This document shows positions 1-61,034 of a DNA stretch of 61,034 nt, one piece after another (the stretch's first letter is position 1; every line of letters begins with the position of its first letter). The position numbers and the translations under genes were made by a program. The notes below the pieces were generated by a model. It was not told where the DNA came from, did not search any database, and saw only the letters and a list, made by a program, of their open reading frames with translations. Source of the DNA: a virus; the IMG/VR virus record IMGVR_UViG_3300046642_000302, positions 1 through 61,034 of that record. One strand, given 5' to 3'.

Positions 1-127
1 GCCGGGTGTACGGTGCTGCCCTTGATGGCGTACTCGTCAATCGGCGCCAGGGTCGCGGCGGCGGTCGGCAGGCTGTGCTCGACGATGGCCGGAATCAAGG
101 CTTGCGGAATCGGCGCATCGCCCGGCA
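1..127. repeat. Terminal duplication, left copy (identical to 60908-61034)
   Basis: These 127 bases are repeated base for base at the end of the window. A 127-base overlap at both ends is the usual mark of a circular contig closed by a de Bruijn assembler, and the gene that spans the junction stays in frame. It is therefore an assembly overlap on a circular or circularly permuted genome, and not a biological terminal repeat of 127 bp. The left and right copies should be counted once. Confidence 0.95.
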
Positions 128-287
128 GGCGATAGGCTTCACTGATGCTCAGCAGGCGGGCCAGGTGCGCGTTGTCTTCGACGTCGCAAACGTGGCGGCC
201 CTGGCTATCAGGCTTGAATTGGTAGGCAGTGGTGCCCAGTACAACGACGGCAGGCGGATCACGACGAAGGATGCACTCGATAAACAT
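1..287 (-). CDS. Head-associated structural protein, N-terminal part (gene continues at 60907)
   Basis: This is the first part of a 239-residue protein that starts at the ATG at 287, runs off the left edge and continues in the same frame from 60907 to a stop at 60475. The N-terminus (MFIECILRRDPP...) and the 'RLLSI.EAYRLP' stretch resemble small virion proteins that follow the capsid gene in podovirus-like phages. An AAAGG sequence lies about 8 bases upstream of the ATG. A Rho-independent terminator separates it from the decoration gene, so it may have its own promoter or depend on read-through. A shorter TTG start at 61005 inside the right-hand copy would lose about 60 residues and is not the true start. 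The exact role is not recognised; a head-completion or connector role is inferred from position. Confidence 0.8.
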   Translation of the reverse strand, partial: MFIECILRRDPPAVVVLGTTAYQFKPDSQGRHVCDVEDNAHLARLLSISEAYRLPGDAPIPQALIPAIVEHSLPTAAATLAPIDEYAIKGSTVHP

Positions 288-312
288 AAGGAGAACCTTT
301 AGGAGTGGGTAC

Positions 313-341
313 AAAAAAGGGCCAGCCTAGACCGGCCCTTT
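313..341 (-). terminator. Rho-independent terminator after capsid/decoration genes
   Basis: Read on the minus strand this is a GC-rich hairpin (arms GGGCCGG and CTGGCCC, with one G-U pair) followed by six U residues. It sits 19 bases after the stop of the decoration gene and before the next head gene. It would limit read-through from the strongly expressed capsid genes. Confidence 0.85.
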
Positions 342-359
342 CGGGTGCGTAACGTCCTG

Positions 360-800
360 TTACTGCTTGGTGTACAGCAGCAGGTCGATCACCTGCGCGG
401 CGCCAACAATCGATGCCGTCTGTACTTTCAAGCCGATAGAGCGGTCACCGGCAATCTGTGCGATGCGGAAACCAGCCACTTTCGACATGCGCACGCTGAC
501 GCCATCGGCGGCACCGGCAAACAGCTCGTTACCACAGGTGCGCGCCTGGTCGGTGTCGCCCGGAATGCTCGACATGATGCCGACATCCAAGGTCGCCGTA
601 CCGACGTCATCGGTCACCAGCGTGGCGTCCAATACGGTGTGGTAAGCCGGCAGGATCGCCAGCTCGATGATGTCGCCGACGACCAGCGTGACGCCAGCCG
701 GGACGGTGTAGGTGTAGCGCTCGCATTTGACCGTGCCGGATTCTTCCGAAACCGGAGCCTGACGCTTCAGCGCACCCCACGAAGATTGAACAATTGCCAT
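360..800 (-). CDS. Capsid decoration/stabilisation-like structural protein
   Basis: A 146-residue acidic to neutral protein encoded directly after the major capsid gene (16 bases apart) and ended by a terminator. The sequence is beta-rich, with alternating Val/Ile/Thr (for example TVPAGVTLVVGDIIELAIL near residues 32-50) and no membrane segment. Size, position and composition fit a head decoration or capsid-stabilising protein, which in phages of this type is the small gene next to the capsid gene. I do not recognise a named family; the function is inferred from context. Confidence 0.7.
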   Translation of the reverse strand: MAIVQSSWGALKRQAPVSEESGTVKCERYTYTVPAGVTLVVGDIIELAILPAYHTVLDATLVTDDVGTATLDVGIMSSIPGDTDQARTCGNELFAGAADGVSVRMSKVAGFRIAQIAGDRSIGLKVQTASIVGAAQVIDLLLYTKQ

Positions 801-816
801 GATTTACGTCCTCGGA

Positions 817-1914
817 TTAGGCGTTAGGGTCAACGCAAGCGGTATCGAGGGACAACACACCGAAGTCACGGGAGTTGAAGCGGGCCTTCTTGATGCCGAA
901 GATCGCGCCAGCCGCTACCGTTGGTTCGTTGTCGTAGTCCTTCATTTCTTCTTTCCAGCTCCAGCGCAGACCGCCCTGAGTGCCGTAGGCCACAACGCCC
1001 GCTTGACGGCCCATGAACAGGGCGCGACCGGCGAACACGTTGGAACCAGCGCCGTAGTCGCTGAAGCGGATGCCGTTGCGGTGTTCGTGCAACACCACGT
1101 TCTTGACCATGCCCAAGCCACCCTTGAAGATCGGGTTGTTGCGGCCTTCGGCAGCGGCGGCGGCTTTCTGGATGTCGATCCAGACCGAGCCCGCGGCAGT
1201 ACGCAGGTCGTGCGCCTGGAACGGGTTCATCACGCAGACGTAATGCTCTTCACCGTCGATGGACACCGGCACCATGTTGGCCGCTTCCGGGTCTTGCGCC
1301 TGCAACATGGTCGCTTTGACTTGCGCCTTCTCGACCAGCAAGGTGCTCATCTTGTCGCCCGCCACCATCGACGCCTTGGAGGTAGCCGCGCCGCCGTACA
1401 GCAGGTGACCGGTATCCGGGGCTTGAATGGCGTTGCTCGCGCGACCGGTGTAGTCGAGCGGAAACAGGAAGTCGCGGTTGATACCACGGGCGCCCGACAG
1501 GTAGATGAACATCAGCTCATCGTAGAAGCGCGACCAGTAGTCCGACAGCAAACGCTTGGCGTTGCCGCGCAGGTTCAGGTTGGTACGCTTGCGCGTCATG
1601 GCGCCGCCAGCCGACACGGCGTGACGCACCTGATCGATCGCTACTTCGTCGGTGTAATACTTCTGGCTTTCTTCCTTGCCTTCGAGGCGCAGATCGCCCT
1701 CGGTGGCTTCACCACGCAGCTGAACCGACAGGTCGAAGGACACACGGTCGCCCGGATCGCTTTCGAGTTCGGTTTTGCGCTGGATGATCGAGTTCTCGTC
1801 GGTGCCGACGAACTTCTTCTCGAAGTAGGCTTTTTTGATTTGATCGACGGCAAGGCCGGTCGACCATGCTTTTTGTGCTTTGGGATCGCCCCAAGCGATG
1901 ACAGTAGAGCCCAT
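817..1914 (-). CDS. Major capsid protein, N4 gp56-like / Phage_capsid_3 type
   Basis: A 365-residue protein that matches the N4-gp56/DUF4043 style of HK97-fold capsid protein. It opens with a short 'T.IAWGDPKAQKAWS..L' segment and an early 'DRVSFDLSVQLRGE' strand. It then has the conserved 'RVH/RHAVSAGG.M..KRT..NLR' helix near residues 95-118 and 'YLSGARG' near 135-141. The C-terminal half carries 'VCVMNPFQAHDLR' and 'RALFMGRQAGVVAYG', typical of this family. It forms the icosahedral shell. Its leader holds a hairpin (1991-2015) and a 16-bp conserved motif (1975-1990) that may carry its promoter or operator. A GAGG sequence precedes the ATG. Confidence 0.93.
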   Translation of the reverse strand: MGSTVIAWGDPKAQKAWSTGLAVDQIKKAYFEKKFVGTDENSIIQRKTELESDPGDRVSFDLSVQLRGEATEGDLRLEGKEESQKYYTDEVAIDQVRHAVSAGGAMTRKRTNLNLRGNAKRLLSDYWSRFYDELMFIYLSGARGINRDFLFPLDYTGRASNAIQAPDTGHLLYGGAATSKASMVAGDKMSTLLVEKAQVKATMLQAQDPEAANMVPVSIDGEEHYVCVMNPFQAHDLRTAAGSVWIDIQKAAAAAEGRNNPIFKGGLGMVKNVVLHEHRNGIRFSDYGAGSNVFAGRALFMGRQAGVVAYGTQGGLRWSWKEEMKDYDNEPTVAAGAIFGIKKARFNSRDFGVLSLDTACVDPNA

Positions 1915-1974
1915 TTGGCTACCCTCGTGTGATTGAGTGAATCAGTCACATAGGCAGCTCCTGCGCTCTACGTT

Positions 1975-1990
1975 GGTTTGATTATCGAAC
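1975..1990. promoter_or_regulatory. 16-bp conserved near-palindrome upstream of capsid gene
   Basis: GGTTTGATTATCGAAC here is identical to 10001-10016 upstream of the small terminase gene. In both places it lies just downstream of a hairpin on the minus strand and tens of bases before the ATG of a late gene. The symmetric halves (GGTTTGA and TCGAAC) look like a regulator-binding site. A related site lies at 27079-27094 before the repressor gene. The regulator is unknown; the CI-like repressor or a late activator is possible. Confidence 0.6.
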
Positions 1991-2015
1991 GGGCGGTTGA
2001 TTTTTGCAACCGCCC
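1991..2015 (-). terminator. Hairpin between csrA-like and capsid genes
   Basis: Perfect 9-base arms (GGGCGGTTG and CAACCGCCC) enclose a 7-base loop. There is no U-run after the stem on the minus strand, so it is either a weak terminator or an RNA-processing or stability element. It follows the csrA-like stop by 8 bases and directly abuts the 16-bp conserved motif. A terminator-then-motif order is also seen at 10001-10071. Confidence 0.5.
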
Positions 2016-2022
2016 GCCTGTA

Positions 2023-2220
2023 TCAGCTGGCCAGCAGGCCTTGACGCAGGAACTGCGCCGGGGTGCTGTCCTCTTTGACGCGGGCAATCTTGACGCTGCG
2101 GTCGGCCTCAAACGCGACGCGCGCATTACGGCCTGATTTGTCTTCGAGGGTGATGATGACGGCGTGCGGGCCTTCGCCAATCTTCACACTCTCGCCGGGC
2201 TTGAGGTCGAGTCGCAGCAT
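2023..2220 (-). CDS. CsrA/RsmA-like RNA-binding regulator
   Basis: A 65-residue protein whose first 50 residues follow the CsrA pattern: ML.L...GES..IG near the start, a V..T beta-strand, K.G..AR.AFEA (CsrA has QVRIGVNAP), then V.I.R..E matching the CsrA 'V.VHREEI' RNA-binding strand. Host CsrA/RsmA is a dimer that binds GGA motifs in mRNA leaders and controls translation. The gene lies between scaffold (5 bases apart) and capsid genes, so it is expressed late. It could tune scaffold/capsid translation or titrate host Rsm control. Arg47 is retained, but the early 'TRR' of CsrA is 'DLK' here, so RNA binding is a prediction. Confidence 0.75.
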   Translation of the reverse strand: MLRLDLKPGESVKIGEGPHAVIITLEDKSGRNARVAFEADRSVKIARVKEDSTPAQFLRQGLLAS

Positions 2221-2224
2221 GGGG

Positions 2225-3211
2225 TTAGGCTCCTGCGGCCAGGTATGCGTTCTGGTCGGTTTCGCTCATGCGGGCAAAAGCGGCTTCGCGCTGGTCCGGG
2301 TTCATCCGGTTGAGGTGGGCGAAGCGGTTCTCTTCAGTCATCGCCACGTCCGACGCCGGCACACTGGCCAAGGTTGGTGGCGCGTTCAGCACCTTCGGCG
2401 GGGTGAGTACCTTCGCGGCCGGGACTGCGGCCTTGGCGGCCTTCGCTGGTAACACGCCTTCCTTGACGCACAGGTCATAGGCCGCTTGCATGATCGCGGT
2501 CGCGCCCAAGGTGGCGTTGGCCGGATCGCTGGCCACTTGGATGACCGCCTGATTCAGCGTCTGGAAACGCAGGTTGCTCGGGTTGTTGGGAATGCTCACG
2601 TCACTGAGGAACGTGTTGATTTCCTTGGTCCGGTCGTTGGTGATGCGCTGATTCTCCAGATCGCTGGCAATCTCGGCGCGGTCAATCACGCGCTCCAGCT
2701 TGCGCTCTTCCTTGTTCAGCGTCTCCAGCTCGGCGTTCATTTCGCTGGCGGTCAGGTCGCCGTCGTCGAACTTGGCGGTGATGGCCTTCTTCTCGTCGCC
2801 AATGGCGGCCAGGCGCTCGACCGTCCCGTCAGGGATTTGCGCGATCAGCACCGGCTGGCTGGTGCTGGTGTCCGGCGCTGGCGCGGGTGCCGGCTCTTCA
2901 GCGGCAGCCAATGCGGCAGCGTCGGCGGCGGCCTTCTCTTCGGCGGTTGGCTCGACTGGTGGCTTGGCAGCGGCAGCGGCGGCAGCCAACGCAGCGGCAG
3001 CATCAGCGGCCGCTTGGGCGTCGTCGGCTTCCTGCTGGGCCTTCTGCTGCATCAGGCCGGCATCTTCCGGGGTTTGGCCCTTGCGCACCACCTCATCGAT
3101 GTTGAACACCGGGTCATCGTCGTTAGCGCCGTCAATCTGCGCGTTCATTTCAGCCAGGGCCGACACTTCATCAGCGGTCAGGCCAGCGTTTAGGGTTGCT
3201 TCAATCGCCAT
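2225..3211 (-). CDS. Scaffolding / head-assembly protein
   Basis: A 328-residue protein placed between portal and capsid genes, the usual place for a scaffold. Residues 50-110 are Ala/Gln/Glu-rich helix with a Pro-Ala hinge (PAPAPAP). Residues 130-185 are a charged coiled coil (ITAKFDDGDL..., EERKLERVIDRAE), a region found in podovirus scaffold or assembly proteins. The C-terminal 40 residues (RMNPDQREAAFARMS) may be the capsid-binding helix-turn-helix. No protease or membrane segment is visible. Assignment rests on position and coiled-coil composition. Confidence 0.75.
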   Translation of the reverse strand: MAIEATLNAGLTADEVSALAEMNAQIDGANDDDPVFNIDEVVRKGQTPEDAGLMQQKAQQEADDAQAAADAAAALAAAAAAAKPPVEPTAEEKAAADAAALAAAEEPAPAPAPDTSTSQPVLIAQIPDGTVERLAAIGDEKKAITAKFDDGDLTASEMNAELETLNKEERKLERVIDRAEIASDLENQRITNDRTKEINTFLSDVSIPNNPSNLRFQTLNQAVIQVASDPANATLGATAIMQAAYDLCVKEGVLPAKAAKAAVPAAKVLTPPKVLNAPPTLASVPASDVAMTEENRFAHLNRMNPDQREAAFARMSETDQNAYLAAGA

Positions 3212-3250
3212 GTTAAAAACCTCGGGTCAGTAGTGGGGGTGTCACGGGAT

Positions 3251-5557
3251 TCATTGCGGGCCACCGGGCAGCGGAATGCCCTGTTTCATGGCCTGGGCCG
3301 GATCAGGCGCTTGCTGCTGCTGGGCCTGCTGGTCCTGTTGTTGCTGCTGCATCTGTTGCTGCTGCTGATCCTGCTGGGCCTGGGCCTGCTGTTGCTGGGC
3401 GGCCTGCTGCTGTTGCTGCTGGGCCTGGACGTTCTGCGCATCCTCTTCGGACTTCGAGACAAAGCCCGACTCATGCAGCAAGGCGTCGGCCACTGGCAAG
3501 ATCGAGGGGTTGAGCATGGCAATTTGCGAGGCTTCGACGGCCAGCTGCTGGGCGGTGACGCTGGAAAGCACGGTGTCGACCATGGTTTTCTGTGCGGTCG
3601 TCTCGTTCTTGGCCGACTCGGAGTTGATCTTGCGCAGTTGCGCGGCGGCCATGTCCTGCGCTTGCTTCTGTTGTTCGGCCTGGGCCTGCTCGGCTTGCAG
3701 CTCTTCCGGGGTGGGCTCGGTGGCGTCCGGGTCGCGCATGCCAGTGATCTGGCGAATGCGCTTGACCATTTCCTCGCCGTTCGGCAAGTCCATTTCTTCA
3801 ATCAGCAGATCGAGCAACACCAGCTGAATTTGTGGCGGCAGGTTCGGCATCATTTCCGCCAGCTGCTGCGCCTGCGCCTGACGCAAGGACGCGCGCCATT
3901 CGGAGTCGGAGATAATGAAGTCGGCTTGGGTGCGGGTGATGTCGTTCTCAGGCAAGCCGTCGTTGATGTTGATGAAGTCCGGCGTCCCGCGCTGGTTGGT
4001 GATGCGGAACTGTTTCTGATCGGTGAAATACTGCTCGCACAGGCTGAGGGTGATTTCGCCGTCGCACTGGAAGGCGAAGCGCAGGTTGTCGAACAGCTTC
4101 GAGGTGGACTTGCTGCCCTGGTCCTGACGCGCCTGAATCGCCACGCCGGATTTGGCGTTGGTGGTCTTGCCCATCTGCTCGTCAGTCACGCCCGAGACGG
4201 ACTGAATCATGTTGATGGACTGGCTCATGATGCTCAGGTGCGCCGGGGCCAGCTCGCGGTCGACGTTGATCGCCAGGTCGTGACCTTTGCGCTTGACGAT
4301 CACGCCATCCGGGCGGGCCACTTCATCCATGAAGGCCGCCATGTCCGGCACGGCACCCTCGTCCATGATGGTTTTGTTGGTCGACAGGATGAACAGGGCT
4401 TTCGAGGCGCGCTTGTTCACGTCGTCTTGGATGTCACGCATGGCGCGGATCATGCCGTAGGGCATGTTGTCGCGGCCACGGCGGTAGCCCCAGACCGGGA
4501 TAAACGGGAACTTGTTGTGTTTGTACGGGCTGCGGCCCATGTAGCACATGCCGCTGGTGGTCATGATGCAGACGTTCATGCTCATCATCATGCGTTCGGC
4601 GACAATCGACTGACCGCCTTGCACCAGGGCTTGGTGATTCGGGTCTTGCGGGTCGAACACTTCGCCCGAGCGCTGGCCGGCGACGATCTTATGCACGCGC
4701 TCCGGCTTGCGGAACCACACTTCGATCATCCGCACGCGCTTGCGGTACACGCTGTGGTCGGACATGCCACGGCCGAGCGAATCGCGCTCGTCTTCGGCGA
4801 AGTCCATTACCTCGTCACCGTTGGCGAGGTCAGTTCCGTAGCGCTCGCTGGTGCTGGCCGAGCGCTCCAGCAGCTCCTGCCGCTCGGGGAACATGGCAAT
4901 CGATACATCCAGATCCACCCACTTGATGCGGATCACGTAACGCGCATCAGACAGGTCGAACTCAGTGGACGCGCTGTCCCACAGGATGTTGCGCCACGAC
5001 TCGTAACGGTTATAGATCGGCTCGCCGTTGTCACGCTCGGTCACGCCGCTCTCAATCCAGCCGACGCCGACCTTGACCGCATCCTCAAACGAACGCGAGC
5101 GGTTGAACGGCGTGCGGTTGACGTCGCTCAGGTACTTCATCAGCTGGGTTTTCTTCAGCGCGGGCGCCGCGTCTTCCTTGCCGCGCGGCAACACCTTGAA
5201 GTCGGAGCGGCCGCGCTTCTCGCTGCCAATCACCCAGTTGATCGACTGCGTGATGACGTTGTAGCAGATGGCCGCCTGGCCGCGATCCTTCAGCTCCTCA
5301 GCATCGGCCTCGGTCCACTGGTCGTTGTCGTAGTAGTCCTCGTCGATGGCCTGCTGGATGCGGTTCTGGTTCTGCCGGTCCAGCTCATGCTGGTAGAAAC
5401 CGAGCAGCTTGCCATGCAACTGGTGGTGATCGGGGTCATCCAGCGGGTTGATGGGCGCACCCCCTACCTCTTCGAACTCGCCTTCAAAATCCTGGCCAAC
5501 GCGCGAAGCCAAGCCTTTCTTGATGCGGGTGTGGTCGTCGCTGGCCAAGTCAAACAC
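3251..5557 (-). CDS. Portal protein, P22 family
   Basis: A 768-residue protein close to the length of P22 gp1 (725). It contains the family's early signature '...W...D...L...G.A...YN.I...IN.V.G.E..NR/GR.D..VLPR' (residues about 75-125), the 'R....NRSRSFEDAVKVGVGW' helix and a mid-protein '..K..PFIPVWGYRRGRDNMPYGMIR..RD.Q...N.R.S' block. It forms the dodecameric DNA channel at the packaging vertex. The last 100 residues are extremely Gln-rich, corresponding to the long C-terminal barrel of P22-type portals; the DNA there is a CAG/CTG-rich tract. The start is GTG at 5557, with AAGGAG 8 bases upstream overlapping the previous stop. Confidence 0.93.
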   Translation of the reverse strand: MFDLASDDHTRIKKGLASRVGQDFEGEFEEVGGAPINPLDDPDHHQLHGKLLGFYQHELDRQNQNRIQQAIDEDYYDNDQWTEADAEELKDRGQAAICYNVITQSINWVIGSEKRGRSDFKVLPRGKEDAAPALKKTQLMKYLSDVNRTPFNRSRSFEDAVKVGVGWIESGVTERDNGEPIYNRYESWRNILWDSASTEFDLSDARYVIRIKWVDLDVSIAMFPERQELLERSASTSERYGTDLANGDEVMDFAEDERDSLGRGMSDHSVYRKRVRMIEVWFRKPERVHKIVAGQRSGEVFDPQDPNHQALVQGGQSIVAERMMMSMNVCIMTTSGMCYMGRSPYKHNKFPFIPVWGYRRGRDNMPYGMIRAMRDIQDDVNKRASKALFILSTNKTIMDEGAVPDMAAFMDEVARPDGVIVKRKGHDLAINVDRELAPAHLSIMSQSINMIQSVSGVTDEQMGKTTNAKSGVAIQARQDQGSKSTSKLFDNLRFAFQCDGEITLSLCEQYFTDQKQFRITNQRGTPDFININDGLPENDITRTQADFIISDSEWRASLRQAQAQQLAEMMPNLPPQIQLVLLDLLIEEMDLPNGEEMVKRIRQITGMRDPDATEPTPEELQAEQAQAEQQKQAQDMAAAQLRKINSESAKNETTAQKTMVDTVLSSVTAQQLAVEASQIAMLNPSILPVADALLHESGFVSKSEEDAQNVQAQQQQQQAAQQQQAQAQQDQQQQQMQQQQQDQQAQQQQAPDPAQAMKQGIPLPGGPQ

Positions 5558-5569
5558 GGGCGATACTCC

Positions 5570-6007
5570 TTAGTAGTGGGTGTGCAATTCGACGGTGGAC
5601 TGACGGCCTGACGACATGTCGGTCAGGGTGGCGTCGGCGCCCACGAACGAGCCCAGCACCGGGCGCGGGGGCATCTTGATCAGGTCGAGCAGCGAGCCAT
5701 GAATCGCCTCGGCGATCTTGTGCGTGCGCTGCATGTCGTCGCTAAAGCCCAGCAATTGGCTGAATTCACGCGCGCGTGTGAGCAAGTAACGCGGCTCGTC
5801 GTACAGGTGTGCAGCAGAAAGCGCCACACAGCACGGCTTGGAGCGTATCGACACGCCGTCGAACATATTGATTCGAAAGGTCGGCACCAGGCACAGCACC
5901 GGCTCGCACTCGTCGATGTCGGCGCCGTACCACGTCCCGATGATCGTCAGATCGCCGAGCACACGGGTAAACGAGCGGTTGGTCAGGTCGAGGACGGGCT
6001 TGTTCAT
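5570..6007 (-). CDS. Hypothetical protein upstream of portal
   Basis: A 145-residue soluble protein whose start overlaps the Tad2-like gene by 4 bases (ATGA) and whose stop carries the portal ribosome-binding site. It has no signal peptide or membrane segment. The N-terminal third is beta-rich (VLGDLTIIGTWYG, EPVLCLVPTFRINMFDG) and the middle is helical. I recognise no family. Translational coupling to packaging genes suggests late expression; it could be a head or packaging accessory or a passenger gene. Confidence 0.7.
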   Translation of the reverse strand: MNKPVLDLTNRSFTRVLGDLTIIGTWYGADIDECEPVLCLVPTFRINMFDGVSIRSKPCCVALSAAHLYDEPRYLLTRAREFSQLLGFSDDMQRTHKIAEAIHGSLLDLIKMPPRPVLGSFVGADATLTDMSSGRQSTVELHTHY

Positions 6008-6525
6008 TCGCTGCCCGCCATAAACACAAGACTGTCGGTATGGTCAGCCCACGCGGCGCGATAGGTTGGAATCCGTTCGCCTTCCTCGATTTCCCGAAGC
6101 GACGGATGAACCACCAGAAACGACAGGTCGTTGCGTGACACGGGCATTGGTGGCGACACGGCACACTCTTTCAGCGCCGCCAGTGTGCGCGTGTCGCGGC
6201 GGTCGACAACGGCATAACCTCGGGCCGACTTCGCCAGCGGTGGCTGCTCTTCCTTGGCTGCGCCCACGATCACCCAGTCTTCAGCGAGCAGATCGCCTTG
6301 GCTTGGCGCCCAGCCGGGTTGCATGTCGCCCTGCGCATTCTTCAGGCCGATACAGTCCTGCATCGAGTAGGCGTCGCCGTCGTGGCGCATCACCGCGTTA
6401 CCGGCAAAGATCATGACGAGAAACTGGCCTTTGCCGTTCCAGCCGGCACGGGCCACACGCTGGCGGGCCTTGATGGCGCGCAGTGCGTCGCCGAAGTCCA
6501 TGGTTTGTGCGGTGGTGGTTGTCAT
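6004..6525 (-). CDS. Tad2-like (DUF2829) protein with C-terminal extension
   Basis: Residues 9-88 match DUF2829: MDFGDALRAIKARQRVARAGWNG at the start, then a hydrophobic strand QFLVMIFAG, and the closing W.PSQGDLLAEDW.IV. DUF2829 proteins include Tad2, reported to sequester cyclic-ADP-ribose-type signals made by Thoeris defence. Usual members are about 80-100 residues. This one adds about 85 residues (89-173) of unknown fold with Arg/Pro-rich segments. It is translationally coupled (4-base overlaps) to both neighbours within the packaging operon. The domain call is firm; the anti-defence role is inferred, since many DUF2829 proteins are untested. Confidence 0.82.
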   Translation of the reverse strand: MTTTTAQTMDFGDALRAIKARQRVARAGWNGKGQFLVMIFAGNAVMRHDGDAYSMQDCIGLKNAQGDMQPGWAPSQGDLLAEDWVIVGAAKEEQPPLAKSARGYAVVDRRDTRTLAALKECAVSPPMPVSRNDLSFLVVHPSLREIEEGERIPTYRAAWADHTDSLVFMAGSE

Positions 6526-6884
6526 TTGCCACCCCCGAACTTGTTGGCGCGGTTGTTGAGGATGCCCACCAGCAACACCATGGTGTCGGCCTGCATCTTC
6601 ATTAGGCGCTGCTCGTCGTCATCCAGCGAGGCGAACAGCGGGGTATGTAGGAACGCTTCCAGCTTGGTCAGCCGGTCGGCGGTCTGCTCCAGCTCGGCAA
6701 CGAGGCGCTGCTGATGCGGTGGCAGGTGGCCAACTTGGCCTAGGGCGACCGATGCGGCCTCGAACTGCGGCGCCGGGCTCCAGTTGGTGTAACCGTCCTC
6801 GTACTTCACGGCATAGCCAGGTTCGTCCTGACGCGCTTGCGCCCAGGCTTGAACGATCTTTGTGCTCACGTAGTGTTGCGTCAT
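6522..6884 (-). CDS. Gp49/crAss001_48-like small protein
   Basis: A 120-residue protein. Residues 50-115 show a pattern seen in many phages: P.HQQR.V.E...L..R..KLEAFL.TPLF.SLDDDEQ.R......M. This is the helical domain of 'crAss001_48-related' proteins. The first 50 residues (YVSTKIVQAW....GYAVKYEDGYTNWSP) are a separate lead segment. It overlaps the Tad2-like gene by 4 bases and abuts the large terminase gene. The biochemical role is unknown. Confidence 0.7.
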   Translation of the reverse strand: MTQHYVSTKIVQAWAQARQDEPGYAVKYEDGYTNWSPAPQFEAASVALGQVGHLPPHQQRLVAELEQTADRLTKLEAFLHTPLFASLDDDEQRLMKMQADTMVLLVGILNNRANKFGGGK

Positions 6885-8470
6885 CAGGAAACCCTCCAGC
6901 TCTTACGGCTGCCGCGAACGCTTGCAATGCTCTTCTGCGGGCCATGATCGATAAAACCCTGCGCGTGTTGGCGCAAGGCGTCGGCGGCTTCGGTGTGGCC
7001 GTCCTTCAGCGGGCGGTCGCTCCACGTCTGCGTCTTGGTGTTCCAGGCCTTTTTGTACAGCTCGATGTGTGCGAGGCCTTCCTTGCAGTTTACCTCATCG
7101 AACCAGTAGGTGCTAAAAGCGTTACGCGTGGCTTGAATGCCGTGCTGCAACTCACTGACGCGCTGGACAATTTCAACGCGGCGCAGGCCGAGGGCTTCGA
7201 GCATTTCCTTGGGTGACTTGTTGACGTCTTCGCCTTGGCGGATATGGTTGCCGTCGTGTGGCAGGTAGTGCGTGCCCCACACGTAGCCGGTCTTTTGTAG
7301 CTCGGCGACGTACCACGAATAGGGCTCGGTCCAGTTCTCGATGAAGCCAATGAAGTTATCGCGCTGGCCCACGCGCTGGTGCAGCCAGATGGCCGCGCCG
7401 TCACTGCTGCCGATGTCCCAAAAGGTATTGACCGGCACGCTCGGGTTGTAGGCGACGGTGGTGATGCGCTTCTGTTTGCGCGCGGCAATCAGCTGCATCT
7501 TGTAGTAGGTGCCTTCGGTCGACTGCTGAAACGCTTCCTTCGACGTCGACGGGTACTCTTGCCACATGCGTTCATCTTGGCCGCCGAACAGTTCGTCTCG
7601 GGTGGTGATCCACCACGCGCGCTGTTCAAGGCTGAGCACCTTGCCGAGCTTGCCTTCCAGTTCGTCGAAGTAGCTGTGCTCCTTCTGGCTGATGATCACG
7701 CCAGCCGGGTCGCACTGATAACCGTCCTCGTCGTGCCACGGGAAGAAGTGAAAGCGGAACTGCTTGGGGCGCAGCTTGGCGCCCGATTCGTGCAAGGCCT
7801 CGGCACGGTTGGACTTGTCGAAGAAGTCGCCGCCACGGCCTTCAGCGGTCGACTCGATGAAGATGATCCCGGTGTCGGGCACGGCCGGGAACGAACCGGT
7901 TACCACCTCTTCAGCCTTTGCCGGGTTGGTCGCGCAAATCTTGCCGTACTCCGACACATGCAGGTAATGGATGGTGTCGCCGCGCATCGACGTGCCCACC
8001 TGAATGGTCGAGCCGTTGGCCAGGGTCATTTCCAGCATGTTGCAGGTCTTCAGCGGCATCGCCTGACGCAGCACTTCGGGCAGGCGGTCATAGGCGAAGC
8101 GGATCTTCTTGAAAATCTTCTTCGCCGCGTCCTCGGTGTGGGCAATCACCCCCAGGTTGCGGTTGGGCGAGAACAGCGCGACGTCGAGAAAGTAAATCTG
8201 GATGAAGGTGGTGAACCCCAGCTGTCGGGCCTTGAGGATCAGGTTGCGATACCACAGGCGCTTGATCAGCACCGACTGCGCGCGATTGGGCTTGAACTTG
8301 ACCACCACGTCATCGTCGGCGTCGTCGTCCTCTTCGCCGGGCTTAACCTTGTCGGGGTCTTTGGTCTTGATGTAGTACAGATTGGACAGGCGCCAAACCG
8401 GATCGGCCAGCGCCTGCGTGAACTCGTCCGGACTCATCGCCTCGATGGGCTTGTAGGCGATGGCCGTCAT
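6884..8470 (-). CDS. Terminase large subunit, P22 gp2-like
   Basis: A 528-residue packaging ATPase-nuclease. The N-terminal ATPase has the variant Walker A KARQLGFTT at residues 80-88 and the Walker B strand IIFIESTAEG at 202-211. The C-terminal RNase H-like nuclease begins with TFWDIGSSDG (Asp352) and has a late acidic helix HTEAADALR near residue 500. It cuts and translocates DNA into the prohead through the portal. A P22-type large subunit suggests headful packaging, which fits a circularly permuted genome and the circular contig. The ATG overlaps the exonuclease stop (TAATG). Confidence 0.95.
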   Translation of the reverse strand: MTAIAYKPIEAMSPDEFTQALADPVWRLSNLYYIKTKDPDKVKPGEEDDDADDDVVVKFKPNRAQSVLIKRLWYRNLILKARQLGFTTFIQIYFLDVALFSPNRNLGVIAHTEDAAKKIFKKIRFAYDRLPEVLRQAMPLKTCNMLEMTLANGSTIQVGTSMRGDTIHYLHVSEYGKICATNPAKAEEVVTGSFPAVPDTGIIFIESTAEGRGGDFFDKSNRAEALHESGAKLRPKQFRFHFFPWHDEDGYQCDPAGVIISQKEHSYFDELEGKLGKVLSLEQRAWWITTRDELFGGQDERMWQEYPSTSKEAFQQSTEGTYYKMQLIAARKQKRITTVAYNPSVPVNTFWDIGSSDGAAIWLHQRVGQRDNFIGFIENWTEPYSWYVAELQKTGYVWGTHYLPHDGNHIRQGEDVNKSPKEMLEALGLRRVEIVQRVSELQHGIQATRNAFSTYWFDEVNCKEGLAHIELYKKAWNTKTQTWSDRPLKDGHTEAADALRQHAQGFIDHGPQKSIASVRGSRKSWRVS

Positions 8471-8886
8471 TACAAGCCCTTCTCGATGGCCAGCAAGCGG
8501 ATGGCGCGCGCATCTTCCAGCGCGTTATGCGGCAGCTTCGACACGGCATCGAGGTCGCGGCGCACCTCCATGGTCAGCGGCGGCGTGGCCATCCGATAGC
8601 CGGGGCCGGTGATCAAGGAAGCGCAGAAGTGGGCGATGTCCTCGGGCCAGTCAGCCACGATATGCACGCGCTCGAACTGATTCAGGTAATCGGACAGCTC
8701 CTGCTGGAAGATGTCGTAGGCGATAGGCAGTTCGACCAGCACCGGCATGACGTGCTCTTTCACCCACGGCTCGGGATCAGCGCAATGCAGCACGTCGTAG
8801 AACTCGCGGCCGTCCTGCGACACCAGCGCCATGCTGATCAGCGCACCATGGAATCCGTTGAACTCGCAGTCGATGTACAGGTTCAT
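8470..8886 (-). CDS. DEDD-type 3'-5' exonuclease (Rv2179c-like)
   Basis: A 138-residue RNase H-fold exonuclease. Exo I is IDCEFNG (Asp6, Glu8). Exo II is HIVADWPEDIAHF with the second Asp. Exo III is HNALEDARAIR near residues 115-127 (His...Asp). Small proteins of this family degrade DNA or RNA 3' ends with two metal ions. It sits between terminase subunits, overlaps both neighbours by 1-4 bases and is probably made late. Its role may be in RNA turnover or DNA-end processing; the substrate cannot be told from sequence. Confidence 0.85.
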   Translation of the reverse strand: MNLYIDCEFNGFHGALISMALVSQDGREFYDVLHCADPEPWVKEHVMPVLVELPIAYDIFQQELSDYLNQFERVHIVADWPEDIAHFCASLITGPGYRMATPPLTMEVRRDLDAVSKLPHNALEDARAIRLLAIEKGL

Positions 8887-9197
8887 TGGGAACTCCAGTC
8901 GCGCAGGGTCGCGCGGCGGCCGGGATGGGAGGCCCAGCGCTGGCGGTCACTCGGTGTTGCGAAGTGGTCACCCTGAATGTGCGAGCCGCAACGCGAGCAG
9001 GTGAACACCACGCGGTCGCCGATCTTTACGTGGGTCTTTTCCGACAGCGCCACCGTCAGGTCGAACCACACGCCCAGCTCATCGTCGTGGTAATTCCAGT
9101 GGCACAGCAGCTTTTGCCATTCGCGTAGGAGAAAAGCGCAGGCCAATGCCCCGCGCGACTGCACAGATTTCACGTAGGCGCGCGCTTTATTCATCAT
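8883..9197 (-). CDS. Hypothetical zinc-ribbon-like protein
   Basis: A 104-residue protein between the two terminase subunits. It overlaps the small terminase stop by 11 bases and the exonuclease start by 4. A CSRCGS motif near residue 70 and an upstream Cys/His pair (LLCHWNYH) could bind zinc. No known family is recognised. Coupling suggests a packaging accessory. Confidence 0.65.
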   Translation of the reverse strand: MMNKARAYVKSVQSRGALACAFLLREWQKLLCHWNYHDDELGVWFDLTVALSEKTHVKIGDRVVFTCSRCGSHIQGDHFATPSDRQRWASHPGRRATLRDWSSQ

Positions 9198-9969
9198 CGG
9201 CCACCGGTTTGAGGACTTTTCCGGCCATTTGGGTCATCAGCGCAATCAGCGGGTTGGTCGGATCGACGCCGAGATTGATCTTGTCGTTGAACATCCCAAG
9301 GTGACGGGCGATGTGTTCGAGCGCCTTCGCTCGGTCCTGAATCTTGACCTCGATGCCGTACTTGGTCTCTTTGGCGGTGTCGAACAGCAGGCGCGCCGCC
9401 GGCGACAGGGTGCGGGTGTCGGCCAGCTGGACATGCGGGAAGCCCTGGCCGGAACACTTCGGGCATTCAGATGCAGGCGGGCGCGTGGGGTTGTAGCCAT
9501 AACCGCCGCCATCGCTGGGCTCTTCACCTTCGACGGCGAGCGCGCATTCCTTCTCGTACTCGGCCGGATCGATCCATTGGTGCAGGTGGTCAACGCCGTA
9601 GCAGTGACGGCAGCAGCGGATGTGGATCGCGCTTAGCTCGGTCGCGTCGGCACTGGCAATGTCCCACCAGCGACGCAGCACCTTGTCTTGGGTAATCCCG
9701 GTGCGCTTTGCCCGTTCGTCCATTGCGGTCTTGACAAGTGCCTTCACCTTAACATCGGCAAGCAAGCGGGCAGCGGTCACCGTGGCCGAGCCAGCCGCAT
9801 AACCCGCACGGATCGCCGCCTGCGCACCGTTCAGGTCAATGATGTACTCCTGCACGAACGCATCACGCCGGGCACTGGGCCGCGACGGACCGGGGAGCGT
9901 GCCTTTGGGCTTGCGCTTCTTCGGGGTCTTGCGCTTGGGCGGCGCCTTGGTCTTGGCCGGAACGGTCAT
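9187..9969 (-). CDS. Terminase small subunit (Terminase_2 family)
   Basis: A 260-residue protein. After a very basic tail (residues 1-35, KRKTPKKRKPKG) comes the Terminase_2 helix-turn-helix domain: F.QEYI.DLNGAQAAIRAGY....A...A.RLL.D.KV...V. A zinc-finger pair (CRHC and CPKC, residues about 125-175) follows. The C-terminal helices (DRAKALEHIARHLGMF) probably form the oligomer and bind the large subunit. It recognises pac DNA and starts packaging. ATG 9969 is chosen because GAGG lies 8 bases upstream; the frame stays open further upstream without another good start. It is the first gene of the late block after a terminator and a conserved motif. Confidence 0.9.
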   Translation of the reverse strand: MTVPAKTKAPPKRKTPKKRKPKGTLPGPSRPSARRDAFVQEYIIDLNGAQAAIRAGYAAGSATVTAARLLADVKVKALVKTAMDERAKRTGITQDKVLRRWWDIASADATELSAIHIRCCRHCYGVDHLHQWIDPAEYEKECALAVEGEEPSDGGGYGYNPTRPPASECPKCSGQGFPHVQLADTRTLSPAARLLFDTAKETKYGIEVKIQDRAKALEHIARHLGMFNDKINLGVDPTNPLIALMTQMAGKVLKPVADDE

Positions 9970-10000
9970 GGATAGCCTCGGGTATAGAGTGGAAACAGTA

Positions 10001-10017
10001 GGTTTGATTATCGAACC
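10001..10017. promoter_or_regulatory. 17-bp near-palindrome upstream of terminase genes
   Basis: GGTTTGATTATCGAACC is an imperfect palindrome (GGTTTGA and TCGAACC around TTA) that shares 16 identical bases with 1975-1990. It lies between a strong terminator (10043-10071) and the small terminase ATG, where a late promoter or operator is expected. The factor that binds it is unknown. Confidence 0.6.
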
Positions 10018-10042
10018 GTTGCGAGCACTACGCAACAGGCAC

Positions 10043-10071
10043 AAAAAAGCCCCGCGGTTGAAGGCGGGGCT
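10043..10071 (-). terminator. Strong Rho-independent terminator before the late block
   Basis: On the minus strand an 8-base GC-rich stem (AGCCCCGC and GCGGGGCT) with an 8-base loop is followed by six U residues. It ends the transcript carrying the tRNAs and the secreted protein and insulates the terminase-led late block. Confidence 0.92.
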
Positions 10072-10090
10072 CTTTGGGTGGCGCGGTGAC

Positions 10091-10384
10091 TCAGGACAAG
10101 TTGACGACCGGCTCAGCTGGAACCTTGACCGAGGCCATGATGAAGTGATTGCTCGATGCGCGCAGGTTGGAACTCAATGCCTGGTCGGTACCTTCGCTGC
10201 CCGTTCGCCATTGGGCAAGGGTCAGCTCAAGGCGCGCAGTGGCAGCCAGGTGCATGTCACCCATGCGGTCGAGCGAGGCAGTCAGGTAGCTTACCGGTCG
10301 CTCCATGGCGAACGTCGACGGACCGAAGCACGCGCAGAACATCAATACAGCGTAAGTGACACAACGTCTCATCATCGTAGCCAT
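10091..10384 (-). CDS. Small secreted protein of unknown function
   Basis: A 97-residue protein with a classic signal peptide: basic MRRC, then a hydrophobic core (VTYAVLMFCACFG) and a likely cleavage site after STFA near residue 27. The mature part is about 70 residues with amphipathic helices. GGAG precedes the ATG by 7 bases. It is the last gene before the terminator and is linked to the tRNA cluster. A periplasmic role such as superinfection immunity or an envelope-modifying moron is possible but unproven. Confidence 0.65.
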   Translation of the reverse strand: MATMMRRCVTYAVLMFCACFGPSTFAMERPVSYLTASLDRMGDMHLAATARLELTLAQWRTGSEGTDQALSSNLRASSNHFIMASVKVPAEPVVNLS

Positions 10385-10981
10385 TGTACTGCTCCATCAG
10401 GTTTGGGTGGGTAAAGGTGTTGCAGGTGGCCGGTGCTGATCCCCGGCTTGCCTCTTGCCTACTGGCTCTGCGAGGTAATGATTCGTGCCCATCAGCCTGG
10501 GCGTTCATCTGCATCTGTATGGGCTCTCGGGCAGCATCCGAGGTCATTCCGCTGATCAGGCGGCGCATTGGCTTATGCTAAACCCATACAGATACAGCCT
10601 GGACTTACAGCGGCACAAACTCCCGCGCGGGACCGCATCCCAGGACTGACACTGAACACAAAGGGCTGGCGCTCAACTCCAGTTTCAGGGCGGACTCACA
10701 GGAGACATTTACCTCCACCCTCTCATCGCGCACTCGGTCATTGTCCGCACGGGATTAACCAAGGCTCCTTCCGACTTAGCGCCTAAGCAGGGCGCTTTCA
10801 TCTGTATCGGTAAAGCATGGCAATAGGGGGCGTACTTACCCGGTAACGTTTCCCACCATTGACCGGATTGGTAAGAGTCTAAGCGGCGCCGCTATATCTC
10901 TCTCAGCCATGCTTTCCGATAAAGACGATTGCCGCATGTGCGGGCTGGCAGCTGGGGAGCCGCGACGGTACTTCAGGACAC
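10385..10981. other. Non-coding stretch between secreted-protein gene and tRNAs
   Basis: About 600 bases without a convincing protein gene on either strand. Short frames here lack ribosome-binding sites and have poor composition. It holds several inverted repeats: CTGTATGGG at about 10510 against CCCATACAG at about 10585, a CGCCCTG..AGGCG hairpin near 10780, and the arms of the candidate RNA at 10805-10921. On the minus strand it would be transcribed together with the tRNAs. Confidence 0.6.
10805..10921 (-). ncRNA. Candidate structured RNA next to the tRNA cluster
   Basis: Two arms of about 16 bases (10805-10821 and 10906-10921) pair almost completely and close a region of about 117 bases. 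Inside, 10835-10844 (CTTACCCGGT) pairs with 10862-10875 (ACCGG, 3-base bulge, GGTAAG), and GCGGCGCCGC at 10882-10891 is self-complementary. This nested architecture looks like a folded RNA and not chance. The strand is inferred from the tRNAs upstream. It matches no RNA family I recognise. Confidence 0.45.
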
Positions 10982-11056
10982 TGGCAGGCACGGCAGGATT
11001 CGAACCTGCGACCAATCGGTTAACAGCCGACTACTCTACCGCTGAGCTACACGCCT
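10982..11056 (-). tRNA. tRNA-Asn (GTT)
   Basis: A 75-base cloverleaf on the minus strand with encoded CCA. The acceptor stem AGGCGTG pairs with CGTGCCT (two G-U pairs). D-arm GCTC..., anticodon loop CTGTTAA (GTT, Asn) and the T-arm GGTTCGAATCC are all present. It is the last of three tRNAs. Confidence 0.95.
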
Positions 11057-11063
11057 GTAACGC

Positions 11064-11139
11064 TGGTGCCACCACAAGGACTTGAACCCTGAACCGACCA
11101 CTTACAAAGCGGCTGCTCTACCAATTGAGCTATGGGGGC
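11064..11139 (-). tRNA. tRNA-Thr (TGT)
   Basis: A 76-base cloverleaf on the minus strand with encoded CCA. Acceptor arms GCCCCCA and TGGTGGC have one C-U mismatch at the fourth pair. The anticodon loop reads TTTGTAA (TGT, Thr) and the T-loop is GGTTCAAGTCC. The UGU anticodon reads ACA, a codon that is rare in GC-rich hosts. Confidence 0.93.
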
Positions 11140-11145
11140 GAAACG

Positions 11146-11222
11146 TGGTTGCGAAGGCAGGACTCGAACCTACGACATAGTGGGTATGAACCACCTGTTC
11201 TACCAAACTGAACTACTTCGCA
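11146..11222 (-). tRNA. tRNA-Met (CAT)
   Basis: A 77-base cloverleaf on the minus strand with a perfect acceptor stem (TGCGAAG with CTTCGCA) and encoded CCA. The anticodon loop is TTCATAC. CAT decodes Met, or Ile if modified to lysidine. It is the first tRNA of the cluster and follows a perfect hairpin at 11226-11250. Confidence 0.93.
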
Positions 11223-11225
11223 ATA

Positions 11226-11250
11226 GAGTGGTTATTGTAGCTAACCACTC
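11226..11250 (-). other. Perfect hairpin just 5' of the tRNA cluster
   Basis: The arms GAGTGGTTA and TAACCACTC (9 bases, loop of 7) end 3 bases before the tRNA-Met 5' end on the minus strand. There is no U-run, so termination is unlikely. It may help processing of the tRNA precursor from the long upstream mRNA. Confidence 0.6.
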
Positions 11251-11270
11251 CAGGTATTGCCATTACTTCG

Positions 11271-11462
11271 CTACATTTCGAGGGCTGAGCGCACTACGCA
11301 ATCAAGTGATTCGAGCAGCTTGCGCAAGGCCGTGGATTTCTCCGGGCCTTCCGGTAACAGTGCGTCCAGGGTATTGGCCATGTCCTCGAATGGCTTGGCA
11401 ATGGCGCGCAGTTGAATCGGCAGGTGGGCGGCCTCGAAGTGCTTGATGATGGGGCTGGGCAT
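11271..11462 (-). CDS. Small helical phage protein (HLP...PF..LA type)
   Basis: A 63-residue helical protein with the pattern HF...HLP..L..I..PF.D.A..LD.LLP.GPE...ALRKLLE..D..VR.AL, seen in many siphovirus and podovirus genomes as a conserved hypothetical. The ATG overlaps the previous stop (TAATG). The C-terminal hairpin, with a short acidic turn and an AL.KL.E.......AL helix, is reminiscent of Acb2/Tad1-type hairpin proteins, but the match is weak. It is the last protein gene before the tRNAs. Confidence 0.7.
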   Translation of the reverse strand: MPSPIIKHFEAAHLPIQLRAIAKPFEDMANTLDALLPEGPEKSTALRKLLESLDCVVRSALEM

Positions 11463-11647
11463 TACTTGACTCCCTTGTGGTGATCGATGCACACGCGTTT
11501 GGCTGCATCCTTGTCCTGCAACGGTGCGCCGATAAAGCTACCGCGCAGGCTGGGGCGAAAGTATTCGACGCCGGCCACCCGGTAACGCGCGATAACGTAG
11601 CCTTCGGCGCTGCTGATGGCGTGCGGGCCTGAGCCTTTCCAGTTCAT
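11462..11647 (-). CDS. Hypothetical small protein
   Basis: A 61-residue protein overlapping its neighbours by 1 and 4 bases. It is beta-rich, with GYVIARYRVAGVEYFRPS (residues 16-33) and a closing AAKRVCIDHHKG. No family is recognised. Tight overlaps support it as a real gene of the small-protein operon. Confidence 0.65.
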   Translation of the reverse strand: MNWKGSGPHAISSAEGYVIARYRVAGVEYFRPSLRGSFIGAPLQDKDAAKRVCIDHHKGVK

Positions 11648-11982
11648 GAGCGCAGTTCCTCGTCCGGATCAAGGCCGAACTCGCGGCACAGCGCGGTGGC
11701 CACGCCCGAACCCACGGCGAACGCATTGCGTACCAGCACCCAACGCGGCGCGCCGTACTTGCTGCGGTACTTGCTCGGACCTTTGACGTTATGCATCACG
11801 CCCCAGATCAGGTCGCGCAGTCTTAACTCGCAACCGGACAGCGTGATGTTGCCTGCGGCCTTCAGCGCATCGTTCTCGGCGAGCAGGCGCAGCACATGGT
11901 CGTGCATCGGCTCTACCAGCATGAGCGACTTTCCGGCCTTGAAGTCCTCGATCTTCTGTTTCAGTTCGCTATTGCTGATCAT
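11644..11982 (-). CDS. Hypothetical protein
   Basis: A 112-residue protein with an N-terminal helix (ELKQKIEDFKAGK). A conserved-looking block LRLRDLIWGVMHNV..PSKYRSKYGAPRWVLVRNAFAVGSG.A..LCREFGLDPDE fills the C-terminal half. No membrane segment or catalytic motif is seen. The start overlaps the upstream 57-residue gene by 4 bases. Confidence 0.68.
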   Translation of the reverse strand: MISNSELKQKIEDFKAGKSLMLVEPMHDHVLRLLAENDALKAAGNITLSGCELRLRDLIWGVMHNVKGPSKYRSKYGAPRWVLVRNAFAVGSGVATALCREFGLDPDEELRS

Positions 11983-12152
11983 GCCTTCCCCCGTGCCAGG
12001 TAATGCTGGCCCCGCTTCTCGCTGCCGTTGTGGAACACCAGGCGCGCATCGGCGCCCTTGATCAAGCGAATCACCCCGTCCGGATCAGTGAACACCACCT
12101 GAAAGCCCTGGGCCTGGCGCTCGTTGACGGTCTTTTGTTGGGCTGGCGTCAT
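11979..12152 (-). CDS. Short hypothetical protein (57 residues)
   Basis: A short gene from the ATG at 12152 to a TGA at 11979. It overlaps both neighbours with ATGA junctions, which supports translation. The sequence (MTPAQQKTVNERQAQGFQ...) is followed by a beta-strand VVFTDPDGVIRLI and a basic tail. Function is unknown. Confidence 0.65.
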   Translation of the reverse strand: MTPAQQKTVNERQAQGFQVVFTDPDGVIRLIKGADARLVFHNGSEKRGQHYLARGKA

Positions 12153-12391
12153 GGTGTCACCAACGGTTTTTCAGGGAACGATGCCTCGGCCTCAGTGCGG
12201 AACTTGATCGTCGTGCCAGCGCCGTGACGACCTTCAGACCAGCTGATGCGCTTGCCGCAATAGCAACCAGTGGACTGCGACAGGTCGAAGTTTTGGCGGA
12301 ATTCCAGCGTGATGCCGGTCATCTTGTGCTGCCGCGCCAACGCAACTATGGCTTGCGCGAATTCGACATCATGATCAGTAACGGCCGTCAT
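12149..12391 (-). CDS. Hypothetical protein
   Basis: An 80-residue protein with an N-terminal helix (DHDVEFAQAIVALARQH), then beta-strands with CYCGK near residues 43-47, a possible single metal knuckle. It is coupled by ATGA overlaps on both sides. No family is recognised. Confidence 0.65.
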   Translation of the reverse strand: MTAVTDHDVEFAQAIVALARQHKMTGITLEFRQNFDLSQSTGCYCGKRISWSEGRHGAGTTIKFRTEAEASFPEKPLVTP

Positions 12392-12912
12392 TCCCCGAAC
12401 CCCTTCAGCAAGACCTTGAGCTGGTTGGCCTGGGCGATGATCGCGGCGTCGGCCTCACGCTGCGCCGCGACCGACAGTGCCACCTCTTCCACGCGCAGGG
12501 ACAAGGCGCGCAGGCGCTCGCTGAACTCACTGGCCAACAAGGTCAGCTCGGTGGCGACGGTGGCGAGCAGGTCCAGCGGGGTGACTTCGGGTTTCTTCGC
12601 GGTGGTGGTCGGCATGGCGGGCTGGCTCGCTGGGGTTGGTTGTTGGGTTGGCGCTGCGTTCAGACGCAGGAACGGTTGCACGGGAACGCGCTGGTAATAG
12701 CCGGTGCTCGGGAACTTGATCAGGCCGACGTCGACCATATCCAGCAGACAGCCGCGAACGGCATGTGACGCAATGGTCGAGCCCGCCGCGCGCATGGCCT
12801 TAACGATGTCGTTCTCGGTCCATGGCTCTTGGATCGGCACGCACTCGAACACCTTGCGCGCCACGCTGCTTTGACCTTCCAACAATTGCCGTTGCCTCGA
12901 TTCTTTCATCAA
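12388..12912 (-). CDS. Winged-helix-like protein with coiled-coil tail
   Basis: A 174-residue protein. Residues 15-80 look like a winged helix (VFECVPIQEPWTENDIVKAMRAAG...RGCLLDMVDVGLI), a fold used for DNA binding. A Pro/Thr/Gln linker (85-110) leads to a long helix, residues 115-170, likely an oligomerising coiled coil. It could regulate transcription or attach to DNA. The target is unknown. Confidence 0.65.
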   Translation of the reverse strand: MMKESRQRQLLEGQSSVARKVFECVPIQEPWTENDIVKAMRAAGSTIASHAVRGCLLDMVDVGLIKFPSTGYYQRVPVQPFLRLNAAPTQQPTPASQPAMPTTTAKKPEVTPLDLLATVATELTLLASEFSERLRALSLRVEEVALSVAAQREADAAIIAQANQLKVLLKGFGE

Positions 12913-12939
12913 TGGGAAATGCTCCGTGCTTATTGGTTG

Positions 12940-13272
12940 TTATGGTTGAACGTCAAAGATCGGCTCTTGGTGGAACACGCTGATGGCCGGCGACTTGCGC
13001 TGGTCCGGCTTGGCCGGCTTCAGCTCGTCGGCCAGGTAGTCGCCGAACACCCACAGCATATTGGTCTTGACCGTTCGCAGACTGATCGGGCGCAACCCGG
13101 TCACCAGCGCCGGGTAGTAGATGTTCCAGGCCGCGCCGAGGGTGATACCGGGGTTGGCCTTGCAGGGCTCGCGCCAGTCAGTAATGGACGTCTTCGCCCG
13201 CTCGAACATCGCCAGCAACTGCTCGCGGGTGATGGTTTCAGCGATGCGTTTAGCGTCGGCCTTGTTCATCAC
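12940..13272 (-). CDS. Hypothetical protein
   Basis: A 110-residue protein: N-terminal helices (KADAKRIAETITREQLLAMFERAK) followed by ITDWREPC...ITLGAAWNIYYPALV. It overlaps the next upstream gene by 4 bases. Short tandem methionine start (MMNK). No recognised domain. Confidence 0.65.
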   Translation of the reverse strand: MMNKADAKRIAETITREQLLAMFERAKTSITDWREPCKANPGITLGAAWNIYYPALVTGLRPISLRTVKTNMLWVFGDYLADELKPAKPDQRKSPAISVFHQEPIFDVQP

Positions 13273-13820
13273 TTCACCCCCAGGCGGTCAAAGAACGATC
13301 GGTTATCCAGCATGTAGCTGCGTAAGCCACTGGCGATGATCGAAGCCACCCGCTCGCGCTTCATGCCCTTGAAGCTGTTCGGGCTGAACGCGTAGGACAT
13401 CACGCCGCCAGCGGTCTTGAAGCGAATGTGCATCATCCCGCGCACGTCGCCGAACTGCTCTTGAATGTCCGTGCGGATCGCTTCCAACGACTCGAAGCGT
13501 TGCACCATGTCGACCACCTCTGAGCAGGCGCTATAGATCATACGGTCGTAGCGGTCCCGTGGTTGACTGTGCGCCAGGCACAGCACGTCGACACCTTCGC
13601 GCAGCGGCTTAGTCACAGGCGGTAAGGTGACAAAGAACTCGCCAAGCACTTCGCGAGTCAGCTCAATCACGCCGTTCAGTTCATGTACGCGAGCCTCAGT
13701 CGCACGCAGCTGGTTGCGGCCATTGTCGTACATCCGCTCAAGGACGGCTTGGTCGCTCCGCTGATTCTCGATCTGCGCCACCAGGGCGCGCTTCTGGTTA
13801 CGGCCGAATCGTTTACTCAC
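13269..13820 (-). CDS. Hypothetical protein with N-terminal coiled coil
   Basis: A 183-residue protein. A basic start (MSKRFGRNQKRAL) is followed by a helix of about 55 residues with regular heptads (AQIENQRSDQAVLERMYDNG). A globular C-terminal half then follows with beta-strands (RGMMHIRFKTAGGVMSYAFS). It overlaps the DUF1382-like gene by 8 bases. Function is unknown. Confidence 0.65.
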   Translation of the reverse strand: MSKRFGRNQKRALVAQIENQRSDQAVLERMYDNGRNQLRATEARVHELNGVIELTREVLGEFFVTLPPVTKPLREGVDVLCLAHSQPRDRYDRMIYSACSEVVDMVQRFESLEAIRTDIQEQFGDVRGMMHIRFKTAGGVMSYAFSPNSFKGMKRERVASIIASGLRSYMLDNRSFFDRLGVK

Positions 13821-14223
13821 TGGTCAGTCGCTCCATGAACTTGGCGTAAGGGGTGCGGCCGAACGGCTTCCACCCCGCGTCCTTGGCCTTTTGCGTCTCG
13901 GCGCGGAACACGTCCATCAGGCTGCCGGTCACTTCCACAAACTCTTCGCGATGGGCCTGGCGGATGTTGGCCGCCTGCTCGGCGCCACGGCCTTGCAACA
14001 CCTTGCACATGCGGGTGCGGACGTTGACGAAGTAGCGCGTCGACAGTTGGTCGGGATCGCCGTCGTCGGCCAGCAGGGTCAGGCGCGCATCGCTCTGCCT
14101 GACCAGTTGGTTGAAGTCCTGGTTGTTCAGGACGGGCACCGGCACAAACCACAGGCCGGCCTTGGTATAGGTCTGCGCGACTTCTATCGCCTTGCGCAGG
14201 TCGGTAGGGCTTGCTCGATTCAT
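13813..14223 (-). CDS. DUF1382-like protein
   Basis: A 136-residue protein whose first 40 residues (MNRASPTDLRKAIEVA..Y.KAGLWFVPVPVLN) match the small DUF1382 family of lambdoid and Pseudomonas phages. The remaining 95 residues are a helical extension. ATG 14223 is chosen because it overlaps the upstream gene's stop (ATGA) and starts the domain. The function of DUF1382 is not established. Confidence 0.72.
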   Translation of the reverse strand: MNRASPTDLRKAIEVAQTYTKAGLWFVPVPVLNNQDFNQLVRQSDARLTLLADDGDPDQLSTRYFVNVRTRMCKVLQGRGAEQAANIRQAHREEFVEVTGSLMDVFRAETQKAKDAGWKPFGRTPYAKFMERLTSE

Positions 14224-14585
14224 GACTTCAACTCCAGCAGCCTGGTGCGCGCCTTGTCCATTGATGCCTGGCGCCTCGCCTTTTCGGCTTCCAGGTTGTC
14301 GAACCATTTCTGATTTTCTGCAAGGCCGCGCTCGATGCTCGATATCTCGCTCTTTATTTTATCGTCGGCACTGCGGGCAACCACTGCCGCATTGATGCGA
14401 GCGGTCAGGGCTTCAGCGTCTGACGCGCCGTAGATACGATCAACCTTGAACCCCATGTCATGCCGTGCAGCGATGTCGCAGCACTCAGCAATAACGGCTT
14501 CTTCGGTATCGCCTTCAGCCACGCCCTCGTCGGTGTAGCGCCCGTTTTCGCCCCAGTAGTCGAAGTTATGAATGACGGCGATCAT
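14220..14585 (-). CDS. Hypothetical protein with coiled-coil C-terminus
   Basis: A 121-residue protein from ATG 14585, overlapping the upstream stop. Residues 1-65 are mixed alpha/beta (MIAVIHNFDYWGENGRYTDEG; a CC pair at 36-37). Residues 70-121 form a charged helix (SEISSIERGLAENQKWFDNLEAEKA). No known family. Confidence 0.65.
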   Translation of the reverse strand: MIAVIHNFDYWGENGRYTDEGVAEGDTEEAVIAECCDIAARHDMGFKVDRIYGASDAEALTARINAAVVARSADDKIKSEISSIERGLAENQKWFDNLEAEKARRQASMDKARTRLLELKS

Positions 14586-15142
14586 TGCGCGCCCTCCTTC
14601 AAGGGCCACAACCCTTCCTCGGTCATGATTGCCATCAGCCGGGTCATTACCGGGTCATGTTCGGCCTCGTCGGTGACGGTAGTTTCTTCCAGCACCTCCA
14701 GCTCGGCAAGGCCTTGCTCGCTGATACGCTCAAGCACCTCTTGATTGCGCATCAAGTACCGGCCGAAGCGATAGCGCTCGCCATCCGTCACGTCGACGCC
14801 GGTGGCGGGGCGGGTATCAATCCGGCGCAAGTGGGCGGCGGCATTGTTCAGCAACTCGAACACATGATTATCGGCGCCGGGCTCGACGTCGTTGAACACT
14901 TCGGCCAGTGTCAGCAGGTCACGGACCAGATCGCTGTCGCTCGGCAGGTGCTCGGCGTTATCGCGCAGGCTGTCGAGCTGGTCGCGCCAGGTCAGGGTCG
15001 GAATTTCTTGGGCTTCCAATTTGCGCTTTTTGGCGAAGCCATCAATGCCGCTCAGGGGATTGATGATGTCGGACGTTCGCAGGTGCCCGGCGAAGTCAAA
15101 CAAGGCGCCGAGAATCACGGCCTCGGGGTTGGTGCTCTTCAT
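14582..15142 (-). CDS. Hypothetical protein, first sizeable gene of the small-protein operon
   Basis: A 186-residue helical acidic protein (VILGALFDFAGHLRT near the start). Its ATG is preceded by AGAGGCATCACC, the extended ribosome-binding sequence shared by many genes of this phage. It reads away from the divergent early genes at 15406, so it probably belongs to an early or middle transcript. No domain is recognised with confidence. Confidence 0.7.
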   Translation of the reverse strand: MKSTNPEAVILGALFDFAGHLRTSDIINPLSGIDGFAKKRKLEAQEIPTLTWRDQLDSLRDNAEHLPSDSDLVRDLLTLAEVFNDVEPGADNHVFELLNNAAAHLRRIDTRPATGVDVTDGERYRFGRYLMRNQEVLERISEQGLAELEVLEETTVTDEAEHDPVMTRLMAIMTEEGLWPLKEGAQ

Positions 15143-15234
15143 GGTGATGCCTCTTGTGGGGTGCTGCGGGGTTTGATTAGGCCGTGTTCAATCAGGATGG
15201 CCCACTGCATTGCAATCCAATCTTCAAAGCTCAT
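15139..15234 (-). CDS. Possible leader peptide gene (31 residues)
   Basis: A short frame (MSFEDWIAMQWAILIEHG...) starts at 15234 and ends with an ATGA overlap on the next gene. Its final codons contain that gene's AGAGGCATC ribosome-binding site. The upstream Shine-Dalgarno is poor. It may be a small real protein or a leader that couples translation. Confidence 0.35.
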   Translation of the reverse strand: MSFEDWIAMQWAILIEHGLIKPRSTPQEASP

Positions 15235-15405
15235 TCATCGACTCAAAATTAACGCAAAACGAACCTTACCATAATTCGTCACCACTTCAACAGCTTTCGT
15301 CTCGACAACCGTTTATTTCGTGTTTTTTTCATTCCCTCTATTGTGCGCGCGGGAAAAGTTATCTACAGTTTCCACACATAAACGCACTACAGAGGAATCA
15401 CCCGC
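15235..15405. promoter_or_regulatory. Divergent early promoter region
   Basis: An AT-richer 170-bp stretch between divergent gene blocks. For the minus strand, TTGAAG at about 15292 and TAAGGT, 16 bases apart, form a sigma70-like pair. For the plus strand TTCGTG and TATTGT (about 15320-15347) are 16 bases apart. Both are moderate matches. A single DnaA-box-like TTATCTACA lies at about 15359 (one mismatch from consensus). Confidence 0.45.
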
Positions 15406-15609
15406 ATGAGCGCCGCCCAAAAGAAAGAATCCCGCCGCACCCTGGAAGCCCAAGGCATTGACTTCAGCGCCGACTTCCACGCCCTGCCCGGCGCCCAAGT
15501 GCAACTGCTGATCGACCGCGCCAAGCATGACAAGTACAAGGCGCCGGCCGATGCCAACGGCTCGACCGCTCGCTACTTCTTCTATCGCCTGGCACGCGGC
15601 AACAAGTAA
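15406..15609 (+). CDS. Hypothetical early protein
   Basis: A 67-residue basic protein (MSAAQKKESRRTLEAQGIDF...) with AGAGGAATCACC before its ATG. It is the first gene of the plus-strand early run. Residues 50-64 (GSTARYFFYRLARG) resemble conserved small proteins of Pseudomonas phages. Function is unknown; early host-takeover proteins are commonly of this size. Confidence 0.7.
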   Translation: MSAAQKKESRRTLEAQGIDFSADFHALPGAQVQLLIDRAKHDKYKAPADANGSTARYFFYRLARGNK

Positions 15610-15680
15610 GCCGACCGAATCACCACAAGCCGCTTAATTGCGGCTTTGCCAGTACCAACACTCCGACAGGACGCCCGCCC

Positions 15681-16037
15681 ATGAATATCAGCCAGTTTAT
15701 TGAATCCACCGAAGCCATGCGCCAGGCGCACATCCTCGGCACGCTCAGCGCGGCCAATGTGCAGCATGGGATTGAAGCGCTGGTACTGCTGTTCTGTGCG
15801 CAACCGGACGCGGCCAAGGTCGACACCATCGACTCTAATCCGCGCCTGATCGTCAAACCGGACGCCGGCCTGACGGTTCAACAAATTGCGTGGGCCGAAC
15901 AGCATGATTGGTTTCGCTGGCCACACGTCAGCGCCGGCGTCAGCGGCGTCGTGGTGATCGAGCGCCAGTCGGGCGGCCACAGCGAACGCAAATGGTTTGG
16001 CGACTTCCAGGCGCTGCGCGCTTGGGCCGGCTACTAA
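15681..16037 (+). CDS. Hypothetical early protein
   Basis: A 118-residue mixed alpha/beta protein. A helix MNISQFIESTEAMRQAHIL is followed by IEALVLLFCAQP, and a C-terminal segment has several Trp residues (WAEQHDWFRWPHV). No signal peptide. It lies 71 bases after the previous gene. No family recognised. Confidence 0.65.
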   Translation: MNISQFIESTEAMRQAHILGTLSAANVQHGIEALVLLFCAQPDAAKVDTIDSNPRLIVKPDAGLTVQQIAWAEQHDWFRWPHVSAGVSGVVVIERQSGGHSERKWFGDFQALRAWAGY

Positions 16038-16069
16038 TTCACCCAACCCCACCACCGAGGCATCTGCAC

Positions 16070-16408
16070 ATGCACACCACCGAATACACGATCATCCGCG
16101 CCAATGGCGACGAACAGGTTCACACCGTTGAACTGCCGGCCGAACCGGATTACTTCCAGCTCAAGGCGGTCATTCAGCCGATTATCGGTGAGCACAACGA
16201 CTTCGAGCGCGTCGCCGTGCTGCACGATGGCCAGGCCACGGATCTGTTCGTTGATGAAAATGGCCTGCTCAAGGGCTTGCCACGCAACGAGCGGGCCACC
16301 GCGATCTACCGTCACAACTGGCTGACCCAACACCCCGGCACCGACCCGGAAACCCTGCCGTGGATTGTCGGCGTCGCCGTGCTGTTTTCCCGTCGCGTGT
16401 GGTTTTAA
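16070..16408 (+). CDS. DUF3846-like protein
   Basis: A 112-residue protein with the DUF3846 layout: a first strand (TTEYTIIRANGD), then ..AVIQPIIG......VAVLHDG...DLFVDENGLLKGLPRN..AT..Y, ending in an IVGVAVLF strand. This family is common in phage early regions. ATG 16070 follows CCGAGGCATCTGCAC. Its function is unknown. Confidence 0.75.
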   Translation: MHTTEYTIIRANGDEQVHTVELPAEPDYFQLKAVIQPIIGEHNDFERVAVLHDGQATDLFVDENGLLKGLPRNERATAIYRHNWLTQHPGTDPETLPWIVGVAVLFSRRVWF

Positions 16409-16414
16409 GGAGCC

Positions 16415-16633
16415 ATGAACATGATCCCGACCGCCGCCCGCCACTTGATCGACGACCACCTGAGCCAGGCTCGCATGGCCGCGTGCAACACCTTGGCCGA
16501 GCGCCTGCTGCACGCCGCCGAGTCCATGTTGAATTTCGCCCTTGCCGCCAACCTGCTGAAGCCGCGCGAACATGCGAATGAAATCGTACTGATTAGCCTG
16601 GTACGCGCCCAACGCCACACCTGTACCGCCTAA
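16415..16633 (+). CDS. Small helical protein
   Basis: A 72-residue all-helical protein (RHLIDDHLSQARMAACNTLAERLL) starting 6 bases after the previous stop with AAGGAG in between. No domain recognised. Confidence 0.65.
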   Translation: MNMIPTAARHLIDDHLSQARMAACNTLAERLLHAAESMLNFALAANLLKPREHANEIVLISLVRAQRHTCTA

Positions 16634-16651
16634 CCCTTGGAGACGCCCCGG

Positions 16652-16882
16652 ATGAAATCGCAAGCCACCCGTCTGACCCGTCAAGAAGCCGCGTATTGGG
16701 ACCACTGGACCGATCAGGGCCACACGTTCCAACCGGGCGAAAAGCCGCCGCTGTCGACCTTGACCGCGCCCGCGAACATCATCCGGCACCCGATCCGCGA
16801 CGCCGTGCTGGGCCTGCTTATCATCGTCGGCGTGCTCGGCGCGGGCGCGTATTGGCTGGCCCGCGCGGCAAACTTGCTCTAA
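16652..16882 (+). CDS. Small single-pass membrane protein
   Basis: A 76-residue protein with a soluble N-terminal 47 residues (QATRLTRQEAAYWDHWTDQG) and one hydrophobic helix near the C-terminus (AVLGLLIIVGVLGAGAYWLA, residues about 51-70). It is probably inserted in the inner membrane with the N-terminus in the cytoplasm. GGAG precedes ATG 16652; a TTG start 15 bases upstream is less likely. Confidence 0.68.
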   Translation: MKSQATRLTRQEAAYWDHWTDQGHTFQPGEKPPLSTLTAPANIIRHPIRDAVLGLLIIVGVLGAGAYWLARAANLL

Positions 16883-16950
16883 GGCGTTTGAGGTCTGCGC
16901 TTTCCACCGAGAGCGCTTCCCTGAAGCACCCACCACCGAGGCATCGAGCA

Positions 16951-17304
16951 ATGAGCAGGACACACAGCGTTTACAAGGGCGAACAGAATGGCGTGATCGT
17001 CTACATCGGCACCACCGTTCAAGAGCCGGCCGCGCGCTTTCGCTGGCACAAGGCGAATGGCAAGCCGTTCACCTTCACCGTGCTGCGCACCTTCGACAAC
17101 GCCCAAGAAATGCTCGCCGAAGAGTTTCGCCTGATCCAGAAGTACAAACCGAAGTTCAACAAGATCGTTGACCGCGCGCAGAACTTCAACGGCAAGCTCA
17201 ATGCTGAACAGCTCGCCGAGCGCAAAGGCTTGGAAGGCTGGTGTCAGACCTGCCTGAAGCGCCGCGTCAACAAGGGTTACACCACCTGTTTTTATTGCAA
17301 CTAA
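16951..17304 (+). CDS. GIY-YIG-like nuclease with C-terminal zinc ribbon
   Basis: A 117-residue protein. NGVIVYIGTT (residues 12-21) stands for the GIY...YIG core, followed by R..WH (residue 30 region) and EE..LI.KYKPKFN, with the catalytic Glu near 58. CQTC and CFYC at the C-terminus form a probable zinc ribbon. The fold is that of a small stand-alone endonuclease. It carries the shared GAGGCATC leader. The target and role (homing, DNA processing or host shut-off) are unknown. Confidence 0.75.
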   Translation: MSRTHSVYKGEQNGVIVYIGTTVQEPAARFRWHKANGKPFTFTVLRTFDNAQEMLAEEFRLIQKYKPKFNKIVDRAQNFNGKLNAEQLAERKGLEGWCQTCLKRRVNKGYTTCFYCN

Positions 17305-17328
17305 CCACACACACAGAGGCATCCAATT

Positions 17329-17811
17329 ATGACCATCGACAGCCGCGCCCACAGCCCGGACAAGCTCGTCCCGCCCGCGCCCTTGCCGCACGTCAGCCGC
17401 CGCGCCCTGCTGCGCGTTAACGACCCGATCGCCATCCCAACCGAATGCCGCTACTGCGCCAACGGCGTCGACCTGGTGGAAAACAGCGCGATCTACCACG
17501 GCCGCACCTTCGGCGCCTGGCCGTATGCCTACCTGTGCGACTGCTGCGGCGCTTACGTCGGCCTGCACCCGGACACCGACTTGCCGCTCGGCACCCTGGC
17601 CGACCAGCGCACCCGCGAGGCGCGCAACACCTGCAAGAAGGCCTTCGAACCGATCTGGCGCGACAAGCACCTGAGCCGCAAGCAGGCCTATGCCTGGCTC
17701 GCCGACCAGATGGGCCTCAGCAAGGAGGATTGTCACTTTGGCTTGTTCGAGCCGGCGCAGTGCGAAGCGGCCAAGGCCTTCAGCCTGGAATACTTGAGAG
17801 CCGCCAAATGA
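17329..17811 (+). CDS. Zinc-finger protein, DUF3268-like
   Basis: A 160-residue protein with two Cys pairs (CRYCANG near residue 41 and CDCCGAYVGLHP near 68), the hallmark of DUF3268. The following segment L.LGTLAD...R.AR...K..F.P.W is typical too. C-terminal helices include SRKQAYAWLADQMGLSKEDCHFG. It probably binds zinc and nucleic acid. The leader has AGAGGCATCC. Function is not established. Confidence 0.8.
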   Translation: MTIDSRAHSPDKLVPPAPLPHVSRRALLRVNDPIAIPTECRYCANGVDLVENSAIYHGRTFGAWPYAYLCDCCGAYVGLHPDTDLPLGTLADQRTREARNTCKKAFEPIWRDKHLSRKQAYAWLADQMGLSKEDCHFGLFEPAQCEAAKAFSLEYLRAAK

Positions 17812-17960
17812 CCGCCGACGACAAACCGCGCGTGCCGCTGTACATCCCGCCGCCGCGTAAACCGATCGACCCACAAGAACCCAACGACGAGTACGAGCCG
17901 GACGGCGATTTCGGCTCGGATGACATCGAACGCTCACGGAGCCAGCGCTATGACCGATAA
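17808..17960 (+). CDS. Short acidic Pro-rich protein (50 residues)
   Basis: A short gene joined by an ATGA overlap to the zinc-finger gene. It is Pro-rich at the start (PLYIPPPRKPIDPQEP) and acidic after, hence probably disordered. Its last bases overlap the next start. Confidence 0.55.
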   Translation: MTADDKPRVPLYIPPPRKPIDPQEPNDEYEPDGDFGSDDIERSRSQRYDR

Positions 17961-18660
17961 ATGTGAAATGTGCGCAGGCACCAAGGTGGATACCGTTTTT
18001 GGCGGCCGCTGCGAGTGGTGCGACGAAACGGGCCAGGTTGGCGGCTTGACGCCGCTTCCCAACGGACCGCTGGCGATGCTGCCGGCCATGCTGGACGCGG
18101 TTAACCATGGCGTCGGCGTGATGTTGATCAGCGCTAAAGGCGCCGAGCATGTGCCGCTGAAAGACTTCCGGCGCGACATCCCGCGCTACAAGGGCATGAA
18201 CGTCGGTTTGGACAGCGATTGCGTGCTGGCGTCCGACTTCGACGCCGCCCAATCCGAGCTAACTGCGCTGCGGGAAGAGCTGGCCGAAATCAAGGAAAGC
18301 TTGGCATATCGTGGCAGTCTGTTGAACCGGACTCGCCTGCGTGCAGAAGTCGCCGAGCAGCGGAATGCAGAGCTTGAGAAAAATTCCGCTCGCTATATCT
18401 GGCTGCGTGACAAAAGCGAGTCAGTGCATCAGTTCTACCTGAGCACGCCAATCTGGTTTACCGGCGTGAAGTTCAACCCGGAGAACGTCGACAGCGCTAT
18501 CGACGCCGCCATGACCAAACCCACCGAATCGGGAGCAAGCGAAGACAAATGTTCAGCCTGCTTCGGCACCGGGTATGCACACATAAATGGCATGTGCGTA
18601 GAAGGCACTTGTGAGGATTGTAGAGGGACTGGATATGAAGAATCGGGAGCAAGCGAATGA
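17950..18660 (+). CDS. Coiled-coil protein with terminal zinc-binding CxxC motifs
   Basis: A 236-residue protein. CEMC...CEWC at the N-terminus and CSACFGTGY...CEDCRGTGY at the C-terminus resemble DnaJ-type CxxCxGxG zinc modules. Between them lies a coiled coil (ELTALREELAEIKESLAYRG, residues about 103-125). Start ATG 17950 lies inside the previous gene. It may serve as a zinc-stabilised adaptor; its function is unknown. Confidence 0.68.
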   Translation: MTDKCEMCAGTKVDTVFGGRCEWCDETGQVGGLTPLPNGPLAMLPAMLDAVNHGVGVMLISAKGAEHVPLKDFRRDIPRYKGMNVGLDSDCVLASDFDAAQSELTALREELAEIKESLAYRGSLLNRTRLRAEVAEQRNAELEKNSARYIWLRDKSESVHQFYLSTPIWFTGVKFNPENVDSAIDAAMTKPTESGASEDKCSACFGTGYAHINGMCVEGTCEDCRGTGYEESGASE

Positions 18661-19361
18661 GCAGTAAAATTGAAGTGTCGCGGGAGCTTGCGGAGGAAAT
18701 TCTAAAAATCCTGGTATTGGACGACTGGAAACAGGCTGTTCCGCTTGCTGCAATTCTCGCCGCCCCTGTCGTCGAGCGCCAGCCGGTGGCCCCAGCATTC
18801 ACAATGCCATCAAACGAAAACAGCTATGGGTTCGGCTACGTTGACGGAACCTGCATTCAAAGCTTGCGGGGCTATCGCGATCACCTTGAGGAAATTGTCG
18901 ACTCAATCCCAGAGGGTCCACTGTTCACCGCCCCGCCCGAACTCGCCGAACTGCAATCCACCATCGCACGGCTTGAATCGAAGCTGAACAGGGCGATCAG
19001 CCTGGACTTCGAACGTCGCGAGGAAATCGCCCAGCAGGCTGCGGAGATCGAGCGGCTGAAGGGTGGGCAGGGTGAGCCGGTAACGCACACCATGAAGACG
19101 GTTATGCAGGCATACGAGAACGCCCAAGCATTGCATCTGTCAGGCACTTCTAATTTCTGCGCCGTCATGGCTAATCACCTGAATAAGCAAGCCTCGCAGC
19201 CCGCGCCGGTATCGGTTGTTCTGCCGACCCTCGAAGACTTTGCGGACTCTGTAGAAAATATCTGGGGGTTTGGTCCTAGTCAGCTTTTCTTTCTGGACGG
19301 GGAAGACCTGAAGCGCATATGGCTTGAATGCCTCGACAAGCTCAAGGAGCTGAATCAATGA
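18657..19361 (+). CDS. Modular early protein with coiled coil
   Basis: A 234-residue protein. The N-terminus MSSKIEVSRELAEEIL is near-identical in pattern to the start of the gene at 34141. The segment VERQPVAPAF is a repeated module of Pseudomonas phage early proteins. A coiled coil follows (LAELQSTIARLESKLNRA...). Overall it looks like a mosaic protein assembled from shared short modules. Base composition is less GC-rich than its neighbours, which suggests exchange. Function unknown. Confidence 0.65.
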   Translation: MSSKIEVSRELAEEILKILVLDDWKQAVPLAAILAAPVVERQPVAPAFTMPSNENSYGFGYVDGTCIQSLRGYRDHLEEIVDSIPEGPLFTAPPELAELQSTIARLESKLNRAISLDFERREEIAQQAAEIERLKGGQGEPVTHTMKTVMQAYENAQALHLSGTSNFCAVMANHLNKQASQPAPVSVVLPTLEDFADSVENIWGFGPSQLFFLDGEDLKRIWLECLDKLKELNQ

Positions 19362-20017
19362 ATGAGCCAATCACTATCGAATTCGTCGGCCGTGTGGTCG
19401 AAGGTAACGACGGACTGGAAGCATACTTTGACATCGAAGGCGGCATTGCCGCGCTGGAAGCCGGTTGCTCGCTGTTTGCCAGCGTCGACCTGCAAAACGC
19501 CGCGCTGACCGACGAGGACGGCTCTTGCGAGGTGTTCCCGATCACCGAGGCGGTGACCCTGATCGCTGAAGTCACCAAGCTGCGCACGCAGTTGGAGCGC
19601 CTGCAAAAACGCGCATGGGCGGTGATGCAAGAAGCACTGGACAGCGCCGAGGTGCATCCGTGTGACGAACACAGCGAAGACGTCAAGGCGCGGACGCTGG
19701 CACCGGTTTATCAGGACTTGTATGCCTCACTGGTCGCAAGAACGATCTACGTCGACCAGGGTAAGCCGGGCGGCGACATGACGGCGACCGCCACGTTCAG
19801 CCGTGAAGGCGACAAGCTAACGCTGATGAGCATCGAGCACAGCGATCCGCAAGTATGGGCGCCAACCATTACCCTGTCTTTGGAAGAAGCCCGCAAGCTC
19901 TACCCAGTTCAAGATGAGCCACCCTGCCGGCATGACTGGTGCCAGTCGTCAATCCATGATGCGCCGGACTACTGCACCAAATGCGGTGAAGACAAGCCGG
20001 AGTTTGATGATGTCTGA
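19358..20017 (+). CDS. Hypothetical early protein with C-terminal zinc knuckle
   Basis: A 219-residue acidic protein beginning MNEPITIEFVGRVVEG. The middle helix (EVTKLRTQLERLQKR) is coiled coil, and the C-terminus has CRHDWCQSS....CTKCGE, a likely zinc knuckle. It overlaps its neighbours by 4 and 8 bases. No recognised family. Confidence 0.65.
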   Translation: MNEPITIEFVGRVVEGNDGLEAYFDIEGGIAALEAGCSLFASVDLQNAALTDEDGSCEVFPITEAVTLIAEVTKLRTQLERLQKRAWAVMQEALDSAEVHPCDEHSEDVKARTLAPVYQDLYASLVARTIYVDQGKPGGDMTATATFSREGDKLTLMSIEHSDPQVWAPTITLSLEEARKLYPVQDEPPCRHDWCQSSIHDAPDYCTKCGEDKPEFDDV

Positions 20018-20219
20018 TCGCTTCCCACGCGTAGTCGGCCGGCGCAGCGGCATTGATTGCCGTATGGGCCGCGCCGACCTGGCGCTGGCTTACGAAATGT
20101 ATCACTCCGGCTACATCTGGAAGCACATTGCGATTTACTTCGGCGTGCATGACCGGACCATTTACACCAACATCAAGCGCTGTGAGCGCGACGGCCTGGA
20201 CTGGCTGAAAAAACCCTAA
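20010..20219 (+). CDS. Small helix-turn-helix protein
   Basis: A 69-residue basic protein. Residues 20-62 (ADLALAYEMYHSGYIWKHIAIYFGVHDRTIYTNIKRCERDG) form a homeodomain-like/sigma-region-4-like helix-turn-helix. It ends the plus-strand early run and converges with the membrane-protein gene at 20216. A DNA-binding regulatory role is likely. Confidence 0.7.
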   Translation: MSDRFPRVVGRRSGIDCRMGRADLALAYEMYHSGYIWKHIAIYFGVHDRTIYTNIKRCERDGLDWLKKP

Positions 20220-20380
20220 ACCACCTGGCGCCGCCTTGGCGCCAACATCAGCACCGCCAGCGCGCCCAGCATCCACCAGGGCCGACTGGCGGGCTCTACC
20301 TGCCAGTAATTCACCCCCATCGCATGGGTCAGCGCCACATACCCCGCCAACACCCCGTAACCTTTCACGTAATTGATCAT
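20216..20380 (-). CDS. Small membrane protein
   Basis: A 54-residue protein from ATG 20380, which is preceded by GAAGGAGAACAGAC. Two hydrophobic stretches, residues 4-22 (YVKGYGVLAGYVALTHAMG) and 33-48 (WWMLGALAVLMLAP), end in a basic RRRQVV tail. It is probably an inner-membrane protein. It overlaps the plus-strand gene end by 4 bases. Function unknown. Confidence 0.6.
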   Translation of the reverse strand: MINYVKGYGVLAGYVALTHAMGVNYWQVEPASRPWWMLGALAVLMLAPRRRQVV

Positions 20381-20578
20381 GTCTGTTCTCCTTCGGTGCC
20401 GCCCCTCCCGACGGTCCCGGCTCGCCCAGCTAGTCATTTTCCTGTAACGCTCTGAGAGCGCGTTTAAGCTGCTTTGCGCCCTATGCCGGTACATCCGCCT
20501 ACCTGAAGCGCTGTTAATCGCGCCTGTGTGGCAGCGGCAAAGCCTGGCAGTGACGTTATACCACTGCCAGGCACCACC
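20381..20578. other. Non-coding leader between DnaC-like gene and small membrane gene
   Basis: About 200 bases without a gene. It contains the 11-bp inverted repeat at 20542-20572 with an extended -10 box in its loop, and a small CTCTGAGAG hairpin near 20452. It would form a leader of about 160 bases for the membrane-protein gene on the minus strand. Confidence 0.55.
20542..20572 (-). promoter_or_regulatory. Inverted repeat around an extended -10 box
   Basis: GCCTGGCAGTG and CACTGCCAGGC are perfect 11-base arms around a 9-base spacer. Read on the minus strand the repeat contains TGGTATAAC, an extended -10 element (20563-20555). The palindrome could be an operator that controls the small membrane-protein gene, or a bidirectional transcription-stop hairpin just after the dnaC-like stop. 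Confidence 0.5.
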
Positions 20579-21550
20579 TTACTCGCCTTGCATCCATTCC
20601 GGGGCTTGGTAGTCGCCGCGCGGTAGATCGTCATCCTTGGCCACCTTGGCCCGGTAGCTGCCCCAGCCGAAGGCGATCACCCCGCCGCCACCCTCGAACA
20701 TGCGATCCATCACCCGCTCGCCCAGGTACGCGCCCAGCTCGGCCTCGTCCAGGTTGGACAGGATCAGCGTCGGGCGCATGTCGTTGTAACGGCGGTTGAT
20801 CAGGTCGGTGATGATCACTTTCTCGTAATCGGTGCCGAACTGCACCCCCACCTCGTCGAGAATCAACAGGTCGGCCTCGGCAAAGCTGCGCATCACCGTG
20901 CGCTCCGATTGATCCTTGTCGCTGTAGGTGGCTTTGACGCGCTGGATCACATCGAACACGGTCACGAACAGCACCGAGGCGCCGTGATTGCGCATCACCG
21001 CGTTGCCGATGGCACAGGCCAAGTGGGTCTTACCCGAGCCAGGCTTGCCGCAAAACACGAAGTTGGCCCCCAGTTCCATGGCCCGCGGGAAGTTGGTCGC
21101 GAACTTCTGCGCGCGCTGCAAGGCCCGGGCCTGATCGGCGTTGCCGTCTTCCAGTCGGTAGTTCTCGAAGCTGCGACCGATAAAGCGCTTGGGAATCTCG
21201 GCGCCGTCGACCAGTCGGCGCATGTGCGCAGCGCGCTTGCCGATCACCGCAGTGCGCTGGGCCTTGAGCTGGTCCTGCTCCTTGGCGTCCATGGCTAACT
21301 GGTCACACTTAGGGCAACGGCCCTTCATGCGCTCGGCCAGGAACGCCGGCACCGGGTTGGTCCAGTGTCCGCCGTGCAGATCGCAAACACCGGTCAGTTC
21401 CACGATGTCGATGCGCACCGGCTTCAGGGATGGCGTGCATTCCGGGCATTGGCCCTTGGCCTGCTCGGCGCTGATGCGCGGCACTTCATGCGACCACGCG
21501 CCATGGGTTTGGCACATGCCGCGAACACTTATCAGGGTTAGGTCGTCCAT
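20579..21550 (-). CDS. DnaC-like helicase loader (AAA+ ATPase)
   Basis: A 323-residue protein. The N-terminal 90 residues carry two similar zinc-finger units (CQTHG...CPEC and CDLHG...CPKC). A DnaC/IstB-type AAA+ domain follows: SFENYRL..G......A...A..FA, Walker A CGKPGSGKTHLA, Walker B LLILDEVG, sensor I LILSNL. It would load the host DnaB helicase at the phage origin. It lies just after the O-like initiator gene, as in lambdoid P-type arrangements. ATG 21550 is chosen; upstream in-frame starts would overlap the initiator gene. Confidence 0.9.
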   Translation of the reverse strand: MDDLTLISVRGMCQTHGAWSHEVPRISAEQAKGQCPECTPSLKPVRIDIVELTGVCDLHGGHWTNPVPAFLAERMKGRCPKCDQLAMDAKEQDQLKAQRTAVIGKRAAHMRRLVDGAEIPKRFIGRSFENYRLEDGNADQARALQRAQKFATNFPRAMELGANFVFCGKPGSGKTHLACAIGNAVMRNHGASVLFVTVFDVIQRVKATYSDKDQSERTVMRSFAEADLLILDEVGVQFGTDYEKVIITDLINRRYNDMRPTLILSNLDEAELGAYLGERVMDRMFEGGGGVIAFGWGSYRAKVAKDDDLPRGDYQAPEWMQGE

Positions 21551-21554
21551 GGGC

Positions 21555-22382
21555 TCACTCGTCGTCCTTGAAGATATCAGCGAAATCGTCATTGGCGGTG
21601 CCCTTGTATTCTTTGTCAGCGAATTCGGTGGCGAACGGCGATTGCTTTGGCGCTACCGGTGGCTGGTCGGCCTTGGCGATGAAGCCATCGATCTTTTCCG
21701 CATTACGGAATATCAAGTGTAGACCGTTGTATTTCTCTTTCCGGTCATTGGCACCCATGTGAAACGGCGATACGGCGCAGCCATCGATGGCACGCTTCAA
21801 GTCTTCAACCGCGTACATGCCCAGCGCTTTGACGATCAGTTTCCTGCGGTTGTCGTCCATCTTCGAGCGTGGCGAACTCATCGCCCAGCGCCAGTGATCG
21901 AAGATGTCCTTCACCAAAACAGCCTGTGTCGGACAGATTGATTCTGGTTCCGGGGCGACCTCTTGCGGAGCAATGTCTTTAACCTTCTTTGTATTCCCTA
22001 AGTATGTATTACTTCCCTGCGTGTTTTCCGAAGGGGGTTCTACGTGTTTTCCGAAGGGGTTCGCCGTGTTTTCCGAAGGGGTATTCGGTTTATCGAAGGG
22101 GTTTAACAGGCGGATTCGACGCTCGACAACACGCTTGCCGTCGCGGATCAGCTCGACCGTCACCATGGATTTTTCAGCCAGGCCACTGATGATTTCTGAT
22201 ACCCGCGAGTTGGACAGACCGAAGAACTTGGCGAAGTGGGCATTGCTGGCGTAGCAGCCCTTCACATCATCCTGAAGGCTCTCAATTTCAACCAACATCA
22301 CCTTTTCAGTGATCGACAGCTCACGGTCAAGCCATAGCTCGGCGGGAATCCACACGCCTTTGAACTTGCGCTCAATGCTCAC
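21555..22382 (-). CDS. Phage replication protein, lambda O-like initiator with internal iterons
   Basis: A 275-residue protein. Residues 1-95 form a winged helix with the pattern F.GVWIPAELWLDRELS..EKVMLVEI..L......C.ASN.HFA.FFG.S..RVSE.I..L..K......I..GKR..R, as in phage replication and DnaD-like proteins. The linker (95-120) is encoded by four repeats (22021-22101) that look like iterons. The C-terminal part (DHWRWAMSSPRSKMDD...) is a DnaT/DnaD-like helical domain that probably contacts the DnaC-like loader. Function: origin recognition. Confidence 0.8.
   Translation of the reverse strand: MSIERKFKGVWIPAELWLDRELSITEKVMLVEIESLQDDVKGCYASNAHFAKFFGLSNSRVSEIISGLAEKSMVTVELIRDGKRVVERRIRLLNPFDKPNTPSENTANPFGKHVEPPSENTQGSNTYLGNTKKVKDIAPQEVAPEPESICPTQAVLVKDIFDHWRWAMSSPRSKMDDNRRKLIVKALGMYAVEDLKRAIDGCAVSPFHMGANDRKEKYNGLHLIFRNAEKIDGFIAKADQPPVAPKQSPFATEFADKEYKGTANDDFADIFKDDE
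22021..22101. repeat. Four iterons inside the initiator gene: candidate replication origin
   Basis: GTGTTTTCCGAAGGGG occurs exactly at 22021-22036, 22044-22059 and 22066-22081. A degenerate fourth copy (CGGTTTATCGAAGGGG) is at 22086-22101. Spacings are 23, 22 and 20 bases, about two helical turns. The flank 21976-22015 is AT-rich against the GC-rich background and could be the unwinding element. Lambda's origin has the same design: four iterons within gene O beside an AT-rich tract. Confidence 0.8.
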
Positions 22383-22801
22383 GGTATCGACCTCCGCACA
22401 CGCTCAAGGTAGCCAGGTGCATGCAGGTTCTGCTCAAACCACAACGGGTTGAACTTGTCGACGTGGCCGGGGTTGCGCGCCTCTCGCGCCATGTCGCTAT
22501 CCCATAACGACAGGCACTCACCATCACCCTCGATAGTGCTTATGATCAGCGACAACGGAGCTTTGAAGAACTCACGCGATTCTGATACGCGGTAGTTTTC
22601 CAGCGCCTTGTGTACTGTCTTCTCCCATGCAAAGGCGTTCTCTACTTCGCCATAAAACGCCACTTCATACGCCACGGGGACGCCAGTGCCGCGCGATAAC
22701 TCTTCGGCGCGCTGGTGTGGAGAGCGCTCGGTTGCGCCAACCTTGTACACGCCTGGCATTGCACTGCTTTGCAGGATGTAAACGAAACCGTACTTGCTCA
22801 T
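22379..22801 (-). CDS. T5orf172/MUG113-type GIY-YIG protein
   Basis: A 140-residue protein beginning YGFVYILQS.AMPGVYKVGAT...P..RA.ELSRGTGVP, the T5orf172 variant of the GIY-YIG nuclease fold. The middle EVENAFAWEKTVHKALENYRV...EFFKAPL matches the family too. ATG 22801 overlaps the preceding gene (ATGA) and begins the domain. It lies in the replication operon. Such proteins are phage-encoded nucleases of unclear function. Confidence 0.82.
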   Translation of the reverse strand: MSKYGFVYILQSSAMPGVYKVGATERSPHQRAEELSRGTGVPVAYEVAFYGEVENAFAWEKTVHKALENYRVSESREFFKAPLSLIISTIEGDGECLSLWDSDMAREARNPGHVDKFNPLWFEQNLHAPGYLERVRRSIP

Positions 22802-23019
22802 GCTGACACCCCGCTCAGCCGGTACTCGGCCACCTTGGAGGTGCCGCCGTCGCGATTGGTCACGGTGATCATGTTCGAGGTGATGGCATGGCCATCGTCT
22901 TTGAGGTTTTTGATTCGGGCCGCCAGGCGGAAGCAACCGAATTTATCAAGCGCCATTAACGGCGTAAGGGGCTTTCCTTCGCTCAACCACTTGAGGATTG
23001 ACGCGCACTGCGATTGCAT
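22798..23019 (-). CDS. Winged helix-turn-helix protein (HTH_39-like)
   Basis: A 73-residue protein: SQCASILKWLSEGKPLTPLMALDKFGCFRLAARIKNLKDDGHAI matches the HTH_39 helix-turn-helix pattern of phage regulators, followed by a wing (ITVTNRDGGTSKVAEYRL). ATG 23019 is used since AAAGGA lies 5 bases upstream. Its leader is the structured RNA at 23042-23130, so it is the first gene after a possible attenuator. It probably regulates the replication operon. Confidence 0.82.
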   Translation of the reverse strand: MQSQCASILKWLSEGKPLTPLMALDKFGCFRLAARIKNLKDDGHAITSNMITVTNRDGGTSKVAEYRLSGVSA

Positions 23020-23041
23020 TCCTTTCACTTTCTTCAAGCCC

Positions 23042-23130
23042 AAAAAAAGGCCTTTCCAAGATCAGTCACCGTGAGGTGTTGGCGGACTGGGGGGGCTTAA
23101 CTAACCCAGCACTGACCTTGGAGAGGCCTG
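23042..23130 (-). ncRNA. Structured leader RNA / attenuator with terminator U-run
   Basis: A transcript starting near 23130 from the promoter at 23137-23142 would at once fold 23129-23111 onto 23066-23048 (19-base arms, one A-C mismatch on the minus strand and one G-U pair). The 44-base apical part can form two smaller hairpins (CTGGG...CCCAG and CACC TCAC GGTG). Seven U residues follow the closing stem (23048-23042). This is either a small phage RNA of about 90 bases or an attenuator of the downstream replication genes. Confidence 0.65.
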
Positions 23131-23136
23131 TTAAGA

Positions 23137-23146
23137 ATTATACCAC
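23137..23146 (-). promoter_or_regulatory. Extended -10 promoter of the replication leader
   Basis: The minus strand reads TGGTATAAT, a perfect extended -10 hexamer at 23142-23137. No strong -35 is needed with an extended -10; the best upstream candidate is GTAAAC at about 23161-23166. The start would fall at about 23130, at the base of the leader hairpin. Confidence 0.7.
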
Positions 23147-23265
23147 CCGCCAAGGTGGGCTGTTTACGCTTTTTAAAGCGCGGCGGGAGTGTACCGCTTA
23201 AAACTCGCGGCACTCCAACCAGATATAGCAGTTATTTAGCTTGACATGACCAACGGATAGATAAT
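23143..23265. other. Intergenic segment between NinG gene and replication leader
   Basis: About 120 bases without a gene. It contains the upstream part of the replication promoter and a CCCGCC...GGCGGG-type inverted sequence around 23147-23190. A TAAATAACTGCTATATCTGG tract at 23215-23235 (minus strand) could be a second weak promoter. Nothing else is evident. Confidence 0.5.
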
Positions 23266-23871
23266 CTAACCGCTTGAGGCAAGCGAAACCCCGAGCGCCA
23301 TCTTCAGTTCGCGGCATTGCGCCCGGTAATGGGCCTTGATGGTTTTCAGGTCTTCGATGGTGTAGCGCTTCGGTTCGTGCGGGCCTTCCAGCCATTCGAC
23401 AAGCTCTGCGCCGATCCGCTTCACCAGTTCAATGCGGTAATTCACGATGTCGCCGGACTTGTGGTTATTACAGGGCGCGCATTGTTTTTGTACGTTCAGC
23501 GGCTCGAACCGAAGTTCGGGGTTCGCCCCCACAGTACGATAGTGCCCGGCGTGATATTGGCCTTCATGGTGGCGGCCGCAACTCACGCACGGCAAATTTG
23601 CGTCGCGCAGGCGAATCCATTCATTGAAAACGGTCTGCGTCTCGCGCAGATGGTCAGCCCGAGTCTTCAGCTTCTCCTTTTGCGCCTTGATTTCCTTGCG
23701 TTCAACATTAGCCATGGCTTTTCGCGCCTTGCCCTGGTTCACATCCTTGATGGCAAGGCCGCACTTTGGACTGCATACCGCCTGACCCAAGCGCTGCGGC
23801 GTGAAGCTGATGGCGCAGGCTGGGTTCTTGCACTTCTTCGCCCTTGGCGCCTTCCTTTCACTGAGACTCAT
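23266..23871 (-). CDS. ninG: NinG (Rap) recombination endonuclease
   Basis: A 201-residue protein with full NinG layout. An N-terminal zinc module (CKNPAC...VCSPKC) is followed by a basic coiled coil (residues 45-80). The nuclease core has LPCVSCGR, YHAGHYRTVGANPELRFEPLNVQKQCAPCNNHKSGD, and VEWLEGPHEPKRYT near the end. NinG/Rap binds branched DNA and acts with phage recombinases such as lambda Red. Here RecT and YqaJ are encoded at 28-30 kb. It overlaps the DUF1367 gene by 4 bases. Confidence 0.95.
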   Translation of the reverse strand: MSLSERKAPRAKKCKNPACAISFTPQRLGQAVCSPKCGLAIKDVNQGKARKAMANVERKEIKAQKEKLKTRADHLRETQTVFNEWIRLRDANLPCVSCGRHHEGQYHAGHYRTVGANPELRFEPLNVQKQCAPCNNHKSGDIVNYRIELVKRIGAELVEWLEGPHEPKRYTIEDLKTIKAHYRAQCRELKMALGVSLASSG

Positions 23872-24338
23872 GCAAACCCCAACACGTCGTTAACCATTTT
23901 TTGCAGTTCAGCCTCGCTGTACTGCCCCCGGTAAATATTCTTCAGCGCCACGTTGATCAGCGCGCTGTAGAACTTTTCAAACTCTTCTTGCCCCATGCTG
24001 CCAAACGCCCAGCTCTTGGCGCGCAACTTCACTTCGCCAGTGATGCAGAACGTAGCGGTGTAGTAACCGGCCAGGATCGTCATGTCTTCACGGAAGCGCT
24101 CAAAGTCAGGCTCTACGGGGATGCCTTTGTAGGTAACGCCTTCACCAAAACTTTCGCAGTGGTGACCAAACGCCAACTTAACCAGCTCAAAGGCCTTTTT
24201 GTGGAAGCCATAGTTGCGCGGCTCCACGAATTCACCGCTCAGCACGGCGCCGGTCTTTTTCTTTTGAATCCATTCAGCGGTTTCATCATTGGCCGGCACC
24301 AGCACACCACCGGCCATCTTCTTGAAAAATACCTTCAA
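23868..24338 (-). CDS. DUF1367 protein (YbcN-like)
   Basis: A 156-residue protein: KVFFKKMAGGVLVPANDETAEWIQKKKTG.VL.GE...PRN..FHKK.FEL...AF near the start, as in DUF1367 proteins found next to ninB/ninG genes. TTG 24338 is chosen: GGAGGT lies 5 bases upstream and the start overlaps the previous stop (TTGA). The C-terminal part (FSKFYSALINV-like, FEKFYSALINVALKNIYRG) is conserved. It probably aids single-strand-annealing recombination, though this is unproven. Confidence 0.88.
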   Translation of the reverse strand: MKVFFKKMAGGVLVPANDETAEWIQKKKTGAVLSGEFVEPRNYGFHKKAFELVKLAFGHHCESFGEGVTYKGIPVEPDFERFREDMTILAGYYTATFCITGEVKLRAKSWAFGSMGQEEFEKFYSALINVALKNIYRGQYSEAELQKMVNDVLGFA

Positions 24339-24607
24339 GTAACCTCCATCCAGAACGCCGCATCGATAGCGCCCTGGCCGCTTTCCTCGATGATGTCTTG
24401 CAGCATGGCGCGCATCACATCCAACGCCTGATCCCGCTTCAGCGGAAACGGTGACACCCATTCGCGGGTGTCGGTCATCGTCTCCTTGTCGTTCTTGTAC
24501 GTCATCGACACGCCGCCTTTCCAGTTCACGGGGCGCTTCGGTGCGAAGCGCTTGCCGCGAATCCGGGGCGACTGGTAATGCAGCTTCCAGTCAACCCGGT
24601 AGGTCAT
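24335..24607 (-). CDS. Hypothetical protein downstream of rdgC fusion
   Basis: A 90-residue basic protein (MTYRVDWKLHYQSPRIRGKR...). Its ATG overlaps the RdgC-FtsK-gamma stop by one base (TAATG), so it is translationally coupled. The C-terminal helix (LDVMRAMLQDIIEESGQG) is amphipathic. No family recognised. Confidence 0.65.
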   Translation of the reverse strand: MTYRVDWKLHYQSPRIRGKRFAPKRPVNWKGGVSMTYKNDKETMTDTREWVSPFPLKRDQALDVMRAMLQDIIEESGQGAIDAAFWMEVT

Positions 24608-25782
24608 TAGATTTTCACCTGGCGCGAACCGTTGGTGCTCATCGGCGTAATGACGTCCTCGATTTCCATGCGCTCGATCAGCCGGGCCGCACGGTTGTAA
24701 CCAATTTTGAAGTGACGTTGCACGGCGCTGATGCTGGCGCGGTCGGTGTCGCGAACGAACTTCACCGCGTCGTCGTACAGGTCGTCTTGCATCGGTTGGT
24801 CGTCAGCGCTCGGCTCGGCTGGCGTTGGCGCGGTCTGGATATGCGCCTCGGTCAGCTCTTCGCGCTTGTACTCGAACAGCGTGCAGATGGCGTCGATCAG
24901 CGCCACCACTTGCAGCAACTGCGTGGCAGCGGTCAGGCGCCAGGCAAAGGCGCTGTCGGCGCCGTCAAGTTTCTCAGCCTCTTCTTCAGTCAGCTCGGCC
25001 AGGAACTGAATGCCGCGCAGCTTGAAGTCGTGCGTCAACTTGAATGCGACGTCATGGTGGATCAGCTCCATCAATTCTACTTCCATATCCGCTTCGAGCG
25101 CTTCGATCAGGCCGGCGCGGGCAATAGTCAGATCGCCCATGTCAAACTTGGCCTTGTCGTTCTTATATTTCAGCAGGCATGACGTGCCCAGCTCGAAGCC
25201 GTCAAACGCACTTTCGTCGCCTGGCTCACCATCCTCACCGAAGTAGTTTTTCAAGCGCGTGGTCAAGCCGCCCTTGATGTTCGACACATGAATGGTCGAG
25301 GTCTTGACCGAGCCGACGGCCTTGATCAGCAAGGACATCACCGTCTGCGCCAATGGCTTGCTGGTGGTCGGGACAATCAGGAACTGCGCCGCCTCGCTGT
25401 AGAAGCAATGCACGATGCTGGTCTTGATCAGCGCGTTGGCAATCAGCTTGGTCATGGTTTGCTCGGTGAGCAGGCCAATCAGGTCTTCATCGAGGTCGGC
25501 AATGTCGAGTTCGTTGTCGTCGGCGTAAGCCTGGATCGCATCAGCGACCGCGCGAGTCACCGCCGCCTTCGGCAACAGCTTTTCATCCAAGCGCACGCTG
25601 AAGGCATAACCGCCTTCAATCGGCGTCACCAGTTCCCCGGTGGTGCCGTTCAGAATAAAGCCGGCCCGCGACAGCATGACCTCGCCAATCGGCGCGAAGG
25701 GAATTTCCGCCAAGTGGGTCAGCATCAGGTCGCGGGACGGCAGGTCAGCGGAGAACGTAACGGCGTTTTTGAACAGGTTCAT
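24607..25782 (-). CDS. rdgC: RdgC fused to an FtsK-gamma DNA-translocase recognition domain
   Basis: A 391-residue protein. Residues 1-305 match RdgC (host form about 300): MNLFKNAVTFSADLP start, ..GF..P.......L......LL..E.KLLP.....R....A, and FLTWL-type strands near the end of the domain. RdgC forms a DNA-encircling ring and limits RecA loading. After a linker, residues 333-391 are a clear FtsK gamma winged helix: DDAVKFVRDTDRASISAVQ, then the recognition helix IGYNRAARLIE.ME, and T.NGSR at the end. In FtsK this domain reads KOPS (GGGNAGGG) polarity sequences. The start follows AGAGGCTTCA. The fusion is unusual and links a DNA ring to a chromosome-orientation signal. Confidence 0.88.
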   Translation of the reverse strand: MNLFKNAVTFSADLPSRDLMLTHLAEIPFAPIGEVMLSRAGFILNGTTGELVTPIEGGYAFSVRLDEKLLPKAAVTRAVADAIQAYADDNELDIADLDEDLIGLLTEQTMTKLIANALIKTSIVHCFYSEAAQFLIVPTTSKPLAQTVMSLLIKAVGSVKTSTIHVSNIKGGLTTRLKNYFGEDGEPGDESAFDGFELGTSCLLKYKNDKAKFDMGDLTIARAGLIEALEADMEVELMELIHHDVAFKLTHDFKLRGIQFLAELTEEEAEKLDGADSAFAWRLTAATQLLQVVALIDAICTLFEYKREELTEAHIQTAPTPAEPSADDQPMQDDLYDDAVKFVRDTDRASISAVQRHFKIGYNRAARLIERMEIEDVITPMSTNGSRQVKI

Positions 25783-25804
25783 TGAAGCCTCTATTTCAGA
25801 TTAA

Positions 25805-26230
25805 TTAGGGGTTTAGTGCTTCGCCGTGCTCTATGTGCCACTGTCGATGGTGAACAGCACAGAGCCAGCGAACATTCAGCGGTTTTGCATAATCATCGTG
25901 GTGGGCATGGACATCTTCTTTTGATCCGCATGCCTGGCATGCCTCAGCAAAAAGCTTCCCATCACGCAAGGCATTATTAATTAAGTTGTGCGCCTTGTAT
26001 TTCGCCGGGTATTTCTCCCGGTATCCCTTCACATAGCCGTCAGGCTGACGGTTGCCGCGCTTCCTGTCGTATTCACGAATCCTTTCAAGGTTTTCACCTC
26101 GGTGGGATGTAGCGTCTGACTTCGCGCAGGCCTTGCACTTATTAAGATGCCCGTCAGCCATACCTTTGTGCTTATAAAAATCAGACAAAGGCTTTCTTGT
26201 GCTGCATTTGAAACAAACCTTGAAACTCAT
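25805..26230 (-). CDS. HNH endonuclease (free-standing, homing type)
   Basis: A 141-residue protein with an N-terminal zinc knuckle (CFKC...CKAC), a basic linker and a C-terminal HNH-like core: CQACG....HAHHDDYAKPLNVRWLCAVHHRQWH. It interrupts the operon between ssb and rdgC, with non-overlapping ends and lower GC than its neighbours. That is typical of a mobile intron-less homing endonuclease. Activity and target are not predictable here. Confidence 0.85.
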   Translation of the reverse strand: MSFKVCFKCSTRKPLSDFYKHKGMADGHLNKCKACAKSDATSHRGENLERIREYDRKRGNRQPDGYVKGYREKYPAKYKAHNLINNALRDGKLFAEACQACGSKEDVHAHHDDYAKPLNVRWLCAVHHRQWHIEHGEALNP

Positions 26231-26249
26231 GGCAACTCCCCTACTTTTT

Positions 26250-26298
26250 ATGTCCCGGAGAGAGAATAGGCTTGGTCACGGCCTATTTACAAGGGGAC
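26250..26298 (-). terminator. Possible weak terminator after ssb
   Basis: On the minus strand AATAGGC and GCCTATT (26263-26285) form a 7-base stem after the ssb stop. It lacks a U-run. It may reduce transcription into the HNH gene. Confidence 0.35.
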
Positions 26299-26802
26299 TT
26301 AATTAAAAGGGATATCGTCGTCAAAGCTATCAAAGTCCGGCGACGGCTGCGGCGCGGCCTGCTGCTGGCGTTGTTGCTGGTTGTTACCGGTCGGACGCTG
26401 TTGCTGCTGGCGCGGCTGCTGGTTGGTCTGTGCCGGGCGTTGCTGTTGCGATTGGTTTGGATCACGCTCCGGCCAGTCAATAATCTGCGTGCCGCGATCC
26501 GCGTGAATCTCGGTGACGTAGTGCTTCACGCCGTCCTTTTCATACTCGCGGGTTTTCAGCTTGCCGCACACCAGAATGCGCGCACCTTTGCGTAACCATT
26601 CACCAAGGAATTCAGCGGTTTGACGGAACGCCACGCAGCGAACCCATTCGGTTCGTTCAACCTTGGCGCCTGTCTGCTTATCCTTGTAACTGTCGTCGCA
26701 GGCAATGCTGAAGCTGGTCACCGCGTCGCCATTGGCCAGGTAACGAACCTCAGGGTCTTTACCCAGTCGTCCTATGCCTTTCCATTCGTTCAAATCTGCC
26801 AT
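26299..26802 (-). CDS. ssb: Single-stranded DNA-binding protein
   Basis: A 167-residue SSB. The OB fold covers residues 1-110 (IGRLGKDPEVRYLANGDAVTSFSIA and TEWVRCVAFRQTAEFLGEWLRKG). A Gln/Pro-rich disordered linker follows, and the acidic tip ends in DDDIPF, the tail that recruits host replication and repair proteins. The length is like bacterial SSB (about 165-178). ATG overlaps the AlpA-like stop by one base. Confidence 0.96.
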   Translation of the reverse strand: MADLNEWKGIGRLGKDPEVRYLANGDAVTSFSIACDDSYKDKQTGAKVERTEWVRCVAFRQTAEFLGEWLRKGARILVCGKLKTREYEKDGVKHYVTEIHADRGTQIIDWPERDPNQSQQQRPAQTNQQPRQQQQRPTGNNQQQRQQQAAPQPSPDFDSFDDDIPFN

Positions 26803-26996
26803 TACTCACTTGCTCCTGTTGCTGCGATGGTGGCCTGTACCCAAGCCTTGATTTTCGTTTCCGGCCACGCTACCCAGCGCGCGCCGAGCTTGACCCGTTT
26901 GGGGAATTCATTATCCCGTTCTTTGCGGTCAATCGTGGACTTGCTCAGCCCCGTAAGGCTGATGACTTCCGGCAGTTTCAAAAGCCGCTCGGTCAT
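26802..26996 (-). CDS. AlpA-family helix-turn-helix regulator
   Basis: A 64-residue protein with the AlpA signature: LLKLPEVISLTGLSKSTIDRKERDNEFPKRVKLGARWVAWPETKIKAWV. It lies divergently to the repressor gene, in the place of a Cro-type or excision-type regulator, and leads the SSB-recombination operon. ATG 26996 has AAGGGG about 8 bases upstream. Confidence 0.88.
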   Translation of the reverse strand: MTERLLKLPEVISLTGLSKSTIDRKERDNEFPKRVKLGARWVAWPETKIKAWVQATIAATGASE

Positions 26997-27113
26997 TCTT
27001 TGACCCCTTGTGACGTCTTGTGGTTCGACATGATGCAATGTGGTGCTATCGTAATACCGTCAGCTCAGCGAAGCAACCGGTTTGATTCTAAAACTTTACA
27101 GAGGCATCACCCC
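26997..27113. promoter_or_regulatory. Divergent lysogeny-control region
   Basis: This 117-base gap separates the AlpA-like gene (minus) from the repressor gene (plus). It carries the motif GGTTTGATTCTAAAAC at 27079-27094, 13 of 16 bases identical to the late-gene motif. The repressor ribosome-binding site AGAGGCATC is at 27100-27108. Imperfect symmetric sequences around ATGCAATGTGGTGCTAT (27032-27050) may be operators. Promoter hexamers are not obvious. Confidence 0.5.
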
Positions 27114-27689
27114 ATGACCGTCGATAAGCGTTTTTTCAAGGCTTTGATGGCGCAGCAAAAACTCTCCATGCGTGCCGTCGCCGCGCGCATGGGCCTGGGC
27201 CACTCGCAACTATCCCTGACCTTTTCCGGCAAGCGGCGCATGCAGCTGGATGAAGCCAACCAGTTGGCGAAAATCTTCGGCGTACCGTTGGCCCGTGTCG
27301 CCGAGGCGGCCGGCATTGCCAGCGTGCGGGATACGCGACTGCCGATGCTCGGCTTTATGCGCGGTGACGGCACCGTCGAATTGCTTGAGAAGCCAGAACG
27401 CACCCCGTCGCCCGATGGATTGCCGGAAGGCGTAGTGGCCGTCCAAGCGCGCACTACAGAGTCGAACAATTCATGGATGGATGGGTTTGTGTTCTTCTTT
27501 ATGCGCACCGAAAGTATCGAGCCAGATGCGATTGGCCGACTGTGCGCTGCAAAGGTCGATGGAGGACCTATGACGATTGCGACTATCAGGCGCGGATACT
27601 GCGCCGGAACTTTCAATTTATCAGGCCCCCACCTTTTGGAGTCGGCAAGGCTTGAGTGGGCGGCACCGATCCTACAGATACGGACCTGA
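27114..27689 (+). CDS. CI-like phage repressor (XRE HTH, degenerate S24-like C-terminus)
   Basis: A 191-residue protein. Residues 4-62 form an XRE helix-turn-helix (KLSMRAVAARMGLGHSQLSLTFSGKRRM). The C-terminal half (TESNNSWMDGFVFFF...AAKVDGGPMTIATIRRGY) resembles the S24/LexA dimerisation fold, but I see no Ser-Lys catalytic pair, so RecA-induced self-cleavage is doubtful. ATG 27114 is chosen for the AGAGGCATCACC leader; the frame is open upstream. Divergent placement to an AlpA-like gene and ahead of recombination genes fits a lysogeny repressor. Confidence 0.8.
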   Translation: MTVDKRFFKALMAQQKLSMRAVAARMGLGHSQLSLTFSGKRRMQLDEANQLAKIFGVPLARVAEAAGIASVRDTRLPMLGFMRGDGTVELLEKPERTPSPDGLPEGVVAVQARTTESNNSWMDGFVFFFMRTESIEPDAIGRLCAAKVDGGPMTIATIRRGYCAGTFNLSGPHLLESARLEWAAPILQIRT

Positions 27690-28166
27690 TCAGGTTCGCG
27701 TGAATTTGCCATGGGTTTCGGCATGGGCGACCTTGTAAGCATCGTGGGCCTCTTCCTTGGTTTGGAATGGTCCAATGATGTTGTTCTTCCCGTCGCGCCA
27801 CAGCTGGATGCGCCATATTCTGCCGTGCTTCTGAACGCCTTTCAGGCCAGACGCGGCCCTGCCACTCCTGTTTGCCGAGTTCTGCCCGTGCGTGGCATCC
27901 CTCAGATTGGTGTACGAATTATCGCTACGGTCTAGGTTCTTGTGATCCACTTGGCCGACGGGCATCTCTCCTGTCATGTAGAGCCAGGCAAGCCGGTGGG
28001 CGTAGTATTTACTCCCGCTTAAATTGATTCTTGTGTAGCCATTCCCATTCTGGGTTCCGGCAATGCTGCCAGCCTTGCATCTGCCTCTCGACTTTATCCA
28101 AGTAAATACGCCGATGGCTGGGTCGTAGTGCAGCAGGTTTTTTAGTTCTTTCGCTGTTATTTCCAC
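27690..28166 (-). CDS. HNH endonuclease with AP2 domain
   Basis: A 158-residue protein. An HNH_3 core (YYAHRLAWLYMTGEMPVGQVDHKNLDRSDNSYTNLRDAT) is followed by an AP2-like DNA-binding domain (SGLKGVQKHGRIWRIQLWRDGKNNIIGPFQTKEEAHDAY). This is the common phage homing endonuclease type. It lies on the strand opposite to both neighbours and its stop abuts the repressor stop, so it looks like a mobile insertion. The start is GTG (28166). Its GC is lower than that of its neighbours. Confidence 0.88.
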   Translation of the reverse strand: MEITAKELKNLLHYDPAIGVFTWIKSRGRCKAGSIAGTQNGNGYTRINLSGSKYYAHRLAWLYMTGEMPVGQVDHKNLDRSDNSYTNLRDATHGQNSANRSGRAASGLKGVQKHGRIWRIQLWRDGKNNIIGPFQTKEEAHDAYKVAHAETHGKFTRT

Positions 28167-28338
28167 ATTTTCAGCCTGGCTAGTGATGGGTGTTGCTCAT
28201 AATATCAGCTTATTTTATGCAGATGAAACCTAATAATGCCACCAGGAACCATAGCCGACACTAGACGAAAATAACCGTTGCCAAGGCGAAATAGATTCGC
28301 CATTATATGGCCTCAACCTTCACCACCTTGAGGCATCT
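28167..28338. promoter_or_regulatory. Early promoter region for the recombination operon
   Basis: TTGCCA at 28278-28283 and CATTAT at 28301-28306 are 17 bases apart, a good sigma70 geometry on the plus strand. The spacer holds the palindrome GGCGAA ATAGA TTCGCC (28285-28301), a likely operator. The rest of the 172 bases is AT-rich and shows no gene. Confidence 0.6.
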
Positions 28339-29331
28339 ATGAGACGCGAATTCCTGAAGTTCAACACCGAAGAAGATTGGCTAGCTTTGCGCGCCGCCGA
28401 TATTACCTCGACTGAATGCTCGGCCCTGTTCGGCTGCTCGCCCTACGCCACGCCGTACAGCCTGTTCCACGCCAAGACCGGCCAGCTGGAAGCCGACTTT
28501 GAACTGAACGACCGCATCAAGTGGGGCAACCGTCTGGAAACGGCGATTGCCTACGGCATCGCTGAAGACACCGGCCTGCGCGTTGAGCCGTTCAAAATCT
28601 ACGCCCGCATCCCCGAGCTGCGCATGGGCTCCTCGTTTGACTTCAAGATCATCGGCCTGGACGACAGCTACAAAGGCACCGATGAAACCTACCGCGACGC
28701 CTTCCGCGAAAACGGCCCCGGCATCATGGAAGTGAAGAACGTCGACGGCCTGCAATTCAAACGGGCGTGGATTGCCGACGACCACATCATGGAAGCACCG
28801 CCGCACATCGAGCTGCAGGTGCAACACCAGCAAGAAACGGCGGACATGGAATGGACCTTGATCGCGCCGCTGGTCGGTGGCAACGCGCCCATGCCGTTTA
28901 TGCGCCAGCGCGATCGCGCCATTGGCCGCGCCATCGTCGATAAGGTCGGCGAGTTCTGGCACAGCGTCGAGATTGGCAAGGCGCCGGCCCCGGACTTCAG
29001 CGCCGACGGCGACACCATCGCGCGCTTGCTGTACCAGGACAACGGCGAAGTGGTCGACATGGCCGACAACGCGCGCTTAAAGGAATTGATCGCCCAGCAC
29101 GTCCAGGCCAGCGAAGACGAAAAGAAATACGACAACCAAAAGAAAGCGCTCAAGGCTGAGATTTTGATGACCATTGGCCACGCCGCCAAGGTGTTGGTCC
29201 CCGGATTCAGCATCAGCGCCGGCACCACCAAGGACAGCGCCGGCACCTTGATTACCCCGGCGCACATTGGCCAGCGTATGGGCGGCAAGTCCGGCTTCAG
29301 AATGATGCGGATTTATCCCAAAGCGCAGTAA
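28339..29331 (+). CDS. YqaJ-type viral exonuclease (lambda Exo-like)
   Basis: A 330-residue PD-(D/E)XK nuclease. W...R...ITST......G.SPY.TPY.L...KTG begins the fold. MGSSFDFKI (residues about 95-105) gives the metal-binding Asp, and PGIMEVKNVDG (residues about 128-138) the E-x-K pair. PHIELQVQHQ is the conserved YxxQ-like helix. It resects double-stranded DNA to leave a single strand for RecT. The C-terminal 90 residues are a helical extension. It leads the operon with CTTGAGGCATCT before its ATG. Confidence 0.92.
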   Translation: MRREFLKFNTEEDWLALRAADITSTECSALFGCSPYATPYSLFHAKTGQLEADFELNDRIKWGNRLETAIAYGIAEDTGLRVEPFKIYARIPELRMGSSFDFKIIGLDDSYKGTDETYRDAFRENGPGIMEVKNVDGLQFKRAWIADDHIMEAPPHIELQVQHQQETADMEWTLIAPLVGGNAPMPFMRQRDRAIGRAIVDKVGEFWHSVEIGKAPAPDFSADGDTIARLLYQDNGEVVDMADNARLKELIAQHVQASEDEKKYDNQKKALKAEILMTIGHAAKVLVPGFSISAGTTKDSAGTLITPAHIGQRMGGKSGFRMMRIYPKAQ

Positions 29332-29358
29332 CCCCTTAACCGTTTCGAGGCTTTCAGC

Positions 29359-30306
29359 ATGAGCACCAACATCACCACCACCGACGACAACAAGCCGCTT
29401 AGCCCGGCCCAAGGCTTCAAGAAGATGTTAACCGGTGTCCAGCGCGAGCAGATCGCCGCGCAACTGCCGAAAGGCGTTGAGGTCGACCGCTTCATTCGCA
29501 CCGCCATGACCGTGGTGAGCATGAACCCGGAACTGCTGACCTGCACCATGACGTCGCTGATGGGCTCGATCATGCTGGCGGCCAAGGACGGACTCTTGCC
29601 GGACGGCAAAGAGGCGGTGATTCAGGTCTACAACTGCAACGTAGCGAAAAAGAACTGCCCAGCCATTTGGGAGAAGCAAGCGCAGTACATGCCGATGGTG
29701 CGCGGCCTGATCAACATCCTGTACCGCACCGGCGACGTGGCCATGGTCGATGGCGTGGCGGTGCGGGCCAAGGACGTCTTTGAGTACGAGCGCGGTGACG
29801 CCCCGCGCATCATCCACAAGCCGTACATGGGCGCCGACGACGCCGGCCCGGTGATTGCCGCCTACTGCATCATCAAGCTGAGCAATGGCGAGGTGAAGCG
29901 CGAGGTGATGAACGCCCGCGACATCGCCGCCGTGCGCAGCATGTCCAAGTCCAAGAACGGCCCCGGCTGGAACAACTGGGAGGATCAGTTTGCAATCAAG
30001 GCCGTGATCAAACGCGCCTTCAAGCAGCTGCCGACCGACAGCGACGACCTATCACGCGTCATCGAGCACGACAACGCCGCGATGCACTTCGAGCTGGAGC
30101 AAGACACCGCCGCGCTGAAGGTCGAGCACAAGCCCGGCCAGCCGTCGCGCTTGCAGGCGATCATCAGCCAGGGCGACCAGAAAGAAGAGGTGTTGGTCGA
30201 GGAAAACCACCAGCACCAGCAAGCCAAACCCCAACCACAGCCCGCCGACGAACCGTATTTCGGCGATGACATCAACTTTGAAGAGTGCCCACCGTATGAC
30301 CGCTGA
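29359..30306 (+). CDS. recT: RecT single-strand annealing protein
   Basis: A 315-residue RecT family protein: core ...I...LP.....R..R........NP.L..C...S..G.I..AA..GL.PDG...... (residues about 30-90), QYMPMVRGLINILYRTG, and FAIKAVIKRAFKQLPTD near residue 225. The last 60 residues are Gln/Pro-rich and end in an acidic DDINFEE tail that may bind SSB or partners. It anneals strands made by the YqaJ exonuclease encoded just upstream (27-base gap). Confidence 0.94.
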   Translation: MSTNITTTDDNKPLSPAQGFKKMLTGVQREQIAAQLPKGVEVDRFIRTAMTVVSMNPELLTCTMTSLMGSIMLAAKDGLLPDGKEAVIQVYNCNVAKKNCPAIWEKQAQYMPMVRGLINILYRTGDVAMVDGVAVRAKDVFEYERGDAPRIIHKPYMGADDAGPVIAAYCIIKLSNGEVKREVMNARDIAAVRSMSKSKNGPGWNNWEDQFAIKAVIKRAFKQLPTDSDDLSRVIEHDNAAMHFELEQDTAALKVEHKPGQPSRLQAIISQGDQKEEVLVEENHQHQQAKPQPQPADEPYFGDDINFEECPPYDR

Positions 30307-30568
30307 AACTGAAGACCGCATATTGACGCAAAAGGAACTGGCCGAGCGCTGGAGCCTGACCACCAAAACGCTACAGAACTGGTTCAACGCCGGCAAAGGC
30401 CCGAAGCGCGTGAGCATTGGCCCGCGCACCGTGTACCGCTTGAGCGACGTGTTGCAGTACGAGGCGGACCACGCTGAAGAGCCTGGCACCCGCAACGAGA
30501 GCGCCCCTAAACGCGAGTTCTCGCCCGAGTTCCTGGCCAACACGCGCAAATTCAACAAAGACGTTTAA
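30296..30568 (+). CDS. Helix-turn-helix DNA-binding protein
   Basis: A 90-residue protein with RILTQKELAERWSLTTKTLQNWFNAGKGPKRVSIGPRTVYRLSDVLQYE, a HTH_17/AlpA-like domain. The basic tail after residue 60 is disordered. ATG 30296 overlaps the recT end by 11 bases, which suggests coupling. It may regulate the recombination operon or act as an excisionase-like factor. Confidence 0.78.
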   Translation: MTAETEDRILTQKELAERWSLTTKTLQNWFNAGKGPKRVSIGPRTVYRLSDVLQYEADHAEEPGTRNESAPKREFSPEFLANTRKFNKDV

Positions 30569-30597
30569 CCCAACGACCCGCACAGAGGCATCACCAC

Positions 30598-31749
30598 ATG
30601 GCAGTCAAAAAGAAACCCGCAGCGGACGCCGCCGCTGACACCGGGGAAACCCCGGTCACCGAGCTGATCAAGCTGCCGGAAATCACCGCCGACAAAGCCC
30701 CGACCATCTTCGGCCATAACAGTCTGAAGAAATTCGTCGACGCCGCCCGCGCCGCGGTGATCAACGAAGTGCCGGACCTGAGCACCGACAAAGGCCGCAA
30801 GCGCATTGCCTCGTTGGCCGCCACCGTGTCGCGCTCAAAAACCGCCGTCGACGCTGCGGGCCGCCTGTACCTGAAGAAACTCAAGGAAATGACCAAGCCG
30901 ATCGAGGCTGAGTTGCGCCAGTTCGAAACCGACATGGACGCCCTGCGTGATGAGGTGCGCAAGCCGCTGAACGAATGGCAAGCCAAGGTGGACGCGGAAG
31001 AGGACCGCCTGCAAGCCGCCATCGACCAAGTGGTGGCACGCTTCACCCTGCCGGCCGACGCCACCGCCGACGAGCTGCAAAGCGCTTTGTTCCACGTGGA
31101 ACAAGAGCCCTTGACCGAAGACGTGTTTGGCCGCCGCCTGGAAGAAGCCGAACAGAAGCGCGCCTATGGCATCACCCTGCTCACCGATGCGCTGGCCAAG
31201 CGTCAGCAGTACGAAAACCAACAGGCCGAACTGGTCGAGAACCGCCGCAAGATCGCCCAGCTTGAAGAAGAGAAACGCATCAAGGACGCCGCCGACCTGG
31301 CCGTGGCCAACGAGCGCGCCCGCGTCGAGCAGGAGCAACAGCAGAAGCGTGACGACGACGCCCGCCGCGTGCGTGAAGCCGAGCAGAAAACCCGCCAGGC
31401 TGAACAGGACCGAATCGCCGCCGACCAGCGCGCCGAAGACGAGCGCCGCCAGTCGCAGCAACGCCAAGAGCAGGCGGCCAAAGATGCGCGGCAGAAGGTG
31501 CTCGATGAGCAGGCCGAGCGCGATCGCCAGGCACAAGCCAAGATTGATCAGCAGCGCCGCGACGACGAAGCCCGTGCCGCCAACCGTGCGCATTGCGGGG
31601 CGATCAACCTGGCGGCGCTTGAAGCGCTGGTGCTGGTCAACCTGTCCGCCGATGAACAGCCGGAAAGCTTCATGTCGAAAGCCGAAGCCAAGGCCATCAT
31701 CAGCGCGATCATTCGCGGGCAAATCCCCGCCGTCGCCATTACTTACTGA
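30598..31749 (+). CDS. Coiled-coil protein of the recombination operon (TolA-like annotation type)
   Basis: A 383-residue protein dominated by a long charged coiled coil, residues about 190-320 (Glu/Arg/Gln-rich). N-terminal residues 35-150 are helical (KKFVDAARAAVINEVPDLST). The C-terminal module NRAHCGAINLAALEALV....L......AKAIISAIIRGQIPAVAITY recurs in phage proteins encoded beside RecT-type recombinases. Such proteins are often labelled TolA by composition only. A role in recombination is inferred from position. Confidence 0.72.
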   Translation: MAVKKKPAADAAADTGETPVTELIKLPEITADKAPTIFGHNSLKKFVDAARAAVINEVPDLSTDKGRKRIASLAATVSRSKTAVDAAGRLYLKKLKEMTKPIEAELRQFETDMDALRDEVRKPLNEWQAKVDAEEDRLQAAIDQVVARFTLPADATADELQSALFHVEQEPLTEDVFGRRLEEAEQKRAYGITLLTDALAKRQQYENQQAELVENRRKIAQLEEEKRIKDAADLAVANERARVEQEQQQKRDDDARRVREAEQKTRQAEQDRIAADQRAEDERRQSQQRQEQAAKDARQKVLDEQAERDRQAQAKIDQQRRDDEARAANRAHCGAINLAALEALVLVNLSADEQPESFMSKAEAKAIISAIIRGQIPAVAITY

Positions 31750-31792
31750 TTCATGACCGGCGCCTACGGGCGCCCTTGCAGAGGCTACACGG

Positions 31793-32503
31793 ATGCAACC
31801 GATTGCCCGCGTTAACCCGAAATACTTCGCCGCGATGAACGTGTTCGCCGCGGTCAACGATGTTCGCTACTACCTGAACGGCGTGTTCATCGAGCCGCAC
31901 CCGGTCCAAGGCGTAATCATCGTCGCCACCGACGGCTACACCCTGGGCCTGATTCATGATCCTGACGGCTGGGTCGCGACGCCGGTGATTGTTGGCGGCA
32001 TCACCAAGCAGCTGATCAGCGCGTGTTCAGCCAATGGCATCGAGCACCGCATGACCGTGCCCAAGCTGCTGTACATCAGTCAGCACGGCGCCGTGGTCAG
32101 CGGTGACAGCCAGGTAGTTTCTGAGGTCAACCCGTTCGCCATGCTTTCGCTGCACATGAGCAAAATCGAATTAGTCGACGGCAAGTTCCCCGATTACCGC
32201 CGCGTGATTAACATGACACGCGAACTCGGCGCTGCCTTCCCGTGCGTCAATTCCTTGTACCTGGCACGTCTGCATGCGGTGGCCAAGCTGCTGATCCCGA
32301 ACCACCGCTACGGCTGGGGCGTGGAGCTGCTGTCGTCCGGACGGAATACGTCGGTGCTGGCGCGATTCACCAGCAACGATCTGGAGCAGCGCTTTCTCGG
32401 TCTGATGATGCCGATGCAAGCCGACGCACCTAAAACCCCGCTGCCCGATTGGCTGATGCCGAAGGAAGAAGCGCCGGCACCAGTCGAAACCGTTACCGCC
32501 TAA
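31793..32503 (+). CDS. DNA polymerase III beta-clamp-like protein, two-domain form
   Basis: A 236-residue protein. VNDVRYYLNGVFIE......VIIVATDGYTLGL corresponds to the start of domain 2 of DnaN (DnaN has VRYYLNG...ATDGHRL). IELVDGKFPDYRRVI matches the DnaN sequence LVDGRFPDYRRVL. FLGLMMPMQA matches the last strand before the DnaN end (VMPMRL). The N-terminal DnaN domain (about 120 residues) is missing, so this is a two-domain clamp, like PCNA in layout. It could form a clamp or interfere with the host clamp. The leader has AGAGGCTACACGG. Confidence 0.8.
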   Translation: MQPIARVNPKYFAAMNVFAAVNDVRYYLNGVFIEPHPVQGVIIVATDGYTLGLIHDPDGWVATPVIVGGITKQLISACSANGIEHRMTVPKLLYISQHGAVVSGDSQVVSEVNPFAMLSLHMSKIELVDGKFPDYRRVINMTRELGAAFPCVNSLYLARLHAVAKLLIPNHRYGWGVELLSSGRNTSVLARFTSNDLEQRFLGLMMPMQADAPKTPLPDWLMPKEEAPAPVETVTA

Positions 32504-32534
32504 CCAACCAACTCAATAAACCAGAGGCTTCACC

Positions 32535-33377
32535 ATGACCACTCATAACGGCCAAGAAATCAATCCAGCTGACAACCTGCCTTACAACCCGCCGCGCCCA
32601 CCAATGCCACCGCAAACCCTGAAAGAAATGCTGATGGAAGGCGTGACCCGCTTCACCGAAAGCACCAAGCCTGGCGAGATTATCGACAAGCATGTTGAAA
32701 GCATGTTCACCGACATCATCAAGGATAATTTCCGCTCCTACAGCGACATGGGTAAGCTGGTCAGCCAAGCCATCAAAGACGCGCTACCGTCCAACGTCAG
32801 CGACTTGTTCGAGCTGACCCGCTACAACGACCTGGTCGCCACCGCACTGAAAACGCAGTGGGAATCCTCGGGCGTGACCGGCGAAATGCTGCGCCGCTCG
32901 CAGGCCGCCATCGATGAGGCGCTGAAAGATGACATCGTGCCGGAGTTCGTCTTGCTGTCTGACTTGCTGAGCGAGTTTGTCGAGGCGCACAAAGAGCGTG
33001 CCGCCGACAACCATTGGGAACGCCCGCGTATTAGCATCCGCGAAGACGACAGCATGAGCAGTTACAGCAGCGTGAAGCACCTGCATATCTGCTTTGATCC
33101 AGAGCCGGAAGATCGCACAGACCGATTTGGCCGCGAACAGCGCAAGCGCAGCGAGTGGGATTGCGACAACCGTATCAGCGTCAGCATCAAAGGCGAGAAT
33201 GCCGATAAGTATGAATACGGCGAGGTCTACAGCGCGAAGCTGGAAGGCAAGCCGATTGGCCGCAACTTTATGATCTACAAGAAGTGGGAGAAGCTGACGG
33301 CCGCCCTGTACTTCGGTGGTGCGCAGCTGGTCATCGACTGCGATGAATCTGATTTCAGCTATGGCATCGACGACTAA
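32535..33377 (+). CDS. Hypothetical protein
   Basis: A 280-residue soluble protein. A Pro-rich start (PYNPPRPPMPPQ) is followed by helices to about residue 145. A beta-rich region comes next with YSSVKHLHICFDPEPEDR and VSIKGENADKYEYGE, and the C-terminus is acidic (CDESDFSYGIDD). The leader AGAGGCTTCACC is that shared by early genes. No family is recognised; position suggests DNA metabolism or host interaction. Confidence 0.68.
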   Translation: MTTHNGQEINPADNLPYNPPRPPMPPQTLKEMLMEGVTRFTESTKPGEIIDKHVESMFTDIIKDNFRSYSDMGKLVSQAIKDALPSNVSDLFELTRYNDLVATALKTQWESSGVTGEMLRRSQAAIDEALKDDIVPEFVLLSDLLSEFVEAHKERAADNHWERPRISIREDDSMSSYSSVKHLHICFDPEPEDRTDRFGREQRKRSEWDCDNRISVSIKGENADKYEYGEVYSAKLEGKPIGRNFMIYKKWEKLTAALYFGGAQLVIDCDESDFSYGIDD

Positions 33378-33421
33378 ATAAATCAGGGCGTCGAATGGCG
33401 CCCACTCACCGAGGAAACCGC

Positions 33422-33772
33422 ATGAGTTCGCAAACAAATACCTATGTGATGGTCGGTTCCATGCTGCCATACGACCGCCTAGACGTTGAACATGACGACA
33501 TCGAGGCGTACCGCGACAGCGCGTACAAAGGGGTTCACCACCACAACGGCCTGTGTGTGATCGCCGACGGCATGGGTGGCAAGTACATTGCCGTCGGCCG
33601 TATCCTGGCAAAGACCGACGACCAGAACGGCAACTACGGCTTCAATGAGCCAATCGACCTTGATGACCTGTCCCGCGTCGAGCTACGCATTGAAGTGGAA
33701 AAACTGATCAGCGAGCACTTTGGCATCGAAGACCCCGACGTGCGCGACTGGGTGTTCACCAACTACCGCTAA
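33422..33772 (+). CDS. Hypothetical protein
   Basis: A 116-residue acidic protein. It contains HHHNGLCVIADGMGGKYIAVGRILAKTDD (residues about 39-66), a beta-hairpin-like stretch, and a helical C-terminus (RVELRIEVEKLISEHFGIEDP). CCGAGGAAACCGC precedes the ATG. No known domain. Confidence 0.68.
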   Translation: MSSQTNTYVMVGSMLPYDRLDVEHDDIEAYRDSAYKGVHHHNGLCVIADGMGGKYIAVGRILAKTDDQNGNYGFNEPIDLDDLSRVELRIEVEKLISEHFGIEDPDVRDWVFTNYR

Positions 33773-33814
33773 CCATAACCGGGCGCTACGGCGCCCAACC
33801 CTCAAGGCAACCCC

Positions 33815-33991
33815 ATGTTTGAAGCCCCACAAGGTAAGCCCTGCCCCGGTTGCGGCGAGCCACTGAGTGACCTCAGCACGCTGATGCGCCGCCTCTGCAC
33901 CAACGGCAAGTGCGGCGCATCCTGGCTGTGGACGCTGAAGGACGAACAACAACCGCTGATCAGCAGCAGCCGCGACCGCCGCGCGCCATGA
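33815..33991 (+). CDS. Small zinc-ribbon protein (58 residues)
   Basis: A short gene starting at ATG 33815 after TCAAGGCAACCCC. CPGCGEPL near residues 10-17 and CTNGKCGASWLW near 28-40 form a four-Cys zinc ribbon. The stop overlaps the next start (ATGA). It probably binds zinc; function unknown. Confidence 0.6.
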   Translation: MFEAPQGKPCPGCGEPLSDLSTLMRRLCTNGKCGASWLWTLKDEQQPLISSSRDRRAP

Positions 33992-34125
33992 CTAAGAAAT
34001 CGTGGTTTGTGCGTGTGCCAGGCTTCGCCGTGTTCCAGATGGGCAGCGGCGACAGCATCAGCCATGCCGAAGCCCTGTATGCCGCGCGGCTGATCTGGCC
34101 GCGCGGTGACATCGAAGTCTTTTAA
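33988..34125 (+). CDS. Short hypothetical protein (45 residues)
   Basis: A short gene (MTKKSWFVRVPGFAVFQMGSGD...) coupled by ATGA to the zinc-ribbon gene. The sequence is compact alpha/beta with AEALYAARLIWPRGDIEVF at the end. No family recognised. Confidence 0.58.
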   Translation: MTKKSWFVRVPGFAVFQMGSGDSISHAEALYAARLIWPRGDIEVF

Positions 34126-34140
34126 ATTACGAGGTGAATG

Positions 34141-34449
34141 ATGAGCAATAAAATTGATGTGCCGCGCGAACTACTTGAAGTAATCGCGAACAGCAGCGAG
34201 TGTACATTTGCCGAAATCAATGACGCTATCCAGCAGGCGCGCGCGATTCTCGCCGCCAACCCAGAAGAAAACACGCCGTGCCCACAATGCGGAGGCAGCT
34301 TAAAGACGTGGGGATGCAATTGCATCCCTCGCTGGCCGATGCACAAGTCCACCTCCGAAAAATGCACCGTACCGCCTACCGGCTGGACCTGCTCACGCCG
34401 CGCCGGGCATTTCGGTCCCTGTGCCGCTACACCAACAACCGCCGGTTAA
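34141..34449 (+). CDS. Hypothetical protein sharing an N-terminal module with 18657
   Basis: A 102-residue protein starting MSNKIDVPRELLEVIAN, very like the start of the gene at 18657. The C-terminal half has CPQCGGSLKTWGCNC and later Cys residues (WTCSRRAGHFGPC), so zinc binding is likely. It converges with the hydroxylase-like gene and overlaps its end by 23 bases. Function unknown. Confidence 0.6.
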   Translation: MSNKIDVPRELLEVIANSSECTFAEINDAIQQARAILAANPEENTPCPQCGGSLKTWGCNCIPRWPMHKSTSEKCTVPPTGWTCSRRAGHFGPCAATPTTAG

Positions 34450-34984
34450 CGTCGACGATCAGGATCAGGCGCGGCGCCGCGCCTCGGTTCCAGGCCGAGT
34501 GCAGAACCCGCGCCGAATCGAAACACAACACTTCACCGTCGCGCCATTCCCGCACCTGGCCGTCGACCATCAGGCCGCAGCCGTCCGGGCAATCCAACCC
34601 CAGGTGCAAGCGCCACACGTCACCGATCCAGGCTTCATTATCAATGTGCGGCCAGATTTCCAGGCCCGGCACCGACAGCGAGAACAGCGCCGACACCACC
34701 AGCGGGTGCGCGATGGCCGCCGCCGTGACTGGAAAAAACTCGAGTTTTTCCTCGCCGTAGGGCAAGCCATGCCCAGCGTTGACCGTCTGCCCTTGCCACT
34801 TCAGCGGCAACACAAACTGGCGGATGTCATCGGCGTTCTGAATCGCGGTTTCCGGGCTCTTGAAGAAGGCGCCCAGCTCGGCCCGCGCCTCTTGGCGTAT
34901 GGTTGTCCAGTGCGATCGTAACTCATCGACCAGCGCTACCAGGTCGGGATAGGTGCGGTAATCAATGAACCCACTCACGGCCAT
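34427..34984 (-). CDS. Aspartyl/asparaginyl beta-hydroxylase-like dioxygenase
   Basis: A 185-residue protein whose C-terminal 100 residues match the AspH jelly roll: LEIWPHIDNEAWIGDVWRLHLGL, then GCGLMVDGQVREWRDGEVLCFDSARVLHSAWNRG..PRLILIVDV. Metal ligands would be His113 and His162, with Arg172 for 2-oxoglutarate. It is the last gene of the late block, after the lysis genes, and overlaps the DUF1353 gene by 10 bases. Substrate unknown; virion or cell-surface protein hydroxylation is possible. Confidence 0.85.
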   Translation of the reverse strand: MAVSGFIDYRTYPDLVALVDELRSHWTTIRQEARAELGAFFKSPETAIQNADDIRQFVLPLKWQGQTVNAGHGLPYGEEKLEFFPVTAAAIAHPLVVSALFSLSVPGLEIWPHIDNEAWIGDVWRLHLGLDCPDGCGLMVDGQVREWRDGEVLCFDSARVLHSAWNRGAAPRLILIVDVNRRLLV

Positions 34985-35442
34985 GCCGCCTCTAACTGGC
35001 GTTTCTTCAGGGTGGTGGTCGGGGTGCTGGCGCCGCTGACATCCCGGTAAAACTGCACGCCTTCGCTCAGCTCCAGGCGCGTGGCTGGCGGCACCTTCAG
35101 CACTTGCATGGCCTCGTTGAAGATTTGATCAGCGCGCTCGCGGGTAATCGCCAACACCTGGCCATGGTCGACAATCGACAGGTATTCACACAGCAGGTCA
35201 TGCACCACGGCGGCCTGGCCATAGGCGCCCCATGGCGGGATCAATGACCAGAACACCCGTGGCACACTGGCGCCGTCGGTCAAGTAGCCGGCCGGCACCG
35301 TCACCCATTGTTGGCTGTCCTCGCTGCCAATGTAGTAGCGGAACTCTTGCGCCACCCGCCAATAGTTCGCGCCCAGCGCCTGGCTGGCGGCCGGATCGAA
35401 CTGGATCAGCAACGGCGCCGAGAACGCCGTGAAGCTGCTCAT
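34975..35442 (-). CDS. DUF1353 protein
   Basis: A 155-residue protein with the DUF1353 pattern: ..F.YYIG.......VTVPAGYLTDGASVPRVFWSLIPPWGAYGQAAVVHDLLCEY....R..AD..F.EAM. This family is found beside phage tail and lysis genes. A peptidase-like or cell-wall-associated role has been supposed but not shown. It overlaps the holin-like gene by 4 bases. Confidence 0.88.
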   Translation of the reverse strand: MSSFTAFSAPLLIQFDPAASQALGANYWRVAQEFRYYIGSEDSQQWVTVPAGYLTDGASVPRVFWSLIPPWGAYGQAAVVHDLLCEYLSIVDHGQVLAITRERADQIFNEAMQVLKVPPATRLELSEGVQFYRDVSGASTPTTTLKKRQLEAAWP

Positions 35443-35981
35443 GCTTTCCCCATCGCGCCGAGCATGGCGGTCTTTTCCTTGCTGCCGGCCGAGGTGCCGA
35501 AGCGGAAGTTAAGCACCTGGGTGAAGGCGGCCGTCAGGCAGCCAATCATCATCATCACCACGTCGCGCATCGAGGCCGGAATATCAAGCGCTTGCGTCAG
35601 GATCAGGATCAGCACGCAGAAGAACGCCACCACCACCATGTAGGTCAGGATCGGCGTCGACCAGTCACGCACCGCCGTGTACATCTGCCGGGCACTGGCG
35701 CGGTCGTCGGCGGCGATCTGCTCCAGGGCTTGCGCGTTCTGGAAACCGAGCGCCTGCATTTTGCTAGCAAAGTCGTTGTCGGCGGTCTTCAGCGCCAACA
35801 ACTGATCCGGCGTCGCGCCGCCAATGGCCTGGGCGATGGCCTCGGTGGACGCCTTGACGTCCGAGCCGAAGGCCTGGCCCACTTGCACCGCCGCCATGCC
35901 CACCAGCGCCGGTACGCCCCCGGTGGCCGCTGCGCCAATCCAGGGTGCCACGGTGCTCAACATCTTCTGCCAGTCCGCCAT
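35439..35981 (-). CDS. 3TM-type holin/structural membrane protein
   Basis: A 180-residue protein. Residues 15-35 are a Gly/Ala-rich hydrophobic segment (GAAATGGVPALVGMAAVQVG). Residues 107-125 (TPILTYMVVVAFFCVLILIL) and 136-155 (DVVMMMIGCLTAAFTQVL) are clear membrane helices. The layout is that of the GTA-holin 3TM family. It lies just after the endolysin gene, so a role in lysis timing is likely. Confidence 0.8.
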   Translation of the reverse strand: MADWQKMLSTVAPWIGAAATGGVPALVGMAAVQVGQAFGSDVKASTEAIAQAIGGATPDQLLALKTADNDFASKMQALGFQNAQALEQIAADDRASARQMYTAVRDWSTPILTYMVVVAFFCVLILILTQALDIPASMRDVVMMMIGCLTAAFTQVLNFRFGTSAGSKEKTAMLGAMGKA

Positions 35982-35993
35982 GCTGTCATCCCC

Positions 35994-36572
35994 TTAGCTG
36001 TACCGGGCAAAGGCCGCGGCGAGTTTAGTGTCGTAGTGGTTAATCAAATAGTTGGCGCCGTTGTACAGACGAGCGCACGTCGGCCAGTCCTGCGCGCGCA
36101 AGGCCTTGAGTAGCGCCGGGTCGGACTGGATGTAGCGCACAAAGCTGTCGAGGTGCGCCGCCGAACTCTTGAACATGGCGTTGACCAGTTCCTGCACGCT
36201 GGCATACCCGCAGCGCTGCCAGTTAAAACCCATCACCTGAAAGGCGCCGTAGCTGGCCGACTCCAAGGCCGCCGCGCGGTTGATCTTGGTCGCGGCATCG
36301 AGCCGGTCCCATTCCTTGCTGCTGGCGCCATAACCGCCCGGCGTTTTGTTGCACAGGTCCGGCCGGGTCTGTTCCAGGCTGGCAGTATCGATCCCGGCCG
36401 CGAGCAGCTGACGGCGGAAAATGTGCCGCTCGAACAGAATCACCGGGCGGTCATCCGGCAGGAAGCCGGCGCCGCGCGATTCGACTTCCGCAAAGGCACG
36501 AATGGCCGCCACCGGCACGCCCAGCGTCGCGGCGGCCAGTTGAAAGTCAGCCAGGATCAACGGGGGCTTCAT
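35994..36572 (-). CDS. Endolysin, N-acetylmuramidase type
   Basis: A 192-residue protein matching the N-acetylmuramidase (PF11860) domain over its length: VPVAAIRAFAEVESRGAGFL.D.RPVILFERHIFRR, then SASYGAFQVMGFNW...GY.SV.ELV..M..S...L..F, ending LKALRAQDWPTCARLYNGANY..N.Y. The catalytic Glu is in AEVESRG (Glu29/Glu31 region). No signal peptide is present, so export needs the holin. It overlaps the holin gene by 4 bases. Confidence 0.93.
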   Translation of the reverse strand: MKPPLILADFQLAAATLGVPVAAIRAFAEVESRGAGFLPDDRPVILFERHIFRRQLLAAGIDTASLEQTRPDLCNKTPGGYGASSKEWDRLDAATKINRAAALESASYGAFQVMGFNWQRCGYASVQELVNAMFKSSAAHLDSFVRYIQSDPALLKALRAQDWPTCARLYNGANYLINHYDTKLAAAFARYS

Positions 36573-36952
36573 GGGGTATTCCCTGGGTCAGTCGAGGGGG
36601 AGACGCCAAACACCAGCTTCAGCCGGCCGAGAATGGCTTTTTCAAAGATTTGCATGGCTTGGGCGCCGAGGTGGCCAGTGACCGCCACGCAGATGGCCGT
36701 CCACAGCTTGTCGAAGTTGGCGATTTCACAGGCGTAGAAGGTCAGCACGCCAACAAACACTGAGGTCACCAGGCCGGTCAGCAGCGTGACCATCGCCGCG
36801 CTGAAGGTTTCCTTACGATCCCGCATCGAATTGAGAAACCGCACCAGCCCGCCCCACGCGGCAATCAAACACACCCATAAATAGGTCATCCAACCGTACC
36901 CGGTCGGGTCTTTTGCCACGGCCTCGACGGCCTGTTTCAGTTCTTCATTCAT
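36569..36952 (-). CDS. Holin (LydA-like, three membrane helices)
   Basis: A 127-residue protein with three hydrophobic segments: WMTYLWVCLIAAWGGLVRFL (21-40), MVTLLTGLVTSVFVGVLTFY (54-73) and LWTAICVAVTGHLGAQAM (83-100), plus charged ends. Size and placement directly before the endolysin gene fit a class I-type phage holin. Confidence 0.87.
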   Translation of the reverse strand: MNEELKQAVEAVAKDPTGYGWMTYLWVCLIAAWGGLVRFLNSMRDRKETFSAAMVTLLTGLVTSVFVGVLTFYACEIANFDKLWTAICVAVTGHLGAQAMQIFEKAILGRLKLVFGVSPSTDPGNTP

Positions 36953-37276
36953 GCGGTGCCCCTGGCCCGACCAGTAAAATATGGTCAGATAATAGTCGCT
37001 ATGGTGCTGTTACGAAACCAATGGACGCCGTAATGGCCGATTGCCAGAAGGAAAGCCGATAAAAGGAGGGGGAGTTCGGAGGGGGTACATCAGCCGCTAA
37101 GCGCAATTCAGTGGCGGCCGTCACTGTTCAGAGGCCCAATTGGATGCGCCGTCATCCTCTTGGACGGCTCGGGGCCAGATCACGCGCCAGTTCCCGAGCC
37201 GTATCTGATGAACCACCCGGAGGCGCCATCATTCGGCAGTGGTATCATATCAGCACTCACCCCGGAGCACGACCTT
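36953..37276. other. Intergenic region with outward promoters for lysis genes and a lone plus gene
   Basis: About 320 bases without a gene. On the minus strand TTTCGT and TATTAT (about 37015-36986) are 17 bases apart and could drive the lysis genes. An imperfect GACCA...TGGTC repeat lies at 36968-36985. On the plus strand TATCAT at about 37245 lies before the membrane-protein gene. Promoter matches are moderate. Confidence 0.4.
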
Positions 37277-37501
37277 ATGCTGTCCGACTACGTAGGCTTG
37301 GCTGTTATGTGTACCGTTATCGGCGCCTTCATTTACACGCAGGTGCCGCCGCACTGGCAAAGCCTTGGCGGTTTTCTGCTGATCGTCTTCGGCTGGCTGC
37401 CGGCCGGACTTCTGGCCGTGTGCCTACTCAAAGCGCCGGAATTGTTTGTCCCGGCGCTGATCGTCGCCGTCCTCGTTATTGCCCCCCGCCAGAACGCCTA
37501 G
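37277..37501 (+). CDS. Lone small membrane protein on the opposite strand
   Basis: A 74-residue protein from ATG 37277 (GGAG 9 bases upstream). Three hydrophobic stretches cover most of it: YVGLAVMCTVIGAFIY (4-19), LGGFLLIVFGWLPAGLLAVCLL (30-51) and LFVPALIVAVLVIAP (55-69). It is the only plus-strand gene in the late block and its end overlaps the polyvalent gene by 26 bases. This pattern fits a moron expressed from its own promoter in a lysogen, such as a superinfection-exclusion protein. Function is not shown. Confidence 0.6.
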   Translation: MLSDYVGLAVMCTVIGAFIYTQVPPHWQSLGGFLLIVFGWLPAGLLAVCLLKAPELFVPALIVAVLVIAPRQNA

Positions 37502-40500
37502 CCATCGCCCGCTGTTCCAGCGCCTTGCCCACTTGCTCGGTCATCAGGTTACGCATCGAGCGTAGGCTGTCGAGCTTCTGGCGCTTGGTGTCGCTGTCGG
37601 TGTCCGTGCTCATTTGCACCTGTTTCATTTCCGCATTGATCTGGCCCAAGTCCTTGGCCACACGGGTCAAGGATTTGCGCATGCCCAGTTCATCCGGCTT
37701 GTCTTTTTGCAGTTGCTGCGCCTGCTGTTCCTGGCCGTACTGCGACAGGTGTTGCAGGTCGGCATAGGCCTGATCGGACGCCTTGAGTGCGGTATAGAAG
37801 TCGGTACCGTAGCGGTTGTAGTTGTCCTCCTTGGTCAAGTCCTTGTAGAAGCGTTTGATCGGCTGGTATTCATCCCAGCTACGCGCCGGCAACTGCTCGC
37901 CCTGCGCGCCACGCCAGTAGGTGTCGGCCATGGCCATGGCTGAGGAACCGACCGCACCCAAATAACCCTGGATCAGATAATCGATCTGGATCGGCGACAG
38001 CGCCGAGTTGCCCACGCCAATGGTGTCCAGCGCGCGCTCGATGCCACGGCTCGACGCTTCCGCCAGGCGCGTACTGTCAGGGCGCACACGCAGGCTGGGG
38101 CTGAGTTTCTGCATCGACTGGTCTTCAATCGGGCGCCCGGTGAACATGCTTTGATTCGACCATAGTTCGGCAATCGGCTTGAACGCTTGCGGCGTTGGGT
38201 TCATCGCAAAGGTGTCGCTGAGCATGTGCAGCATACGGCTGGCGAACTTATCACCGCCCACCGTCGGGTCGACAAACTGCTCGGCCAGGCGTTCGCCCAT
38301 GGTGGCAATCGAGCCGACTTCGAACGGCTTCGGAATGAAAAACATGCTATTGCCAATCTTGATCGACCAGTAAGTGTCGCGCTGCCAGTCTTCCAGCTTG
38401 CGATAGTCCTCGTCATCCTTGTTGCGCAGGTACAGCAGCGTACTGAAGGCGGTCAGCGCGCCGACCACGGTAGCGAAGCGGGCGAAGGCCTGCTTGTCCG
38501 AGGTGGTGCCCTTGCCGAACAGGGTTTTCAGTGCTGGCTTGCCGCCCGAGCGGTAGAGCTTGTCCAAGCCCTGAAGCCGTGCGTTGAGGAACGGCACCAC
38601 ATCGGTGAAGAACTTGATAATCCCGGCGTCGCCGTGGGCGCTGAAGTCCATCAGGTCGCGCGCTTCAAACGCGGCCTTGAGCTTGCCCTTGCCCTGGTTG
38701 TGCTCCCAAATCCCGGCGCGGTTCATGTTCTCCGCGAAGTCGGTCACTTCATGGTACTTGTGCCAGGCTTTCATCAGCGTGTTCGGGATCAGCATCGGGT
38801 CTTTGAGCACTTGCGCGGTACGCATGCTGCCGTTGAGCGAGGCCTTGAAGTCGGCCGCACCGTGGCCGTAGACCTGGCCGAAGTGGAACGCCCCGCCGCT
38901 GGCCATCATCCGCGCTCGCGCCCGTTTATTGCCGTAGGTCAATGCGCCCTTGAAGGCGGTCTTCAATGGAATGGCGCTGGTCGGCGAGGTGGCCATGGCC
39001 GCCAGCGAATCGCGGATGGCGTTGGCCACCACAAATTGCGGGGTGATGGTGGTCATGTTGGTGAAGAAGCGCTTGAAGCTGCGCATGACCTTGCGCGAGG
39101 TGGTGTTGACACCGGGGTCCGAGAGCGCCGACACCGCCTTGAAGGTCAGCGGGTCACTGACGTTGTACCACTGCTTAATCCCGTTCTCCATGACGAAGGT
39201 GCTGGCCTTCTTGTCCTTGTGCGCCTCGGTGGTCTTGTCGGCAATGCCCAGTTGCTCGGCGTTGGCCATGGCCTGCGTGGCCGCCTGATTCTTCAGGCTG
39301 GCTTGAATCAGGTGGTGGAAATTGAGCAGGGTGTTTTCCAGCAAGTCGTTGAGGTGCTGCTTGCCGCCCTTGAGCTTTTTGTAGGCTTGTTGGCGCGACA
39401 GGCCACCGCCGCCCGAGGACGGACCGCCAAGGTTCTCGTCGTCAATCACCCGGTAAAACGGCACGTAAAACTCATCGCTCCAGGTCGCGCGCTGTTCCGG
39501 GGTGATGATCCCGGATTGTTCGGCGATGCCCAGCACGTCATCACGGTGCTGCTGAAACTCTTTCCACACTTGCTGATAGAGCATGCTGCGGCTCTTGCCG
39601 TTCTCCAGCTTGCCGCCGCTGAACTTGATCCCGGCCTCGATTTCTGCCGGGGTGAACAGGTTTTCCCGGCCTTCGCCGAGCAGGCGCTTGGAGCGGTTAG
39701 CGGCGATCCAACCCATGAACCTGGTCATTTCCGCCACGCTGCCGAGCTTCTTCAGGGTGTCGCCCAAGCCTTGGGTATTGTCGTGCAGGTCAATCACCTT
39801 TTCCGTGGGGTCGAGGTAGATCCGACCATGGTGCAGCAAGGCGTCCACCGCGCCGCCTGCGGCCTGGCTCATGCGCGCCAGCACCCACGAACTGGACGCA
39901 ATCGAGCCTTCCAGGGTGTCGGCGCCGTACAGCGCGTGGTCGTTGCGCATCAGTGGCGCGTACCGGTCGACGGCGGCCTGGCGGAAACGCAGACCGAGGT
40001 TGTCAGTCAGTTGGCGCCAGCGATCCGTCATCCGTTGTGGCAGGGTTTCCGGGCCGATCTTGTTGCTGAAGCTGGTGGCGTCGGCATCGGCCTTGATGTC
40101 GTCGAACACGTCGGAGAGCTTGACGCTGAACATGGTCCCGGCCTTGCCGAACAGTTCACCGCGTTTGTCCAGAGCCATCGATACCAAGGCATCTTTGGCC
40201 ATGGCGCGCAGCTGCGCCGGGGTGACCTGGCCCAGTTGTTTGCCGTAGCGGCTGAACAGCCAGTGCTTGACCGTGCCCACCAGATCGTCCACCCACTTGC
40301 GGAAGGCAGCCGGCAGTTGCGCATGCTCTTCAATGGCGTAGGCGCCAAACTCTTCGGGCGTCATGCCGTCGGCCACCGCGCCGGCGTCCTGTGCCTGCTG
40401 CACGCGCTCACGGGCGCGGTCGAACACGTCGCGAGCCTTGCCGGTGGATTGCTCGGCCTGGCGGTGCAAACCGTCCAGGCGCTTCATCAGCTCGCCCCAG

Positions 40501-43500
40501 CGCTGCGAGCCGACCAGCTGCTCGCCGCCACTGTGAAACATTTCATGCAGCAACACGCCATTGGCGTTTTCGGGGGTCAGGTTGGCCGCCACCAGGTGCA
40601 CGGTGCCATCCGGAGTGGTCAGCGCTTGCACGCCGCGCACGTTGTGGCCTTCTGGCAGCGATTGCACGTTGCCGTGAATGACGATGTGCCCGGCGTCGAT
40701 CAGCTTGTTGACCACCGGACCAAACGGGCCTTGGGTAATGGCGTCGCGCACTTCTTGGTGCGAAGCGGGCTCAGCGACCGGACTGGACACCGACAAGCGA
40801 TTGCCGTCGCCGAGGTGCTTGGCGCGGATAAACCAGCCGCCATTTTTTGGGAAGGTGTACGGGTCGATTTCCTGCGCTTCGGCCTTGGTCAGGTCGGAGC
40901 GCACCAGACCGGTGATGGTCTTGCCTTTGCCGGTGACGTGCTCGATCAGCTCAGGCTTGGGTTCCGGCTTGCTGCTCGGCATGCGATCCGGCACGTCCAG
41001 GTGCTCGATGCGGTCGAACAGTTCGCCGGTCGACTCGGCATTGCTCAGGTTGATGGTGCGCGCATGGATGCCTTGCGCGTCGTCCGGGTTGCTGTGCTTC
41101 TCCAGCACCACCACTTGCGTGTTAACCGCGGTGCCGGCGCGCTCGAAGGTCGACGGCGGTAGGTCGAAAGTCGCCACGCGGTGCAGGCTCTGCGCCTCGT
41201 CGCTGTCGAGAAAGGTCGCCAGGCGCTTGTCGGTCAAACCACCGCGCGGAATCAATGCGACGATCCGCCCGCCTTCACGCAGGTGCTGGGCCGCCTTGGC
41301 GACGTGCTCGATGGCGGTCTTGCCGCCGTTGCCGAACGGCGGGTTCATCACCACGGCGTCGTACTTGTTGGTCCGGTGCAACGACTCGAAGGTGTCGTTG
41401 ATGATCCGCGCGTTGCCGTTGGCCAGGGCCGCCCGCTGCGACAGGTCATAACTCGGCTCGACCATGGTGACGTGGCTTTGCTGTGGGAAGAACCGCGCGA
41501 TCGCGCCATGCCCGGCCGACGGTTCCAGTACATGATCGCCGGGTTGGATGTTGGCCCACTCGGCCATCTTCAGGCCGAGCGGTTCCGGGGTGGCAAAATA
41601 GTCGGTGCCTTCGCGCAGGTCGCGGCGCTTGCTGTTCTTCTGCTGGGCGAAGTAATAGGCCTTGGCCTTCTGGAACGGGGTCAGTGCCGCCTGCGCCGCC
41701 AGTTCGCGGTCGAGGGCTTTGCCGCCCTTGCCGTCCTCGGCGCTCGGCGCCTGATCATCGGCGTTGTTGTAGGCATCGATAAACGCCTGTTTCAATCCGC
41801 GCGCGTCGGTGCCCAGCGCCAAGTTTTCAGCGGTCGAGGCGCGCTCGGCGATCTTGCTGGCAAAGGCGCTGGCCTCCCAGGCGGTGCCGGTGGTCAGGTA
41901 GCGAAACGCCGCGTCGCTGGCTTGGCCGGTGCGGTAGGTGCGGCCTTCGATCTGGATCGCCGCCACCGGCTTGCCTGGCATGCCGAGGTTGATCAGCGCG
42001 CGCATGTGCTGGCCGGTGGTGTCGTGCAAACTCACGCCTTCGCGGCCGGCGTCCGACTGCAACACGATCAGGTCTTTGCCGCTGGTGTCGTCGTTGAAGG
42101 TGTCGGCATTCAGCCGGCGCGTCGCCTTGGGCACCGTGCCGTTGAAGAACAGCGCGTCCGGGAACGCCGCCGACAGGGTATCAATCGGCGAGAACAGGCC
42201 TTTAAGGTCCATCTTCTTGAAGATGTCCGGGCGCGCGGCAAAGGCTTCGCGGGCCAGGGCTTTGACGTCGGCCTCGTTGATGCTGGCCATTCCGGCCGCG
42301 AACGGATCGAAGCCACCGCCTTTGTTGTAGTCGTGGAACACCACCACCTTGCGCCCGAGCGCCATGTGTTCCTTGATCATCGGCACCACGGCACGGGCCT
42401 TGATCGATTCGAGCAGGTACATGCGCTTCTGGTAGTCGAAGGTCGCCATCACCGCGTCATACACTTTGCGGTACTTGCCGTCGTCATGTTCGCGCAGGTA
42501 GGCCAGGCCTTGGTCGATCTTCTGCCCCACGGCATCGTCGACCATCACAAACTTGCGGTCGTAGTCGTGCGGCACTTCCAGGCGCCGACCCGACAGCGCG
42601 CCGACCTCCTTCAGGTGCTGGTTGAAATTCTGCTCCATCAGTTCGGAGTCAACCCCGGTTTCCGGCGCGGTCAACTTGTTGTAACGCATGCGGTAGCCGA
42701 AGTGCTGCATGAAAAACTTCTCACGCGCATCACCGCTGTTGTAGCTCGATCCGGCCATTTCAGCCTTGTTGCTGAAGCGCTCGGTCGGGTGCGTGTAATC
42801 GAACAGGTAGCCCTCGGCGTAGTCCACGCTTTTGACGTAGGCGAACGGCGTGGCCGAGAGGAACAGGGTTTTCGGCAGGTCTTGCTGGCTGGCCCAGCGC
42901 GCTTGCCAGGCCTTCTTGGCTGGCTTCTCGATGGCATCCCACGCGGCTTTTTGTTCGGCTTCGGCTTCGGCCAGCTGGTCTTTCTGTGTTTGGGTCACGC
43001 CAGAATCCGGCGCGGCGGCGTCACGGCTGGCGTTCATCGCCGCCTTGTAGCTGCCCCACTCCTTGGGGTTGCGCTCACGTACCCACTGGTAAAAGCCGTC
43101 CGGGTGCCCGGTCAAGCCTTGCAGCTTCGACAGCGCGGCGGTGCCTTCGCCCTTCTCGTTGCTCGACAGGTAATGCGCCTCATCGGCCACGACCTGATCC
43201 CAGTCACGCAGGGCCAGGCTGTCGTTGGCGCCGAAGTTGGCATAGGTGGTGATGACCTGGCCTTCTTTGCCGTTGTCGGTGGTGCCGGTCAGTTGTTTGA
43301 GGTTAACGCCCAGCATCTTGGCAAACTTCACCCAGTCCGCGGCGATCTTGTCGCTCGGCACCACCACCAGGGCGTTGGGCTTGCCGTCGTTGATCGAACG
43401 CACGATCACGCCCATGCCGCTGGCGGTCTTACCGGTGCCGGTGCCATTGGTCAAAAGCATGCCGTTGCCCACGGCATAACGCTGCTCAGCCTTCAGCACG

Positions 43501-46500
43501 TCGTCGCGCTGAGGCTCAAGCAGGAGGGGTAGGGCTTTATCGATGTTGGCTTTGTCGCCGCGAACGGTCGGGGTGTCAGCGGCCTGTTTCTGCGCCGCTA
43601 GACGTTGACTGAACTCGCTGGCATCAGAGGCAGGAGCAGTTTCAACAATGTGGCCTGCTCGCTCTTGCTCAACGGGTTTTCCTGTGACGCTATCGCCACC
43701 GCTTCCGGCGCGTTCAACACCTCCGGGAGTGCCGAGCGTAGGTCGGAATGTCCCGTTTGGTTGATGTAGTTGCTGATCGCCTGATTCTCGGCCAGCAGCG
43801 GCGCCATCAGTTGGTAGGCGTTGATCACGCTGTCCGTGTACCCGTGCTGCTCCAGCGTCTGCGCCTGGCTCGCCAGTGCCGCGTCCAGCTGCGGCTGGCT
43901 CATCGTGAACAGCTGTTGCATGTCCGGGTTTTGCAGCGGTTGCGTCTGTGCGATTTGGTTCCACACGCTGGCCGGGACTTGCTGCATTTACTGCACTCCC
44001 TTGTTGCGTTGCTTCACCACGCGCATCAGGTGCTGGTCGCTGTCCGTCTGCCCGACGTGCGCCAGGACTTTGGTCATCAGCGCTTGGGCTTCCGAAGAGG
44101 CCTTGTTGCTGGTTGGCTTGGGCGTCTTGGCGATCAAGTTTGTCATGCGTGCCTCGAAGTAAGTCGGCGCCGGTCACTTCCGGGTCGCCGAACAGGTTGG
44201 TGCCCGGCTGAGTGGCGCGGGCCAGCTGAGTATAGGTCAGAAGAGCGTCCGCTACTGTAGCTCGGCTACGCGCACGGGCCAAGCTGGCGCCGCGATAGAA
44301 CACGCCGACCCAGTCCTTGGTCGCTTGATCCAGTTCGCCGGAGAAAATATCGTTCTGGTTGACCAGTTCATACACCGACTTGCCCTGTGCGCGGGCCTGG
44401 CGCACCAGATTCACCGCTTCGATCAGGTTCGGCGTGATGTCGGCGCCCTGAGAGATTTGCCCGTCGCGTGCTTCCTGGCGCATCTGCGCCCATGGGCCAG
44501 CGGCATCGAGCAGCGCGCCGCCAATCGACTTAATGTCGCTGTCGGTGCTCTCGAACAGGTCATTGATCAGGCTCGGTTCATCGTAGGCGGCGGACAACAA
44601 CGCGGCCTCGATCCGACGGCGGCCGTCCTGCGACAGCATCCCGTCGCCATCCATCAGGCTGCCGCGATCGCTCTTGCTGGCCACGTCACCGACAAAGGCA
44701 CGGACGAACTCGCGGTTGGCCGAGCCCGCGACGTCGCCGCCGTGGTACAGGTGCAGGAGGTCGCCCAGCTGCTTGCCGTCGGCGACCGCGCGCTCGGTGG
44801 AACTCAGGGCCAGGGTGGTGCGTTCGTTGGCTTCGCTGGTGTAGGCCTTCAGCTCGTCATTGTTCATTGGCGTGACGCGCTCGCGCACCAGCACCGGGGC
44901 TTTCATCCCGCTGACGTCATGCCCTTGCGACTCCAGCCAGGCGCGGTACTTGCTCGCGCCGTCGGTGTTCTTGGCGTAGGCCTGTTGAATGCCCAGCGTG
45001 CGGCCGTTGCCGCTTTCGACCACACCCTCGGGCGAGACGATCGGCGCGCCGTCGGTGGCACTGGCGCTGTCGCCGAGCAGGCGCGGGTTGAGGTTCGAGG
45101 CGATGTCGTTGATCTGGCTCAGCGACGCCGAACGCGAACGGTCACGCGGCTGCAATTCTTTCGGGTAGGCCGGGTTAACCGCGCCGTCGGCACTGTTGGA
45201 GGTGATCAGGCTGTCGGCTTCGACCACCTTGCTGCGCACGTCGAACTCGCGGCCGCTCGGGGTGGTCACGGTTTGAACCTTGGCAGTTTTTGCCATAGTT
45301 GCCGGCTCGGTTTGAACTGGGGCACTTTTTGCCTCAGTTGCCGGGGCGTCGCTCAGCTTGGCCAGTTCGGCGCGCACGGTGTCGGCGTTGTCCATGCCGT
45401 CGACCGAGTGGCCGGCATCTTCCATCATGTCGCGCGCGCCGTTAAACCAGCTGCGCAGGTACGGGCGGACTTTCTCCAGCGGCTGGCCCAAGTCTTCGGC
45501 CATGGTCTTGGCGAAGACGGCAAACTGACGCACGCCGGCCTCGATGTGGAACACCGCCAGCTCGGTGCCGAGCGCCAGAATTTCCGGATCGATGCCGCTG
45601 TTCAGTTGCGAGCCGTTGAGCTTGGCCTTGAGTTTGGCGCGCAGCTCGGCCGCGCGGTCCTGGCTCACCAACTTGTTGCTGGCACCATACTCGGCGGCCT
45701 TGGCCAGTTCGGCGGCAGTTTCTTCCGGTGGTGCCGGCTCTTCCATCTTGGCCGGTTCCGGGACGGGAGCTGCTTTTGTCTCGGTCACCGATGGCTTCTC
45801 GACCTTGGTGTAAGTCACGCCTTTGTGCTCGGCCACGTTAAAGTCGGCGTGCGACAAGTGGGTGCCGCTGTTGCTGCCGCTGCGCTTGACGTAGACATTC
45901 CCTTTGCTGTCGATGCTGTCGACGGTGTACGTCTCGCCACCGGTGATGTAACCGACGTCAGCGGACGGGATGAACTGCTCACCTTCCTTGATCCCACCCA
46001 TGCGCTCGCGCGCGGCCTGACGCTGGGCTTCGGCGCGAGCCTTGGCCTTCTGTTGCGGGGTTTGCGGTTTCGATGCCGGTTCAGCGGCTGTTGATGCAGG
46101 TTTGACCGCCGGCGTTGCAGTTTTCGGGGTTTCCGATGCAGGTTTGGCCGTTTCTGTTGCAGCGCCCGAGGCTTTCCACAGGTCCGTCAGGTTGAGCGCG
46201 TGCAAGCCATCGACCAGCATCTGGCCGTTTTTCACCAGCGGCGCACCCATCTGGAACGTGCGCCCTTCACGAACACCGGGCTTCAAGCCGTTGACGTTCT
46301 TCACGCCTTCACTGCGGCGCCATTTCACGTAGTCCACGGCGGCCCGCTGCGCTTCATACGGGTCGAGGCGGCGCAGGCCTTCCATTAGCGTGTTTTCATG
46401 GCGCTTGTGGTAGTTCGCCAGGTCACGCGCGGCGACTTCAGCCTCACGCTTGGCTTCCGCATCGCCTTTGTTCGCCCTGGACTTAGCGTCCTTCTCCTGC

Positions 46501-49500
46501 GCATCGCGCTGCAAGCGGGTGTAACCGTCGCGCACCTTGTCCTCGTAGGTTGGCTCAGCGGCTGGGGTTGCCGGCTTGGTCTGCTCCTTGAGTGCGGCGC
46601 GCTTAGCCTCGACCTTCTCGACCTCGCTGGCGTAGTTGCGGCTGGCAATGTCGCCAATCGGTTCGCCGCGCGCGGTCTTCGCCTCATTTTGCAGGCGGAA
46701 ACTCTCCAGAAAATGCTCATCGGATTGCAGGTGTTCGGCGGGCGACATTGGGTCGTTGCCGCGCATGCGCATGCCGTTTTTGTTGTGCGTGATGGCATGC
46801 CCACGGCCGTAGGCGTCTTTGGCCTGCTGTTCCAGGTCGAGGGCGCGCTGCTCGTCCGGCTTTACAGATTCGACCTTTGGCTTAACATCCGGCGCGGTTT
46901 CCTTTACATCCGGCGCCGACGTTGCACCATTAGCTGTCTCGGCACTGGGGAACTCGCGCACGGTGTCGAGCAGTTGCTTGATCGGCGCGTCTAGGCGAAT
47001 AACCTTGACCGGCTGGTCGCCGTCGACTTTGGCCAGCCATTGATGGTGGCCATCGAGGATATGGTTGTCGCGAGACACCAGAATCGAGCGCTCGCCGCCT
47101 TCATAGCCCAAGGCTTGCTTGACCTTGGCCGGGCTGAACTCTTCCTGTGTGGGCTTCAGGCTGCTGGCCGGGACTTCTTCCTGGGTGTGGGCGATGTCGC
47201 GCGCATTGAGGAACTGCGTCATCGCGCCACGGTGTTCGGCCTTGATCTGCGGCATGTCGGCGCGCGGCACGTTCAAGCTGCCCGAGGTGTCGGCGAAGCG
47301 CGTCCATTGCGGATCGATCTTGTCGCCGGTCAGGTCGGCCACGGCGGTTGGTGCTGGGGCTGGCGCGACTGGCGCAGCCGTCGGTTGCACAGCGGTCGGC
47401 TTGGCGGCTTGGGTGCCGGCGTTGTCGGTGGCGAACTTGATCGCCTTGCCGATGGCGGCGCGCTCTTTCAGCAGCGCCTTATCGCTCGGGTCAGCCTTGA
47501 TCGCAGTGGCGATCGCCTTCAGCTCGGCGCGCAGGCTCGGCTCGTCCATCGCCATGTAATCGGGCGCGGCCTTCTTCACCACGTCGGTCAGGGTTGGCAC
47601 TTGCTCGGTCAGGGTCGGAATGTCGACGCCAGGCTTTACCACGTCGGTCAAGGTCGGGATTTTGCCCACTTTACCGGTGGTTGGGGCCGACGGGGCGGCC
47701 GGTTCGGTTGCCGGGGTGGCATGGCCGCGATCCAGCTGCACGCCATCGGCTTGGGTGAAGTCGTAGGCATTGCCGTCGTCGGCCAGCACACGGGCAGTCC
47801 ACTTACCCTGGCCATGGTCTTGGTAATCTTGCAGGGTGCCGGCCATTTCGCCGTCGGAGCTGCGCACGGTGACGGCTTCACCGGCCGATTCATGGGTGAC
47901 GGTCGGTGCTGGCGCGACGTATTGCTGCGCGGCACGGGTCAACGGGCCAGCGGTAGGCGCGGCAACGGGGGCAGGCGCTGCGGGCTGGGCCTGCGCCGGT
48001 TGCGCCGGTTGCGCCATATCAGGGGTTGGCGCACTCGGCGCAGGCGCCGCTTGTGGGTCCATGGCGCCCAAGGTTGGCTCGACCCGTGCTTGCGGCTGGG
48101 CTTGCGGGGCGTGGTGGTTGCGGCCGAACGCGCCGGCTGTGGCGCCACCGGTCACGCCGCCGACAGCCAGGCCTTGCACCATGTTCTCGCCGACGCCTTC
48201 GCTCAGCGATTGCGTCGGGTCGATGTTGCGTTGGGCGATGTTCTGCCCCAGCTGCTCGCCGCCGCTCTGTGCGGTTTCGGTCAAGCCCTCGTTGCCGAAG
48301 CCTTTCATGATGCGCGGGATCAGCGAGCCACCTTCACTGATGATCTTGCCGAGGAACTGGCCGCCGACATGGTTCACCGTGGCGTCGACGATCCCGGCGT
48401 AATGGCCAGCCTCTTCGGCCGCGTCGGCAATGACCTTGGCCCGTGCGGTTTCCGGGTCGTACCCTTGTTTCAGCAAGGCTTGATAGGCCGGGGACTTGGC
48501 CATCTGCGCGTTGGTGGTCTGCTCGCCGCTGGCCTGCGATTGGGTGGCCTGCTGCGCGTAACCAATGCTGCCTTCCGAACCGGCACCGACGCGCGAGGCG
48601 ATCTTGATTGCGGCCTGGGTGCCAATGGCTTGTGCCGCTTCAGCACTGGCGCCCGCTTCCAGGGCGGCGGACTCAGCGCGCACCGAGGCACCACGGGTCA
48701 GGAACGCGGTCACCGCCATGGCCACCGTCGACGGCAGCGAGTTCACCGCATCGCCCAGCACGCGCACAGGCGAGGTCAACGCCGACTTGCTCATGTCGGT
48801 GGTGGCGTACTTCAGATCGCTGTACTTGGCCTTATCTTCCGGGCTCAGGTCGGCCATGGTCGCACCGGCTTTCTTGGTCATCGCCTGGGCGAAGCGGTTG
48901 AGGATCATCCCAGCGCTGTGATCCAAGTAGTCGCGGTACTTGTCCGGCTGATCCTTGTAGATGGTGGCGATTTCGGACGGGGTGAAGGTCCACGGGTTGA
49001 CCGCATCGAGCAACTTCGCGCCCGCGCCGGCCATGTTGTAGACGCCGGATTTACCCTGCTGCTTGAGGTATTGAACTGCGCCGACGTCACCGTAATACGG
49101 TTCATCCGGGCTCGGTGCCATGCCGGCCGCTTGGCGCAGCTGGTTGGCCACGGTCAGTGGCGACGGCTGATCCTGACGCGCAGCGTTGGTCTTGTCCTGA
49201 TTGTCCAGGGTCAACGGCGACGGCGCGGTCTGCTGCGTGGCGTTGATGGCGTTGGCCAAGGTGTTCTTGCCGCTGAAGAGGTCGGCGCGCTCTTGGTTGT
49301 GCTGGGCAATGTCGGCCGGATCAATCACCTTGTAGCGGCCGGGTTCCTTGGCGTCCATTTCTGCTTGGATCGCCGCCAGATCAGGGCCAGCCGGCGCGGC
49401 AGTCTGCGGCTTGTTAGCCATCAGCTGGTCGCCGATCATGCCGGCCTTCGCCATGACTTCCTGGCCATAGGCGGCGGTCTTGGCGCCCCACTGCTCGCGG

Positions 49501-49952
49501 TTATCGCCACCGAAGTGCGCCTTGATCGCGTCCTCCATGCTGTAACCCTTGTCCAAGCGCTCACGCAGCTGCTGGGCGGCGCCGGCAATGGCCTGTTCCG
49601 GGTTAAATGGGTTGATGCCCAAAGCCTTGGCATTGCTGTCGAGGTTTTGCAGCATGCCTTTGGCTTGGCCGTACTGGGTCTTGACACCAATCGCATTGGG
49701 GTTGTAGTTCGATTCCTGCTGCGCCAAGGCCGACACCACGTTGAGCGGCACGCCGTATTGGGCGGAATACTTCTCGAACAACGGCTGTAGATCAGGCGGC
49801 GGCAACAGGCCGTTGCTCAGGCTGGCGGCCGCACTCGGCACCGTGCTGCGCGATGGCAGGACGTTAAAATCGGGAAGGGGTGGCGCCGTCGGCGCGGTGG
49901 CAGTAGTACCGGTCGCAGGAAGGGACGACTTGAGAAAAAGATTTTCTGCCAC
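37476..49952 (-). CDS. Giant polyvalent virion protein (DarB-like domains, 4,158 residues)
   Basis: A single reading frame of 12.5 kb, a fifth of the genome. Domains in order are as follows. Lytic transglycosylase, residues about 55-165 (Glu80 in AQQESNYNP, GQAKGMLQN). Helical pore-like region, about 330-620. ParB-like core, DGHHQW at 967-972. ddrB-type ParB region, about 1560-1900 (NPRLLGDS, ESGNGRT). Superfamily-II helicase, Walker A GTGTGKT at 2170-2176 and DEAH at 2257-2260, with helicase C (IQIEGRTYRTGQ). Adenine methyltransferase, NPPF at 2870-2873 after LEPSAGHG. Metallopeptidase, HEMFH at 3136-3140. A long LPD38-like C-terminus, about 3480-4158. Polyvalent proteins of this type are packaged and injected, helping DNA entry and antirestriction. 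Residues about 1936-2118 overlap two genes in another frame. Confidence 0.92.
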   Translation of the reverse strand: MAENLFLKSSLPATGTTATAPTAPPLPDFNVLPSRSTVPSAAASLSNGLLPPPDLQPLFEKYSAQYGVPLNVVSALAQQESNYNPNAIGVKTQYGQAKGMLQNLDSNAKALGINPFNPEQAIAGAAQQLRERLDKGYSMEDAIKAHFGGDNREQWGAKTAAYGQEVMAKAGMIGDQLMANKPQTAAPAGPDLAAIQAEMDAKEPGRYKVIDPADIAQHNQERADLFSGKNTLANAINATQQTAPSPLTLDNQDKTNAARQDQPSPLTVANQLRQAAGMAPSPDEPYYGDVGAVQYLKQQGKSGVYNMAGAGAKLLDAVNPWTFTPSEIATIYKDQPDKYRDYLDHSAGMILNRFAQAMTKKAGATMADLSPEDKAKYSDLKYATTDMSKSALTSPVRVLGDAVNSLPSTVAMAVTAFLTRGASVRAESAALEAGASAEAAQAIGTQAAIKIASRVGAGSEGSIGYAQQATQSQASGEQTTNAQMAKSPAYQALLKQGYDPETARAKVIADAAEEAGHYAGIVDATVNHVGGQFLGKIISEGGSLIPRIMKGFGNEGLTETAQSGGEQLGQNIAQRNIDPTQSLSEGVGENMVQGLAVGGVTGGATAGAFGRNHHAPQAQPQARVEPTLGAMDPQAAPAPSAPTPDMAQPAQPAQAQPAAPAPVAAPTAGPLTRAAQQYVAPAPTVTHESAGEAVTVRSSDGEMAGTLQDYQDHGQGKWTARVLADDGNAYDFTQADGVQLDRGHATPATEPAAPSAPTTGKVGKIPTLTDVVKPGVDIPTLTEQVPTLTDVVKKAAPDYMAMDEPSLRAELKAIATAIKADPSDKALLKERAAIGKAIKFATDNAGTQAAKPTAVQPTAAPVAPAPAPTAVADLTGDKIDPQWTRFADTSGSLNVPRADMPQIKAEHRGAMTQFLNARDIAHTQEEVPASSLKPTQEEFSPAKVKQALGYEGGERSILVSRDNHILDGHHQWLAKVDGDQPVKVIRLDAPIKQLLDTVREFPSAETANGATSAPDVKETAPDVKPKVESVKPDEQRALDLEQQAKDAYGRGHAITHNKNGMRMRGNDPMSPAEHLQSDEHFLESFRLQNEAKTARGEPIGDIASRNYASEVEKVEAKRAALKEQTKPATPAAEPTYEDKVRDGYTRLQRDAQEKDAKSRANKGDAEAKREAEVAARDLANYHKRHENTLMEGLRRLDPYEAQRAAVDYVKWRRSEGVKNVNGLKPGVREGRTFQMGAPLVKNGQMLVDGLHALNLTDLWKASGAATETAKPASETPKTATPAVKPASTAAEPASKPQTPQQKAKARAEAQRQAARERMGGIKEGEQFIPSADVGYITGGETYTVDSIDSKGNVYVKRSGSNSGTHLSHADFNVAEHKGVTYTKVEKPSVTETKAAPVPEPAKMEEPAPPEETAAELAKAAEYGASNKLVSQDRAAELRAKLKAKLNGSQLNSGIDPEILALGTELAVFHIEAGVRQFAVFAKTMAEDLGQPLEKVRPYLRSWFNGARDMMEDAGHSVDGMDNADTVRAELAKLSDAPATEAKSAPVQTEPATMAKTAKVQTVTTPSGREFDVRSKVVEADSLITSNSADGAVNPAYPKELQPRDRSRSASLSQINDIASNLNPRLLGDSASATDGAPIVSPEGVVESGNGRTLGIQQAYAKNTDGASKYRAWLESQGHDVSGMKAPVLVRERVTPMNNDELKAYTSEANERTTLALSSTERAVADGKQLGDLLHLYHGGDVAGSANREFVRAFVGDVASKSDRGSLMDGDGMLSQDGRRRIEAALLSAAYDEPSLINDLFESTDSDIKSIGGALLDAAGPWAQMRQEARDGQISQGADITPNLIEAVNLVRQARAQGKSVYELVNQNDIFSGELDQATKDWVGVFYRGASLARARSRATVADALLTYTQLARATQPGTNLFGDPEVTGADLLRGTHDKLDRQDAQANQQQGLFGSPSADDQSPGARRADGQRPAPDARGEATQQGSAVNAASPGQRVEPNRTDATAAKPGHATAVHDEPAAAGRGTGEPGADAGAARVHGQRDQRLPTDGAAAGRESGDQQLHQPNGTFRPTLGTPGGVERAGSGGDSVTGKPVEQERAGHIVETAPASDASEFSQRLAAQKQAADTPTVRGDKANIDKALPLLLEPQRDDVLKAEQRYAVGNGMLLTNGTGTGKTASGMGVIVRSINDGKPNALVVVPSDKIAADWVKFAKMLGVNLKQLTGTTDNGKEGQVITTYANFGANDSLALRDWDQVVADEAHYLSSNEKGEGTAALSKLQGLTGHPDGFYQWVRERNPKEWGSYKAAMNASRDAAAPDSGVTQTQKDQLAEAEAEQKAAWDAIEKPAKKAWQARWASQQDLPKTLFLSATPFAYVKSVDYAEGYLFDYTHPTERFSNKAEMAGSSYNSGDAREKFFMQHFGYRMRYNKLTAPETGVDSELMEQNFNQHLKEVGALSGRRLEVPHDYDRKFVMVDDAVGQKIDQGLAYLREHDDGKYRKVYDAVMATFDYQKRMYLLESIKARAVVPMIKEHMALGRKVVVFHDYNKGGGFDPFAAGMASINEADVKALAREAFAARPDIFKKMDLKGLFSPIDTLSAAFPDALFFNGTVPKATRRLNADTFNDDTSGKDLIVLQSDAGREGVSLHDTTGQHMRALINLGMPGKPVAAIQIEGRTYRTGQASDAAFRYLTTGTAWEASAFASKIAERASTAENLALGTDARGLKQAFIDAYNNADDQAPSAEDGKGGKALDRELAAQAALTPFQKAKAYYFAQQKNSKRRDLREGTDYFATPEPLGLKMAEWANIQPGDHVLEPSAGHGAIARFFPQQSHVTMVEPSYDLSQRAALANGNARIINDTFESLHRTNKYDAVVMNPPFGNGGKTAIEHVAKAAQHLREGGRIVALIPRGGLTDKRLATFLDSDEAQSLHRVATFDLPPSTFERAGTAVNTQVVVLEKHSNPDDAQGIHARTINLSNAESTGELFDRIEHLDVPDRMPSSKPEPKPELIEHVTGKGKTITGLVRSDLTKAEAQEIDPYTFPKNGGWFIRAKHLGDGNRLSVSSPVAEPASHQEVRDAITQGPFGPVVNKLIDAGHIVIHGNVQSLPEGHNVRGVQALTTPDGTVHLVAANLTPENANGVLLHEMFHSGGEQLVGSQRWGELMKRLDGLHRQAEQSTGKARDVFDRARERVQQAQDAGAVADGMTPEEFGAYAIEEHAQLPAAFRKWVDDLVGTVKHWLFSRYGKQLGQVTPAQLRAMAKDALVSMALDKRGELFGKAGTMFSVKLSDVFDDIKADADATSFSNKIGPETLPQRMTDRWRQLTDNLGLRFRQAAVDRYAPLMRNDHALYGADTLEGSIASSSWVLARMSQAAGGAVDALLHHGRIYLDPTEKVIDLHDNTQGLGDTLKKLGSVAEMTRFMGWIAANRSKRLLGEGRENLFTPAEIEAGIKFSGGKLENGKSRSMLYQQVWKEFQQHRDDVLGIAEQSGIITPEQRATWSDEFYVPFYRVIDDENLGGPSSGGGGLSRQQAYKKLKGGKQHLNDLLENTLLNFHHLIQASLKNQAATQAMANAEQLGIADKTTEAHKDKKASTFVMENGIKQWYNVSDPLTFKAVSALSDPGVNTTSRKVMRSFKRFFTNMTTITPQFVVANAIRDSLAAMATSPTSAIPLKTAFKGALTYGNKRARARMMASGGAFHFGQVYGHGAADFKASLNGSMRTAQVLKDPMLIPNTLMKAWHKYHEVTDFAENMNRAGIWEHNQGKGKLKAAFEARDLMDFSAHGDAGIIKFFTDVVPFLNARLQGLDKLYRSGGKPALKTLFGKGTTSDKQAFARFATVVGALTAFSTLLYLRNKDDEDYRKLEDWQRDTYWSIKIGNSMFFIPKPFEVGSIATMGERLAEQFVDPTVGGDKFASRMLHMLSDTFAMNPTPQAFKPIAELWSNQSMFTGRPIEDQSMQKLSPSLRVRPDSTRLAEASSRGIERALDTIGVGNSALSPIQIDYLIQGYLGAVGSSAMAMADTYWRGAQGEQLPARSWDEYQPIKRFYKDLTKEDNYNRYGTDFYTALKASDQAYADLQHLSQYGQEQQAQQLQKDKPDELGMRKSLTRVAKDLGQINAEMKQVQMSTDTDSDTKRQKLDSLRSMRNLMTEQVGKALEQRAMARRSGGGQ
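43598..43987 (-). CDS. Overprinted gene inside the polyvalent frame (129 residues)
   Basis: An ATG at 43987 with GGGAG 8 bases upstream opens a 129-residue frame shifted relative to the giant gene. The product is natural-looking: Gln/Leu-rich amphipathic helices, e.g. LDAALASQAQTLEQHGYTD and AYQLMAPLLAENQAI, ending ATLLKLLLPLM. By hand count 105 of its 129 codons end in G or C, as in genuine genes here. The overlapping giant-gene codons end in G or C only 49 times and encode Gly/Pro/Arg/Ala-rich linker. This suggests that the embedded frame is under selection. Function unknown; a small virion or chaperone-like protein is possible. Confidence 0.65.
   Translation of the reverse strand: MQQVPASVWNQIAQTQPLQNPDMQQLFTMSQPQLDAALASQAQTLEQHGYTDSVINAYQLMAPLLAENQAISNYINQTGHSDLRSALPEVLNAPEAVAIASQENPLSKSEQATLLKLLLPLMPASSVNV
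43988..44146 (-). CDS. Overprinted short gene inside the polyvalent frame (52 residues)
   Basis: A 52-residue frame (MTNLIAKTPKPTSNKASSEAQ...) starts at 44146 with GAGGC 5 bases upstream, the ribosome-binding core used by many genes of this phage. It ends with TAA directly joined to the next overprinted start (TAAATG). It is in the same frame as the 129-residue gene. The product is basic with a helix (ALMTKVLAHVG) and Q/R-rich end. Translation as a coupled pair is plausible. Confidence 0.5.
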   Translation of the reverse strand: MTNLIAKTPKPTSNKASSEAQALMTKVLAHVGQTDSDQHLMRVVKQRNKGVQ

Positions 49953-50032
49953 AGGTGATGTCCTCGGCGCGGTTGGATTACTGAATCATATGGTTCGATT
50001 CTAGCGCCAACCGGCGACCGAGGGTAGCGGGC
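49953..50032. promoter_or_regulatory. Leader of the polyvalent gene with symmetric motif
   Basis: An 80-base gap upstream of the polyvalent gene holds GAATC N9 GATTC (49984-50002), and on the plus strand GGTTCGATTCTAGCGC (49992-50007), related to the late-gene motif. It may carry a separate promoter or operator for the giant gene. Confidence 0.4.
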
Positions 50033-51361
50033 TTACTGGTAGGGCACCATTTGCCCGGTTTTGGTGTCGTAGATCATCGGCACATTACTGACCGGGACCG
50101 CCGAGGCTTGCGGCTGGCCCTGCGGCGACCAGCCTTGCGCGGGTGGCCACTGCTGCGGGGCGCCAGCGGTTTGCCCTCCCGGCAGGCCGCCCGACATCGG
50201 GTTAGTACCGGCATTGATCGTATTGACGTCCTGATCGATCAGCGCTGCCTGCTTCTGCGGCGACATTCCCTTGAAGCTGAAATCGCTGTTCATCCGCGCC
50301 TGAAACAGCATGCGCCGTACTTCCTGCGGGTCGGCCGGCTTCTTGTACTGGCCGATGCCGAGGATTTGCGGCAGCGCAGCCTTGATAAAGCCCTCGTCGT
50401 AGCCGTTGGCCTTCAGGGTGGCGATCTTGCTGTTCAGCGTGGCGCCGGCGTTGGCCTGATCCAGCTGCTTGCCGGTGGCCTGTAGGTTCAAGGCGTTGCC
50501 GGCCTTCTGGTCTTCCAACTTGCTATGACTAGCGGTTTGCAGGGTCACTTTGTTGGTGTCGCGGACCATTTCGTTAGAAGTCTTATGGTCTTCCAGCTGG
50601 GTTTTGTACTGCGCGCCCTGCGCCGCCGTGTTCTGCGCCATGTGCAGCGCAAAGCCCTTTTGCGGATCGAGGGCGGCAATCCCCATGTTCAGCATGTCCT
50701 GCGTGCCGTTGACCTTCTGCGTGAACTTCTCGCCGCTGGCCTTGTTGGTCAGGTTCAGGTTGATGCCGGTGGTATTGCCGTCCTTGTCCTTGATCAGATC
50801 GTAGCCGTCGGCGTGAATCCCATCCTCGTAATAGCCGGGGGTGTTGTAGGTCCTGACCATGTTGTCGGCATAGCCTTTGAAGTCGCCCATTTGCCCGGCA
50901 ATGGTGGCTTTGCTCAGGTGGCCCAGCGCGGTGCGCGTGCTCTTGTCCTGCATCCACTGGTCCCACTGATCGGCCGCGGCCTGATTACCTTGGGCAAGAT
51001 AGGTTTCTTTGACCTTGGGCGCCACATTGGTCAGGTACAGCTCATCGAGGCCCGGCGCGTTCTTCTTCGCGGCGGCGGCCTGCTCGTCGGCGTTGGCGTA
51101 GGTGTTACCGTGCGTGTCGGTGTAGGTTGGTACGGTCATGCTGTTGTCCGCATTGGGCGCACTGCCCGTCTGCGAGTTGGCGCTGATGTCATCGCTGCGC
51201 GCCTGTTGCGCATCGGCCAGGCCTTTTTGCATGACGTTCTTCACGTCCTGCTGGTTGGTATAGGCGACGTTTTTCTGGTAGGCGTCAATCATCTGGTTGC
51301 CGACCGAAATACCGTCGCTGATGCCGCGCAGCAAACCGCCTGCGGCGTAGGGATTACCCAT
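50033..51361 (-). CDS. Internal virion / injection protein
   Basis: A 442-residue protein, Ala/Gln/Asn-rich with long helices. The N-terminus (GGLLRGISDGISVGNQMIDAYQKN) is typical of phage internal or tail-lumen proteins, and the C-terminus is Pro/Gln-rich (PQQWPPAQGWSPQGQPQ). It lies between the methyltransferase fusion (8-base overlap) and the polyvalent gene. By analogy with P22 and N4, it would be ejected with the DNA. No catalytic motif is seen. Confidence 0.75.
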   Translation of the reverse strand: MGNPYAAGGLLRGISDGISVGNQMIDAYQKNVAYTNQQDVKNVMQKGLADAQQARSDDISANSQTGSAPNADNSMTVPTYTDTHGNTYANADEQAAAAKKNAPGLDELYLTNVAPKVKETYLAQGNQAAADQWDQWMQDKSTRTALGHLSKATIAGQMGDFKGYADNMVRTYNTPGYYEDGIHADGYDLIKDKDGNTTGINLNLTNKASGEKFTQKVNGTQDMLNMGIAALDPQKGFALHMAQNTAAQGAQYKTQLEDHKTSNEMVRDTNKVTLQTASHSKLEDQKAGNALNLQATGKQLDQANAGATLNSKIATLKANGYDEGFIKAALPQILGIGQYKKPADPQEVRRMLFQARMNSDFSFKGMSPQKQAALIDQDVNTINAGTNPMSGGLPGGQTAGAPQQWPPAQGWSPQGQPQASAVPVSNVPMIYDTKTGQMVPYQ

Positions 51362-52727
51362 GGTTCACCTCCAGATTAAAGAGTGCGATGTGCGGCATGA
51401 CCGCCTCGCGGATCACGTCGAGTTTACCCTGATAGACCTGATAGGCCTCGGGGTGCTGGGCCTTGAGCCAGGTAGCACGGCCTTCCGACCAGTAGGCCGA
51501 ACAGGTCAGGCAGTCCGGCGAGGCGGCCAGGTGCTGGTAATACTGGGGGATAAAGGCGTTGTCGCGCAGGTACTCGAATACCGCGTCATCACTCCAATGC
51601 TCCAGCGGAAACAGCAGCTCTATGCCGTTGTCCAGGGCTCCGGAACGCAGCGGCGACTTCATCCGGTCGCTGCTCTTCTGCCCGCGAATGATCAGGGTCA
51701 CGCCATCGTCCAGCATGCGCTGGTGCATCGGCGCCATCAGCGAGTGATAGCAGCAGTTGAAACGATCCTGCAAGGCCACGCCGCCGCCATAGGCTGCGCG
51801 CCCAAAGGCGGTGGCCGTGGTCGGCAGCAGGTCCGACGGCAGGCCGTGGTCGGCAATCTGCTCGTTGACGCGACCGGCAATCTCGACAAAGTGCGGCACC
51901 AGGGCGCGCACCTGCTCGACCACCGCCTGCACTTCCGGCACCGGGTCGCCGGTATTGGTCCAGTACACGGTCATTTGCGGCCAGTAGCGTTCGAGGACAA
52001 ACAGCGCAGCCAATGAATCCTTGCCGCCGCTGAATTGAAAGGCGATGCGCTGGTGCCGGTCGAGCGTCGCCGCCACCTGCTCATGCAGGGTTTGGCTGCG
52101 GAACTGGGCGAGGTAGACCATGGCACCGGGCAAGGCCTGCTCGAAGTCGGCGAACTCACCGGCAAAGTGGCTCATGTCGCCATGGGTCAGAATGGTTTTG
52201 GTCGGTGCGAAGCCGTGACGCTCGATCACTTCGCCCCAGGTGTCGGCCGGCATGAAGGTCGCGTACAACTCGGGCAGCTCGCGGTATTCGGTAATCGCCA
52301 GATCGCAGATGAACAACTGACCGCCATCCTTGAGCACGCGTCGCGCCTCGCTCAGTGCCTGATTGATCGGCATCTGGCACAGCGCGCTGTTGAACATCAC
52401 CACGTCGGCGCTGGCGTCCGGCAAGCCGCTGCGGGTGAAGTCGGCGCAGTGAATGGCAAAGGCCTCACCGTCGGGCGCATGCTTCAGCTGGTACTCGCTG
52501 GTGTTGACCAGATCAAAGGTCAGGTCCGGACGCTCGGCGTGCATCAGCCGCGCGACCTCACCAATCCCGCACCCGGCGTCGACGATGTGCGCGCCGGGCG
52601 CCGGGTTGATCAGTTTCAGCAGGTACGCGACGTGCGCGGCCTGGCTCTCGCCGATAAGTGCGGTCTGCATCACGCGCAGGCCTTGGGCCAGGGATAAGTC
52701 GGTGGCGCGGTTGATTGCCTCGATCAA
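51354..52727 (-). CDS. SAM methyltransferase fused to a PAPS-reductase-like domain
   Basis: A 457-residue fusion. Residues 1-200 are a class I methyltransferase: VDAGCGIG (49-56) is the SAM-binding loop, followed by ADVVMFNSALCQMP and EARRVLKDGGQLFI. Residues about 215-457 are a PAPS reductase/DndC-like adenine-nucleotide hydrolase: PP-loop QFSGGKDSLAAL (SGGKDS near 232-237), IIRGQKSSDRMKSPLRSG, a CC pair near 326 and CLTC near 406, possible Fe-S or zinc ligands. It is embedded among internal virion genes and coupled by an 8-base overlap. Roles could include DNA or RNA sulfur/methyl modification; the substrate is unknown. Confidence 0.85.
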   Translation of the reverse strand: MIEAINRATDLSLAQGLRVMQTALIGESQAAHVAYLLKLINPAPGAHIVDAGCGIGEVARLMHAERPDLTFDLVNTSEYQLKHAPDGEAFAIHCADFTRSGLPDASADVVMFNSALCQMPINQALSEARRVLKDGGQLFICDLAITEYRELPELYATFMPADTWGEVIERHGFAPTKTILTHGDMSHFAGEFADFEQALPGAMVYLAQFRSQTLHEQVAATLDRHQRIAFQFSGGKDSLAALFVLERYWPQMTVYWTNTGDPVPEVQAVVEQVRALVPHFVEIAGRVNEQIADHGLPSDLLPTTATAFGRAAYGGGVALQDRFNCCYHSLMAPMHQRMLDDGVTLIIRGQKSSDRMKSPLRSGALDNGIELLFPLEHWSDDAVFEYLRDNAFIPQYYQHLAASPDCLTCSAYWSEGRATWLKAQHPEAYQVYQGKLDVIREAVMPHIALFNLEVNHG

Positions 52728-52744
52728 GTGGAAACCCTCAGTGA

Positions 52745-53683
52745 TTAGAATGCGACGGCCATCATACCGGCAGCAGCCAAGCCACCGACAGCGGCCGTGT
52801 TAGCGGCGCCGGCCTGTTGATTGCCCTGGTTGACCGCGATGTTCTGTTGCCGTTGATTGGACAAGATGCCGGCCTGGCTGCCATAGCCTTGCTGGGCGCC
52901 TTGGAAACCTTGCGCCATCACGTTGGTGTTAGCGCGCGCGCTGGCGTCCGCTGCCAACGAGTTGTTCACCGCCGAGTTACCCGCCTGCAAGCCCAAGCCC
53001 ACCTGTTGCGCGGCGGTCGCGGTGTTGCCCCGGCCGAAGTTGGCCACGCCTTCACGCAGCGCCATGCCGGTGGCTTTGACCTGCTCGCGCGCGCCATTCT
53101 CCGCCCCAGCGGCGGCCAAGGCGGTCGACAAGTCATTCGATCGATCGACACCGGCAAAGCGCCCGCTAGTTGGGCTGATACCCATGCTCGCCATCTGCCG
53201 CGAGTTTTGTTCCTGCGCCTGGCTGGCGTTCGACATGACGTCGGCTTTGGCCGTGGCGGCGGCAGCGGCCTGTGCGGCTGGCGTGTCGTAGTTGTTCGCA
53301 TCGGACACCATGCGGTCTTCGACGGGCTTGAACAGGGTGTTATAGCGGTCCCACTGATCATTGCTGCGCGTGCTGGCGTCTTTCATGTCGCTCAGCTGCT
53401 GGGTGGTGACCTGATTGTTCAGGCCGTCAGTCACCGCTTGGCGAGCCTGGCTGTCGTCATAGGCCGACTTCGAGAAGGCCAGCCAGTCGTCGCCGGTCTT
53501 GGCCTGCATCAGCGCGGCTTTGCCCACTTGCGGGTCAGCCGACGAACCACCGCCGCCGCCCTTGCCGAAACAGATGTGACGACCGATTACGAGCACCGCC
53601 AAGTGCTGATCCAGTTTATGGGGCCGTTGGTGCAAGCTGTTCGGCTCAATCTCAGCCGGACTCCAAAAGGTTTGCGTCATCAT
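52745..53683 (-). CDS. Internal virion protein, Ala/Gln/Asn-rich
   Basis: A 312-residue protein from ATG 53683, which overlaps the GNAT gene stop. A poly-Gly turn (GKGGGGGSS near residue 42) is followed by regular helices with many Ala, Gln and Asn residues (QAQEQNSRQMASMGISPTSG, LSTALAAAGAENGAREQV). The hydrophobic end (AAVGGLAAAGMMAVAF) could insert in a membrane during ejection. It resembles the small ejection proteins of P22-type and N4-type phages. Function is inferred from composition and place. Confidence 0.7.
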   Translation of the reverse strand: MMTQTFWSPAEIEPNSLHQRPHKLDQHLAVLVIGRHICFGKGGGGGSSADPQVGKAALMQAKTGDDWLAFSKSAYDDSQARQAVTDGLNNQVTTQQLSDMKDASTRSNDQWDRYNTLFKPVEDRMVSDANNYDTPAAQAAAAATAKADVMSNASQAQEQNSRQMASMGISPTSGRFAGVDRSNDLSTALAAAGAENGAREQVKATGMALREGVANFGRGNTATAAQQVGLGLQAGNSAVNNSLAADASARANTNVMAQGFQGAQQGYGSQAGILSNQRQQNIAVNQGNQQAGAANTAAVGGLAAAGMMAVAF

Positions 53684-54108
53684 TGGCGATACTCCGGGGG
53701 GATAAACCGGCATTCCTTGCGGGTCATGCCGAGCACATAAAGGTTGTCATCGGGCAAGGCGTCACGGCACAGCCCCTCAGTCTGAAAGCCCAGGTGGCGG
53801 TTGAACTTGAGCGCGGCGCGATTCTTCGAGGCAATCAAGGCCGTCAGGCGCAGCAGGCCGCAATGAATGAATGCGTACTGAAAGGTGTACGCCAGTACCT
53901 GGCGCGTCGCCCAATGGCCGCTGCCATCACTGGCCACATGAATCGCGCAGTCATACGGCGAAAAGCAGTCATAGACCACCACCGCGCACAGCTGCCCGTC
54001 ACGCTCGACACCAAAGGCCCGCGCATCTTCCCGAAAGCACGGGAGGCCGATCTTGGCGGCGGCCCAGGCTAATTGGGCGGGGATGTCATCGAGCACGATC
54101 TTGAGCAT
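53680..54108 (-). CDS. GNAT-type N-acetyltransferase
   Basis: A 142-residue protein with GNAT layout: ...CAVVVYDCFSPYDCAIHVASDG, then ATRQVLAYTFQYAFIHCGLLRLTALIASKNRAALKFNRHLGFQTEGL, where the NRAALKFNRHLGF block binds acetyl-CoA. It lies between the P22 gp10-like cluster and internal proteins. Similar acetyltransferases occur in the tail modules of phages and may modify a virion or host protein. A GTG start 9 bases upstream (54117) is an alternative. Confidence 0.85.
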   Translation of the reverse strand: MLKIVLDDIPAQLAWAAAKIGLPCFREDARAFGVERDGQLCAVVVYDCFSPYDCAIHVASDGSGHWATRQVLAYTFQYAFIHCGLLRLTALIASKNRAALKFNRHLGFQTEGLCRDALPDDNLYVLGMTRKECRFIPPEYRQ

Positions 54109-54163
54109 GGCGGTCACACCGTTACGAAATTAAAACCATTCTATTGGCAATCGAACCACTCGA
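54109..54163. promoter_or_regulatory. Short gap with conserved GGTTCGAT sequence
   Basis: The minus strand reads GTGGTTCGATTGCCAATAG, which shares GTTCGAT with the motif upstream of the capsid and terminase genes, followed by TTTCGTAACGG, also found before the lysis genes (about 37015). It may mark an internal promoter or control site. Confidence 0.35.
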
Positions 54164-54361
54164 CTACAAAAGAGCCACGCGCAGCGCGTTGATCGCGGCA
54201 AACAGGGCGGCAATGTCATTGGCGGTATTGCCCGACGGCGTTACCGGCAGGTTAGCGACCAGCGCTTGCGCATGCTTGAGGCGCAGCGCCGCATCACCGC
54301 GACTGCCTCGGTCGCCGTTGAGGACTTCGAGCTTCTGCTTGTCCGCTGGGGTCATGTCCAT
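54164..54361 (-). CDS. Small helical protein
   Basis: A 65-residue protein (MDMTPADKQKLEVLNGDRGSRGDAALR...) starting one base after the gp10-like stop. It is all helix, with the ending IAALFAAINALRVALL. This short protein type is frequent in phage tail modules, but its role is not known. Confidence 0.65.
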   Translation of the reverse strand: MDMTPADKQKLEVLNGDRGSRGDAALRLKHAQALVANLPVTPSGNTANDIAALFAAINALRVALL

Positions 54362-54362
54362 G

Positions 54363-56114
54363 TCACACCTCGCCCAGCTCGGCACCGGTGCCGGCCAGGG
54401 TGATTTGCGTAATCGCGCGGTCGCTCGACACTTCCACCTCCCACATCTGCGCCAGAAAGCCCGACGGCAGCCGCGCCATCTTGTTGATCGTGCCCGTCGA
54501 GGCGACCAGTTTCTTGTCGGCGTAGATGTTGATCGTGACCGAGCGACTGAGTGACGGCACGGGTTGCAGCTGGTCGCCATTGACTGGGTAGACGTTGAGC
54601 GCGGCACCATCCAAGGCGCCACCAATCGACGGCTGGGCAAAGATCAGCGCGTTAGCGGCCTTCACCCGATCAATCTCGGCCTGAATCGCCGCCAGCTGAT
54701 TCGGATCGAGGCCGTCGTCCGCTTCGATCAGGATCGCGCCGAAGTTGGTCGGCTTGGGCAAGACGAACGGCTTGGACTTCCACGACAGCAGTTCGCTGGG
54801 TTGGCTTGGGTCGTCCCACTGGTAGATGCTGTCATTGATCAGCAGGTACAGGTTGCCGGTCGGGCGGTCAAAATACAGCGCCGACGGCAGCGCATTGGAA
54901 CGAATCAGAAAGGCTTGCTCGCCGGTCAGGTCGATAATCAGCATGCCGCGGTACTCGACGCCGCTGGCATCGGAGTAGTCGTAGCTGGTGATGTAACGCC
55001 CGTTGTAGCGCTCGGCCGCCATGGTGGCCGGATTCAGTTGCAGCCAGTCATCGCGCGAGAACAGCCGGGTGCTGATCACCGAGGCGCCGCCGCTGGTGAC
55101 TTGCACCAGGCCATCGTAGGACGGATAGACCACCGAATAGCCCAGGTCGACAATCCCGCGCGCATTGATGCAGGGCAAATCCTGCTCGATCTTCTCGCTG
55201 ACCATGCTCTCGGGCGCGGTGCCAGTGACGATGTACGGCTTGCCGGTGGTAGTGACGATGATCGACGAACTGAAGGCCCCCAGGCCGACAATCGGGTAAT
55301 CCATGGTCAGGCGGTAGGCTTCCGGCCAGGCATGCGGGCGATAGGGCTCGCAAAAGCACAGTTGCTTGCCGCTGAAGGCCGCCATCAGGCCGTTGGGCAG
55401 CGAAATCAACCCGGTCAGGTCATCCGGTGGCGCGTTCCAGCCGGCCGACGGCAAGGCTTCTTGCAGCAGCTCGGGGCTCACCGTGTCGACAAAGTTGGCC
55501 GTGCTGACGCCGCGCTCGGCAATCAGGTACAGCAGGGTGCCGGTCTTGCCGGTCTGCGCCCGATAGATGCGCTGCAAGGTAATGTTGCGCCCGGTCGGCG
55601 TCGGCGCAAACCCCGACAGGGTGACGGTCTGCCCCGGCGTCCAGAACACATCGGGGCTGGCCGGGCACGGTTCCGACTCTTCACCGAAGGCGGTCACCCA
55701 GGTGTAGACATAGATCCGAGTGGTGCCCAAGGCGCCCGGTGTCGGCGTGCCGCTCAAGCTGACGGACAGCGGCGTACTGGTCAGGGGCATGGCCAGCGGG
55801 TAAGTCACGCCCGCTACCAGCATCTTGGGCACGCCATCGCCGGCAATGTACAGCCGATCATCCGCCACCGGCCCCGGCACGGCGTACACGTCGGTCGGCC
55901 AAGCCAGCCAGTTGCCGGCATTCTGGTAAATGGTCTTATAACCACCGACCGGCACGCTGCCAAACTGGTGTTCGAAACGCTGCTTGCGAATCGGCGTCAG
56001 GCCGCCATCGTCCAGGCGCACGTTATAGGCCAGTTGCGAGGCCGTATCGCCGAGCAGGCGCGGGATAATCTTCGGGCTTTCGCCGGCAAAGCCGATCAGC
56101 TTCAGTTTGGCCAT
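54363..56114 (-). CDS. Packaged-DNA stabilisation / tail hub protein, P22 gp10-like
   Basis: A 583-residue protein of beta-propeller type. FAGESPKIIPRLLGDTASQLAYNVRLDDGGLTPIRK at the start matches the P22 gp10 / tail-hub family. Repeated blade-like segments follow: RLYIAGDGVPKM, YVYTWVTAFGEES, LPNGLMAAFSGKQLCFCEPYRPHAWP, YPSYDGLVQVTSGGASV. It closes the portal channel after packaging and connects to the needle or fibres. A helical segment near 455-480 (DPNQLAAIQAEIDRVKAAN) is set in the C-terminal part. Confidence 0.82.
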   Translation of the reverse strand: MAKLKLIGFAGESPKIIPRLLGDTASQLAYNVRLDDGGLTPIRKQRFEHQFGSVPVGGYKTIYQNAGNWLAWPTDVYAVPGPVADDRLYIAGDGVPKMLVAGVTYPLAMPLTSTPLSVSLSGTPTPGALGTTRIYVYTWVTAFGEESEPCPASPDVFWTPGQTVTLSGFAPTPTGRNITLQRIYRAQTGKTGTLLYLIAERGVSTANFVDTVSPELLQEALPSAGWNAPPDDLTGLISLPNGLMAAFSGKQLCFCEPYRPHAWPEAYRLTMDYPIVGLGAFSSSIIVTTTGKPYIVTGTAPESMVSEKIEQDLPCINARGIVDLGYSVVYPSYDGLVQVTSGGASVISTRLFSRDDWLQLNPATMAAERYNGRYITSYDYSDASGVEYRGMLIIDLTGEQAFLIRSNALPSALYFDRPTGNLYLLINDSIYQWDDPSQPSELLSWKSKPFVLPKPTNFGAILIEADDGLDPNQLAAIQAEIDRVKAANALIFAQPSIGGALDGAALNVYPVNGDQLQPVPSLSRSVTINIYADKKLVASTGTINKMARLPSGFLAQMWEVEVSSDRAITQITLAGTGAELGEV

Positions 56115-56138
56115 GGTGCGTGCCTTATTCCCGGTCGG

Positions 56139-56552
56139 TTAGGTGATGATCCACAGTTGGGTTTGGCGCAGACCGGCCAAGGTCAAGGCCTCGACCAGTT
56201 CGGCGGCGTTGACCTGAAGCACGCTGTTGTTGCTCAGCACCCACGCGGTGGTGGCGCCGATACCCTGCGCCTGCAGGCCGAGAATCGCCCGCGCCATACG
56301 CCCCTGGCTGACCTCGTCGCCGTCGAAGGTATGGCCGGCCGCCGTGGTCACGCTAATCGCGGCCACGGCTTGCTCGCGCGCGGCCTTCTTCAGGGCCAGC
56401 GTGTCGGCGGCATCGAGGCTCGGCGCCGGGTCCGGCGTATTGCCCGCCGCTAGCCAGGCCTCGTAGGCGCGGTAGTCGGCGTTGCCTTCATCCCGTGGAA
56501 TGCAGGCGCCGTCGTCCAGGCGCAGAATGGTATTGCCGTTGAGCTGGTACAT
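56139..56552 (-). CDS. Tail fibre assembly-type protein (DUF4376)
   Basis: A 137-residue protein. The N-terminus ([40 protein letters not shown]) is the conserved short lead seen before DUF4376. Residues 60-135 carry DUF4376: [26 protein letters not shown], then [22 protein letters not shown]. It directly follows the fibre gene and probably helps fibre folding or is a fibre tip component. Confidence 0.85.
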
Positions 56553-56566
56553 GCTGATCCCCTTGA

Positions 56567-57604
56567 TTACATTTCGGCCGATGCGGCATAGCGTTCGCAG
56601 AATTGCCCACCACCGGTGCTGGCGATCTGTCGAAACACATGAATCGATTCCGTGTTGGTGTCCACCCCCAGCGTGCCGACGTTACTGTTAGCCACTCGGA
56701 CGCCATCGGCAATAAGGGTCAAGGTCGGCGATACGCGTTTCTGCACCCGGTATTGCATGGTGCCGCCAATGTAGGTGCCGGTTGGGGCGTAGCCGTTAAA
56801 GATGAAATCCAGCTGCTCGTAATAACGCTGGCACAGGACCAGTTCCAGCGCGTTAAGGCGATCCTCGAAGGGGGTGGCATTGTTCAGTTCAAACTGCGGC
56901 TTCTCGAAGGTGCCGTTGCTGAAGGTCACGGTCACGTCAGTGTTGGCGGTCAGTGCCGAGGTCAGCGCGCCGTTGGCGATGGCCACGCCGTTGACTTTGG
57001 CCGTTGCGGTGCCGATCCAGCTCAGGCGGTAGGTACCGCCCTCGATGTTGATCCCTTCAATCACCTGCTCGATGCCACCGGCCGGGGCCAGCATCTGGAA
57101 ATGGTTACCCACTACCGCCCAAAACAGTGCTTGCCCGCTGGTGACCACGCGCCAGCGGTCGACGGTGTACTGGTTGGCGGCACCGGTGCCGGTGCCCGAG
57201 GCGTAACCGCGCTGATTCAGCGTGCCCTTGGCATTGATCAGCTTGTTACGAAAGGCAAAGTAGGCGTTGGCGTTGGTGATGTCGGTCTGCAACGAGGCAA
57301 ACGATTCATTGAGCGCGGCGGCGGTCAGGCGCAACTCCACTCGGTCGCCGGCCGAGAAGGCTTGCGCGGCCGTGCCTTCCTGGGCGCGGCTGACGGTCAG
57401 CACATCACCGCTGCGGCCGGTGCAACGCAAGATTTCCAGCACGCCCGTACTCGCCACCAGGGTGATTGGGAACCATTGCCCGGCACTCAAGGCCGGGAAC
57501 TTGGAACCTTCGCCGGTCGTGACCGAGAGAGAGGTCGCACCCGACGAGAGGGACGAGGCCAGCTTGCTGACCGCGTTGTTATTCAGGGTAACCGTGACGG
57601 TCAT
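56567..57604 (-). CDS. Tail fibre / receptor-binding protein
   Basis: A 345-residue protein. Residues 1-95 are the common attachment domain ([69 protein letters not shown]). A neck helix follows, and then the beta-rich receptor-binding part begins [18 protein letters not shown], a motif of galactose-binding-type fibre tips. The C-terminus ([13 protein letters not shown]...) is typical too. It determines host range. Confidence 0.85.
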
Positions 57605-57605
57605 A

Positions 57606-57899
57606 TCAGCACTCCACGATGCGAAGATTAAAGGTGACGTCCTTCACGCGGCCTTGCGCGGTGGTGGCGGTCACTTGGATTTGGTACGAGTTGCCGGCGA
57701 TCCCTGCGGCGAGCCACACCTTCACCACCATGCCGAACACCTGCACGCTGTTCACGGTCAGTTCCGATGGGTTGGTCACGTCCAGCGGCGCCGCAATGGC
57801 TACCGCGCTGGTGATGCTGTCGCCTGCGGACAGCCAGCGGGAAAAATCGACGTCGTAGTCAAGTTGGTCATCGGAACGCTTGCGCACAGTGCCCAGCAT
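57606..57899 (-). CDS. Fibre-tail adaptor-like protein
   Basis: A 97-residue beta-rich protein: RKRSDDQLDYDVDFSRWLSAGDSI...V followed by VNSVQVFGMVVKVWLAAGIAGNSYQIQVTATTAQGRVKDVTFNLRI. This is an immunoglobulin-like fold common to phage fibre-tail adaptor proteins. It lies between the repeat protein and the fibre and overlaps the former by one base. Confidence 0.8.
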   Translation of the reverse strand: MLGTVRKRSDDQLDYDVDFSRWLSAGDSITSAVAIAAPLDVTNPSELTVNSVQVFGMVVKVWLAAGIAGNSYQIQVTATTAQGRVKDVTFNLRIVEC

Positions 57900-58801
57900 T
57901 AGAGTCTCCTTTCGGCCGGTACGGTAAACCGGCGCATGTCGTCAGCCACTTGCAGGGCTCTGAGGGTGGGCGCTTCGATGTAGAAGCTGGGAATCAGCGG
58001 GTTGCCGTGCTGGCCGTCGATGAAAGCAAACTCGATGCGGGCCGAGCAGTCGGCGTACACATAGTGCCGCGCGGTCAGGTCGCCGCGCGTGGCGAAGGTC
58101 AGGTTGGCCCAGCCGGATGGCGCATAAACCTGACCAGCCAGCCGTTCTTGGAGCGTCAGCTTGAGGCTGGTCGCGGCCTGGCCTGGCGGTGATTGGATGA
58201 TCGAGTAGGCCGTGCCGGCTGCGCCCACGGTAAAGCTCGCGCTGCCGACCAAGCGATGGGCGCGCGCGACCTTCTCTTGCAGCACGCCGTTGAACTCAAC
58301 GATCAGGTTGGCGGCGCCATTCTGTACGGTCGCCGCGCGACCATCCAGCAGCGCTGACCACACGATGGCAAAGCTGGCCGAGGTTTGCGGCACCGCCTGC
58401 GCGTCACCGTTGACGGTGAACACGATACTGGCGGCACTCTGCCCCATCACCCAGCGCAGGCCAAAGCCCGACGCTGCTAGATTGAGGCTGGCCGATCCTT
58501 CGGCCGCGCGCCCATACAGCGCCTCACCGGCAGCGGCCAAACTGAGGCTGGCACTGCCACTGGGGAACAGCTGAAGCATCGGCAGCAGGCTGTCCGACAG
58601 GGTAATCCCGGCCGAGCCAGTGCCGACCAAGCCTTTCGTTAGCACGCCAGTTGCTTGCAAGGTCACCCCGGCCGTGCCAATCCCTGGCCGACCATAAATC
58701 ACGTCCCCCGTTGCCGTCGTCGAGATGCTGGCATCGCCCACGTCGCTCCAGACTTCAATCGAGCCGTCCAGTGCTGCCGCGTTGACGAGGAACGTATTCA
58801 C
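57899..58801 (-). CDS. Tail protein with tandem beta repeats
   Basis: A 300-residue protein. Residues about 20-210 consist of about nine imperfect repeats of near 20 residues with the core G(S/T)A(S/G)(L/I)xL.A.G...., for example GSASLSLAAAGEALYGR, GSASLNLAASGFGLRW and GSAGITLSDSLLPML. The C-terminal 90 residues differ (QERLAGQVYAPSGWANL...IEAPTLRALQVADDMRRFTVP). The repeats could form a beta-solenoid or propeller that links fibre to hub. No enzyme motif is seen. Confidence 0.75.
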   Translation of the reverse strand: MNTFLVNAAALDGSIEVWSDVGDASISTTATGDVIYGRPGIGTAGVTLQATGVLTKGLVGTGSAGITLSDSLLPMLQLFPSGSASLSLAAAGEALYGRAAEGSASLNLAASGFGLRWVMGQSAASIVFTVNGDAQAVPQTSASFAIVWSALLDGRAATVQNGAANLIVEFNGVLQEKVARAHRLVGSASFTVGAAGTAYSIIQSPPGQAATSLKLTLQERLAGQVYAPSGWANLTFATRGDLTARHYVYADCSARIEFAFIDGQHGNPLIPSFYIEAPTLRALQVADDMRRFTVPAERRL

Positions 58802-58802
58802 C

Positions 58803-59222
58803 TTAGATCACCGAAACGGTCAGTTTCTGTACGTCGATCACGAACACGTCGCCGGGGTTAAGGGTACGACTGGCGGCCAGGGTACCGTTCAGCATGTTGT
58901 TGCCGGCCGTGGCCGCGTCCCAAATCCCGAAGTTGGTGATAGTCAGCGGCGAGGCACCGTCGTACACGGCATAGATCAGTTGCAAGGCGTTCTTGCACAC
59001 GCCGCTGGCTTGTGCGGTCCAGGCGCTGGACTGCGCGCCACCCAAGGCGGCATCTTTGCGCGCATAGGACGGAAAGGTACCGGTTGTCACTTCGTTGGCG
59101 CCCGTGGCGCCGGGGTCAGCGGTGTGCAAGGAAATGTAGGTTTTGGTCGGGGAGGTGTAAGCGACGTTGCGCAGAACGTGCTCTACCAACTTGCCTTCCA
59201 GATAGGTGGATGCTGCGGCCAT
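58803..59222 (-). CDS. Gp80-like tail fibre protein
   Basis: A 139-residue protein matching the small Gp80-like family: STYLEGKLVEHVLRNVAYTSPTKTYISLHTADPG.TGA.EVT...YAR, then F..A..G......I..FGIWDAATAGNNMLNGTLA..R.LN.GDVF.I. These proteins are baseplate or fibre components in many phages. It lies just downstream of the adaptor genes. Confidence 0.87.
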   Translation of the reverse strand: MAAASTYLEGKLVEHVLRNVAYTSPTKTYISLHTADPGATGANEVTTGTFPSYARKDAALGGAQSSAWTAQASGVCKNALQLIYAVYDGASPLTITNFGIWDAATAGNNMLNGTLAASRTLNPGDVFVIDVQKLTVSVI

Positions 59223-59234
59223 CGGGCGTACTCC

Positions 59235-59849
59235 TTAGAAGAATCGGGCGCGCGAACGGACAGGTGCCCGCTGTTGGCCTTGGATGGTTCGATTAAACAA
59301 CTCGTTGATTCGATTTTCAAACCGCATTGCATAAAATTGCGCGCTTTGCGGATCGCTGAACGTCTGTTTCGGCAGCATCAGGATGTCGGCCAGCGCACCG
59401 TCGGCAATCGCCTGCGTGTACTGGCTGAAGAAGTCCGGCAGCTGGTCCGCGGTATCCGACGGGCGCAGCAGGGTGGACAGTTCCAGGGTGCCGGTGCAAG
59501 TCGGCACCAGCAGCACGCTGCCCGGCTCGGTCTGAGTAAACCAGCGCGCCTCGCCGGCCGACATTTGCGGCCAGGTGGGATGTTTGGCCTCAAGGTCAGC
59601 CAGCGCGATTGGTTCTAGAAGGCAACCATTGAAGCGCGCGCTCTCGATTTCCAGCAGATCGGCGCCGTCCGGGGCGCAGACCACGTTGCAGCTGGTGGGC
59701 GTGACGTTGAACTGGTCGCGGTCACGCCACAAGCGCGTGCGCTCGCAGAAGGTTTGCGCGGCCTTGATGATGTTGGCGAACGCCGTCGGCTCGGGGCAAC
59801 CGGGCGCATACGGCAGAATCTTGGGCAGGAACACATCCAGCTCGATCAT
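59235..59849 (-). CDS. Head-tail adaptor protein (second adaptor)
   Basis: A 204-residue protein. FLPKILPYAPGCPEPTAFANIIKAAQTFCERTRLWRD (residues 7-43), later PGSVLLVPTCTGTLELSTLLRPS and a helical end, MRFENRINELFN. This pattern is common in podovirus-like adaptor modules next to a DUF6682 protein. It overlaps its upstream neighbour by 4 bases. A connector ring role is likely. Confidence 0.78.
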   Translation of the reverse strand: MIELDVFLPKILPYAPGCPEPTAFANIIKAAQTFCERTRLWRDRDQFNVTPTSCNVVCAPDGADLLEIESARFNGCLLEPIALADLEAKHPTWPQMSAGEARWFTQTEPGSVLLVPTCTGTLELSTLLRPSDTADQLPDFFSQYTQAIADGALADILMLPKQTFSDPQSAQFYAMRFENRINELFNRTIQGQQRAPVRSRARFF

Positions 59850-60475
59850 GGCTTCCTCGTATTCGGCGATGCCGCGTCGGTGGTCTGGTTTTGTGAGCCC
59901 AGCGCCTCAGAGAACGCTTGGAAATAACCGGAGGCCATCTGTGCGTTAGCGTATTCGCTGTCCTTGGAATAGCAGCGGTACGCCACATAGCTGACAATCG
60001 GGCCGATGTAGGCTCGGTCCAGCTGAAGCACGTCGGTGTCGGCGGCAATCGCGGGCGGTGCAGCTGAATACAGCACGCGCACTTGATGCCCGGCCATCGC
60101 TCGTGGGTACACGTAAAAGCGGTTGGGTGCCGCTTCATCGAACATGTAATGGCGAATCTTGTCGGTGTACGCGCCCTGGCGCCAGTCCGGCACCTGATTG
60201 TCCAGCAGCGTGCGGTCAATGCGCTTGATCGGGCGGCCGCCGACGTTGGCGATCACCTCCAGCAATTCGATGCCATCCTCTGGCAGCGCCTGAAACCCAC
60301 CATCGACCAGCGTTAATGCCACGTCTACCGCGCGAGCGGCGGGCCTGCGCAACACAATCTCGCAGGCACCATCGTTGATCCAGTCGTAGAGTTCTGGCTT
60401 CGTCCAGCGCACAAACGCCTCATCATTGAGGGTGATGGAGGCGCGACGCAGGATGTCTGAAACCAGAATGGTCAT
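59846..60475 (-). CDS. Head-tail adaptor, DUF6682-like
   Basis: A 209-residue protein with VSDILRRASITLNDEAFVRWTKPELYDWINDGACEIVLRRP, the DUF6682 adaptor start, and a long C-terminal helix pair (ADTDVLQLDRAYIGPIVSYVAYRCYSKDSEYAN). In podovirus-like phages this protein forms the ring below the portal. Its start overlaps the stop of the preceding head gene by one base. Confidence 0.85.
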   Translation of the reverse strand: MTILVSDILRRASITLNDEAFVRWTKPELYDWINDGACEIVLRRPAARAVDVALTLVDGGFQALPEDGIELLEVIANVGGRPIKRIDRTLLDNQVPDWRQGAYTDKIRHYMFDEAAPNRFYVYPRAMAGHQVRVLYSAAPPAIAADTDVLQLDRAYIGPIVSYVAYRCYSKDSEYANAQMASGYFQAFSEALGSQNQTTDAASPNTRKP

Positions 60476-61034
60476 TATTCGCCCTCGACTTCTTCGTCAG
60501 CCGGATCAGCTGCGTCAGCGGCGATCAGGGTGCGCAGCTTGTCGGCGCCGAACTTGTGGTGCGGCTTGTGGCCGAACTTGGTCAGGTAGTCCGTGCGCAG
60601 GCCTTCCAGCTCAGCGGCCATAGCGACCGGGTCGTCGCTCAGCGCGGCGCCGTTCGAGTTCCCAGCGACCGAAACCGGCGCTGTCTCGGTGGTCGGCTTT
60701 GCGGTGTCGGCCGGCAGGGTGAGCACAGGCGCTTCACGCTCTTCGAGCGGTCGCTGATCGAGGGTGTCGAGCGCGGCGTCGATCAGGTTGTGGCGGTCTT
60801 CATCCGGCAAGCCGTTCCACTCAGGGGTGGTCAGGCCGCTCAGGTCCAGCGCGTGGGCCACGACATCCGCCAGTTCAACCGGCTCAGCGCCGCCCAGGTC
60901 GAAGGTGGCCGGGTGTACGGTGCTGCCCTTGATGGCGTACTCGTCAATCGGCGCCAGGGTCGCGGCGGCGGTCGGCAGGCTGTGCTCGACGATGGCCGGA
61001 ATCAAGGCTTGCGGAATCGGCGCATCGCCCGGCA
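60475..61034 (-). CDS. Head-associated structural protein, C-terminal part (continues from position 287)
   Basis: This is the second part of the 239-residue protein that starts at 287. Bases 60908-61034 duplicate positions 1-127. After the junction comes IDEYAIKGSTVHPATFDLGG, an acidic linker, and a C-terminal ELEGLRTDYLTKFGHKPHHKFGADKLRTLI, which looks like a HeH/LEM-type helical module often found at the end of phage head proteins. The stop overlaps the DUF6682 start. The role is probably structural, at the head or portal vertex. Confidence 0.8.
   Translation of the reverse strand, partial: PGDAPIPQALIPAIVEHSLPTAAATLAPIDEYAIKGSTVHPATFDLGGAEPVELADVVAHALDLSGLTTPEWNGLPDEDRHNLIDAALDTLDQRPLEEREAPVLTLPADTAKPTTETAPVSVAGNSNGAALSDDPVAMAAELEGLRTDYLTKFGHKPHHKFGADKLRTLIAADAADPADEEVEGE
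60908..61034. repeat. Terminal duplication, right copy (identical to 1-127)
   Basis: This copy is exactly identical to 1-127. Circularising by removing one copy keeps the head-protein frame open (287 + 433 = 720 bases, 240 codons including stop). Confidence 0.95.

Follow-up and report, generated by a model that had tools for sequence, protein, structure and literature searches.

A conserved gene appears to be nested in the +1 frame of a giant phage polyvalent gene

The window, the whole stretch of DNA that was analyzed, is one virus record of 61,034 bases and carries a giant polyvalent gene. By Pfam, the gene encodes an SLT transglycosylase, a ddrB-ParB domain, an SF2 helicase, a methyltransferase and LPD38; several effector and DNA-processing domains are thereby joined in one very large chain, encoded near late genes, as in the polyvalent proteins with a DarB methylase-helicase dyad described by Iyer et al. 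in 2017 (PMC5512222). The text of that study, which we searched, mentions neither overlapping nor alternative-frame genes, and the nested genes described here lie outside its architecture. An earlier note on this DNA reported two back-to-back open reading frames of 52 and 129 codons, joined by TAAATG, in a shifted frame of the 4,158-codon gene. Both were confirmed and both lie in the +1 frame. The features of the region are as follows.

37476-49952, minus strand: giant polyvalent gene, 4,158 residues, without cysteine (Pfam hits and cysteine count).
44877-45257, minus strand: ddrB-like ParB domain of the giant, residues 1566-1692 (PF18763, E 3e-35).
44147-44156, minus strand: ribosome-binding region of the 52-codon frame, CGAGGCACGC, conserved in loci L009-L014.
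43988-44146, minus strand: probable second nested gene, 52 residues, +1 frame, ATG at 44146, TAA abutting the start of the first nested gene.
43988-44001, minus strand: ribosome-binding region of the 129-codon gene, AAGGGAG...TAA before the ATG, within the end of the 52-codon frame.
43598-43987, minus strand: first nested gene, 129 residues, about 14 kDa, predicted to be all-helical, +1 frame of the giant, ATG at 43987, TAG at 43600-43598.
43598-44146, minus strand: giant-frame linker over both nested genes, rich in Gly, Pro, Arg, Ala and Asp (composition, codon usage and absence of stops).
41739-43597, minus strand: helicase module of the giant, always accompanied by the 129-codon nested gene.

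The Walker A motif of the helicase module lies about 53 codons past the stop of the 129-codon gene. The earlier description of the giant frame as a low-complexity Gly/Pro/Arg/Ala linker was borne out by its poor codon usage and by its composition, which is rich in Gly, Pro, Arg, Ala, Asp and Ser, as would come from a shifted frame. The ribosome-binding sites reported ahead of both frames are also present, GAGGC for the 52-codon frame and AAGGGAG for the 129-codon frame.

Searches by tblastn with the 129-residue protein matched Pseudomonas phage Skulduggery, Serratia phage Parlo, Klebsiella phage ZX1, Ruegeria phage 45A6 and two Vibrio phages at 34-63% identity. In each of these records, the giant is annotated and the nested gene is not. 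In Pseudomonas phage Itty13 (L137), the annotation at 4905-16163 consists of long antisense open reading frames over the polyvalent gene, and the giant itself is not annotated. All 44 distinct loci that were first recovered (30-94% identity) hold the 129-codon gene in the +1 frame within a continuous polyvalent open reading frame, and the other frame closes soon in most of these sequences. The start codon is ATG in all but one of them (L030, with a GTG apparently three codons upstream of the aligned position). An alignment of the named-phage relatives recovered 35 more viral-contig loci, 6 genome-contig loci and further plasmid records. Since the first 44 loci had been chosen by the nested protein, we ran the converse search with the helicase domain of the giant. 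The 129-codon gene was found in the +1 frame in 80 of the 80 best loci, kept from 251 confirmed candidates, and a divergent helicase alignment gave 79 of 79 further loci, from the best 80 of 256 confirmed candidates; the two sets share contigs. Altogether, the gene is kept in more than 100 related phages and is unannotated in every record checked, and we regard it as anciently conserved on the evidence of these sequences. The literature searched, which covered few subscription journals, held no description of the nested genes.

The earlier note proposed looking for the 129-residue protein as a separate gene between shorter polyvalent genes. Searches of phage, plasmid, viral and genome collections yielded no such stand-alone relative. 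Even in Acinetobacter elements with a split polyvalent protein, the gene is still nested, within the 5′ part of a helicase-methyltransferase gene that spans about 1,280 codons. Elements of this Acinetobacter type were seen at loci L051, L094-L096, L100, L110 and L124-L132.

The suggestion that the embedded product looks like a real helical protein agrees with its AlphaFold model, which is all-helical, with eight helices, and confident (pLDDT 91.2, pTM 0.85). Foldseek searches of this model against the PDB and viral models returned nothing with an E-value below 0.001, and Pfam, PHROGs, NCBIfam and PADLOC gave no believable match for either the 129- or the 52-residue protein. Weak matches to Vps54_N, vRNAP_dom_2, OrgB and designed TPR proteins fell below the cut-off and were set aside.

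Many long spurious open reading frames occur in GC-rich genes, and resampling of single sequences leaves the nested frame open in up to 92% of cases; both points would fit a functionless frame that is open by chance. The synonymous-site comparison that the earlier note had proposed gave a clear result for the 129-codon gene. When close relatives are compared, synonymous differences in the giant frame amount to about 0.25 in the flanks, fall to 0.02-0.06 over the 129-codon gene and return to 0.23 directly after it. Over the whole 4,158-codon gene, the 10 lowest of 406 synonymous windows all lie in this overlap, with values of 0.02-0.07 against a gene median of 0.28, and the trough is the deepest in the giant gene. 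The same scan found no further trough of like kind that would mark more nested genes; at codons 1250-1299 of the giant, which are poorly aligned, divergence at position 1 is slightly above that at position 3. Divergence at the three giant codon positions is.213/.117/.082 in the overlap compared with.063/.049/.241 in the downstream flank, a switch that we read as the signature of a +1 frame. A dN/dS-like ratio computed from substitution classes over the 129-codon part is 0.42 for the nested frame and 1.4 for the giant frame; therefore, the nested protein is constrained, whereas the giant amino acids there are free.

We also counted stops after synonymous-codon resampling over 59 clusters below 60% identity. 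Given the giant protein, 81 nested-frame stops were expected and none was observed. Relatives with stops in the embedded frame, which the earlier note listed among the observations that would speak against its reading, were sought in 117 distinct sequences, and no such stop was present. Conservation down to 30% identity, frame-specific substitutions, the synonymous trough and the predicted fold all argue against a chance frame; the trough, the substitution pattern and the stop counts refute it for the 129-codon gene, and we consider its probability negligible. The 129-codon frame is entirely enclosed by a gene that is read in another frame, has its own start and ribosome-binding site and is under purifying selection, as expected of a nested overlapping gene. 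We conclude that it is very probably a real gene and that this part of the giant is very probably dual coding.

Conversely, the giant open reading frame could be several separate genes, with the giant frame held open across the overlap by chance in GC-rich DNA. The low-complexity linker with its poor codon usage would fit this explanation, and some polyvalent proteins are split elsewhere. Nevertheless, given the nested protein, 279 giant-frame stops were expected over the 59 clusters if that frame were free, and none was observed. As the giant frame stays open despite a freely varying linker, both frames appear to be in use. Moreover, a giant-frame restart codon near the nested stop was found in only 9 of the 44 loci and was lacking in the other 35; most loci therefore require reading across the overlap to make the helicase. 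We accordingly rejected re-initiation as a source of a separate helicase, because restart codons are not conserved. A 4,515-residue Bcep22-like giant was detected in virions with 51 peptides (PMC9144972), which further opposes separate genes, although it does not by itself prove a chain that spans the junction. We consider separate genes exceedingly improbable.

The nested start is well supported. A Shine-Dalgarno match of at least 4 nt precedes 95% of nested starts compared with 22% of control +1-frame ATGs. A programmed +1 frameshift would instead link the giant's N-terminal part with the nested product in a short fusion form. Two observations would fit such a product: Sinorhizobium phage PBC5 has the N-terminal part in the frame of the domain of a second nested family (described below), and this domain is also matched by the end of the PHROG 938 profile. 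However, the start codon is conserved, being nearly always ATG with a Shine-Dalgarno site, and in the window a nested-frame stop directly precedes this ATG; in many loci, such a stop lies within a few codons. These features point to expression from a start of its own rather than by a change from the upstream frame. PBC5 is also a single record in which the frame is displaced 89 codons upstream, likely by an indel. We regard a programmed frameshift as highly improbable. In PBC5 (L140 / L171), the polyvalent N-terminal part is in the nested frame around position 9001, and the fusion in PHROG 938 may stem from this record. Under dual coding, one mRNA would be translated in both frames, with some ribosomes initiating at the nested Shine-Dalgarno site and others reading the giant frame through.

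The 52-codon frame is carried by L009-L014, L019-L021, L023 and L025, and L043 may have a diverged version of it. This clade keeps the ATG, a GAGG-type site and the stop/ATG junction. Both the 52-codon frame and the ddrB-ParB region are missing from L015 and L016, and the frame is probably tied to the ddrB-ParB insertion. The synonymous difference over it is 0.14 versus about 0.25, a moderate dip that indicates moderate constraint, and the giant and nested frames are about equally conserved there. Given the giant protein, the frame stays open in 97-100% of resamplings; its openness is explained by the giant protein and was rejected as evidence. The earlier claim of dual coding therefore holds strongly for the 129-codon gene and is less strongly supported for the 52-codon frame, where openness is uninformative and the dip is moderate. 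We consider the 52-codon frame to be probably a second nested gene.

Nested genes also occur in other polyvalent genes at the same junction. The giant of Klebsiella phage LASTA shares its N-terminal part with that of ZX1 up to this junction and then continues into a different module, an Eco57I-type methylase with an SNF2 helicase. The nested frames found in these other giants are as follows.

LASTA (L133), record positions 8698-9021: nested frame of family 2, 108 codons, +1, at the same junction and unrelated to the 129-residue protein.
Burkholderia phage JC1 (L294), 7304-7639, corresponding to 49303-49638 of OM283127, and L295-L298 from position 3001: Bcep22-like nested +1 frames of about 107-112 codons.

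Family 2 (about 105 codons) is conserved in phages of Erwinia, Pseudomonas, Vibrio, Agrobacterium, Ochrobactrum and Microcystis, always in the +1 frame apart from the displaced frame of PBC5. In 68 of 71 viral-contig loci (L144-L214), a longer open reading frame encloses it in the +1 frame, and the three exceptions are two contig ends and one shattered giant. In three Erwinia phages, the substitution pattern of family 2 shows the same signature as that of the 129-codon gene. Its AlphaFold model is of moderate quality (pLDDT 79, pTM 0.55), and a Foldseek search against the PDB gave no match with an E-value below 0.001. The Bcep22-like frame is kept in five Burkholderia phages behind a strong GAAGGAG Shine-Dalgarno site and matches family 2 weakly (E 0.0016); it may represent a third, possibly divergent, family. 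The presence of unrelated nested genes at one junction suggests a general design in which each module has its own nested partner.

These data bear on the order in which the two frames arose. The earlier hand count of codons ending in G or C, 105 of 129 in the nested frame against 49 in the giant frame, was right (0.81 versus 0.38). GC3 is 0.77 for the nested frame versus 0.71 for the rest of the gene, and 0.40 for the giant frame within the overlap. Codon usage in the nested frame is normal and matches the genome, whereas that of the giant frame in the overlap is unusual. Since codon usage and GC3 of the nested gene match the rest of the gene, while the giant frame and its linker composition do not, the nested gene is suggested to be the older. 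It is its codon usage, fold and constraint, and not phylogeny, that make the small gene look ancestral. We therefore favor, with reasonably good confidence, a nested frame that is ancestral and a giant linker that was overprinted across it: an effector gene on the upstream side and a methylase-helicase gene on the downstream side would have been fused across the small gene, overprinting a disordered linker. The earlier note offered true dual coding or an ancestral junction that later became fused, and the sequence supports both, with both frames maintained today.

The opposite polarity, in which the nested gene was born de novo inside an already old giant linker, would leave present-day dual coding unchanged. 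As no stand-alone nested relative was found in the collections searched, phylogeny cannot separate the two orders, and de novo genes, once old, can come to look normal, codon usage included (PMC8227390). Against this order stand the agreement of nested codon usage and GC3 with the genome, which the giant frame in the overlap lacks, the unconstrained giant amino acids over the 129-codon gene with their shifted-frame composition, and the confident globular fold of the 129-residue protein. Moreover, unrelated families at one junction would demand repeated births. We consider this order unlikely. An ancestral nested gene would resemble the model proposed for the hepatitis B virus polymerase spacer and surface gene, in which a short gene lay between two genes that were fused across it (PMC8227390) and an overprinted linker was left in the fusion protein. 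The virus and the proteins are unrelated to ours, and here, several unrelated small genes occupy one junction of related genomes.

Cysteine is strongly depleted in the nested proteins and their surroundings. It accounts for 11 of 11,774 residues in nested family 1, 0 of 6,423 in family 2 and 23 of 161,705 in the giants of 44 relatives, compared with 62 of 3,881 in small genes of the window and 3.6% in the +1 frame elsewhere. The window virion gene upstream of the giant (50033-51361, 442 residues) has no cysteine, and in six annotated phages the virion genes immediately upstream of the giant have almost none. A phosphoadenosine phosphosulfate reductase-like gene with 8 cysteines also lies among the virion genes just upstream of the giant (window 51354-52727), and JC1 has a similar gene at a similar place. 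Cysteine depletion, which is a signature of ejection proteins rather than their strict definition, is thus common to the nested proteins and the neighboring virion proteins. The virion polymerases of N4 lack cysteine, and ejection was given as the reason (PMC3915230). As in N4 virion RNA polymerase and ejection proteins (PMC3915230, PMC12633501), the giant described here is very large, free of cysteine and encoded beside other ejection proteins; unlike in N4, no polymerase is present and the small nested proteins are an addition. The giant gp69 of the Bcep22-like Burkholderia phage JC1 is virion-associated, with 51 unique peptides (PMC9144972). From the cysteine depletion, the N4 precedent and the JC1 giant in virions, we infer tentatively that the nested proteins may be packaged and ejected too.

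Neither a homologue of known function nor a fold match was found, and a partner role is suggested by linkage and cysteine depletion. We tentatively propose that the nested protein is an ejected partner of the methylase-helicase module, although we hold this to be somewhat doubtful. Such a small helical partner of the helicase-methyltransferase module would be packaged and ejected with the giant and would protect or process incoming DNA; the nested proteins may accordingly have an antirestriction role. A broader rule, to which we give an even chance, is that every methylase-helicase module or ParB module has a small +1 partner in the adjacent linker that is exchanged and ejected with it. At least two unrelated families of such partners, and probably three or four, would then have gone unnoticed among podovirus-like phages and prophages of Proteobacteria, as well as in at least one cyanobacterial phage.

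The closest precedent in phages is lambda Rz1, which is embedded in Rz and forms two-component spanins with it (PMC6139136). Like Rz1, the nested gene is wholly internal, begins at its own start in the +1 frame, is usually unannotated and is conserved across many phages. However, Rz1 is enclosed by a lysis gene, whereas the nested gene here is enclosed by a giant effector gene and overlaps a linker that separates catalytic modules. The nested products also lack the lipoprotein or spanin features; with no cysteine in the window protein and so few in its family, no lipobox is conserved.

Overall, evolutionary tests, rather than the length of open reading frames, revealed conserved genes hidden in annotated giant phage genes. 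One of these hidden genes has a predicted fold that matches nothing in the searches above and was missed in every annotated record checked. Giant polyvalent genes thus seem to specify additional proteins that go unannotated. The overprinting of a linker across a small gene offers a concrete route for the fusion of polyvalent proteins, and the nested genes point to proteins that are probably delivered into the cell alongside the antirestriction machinery.
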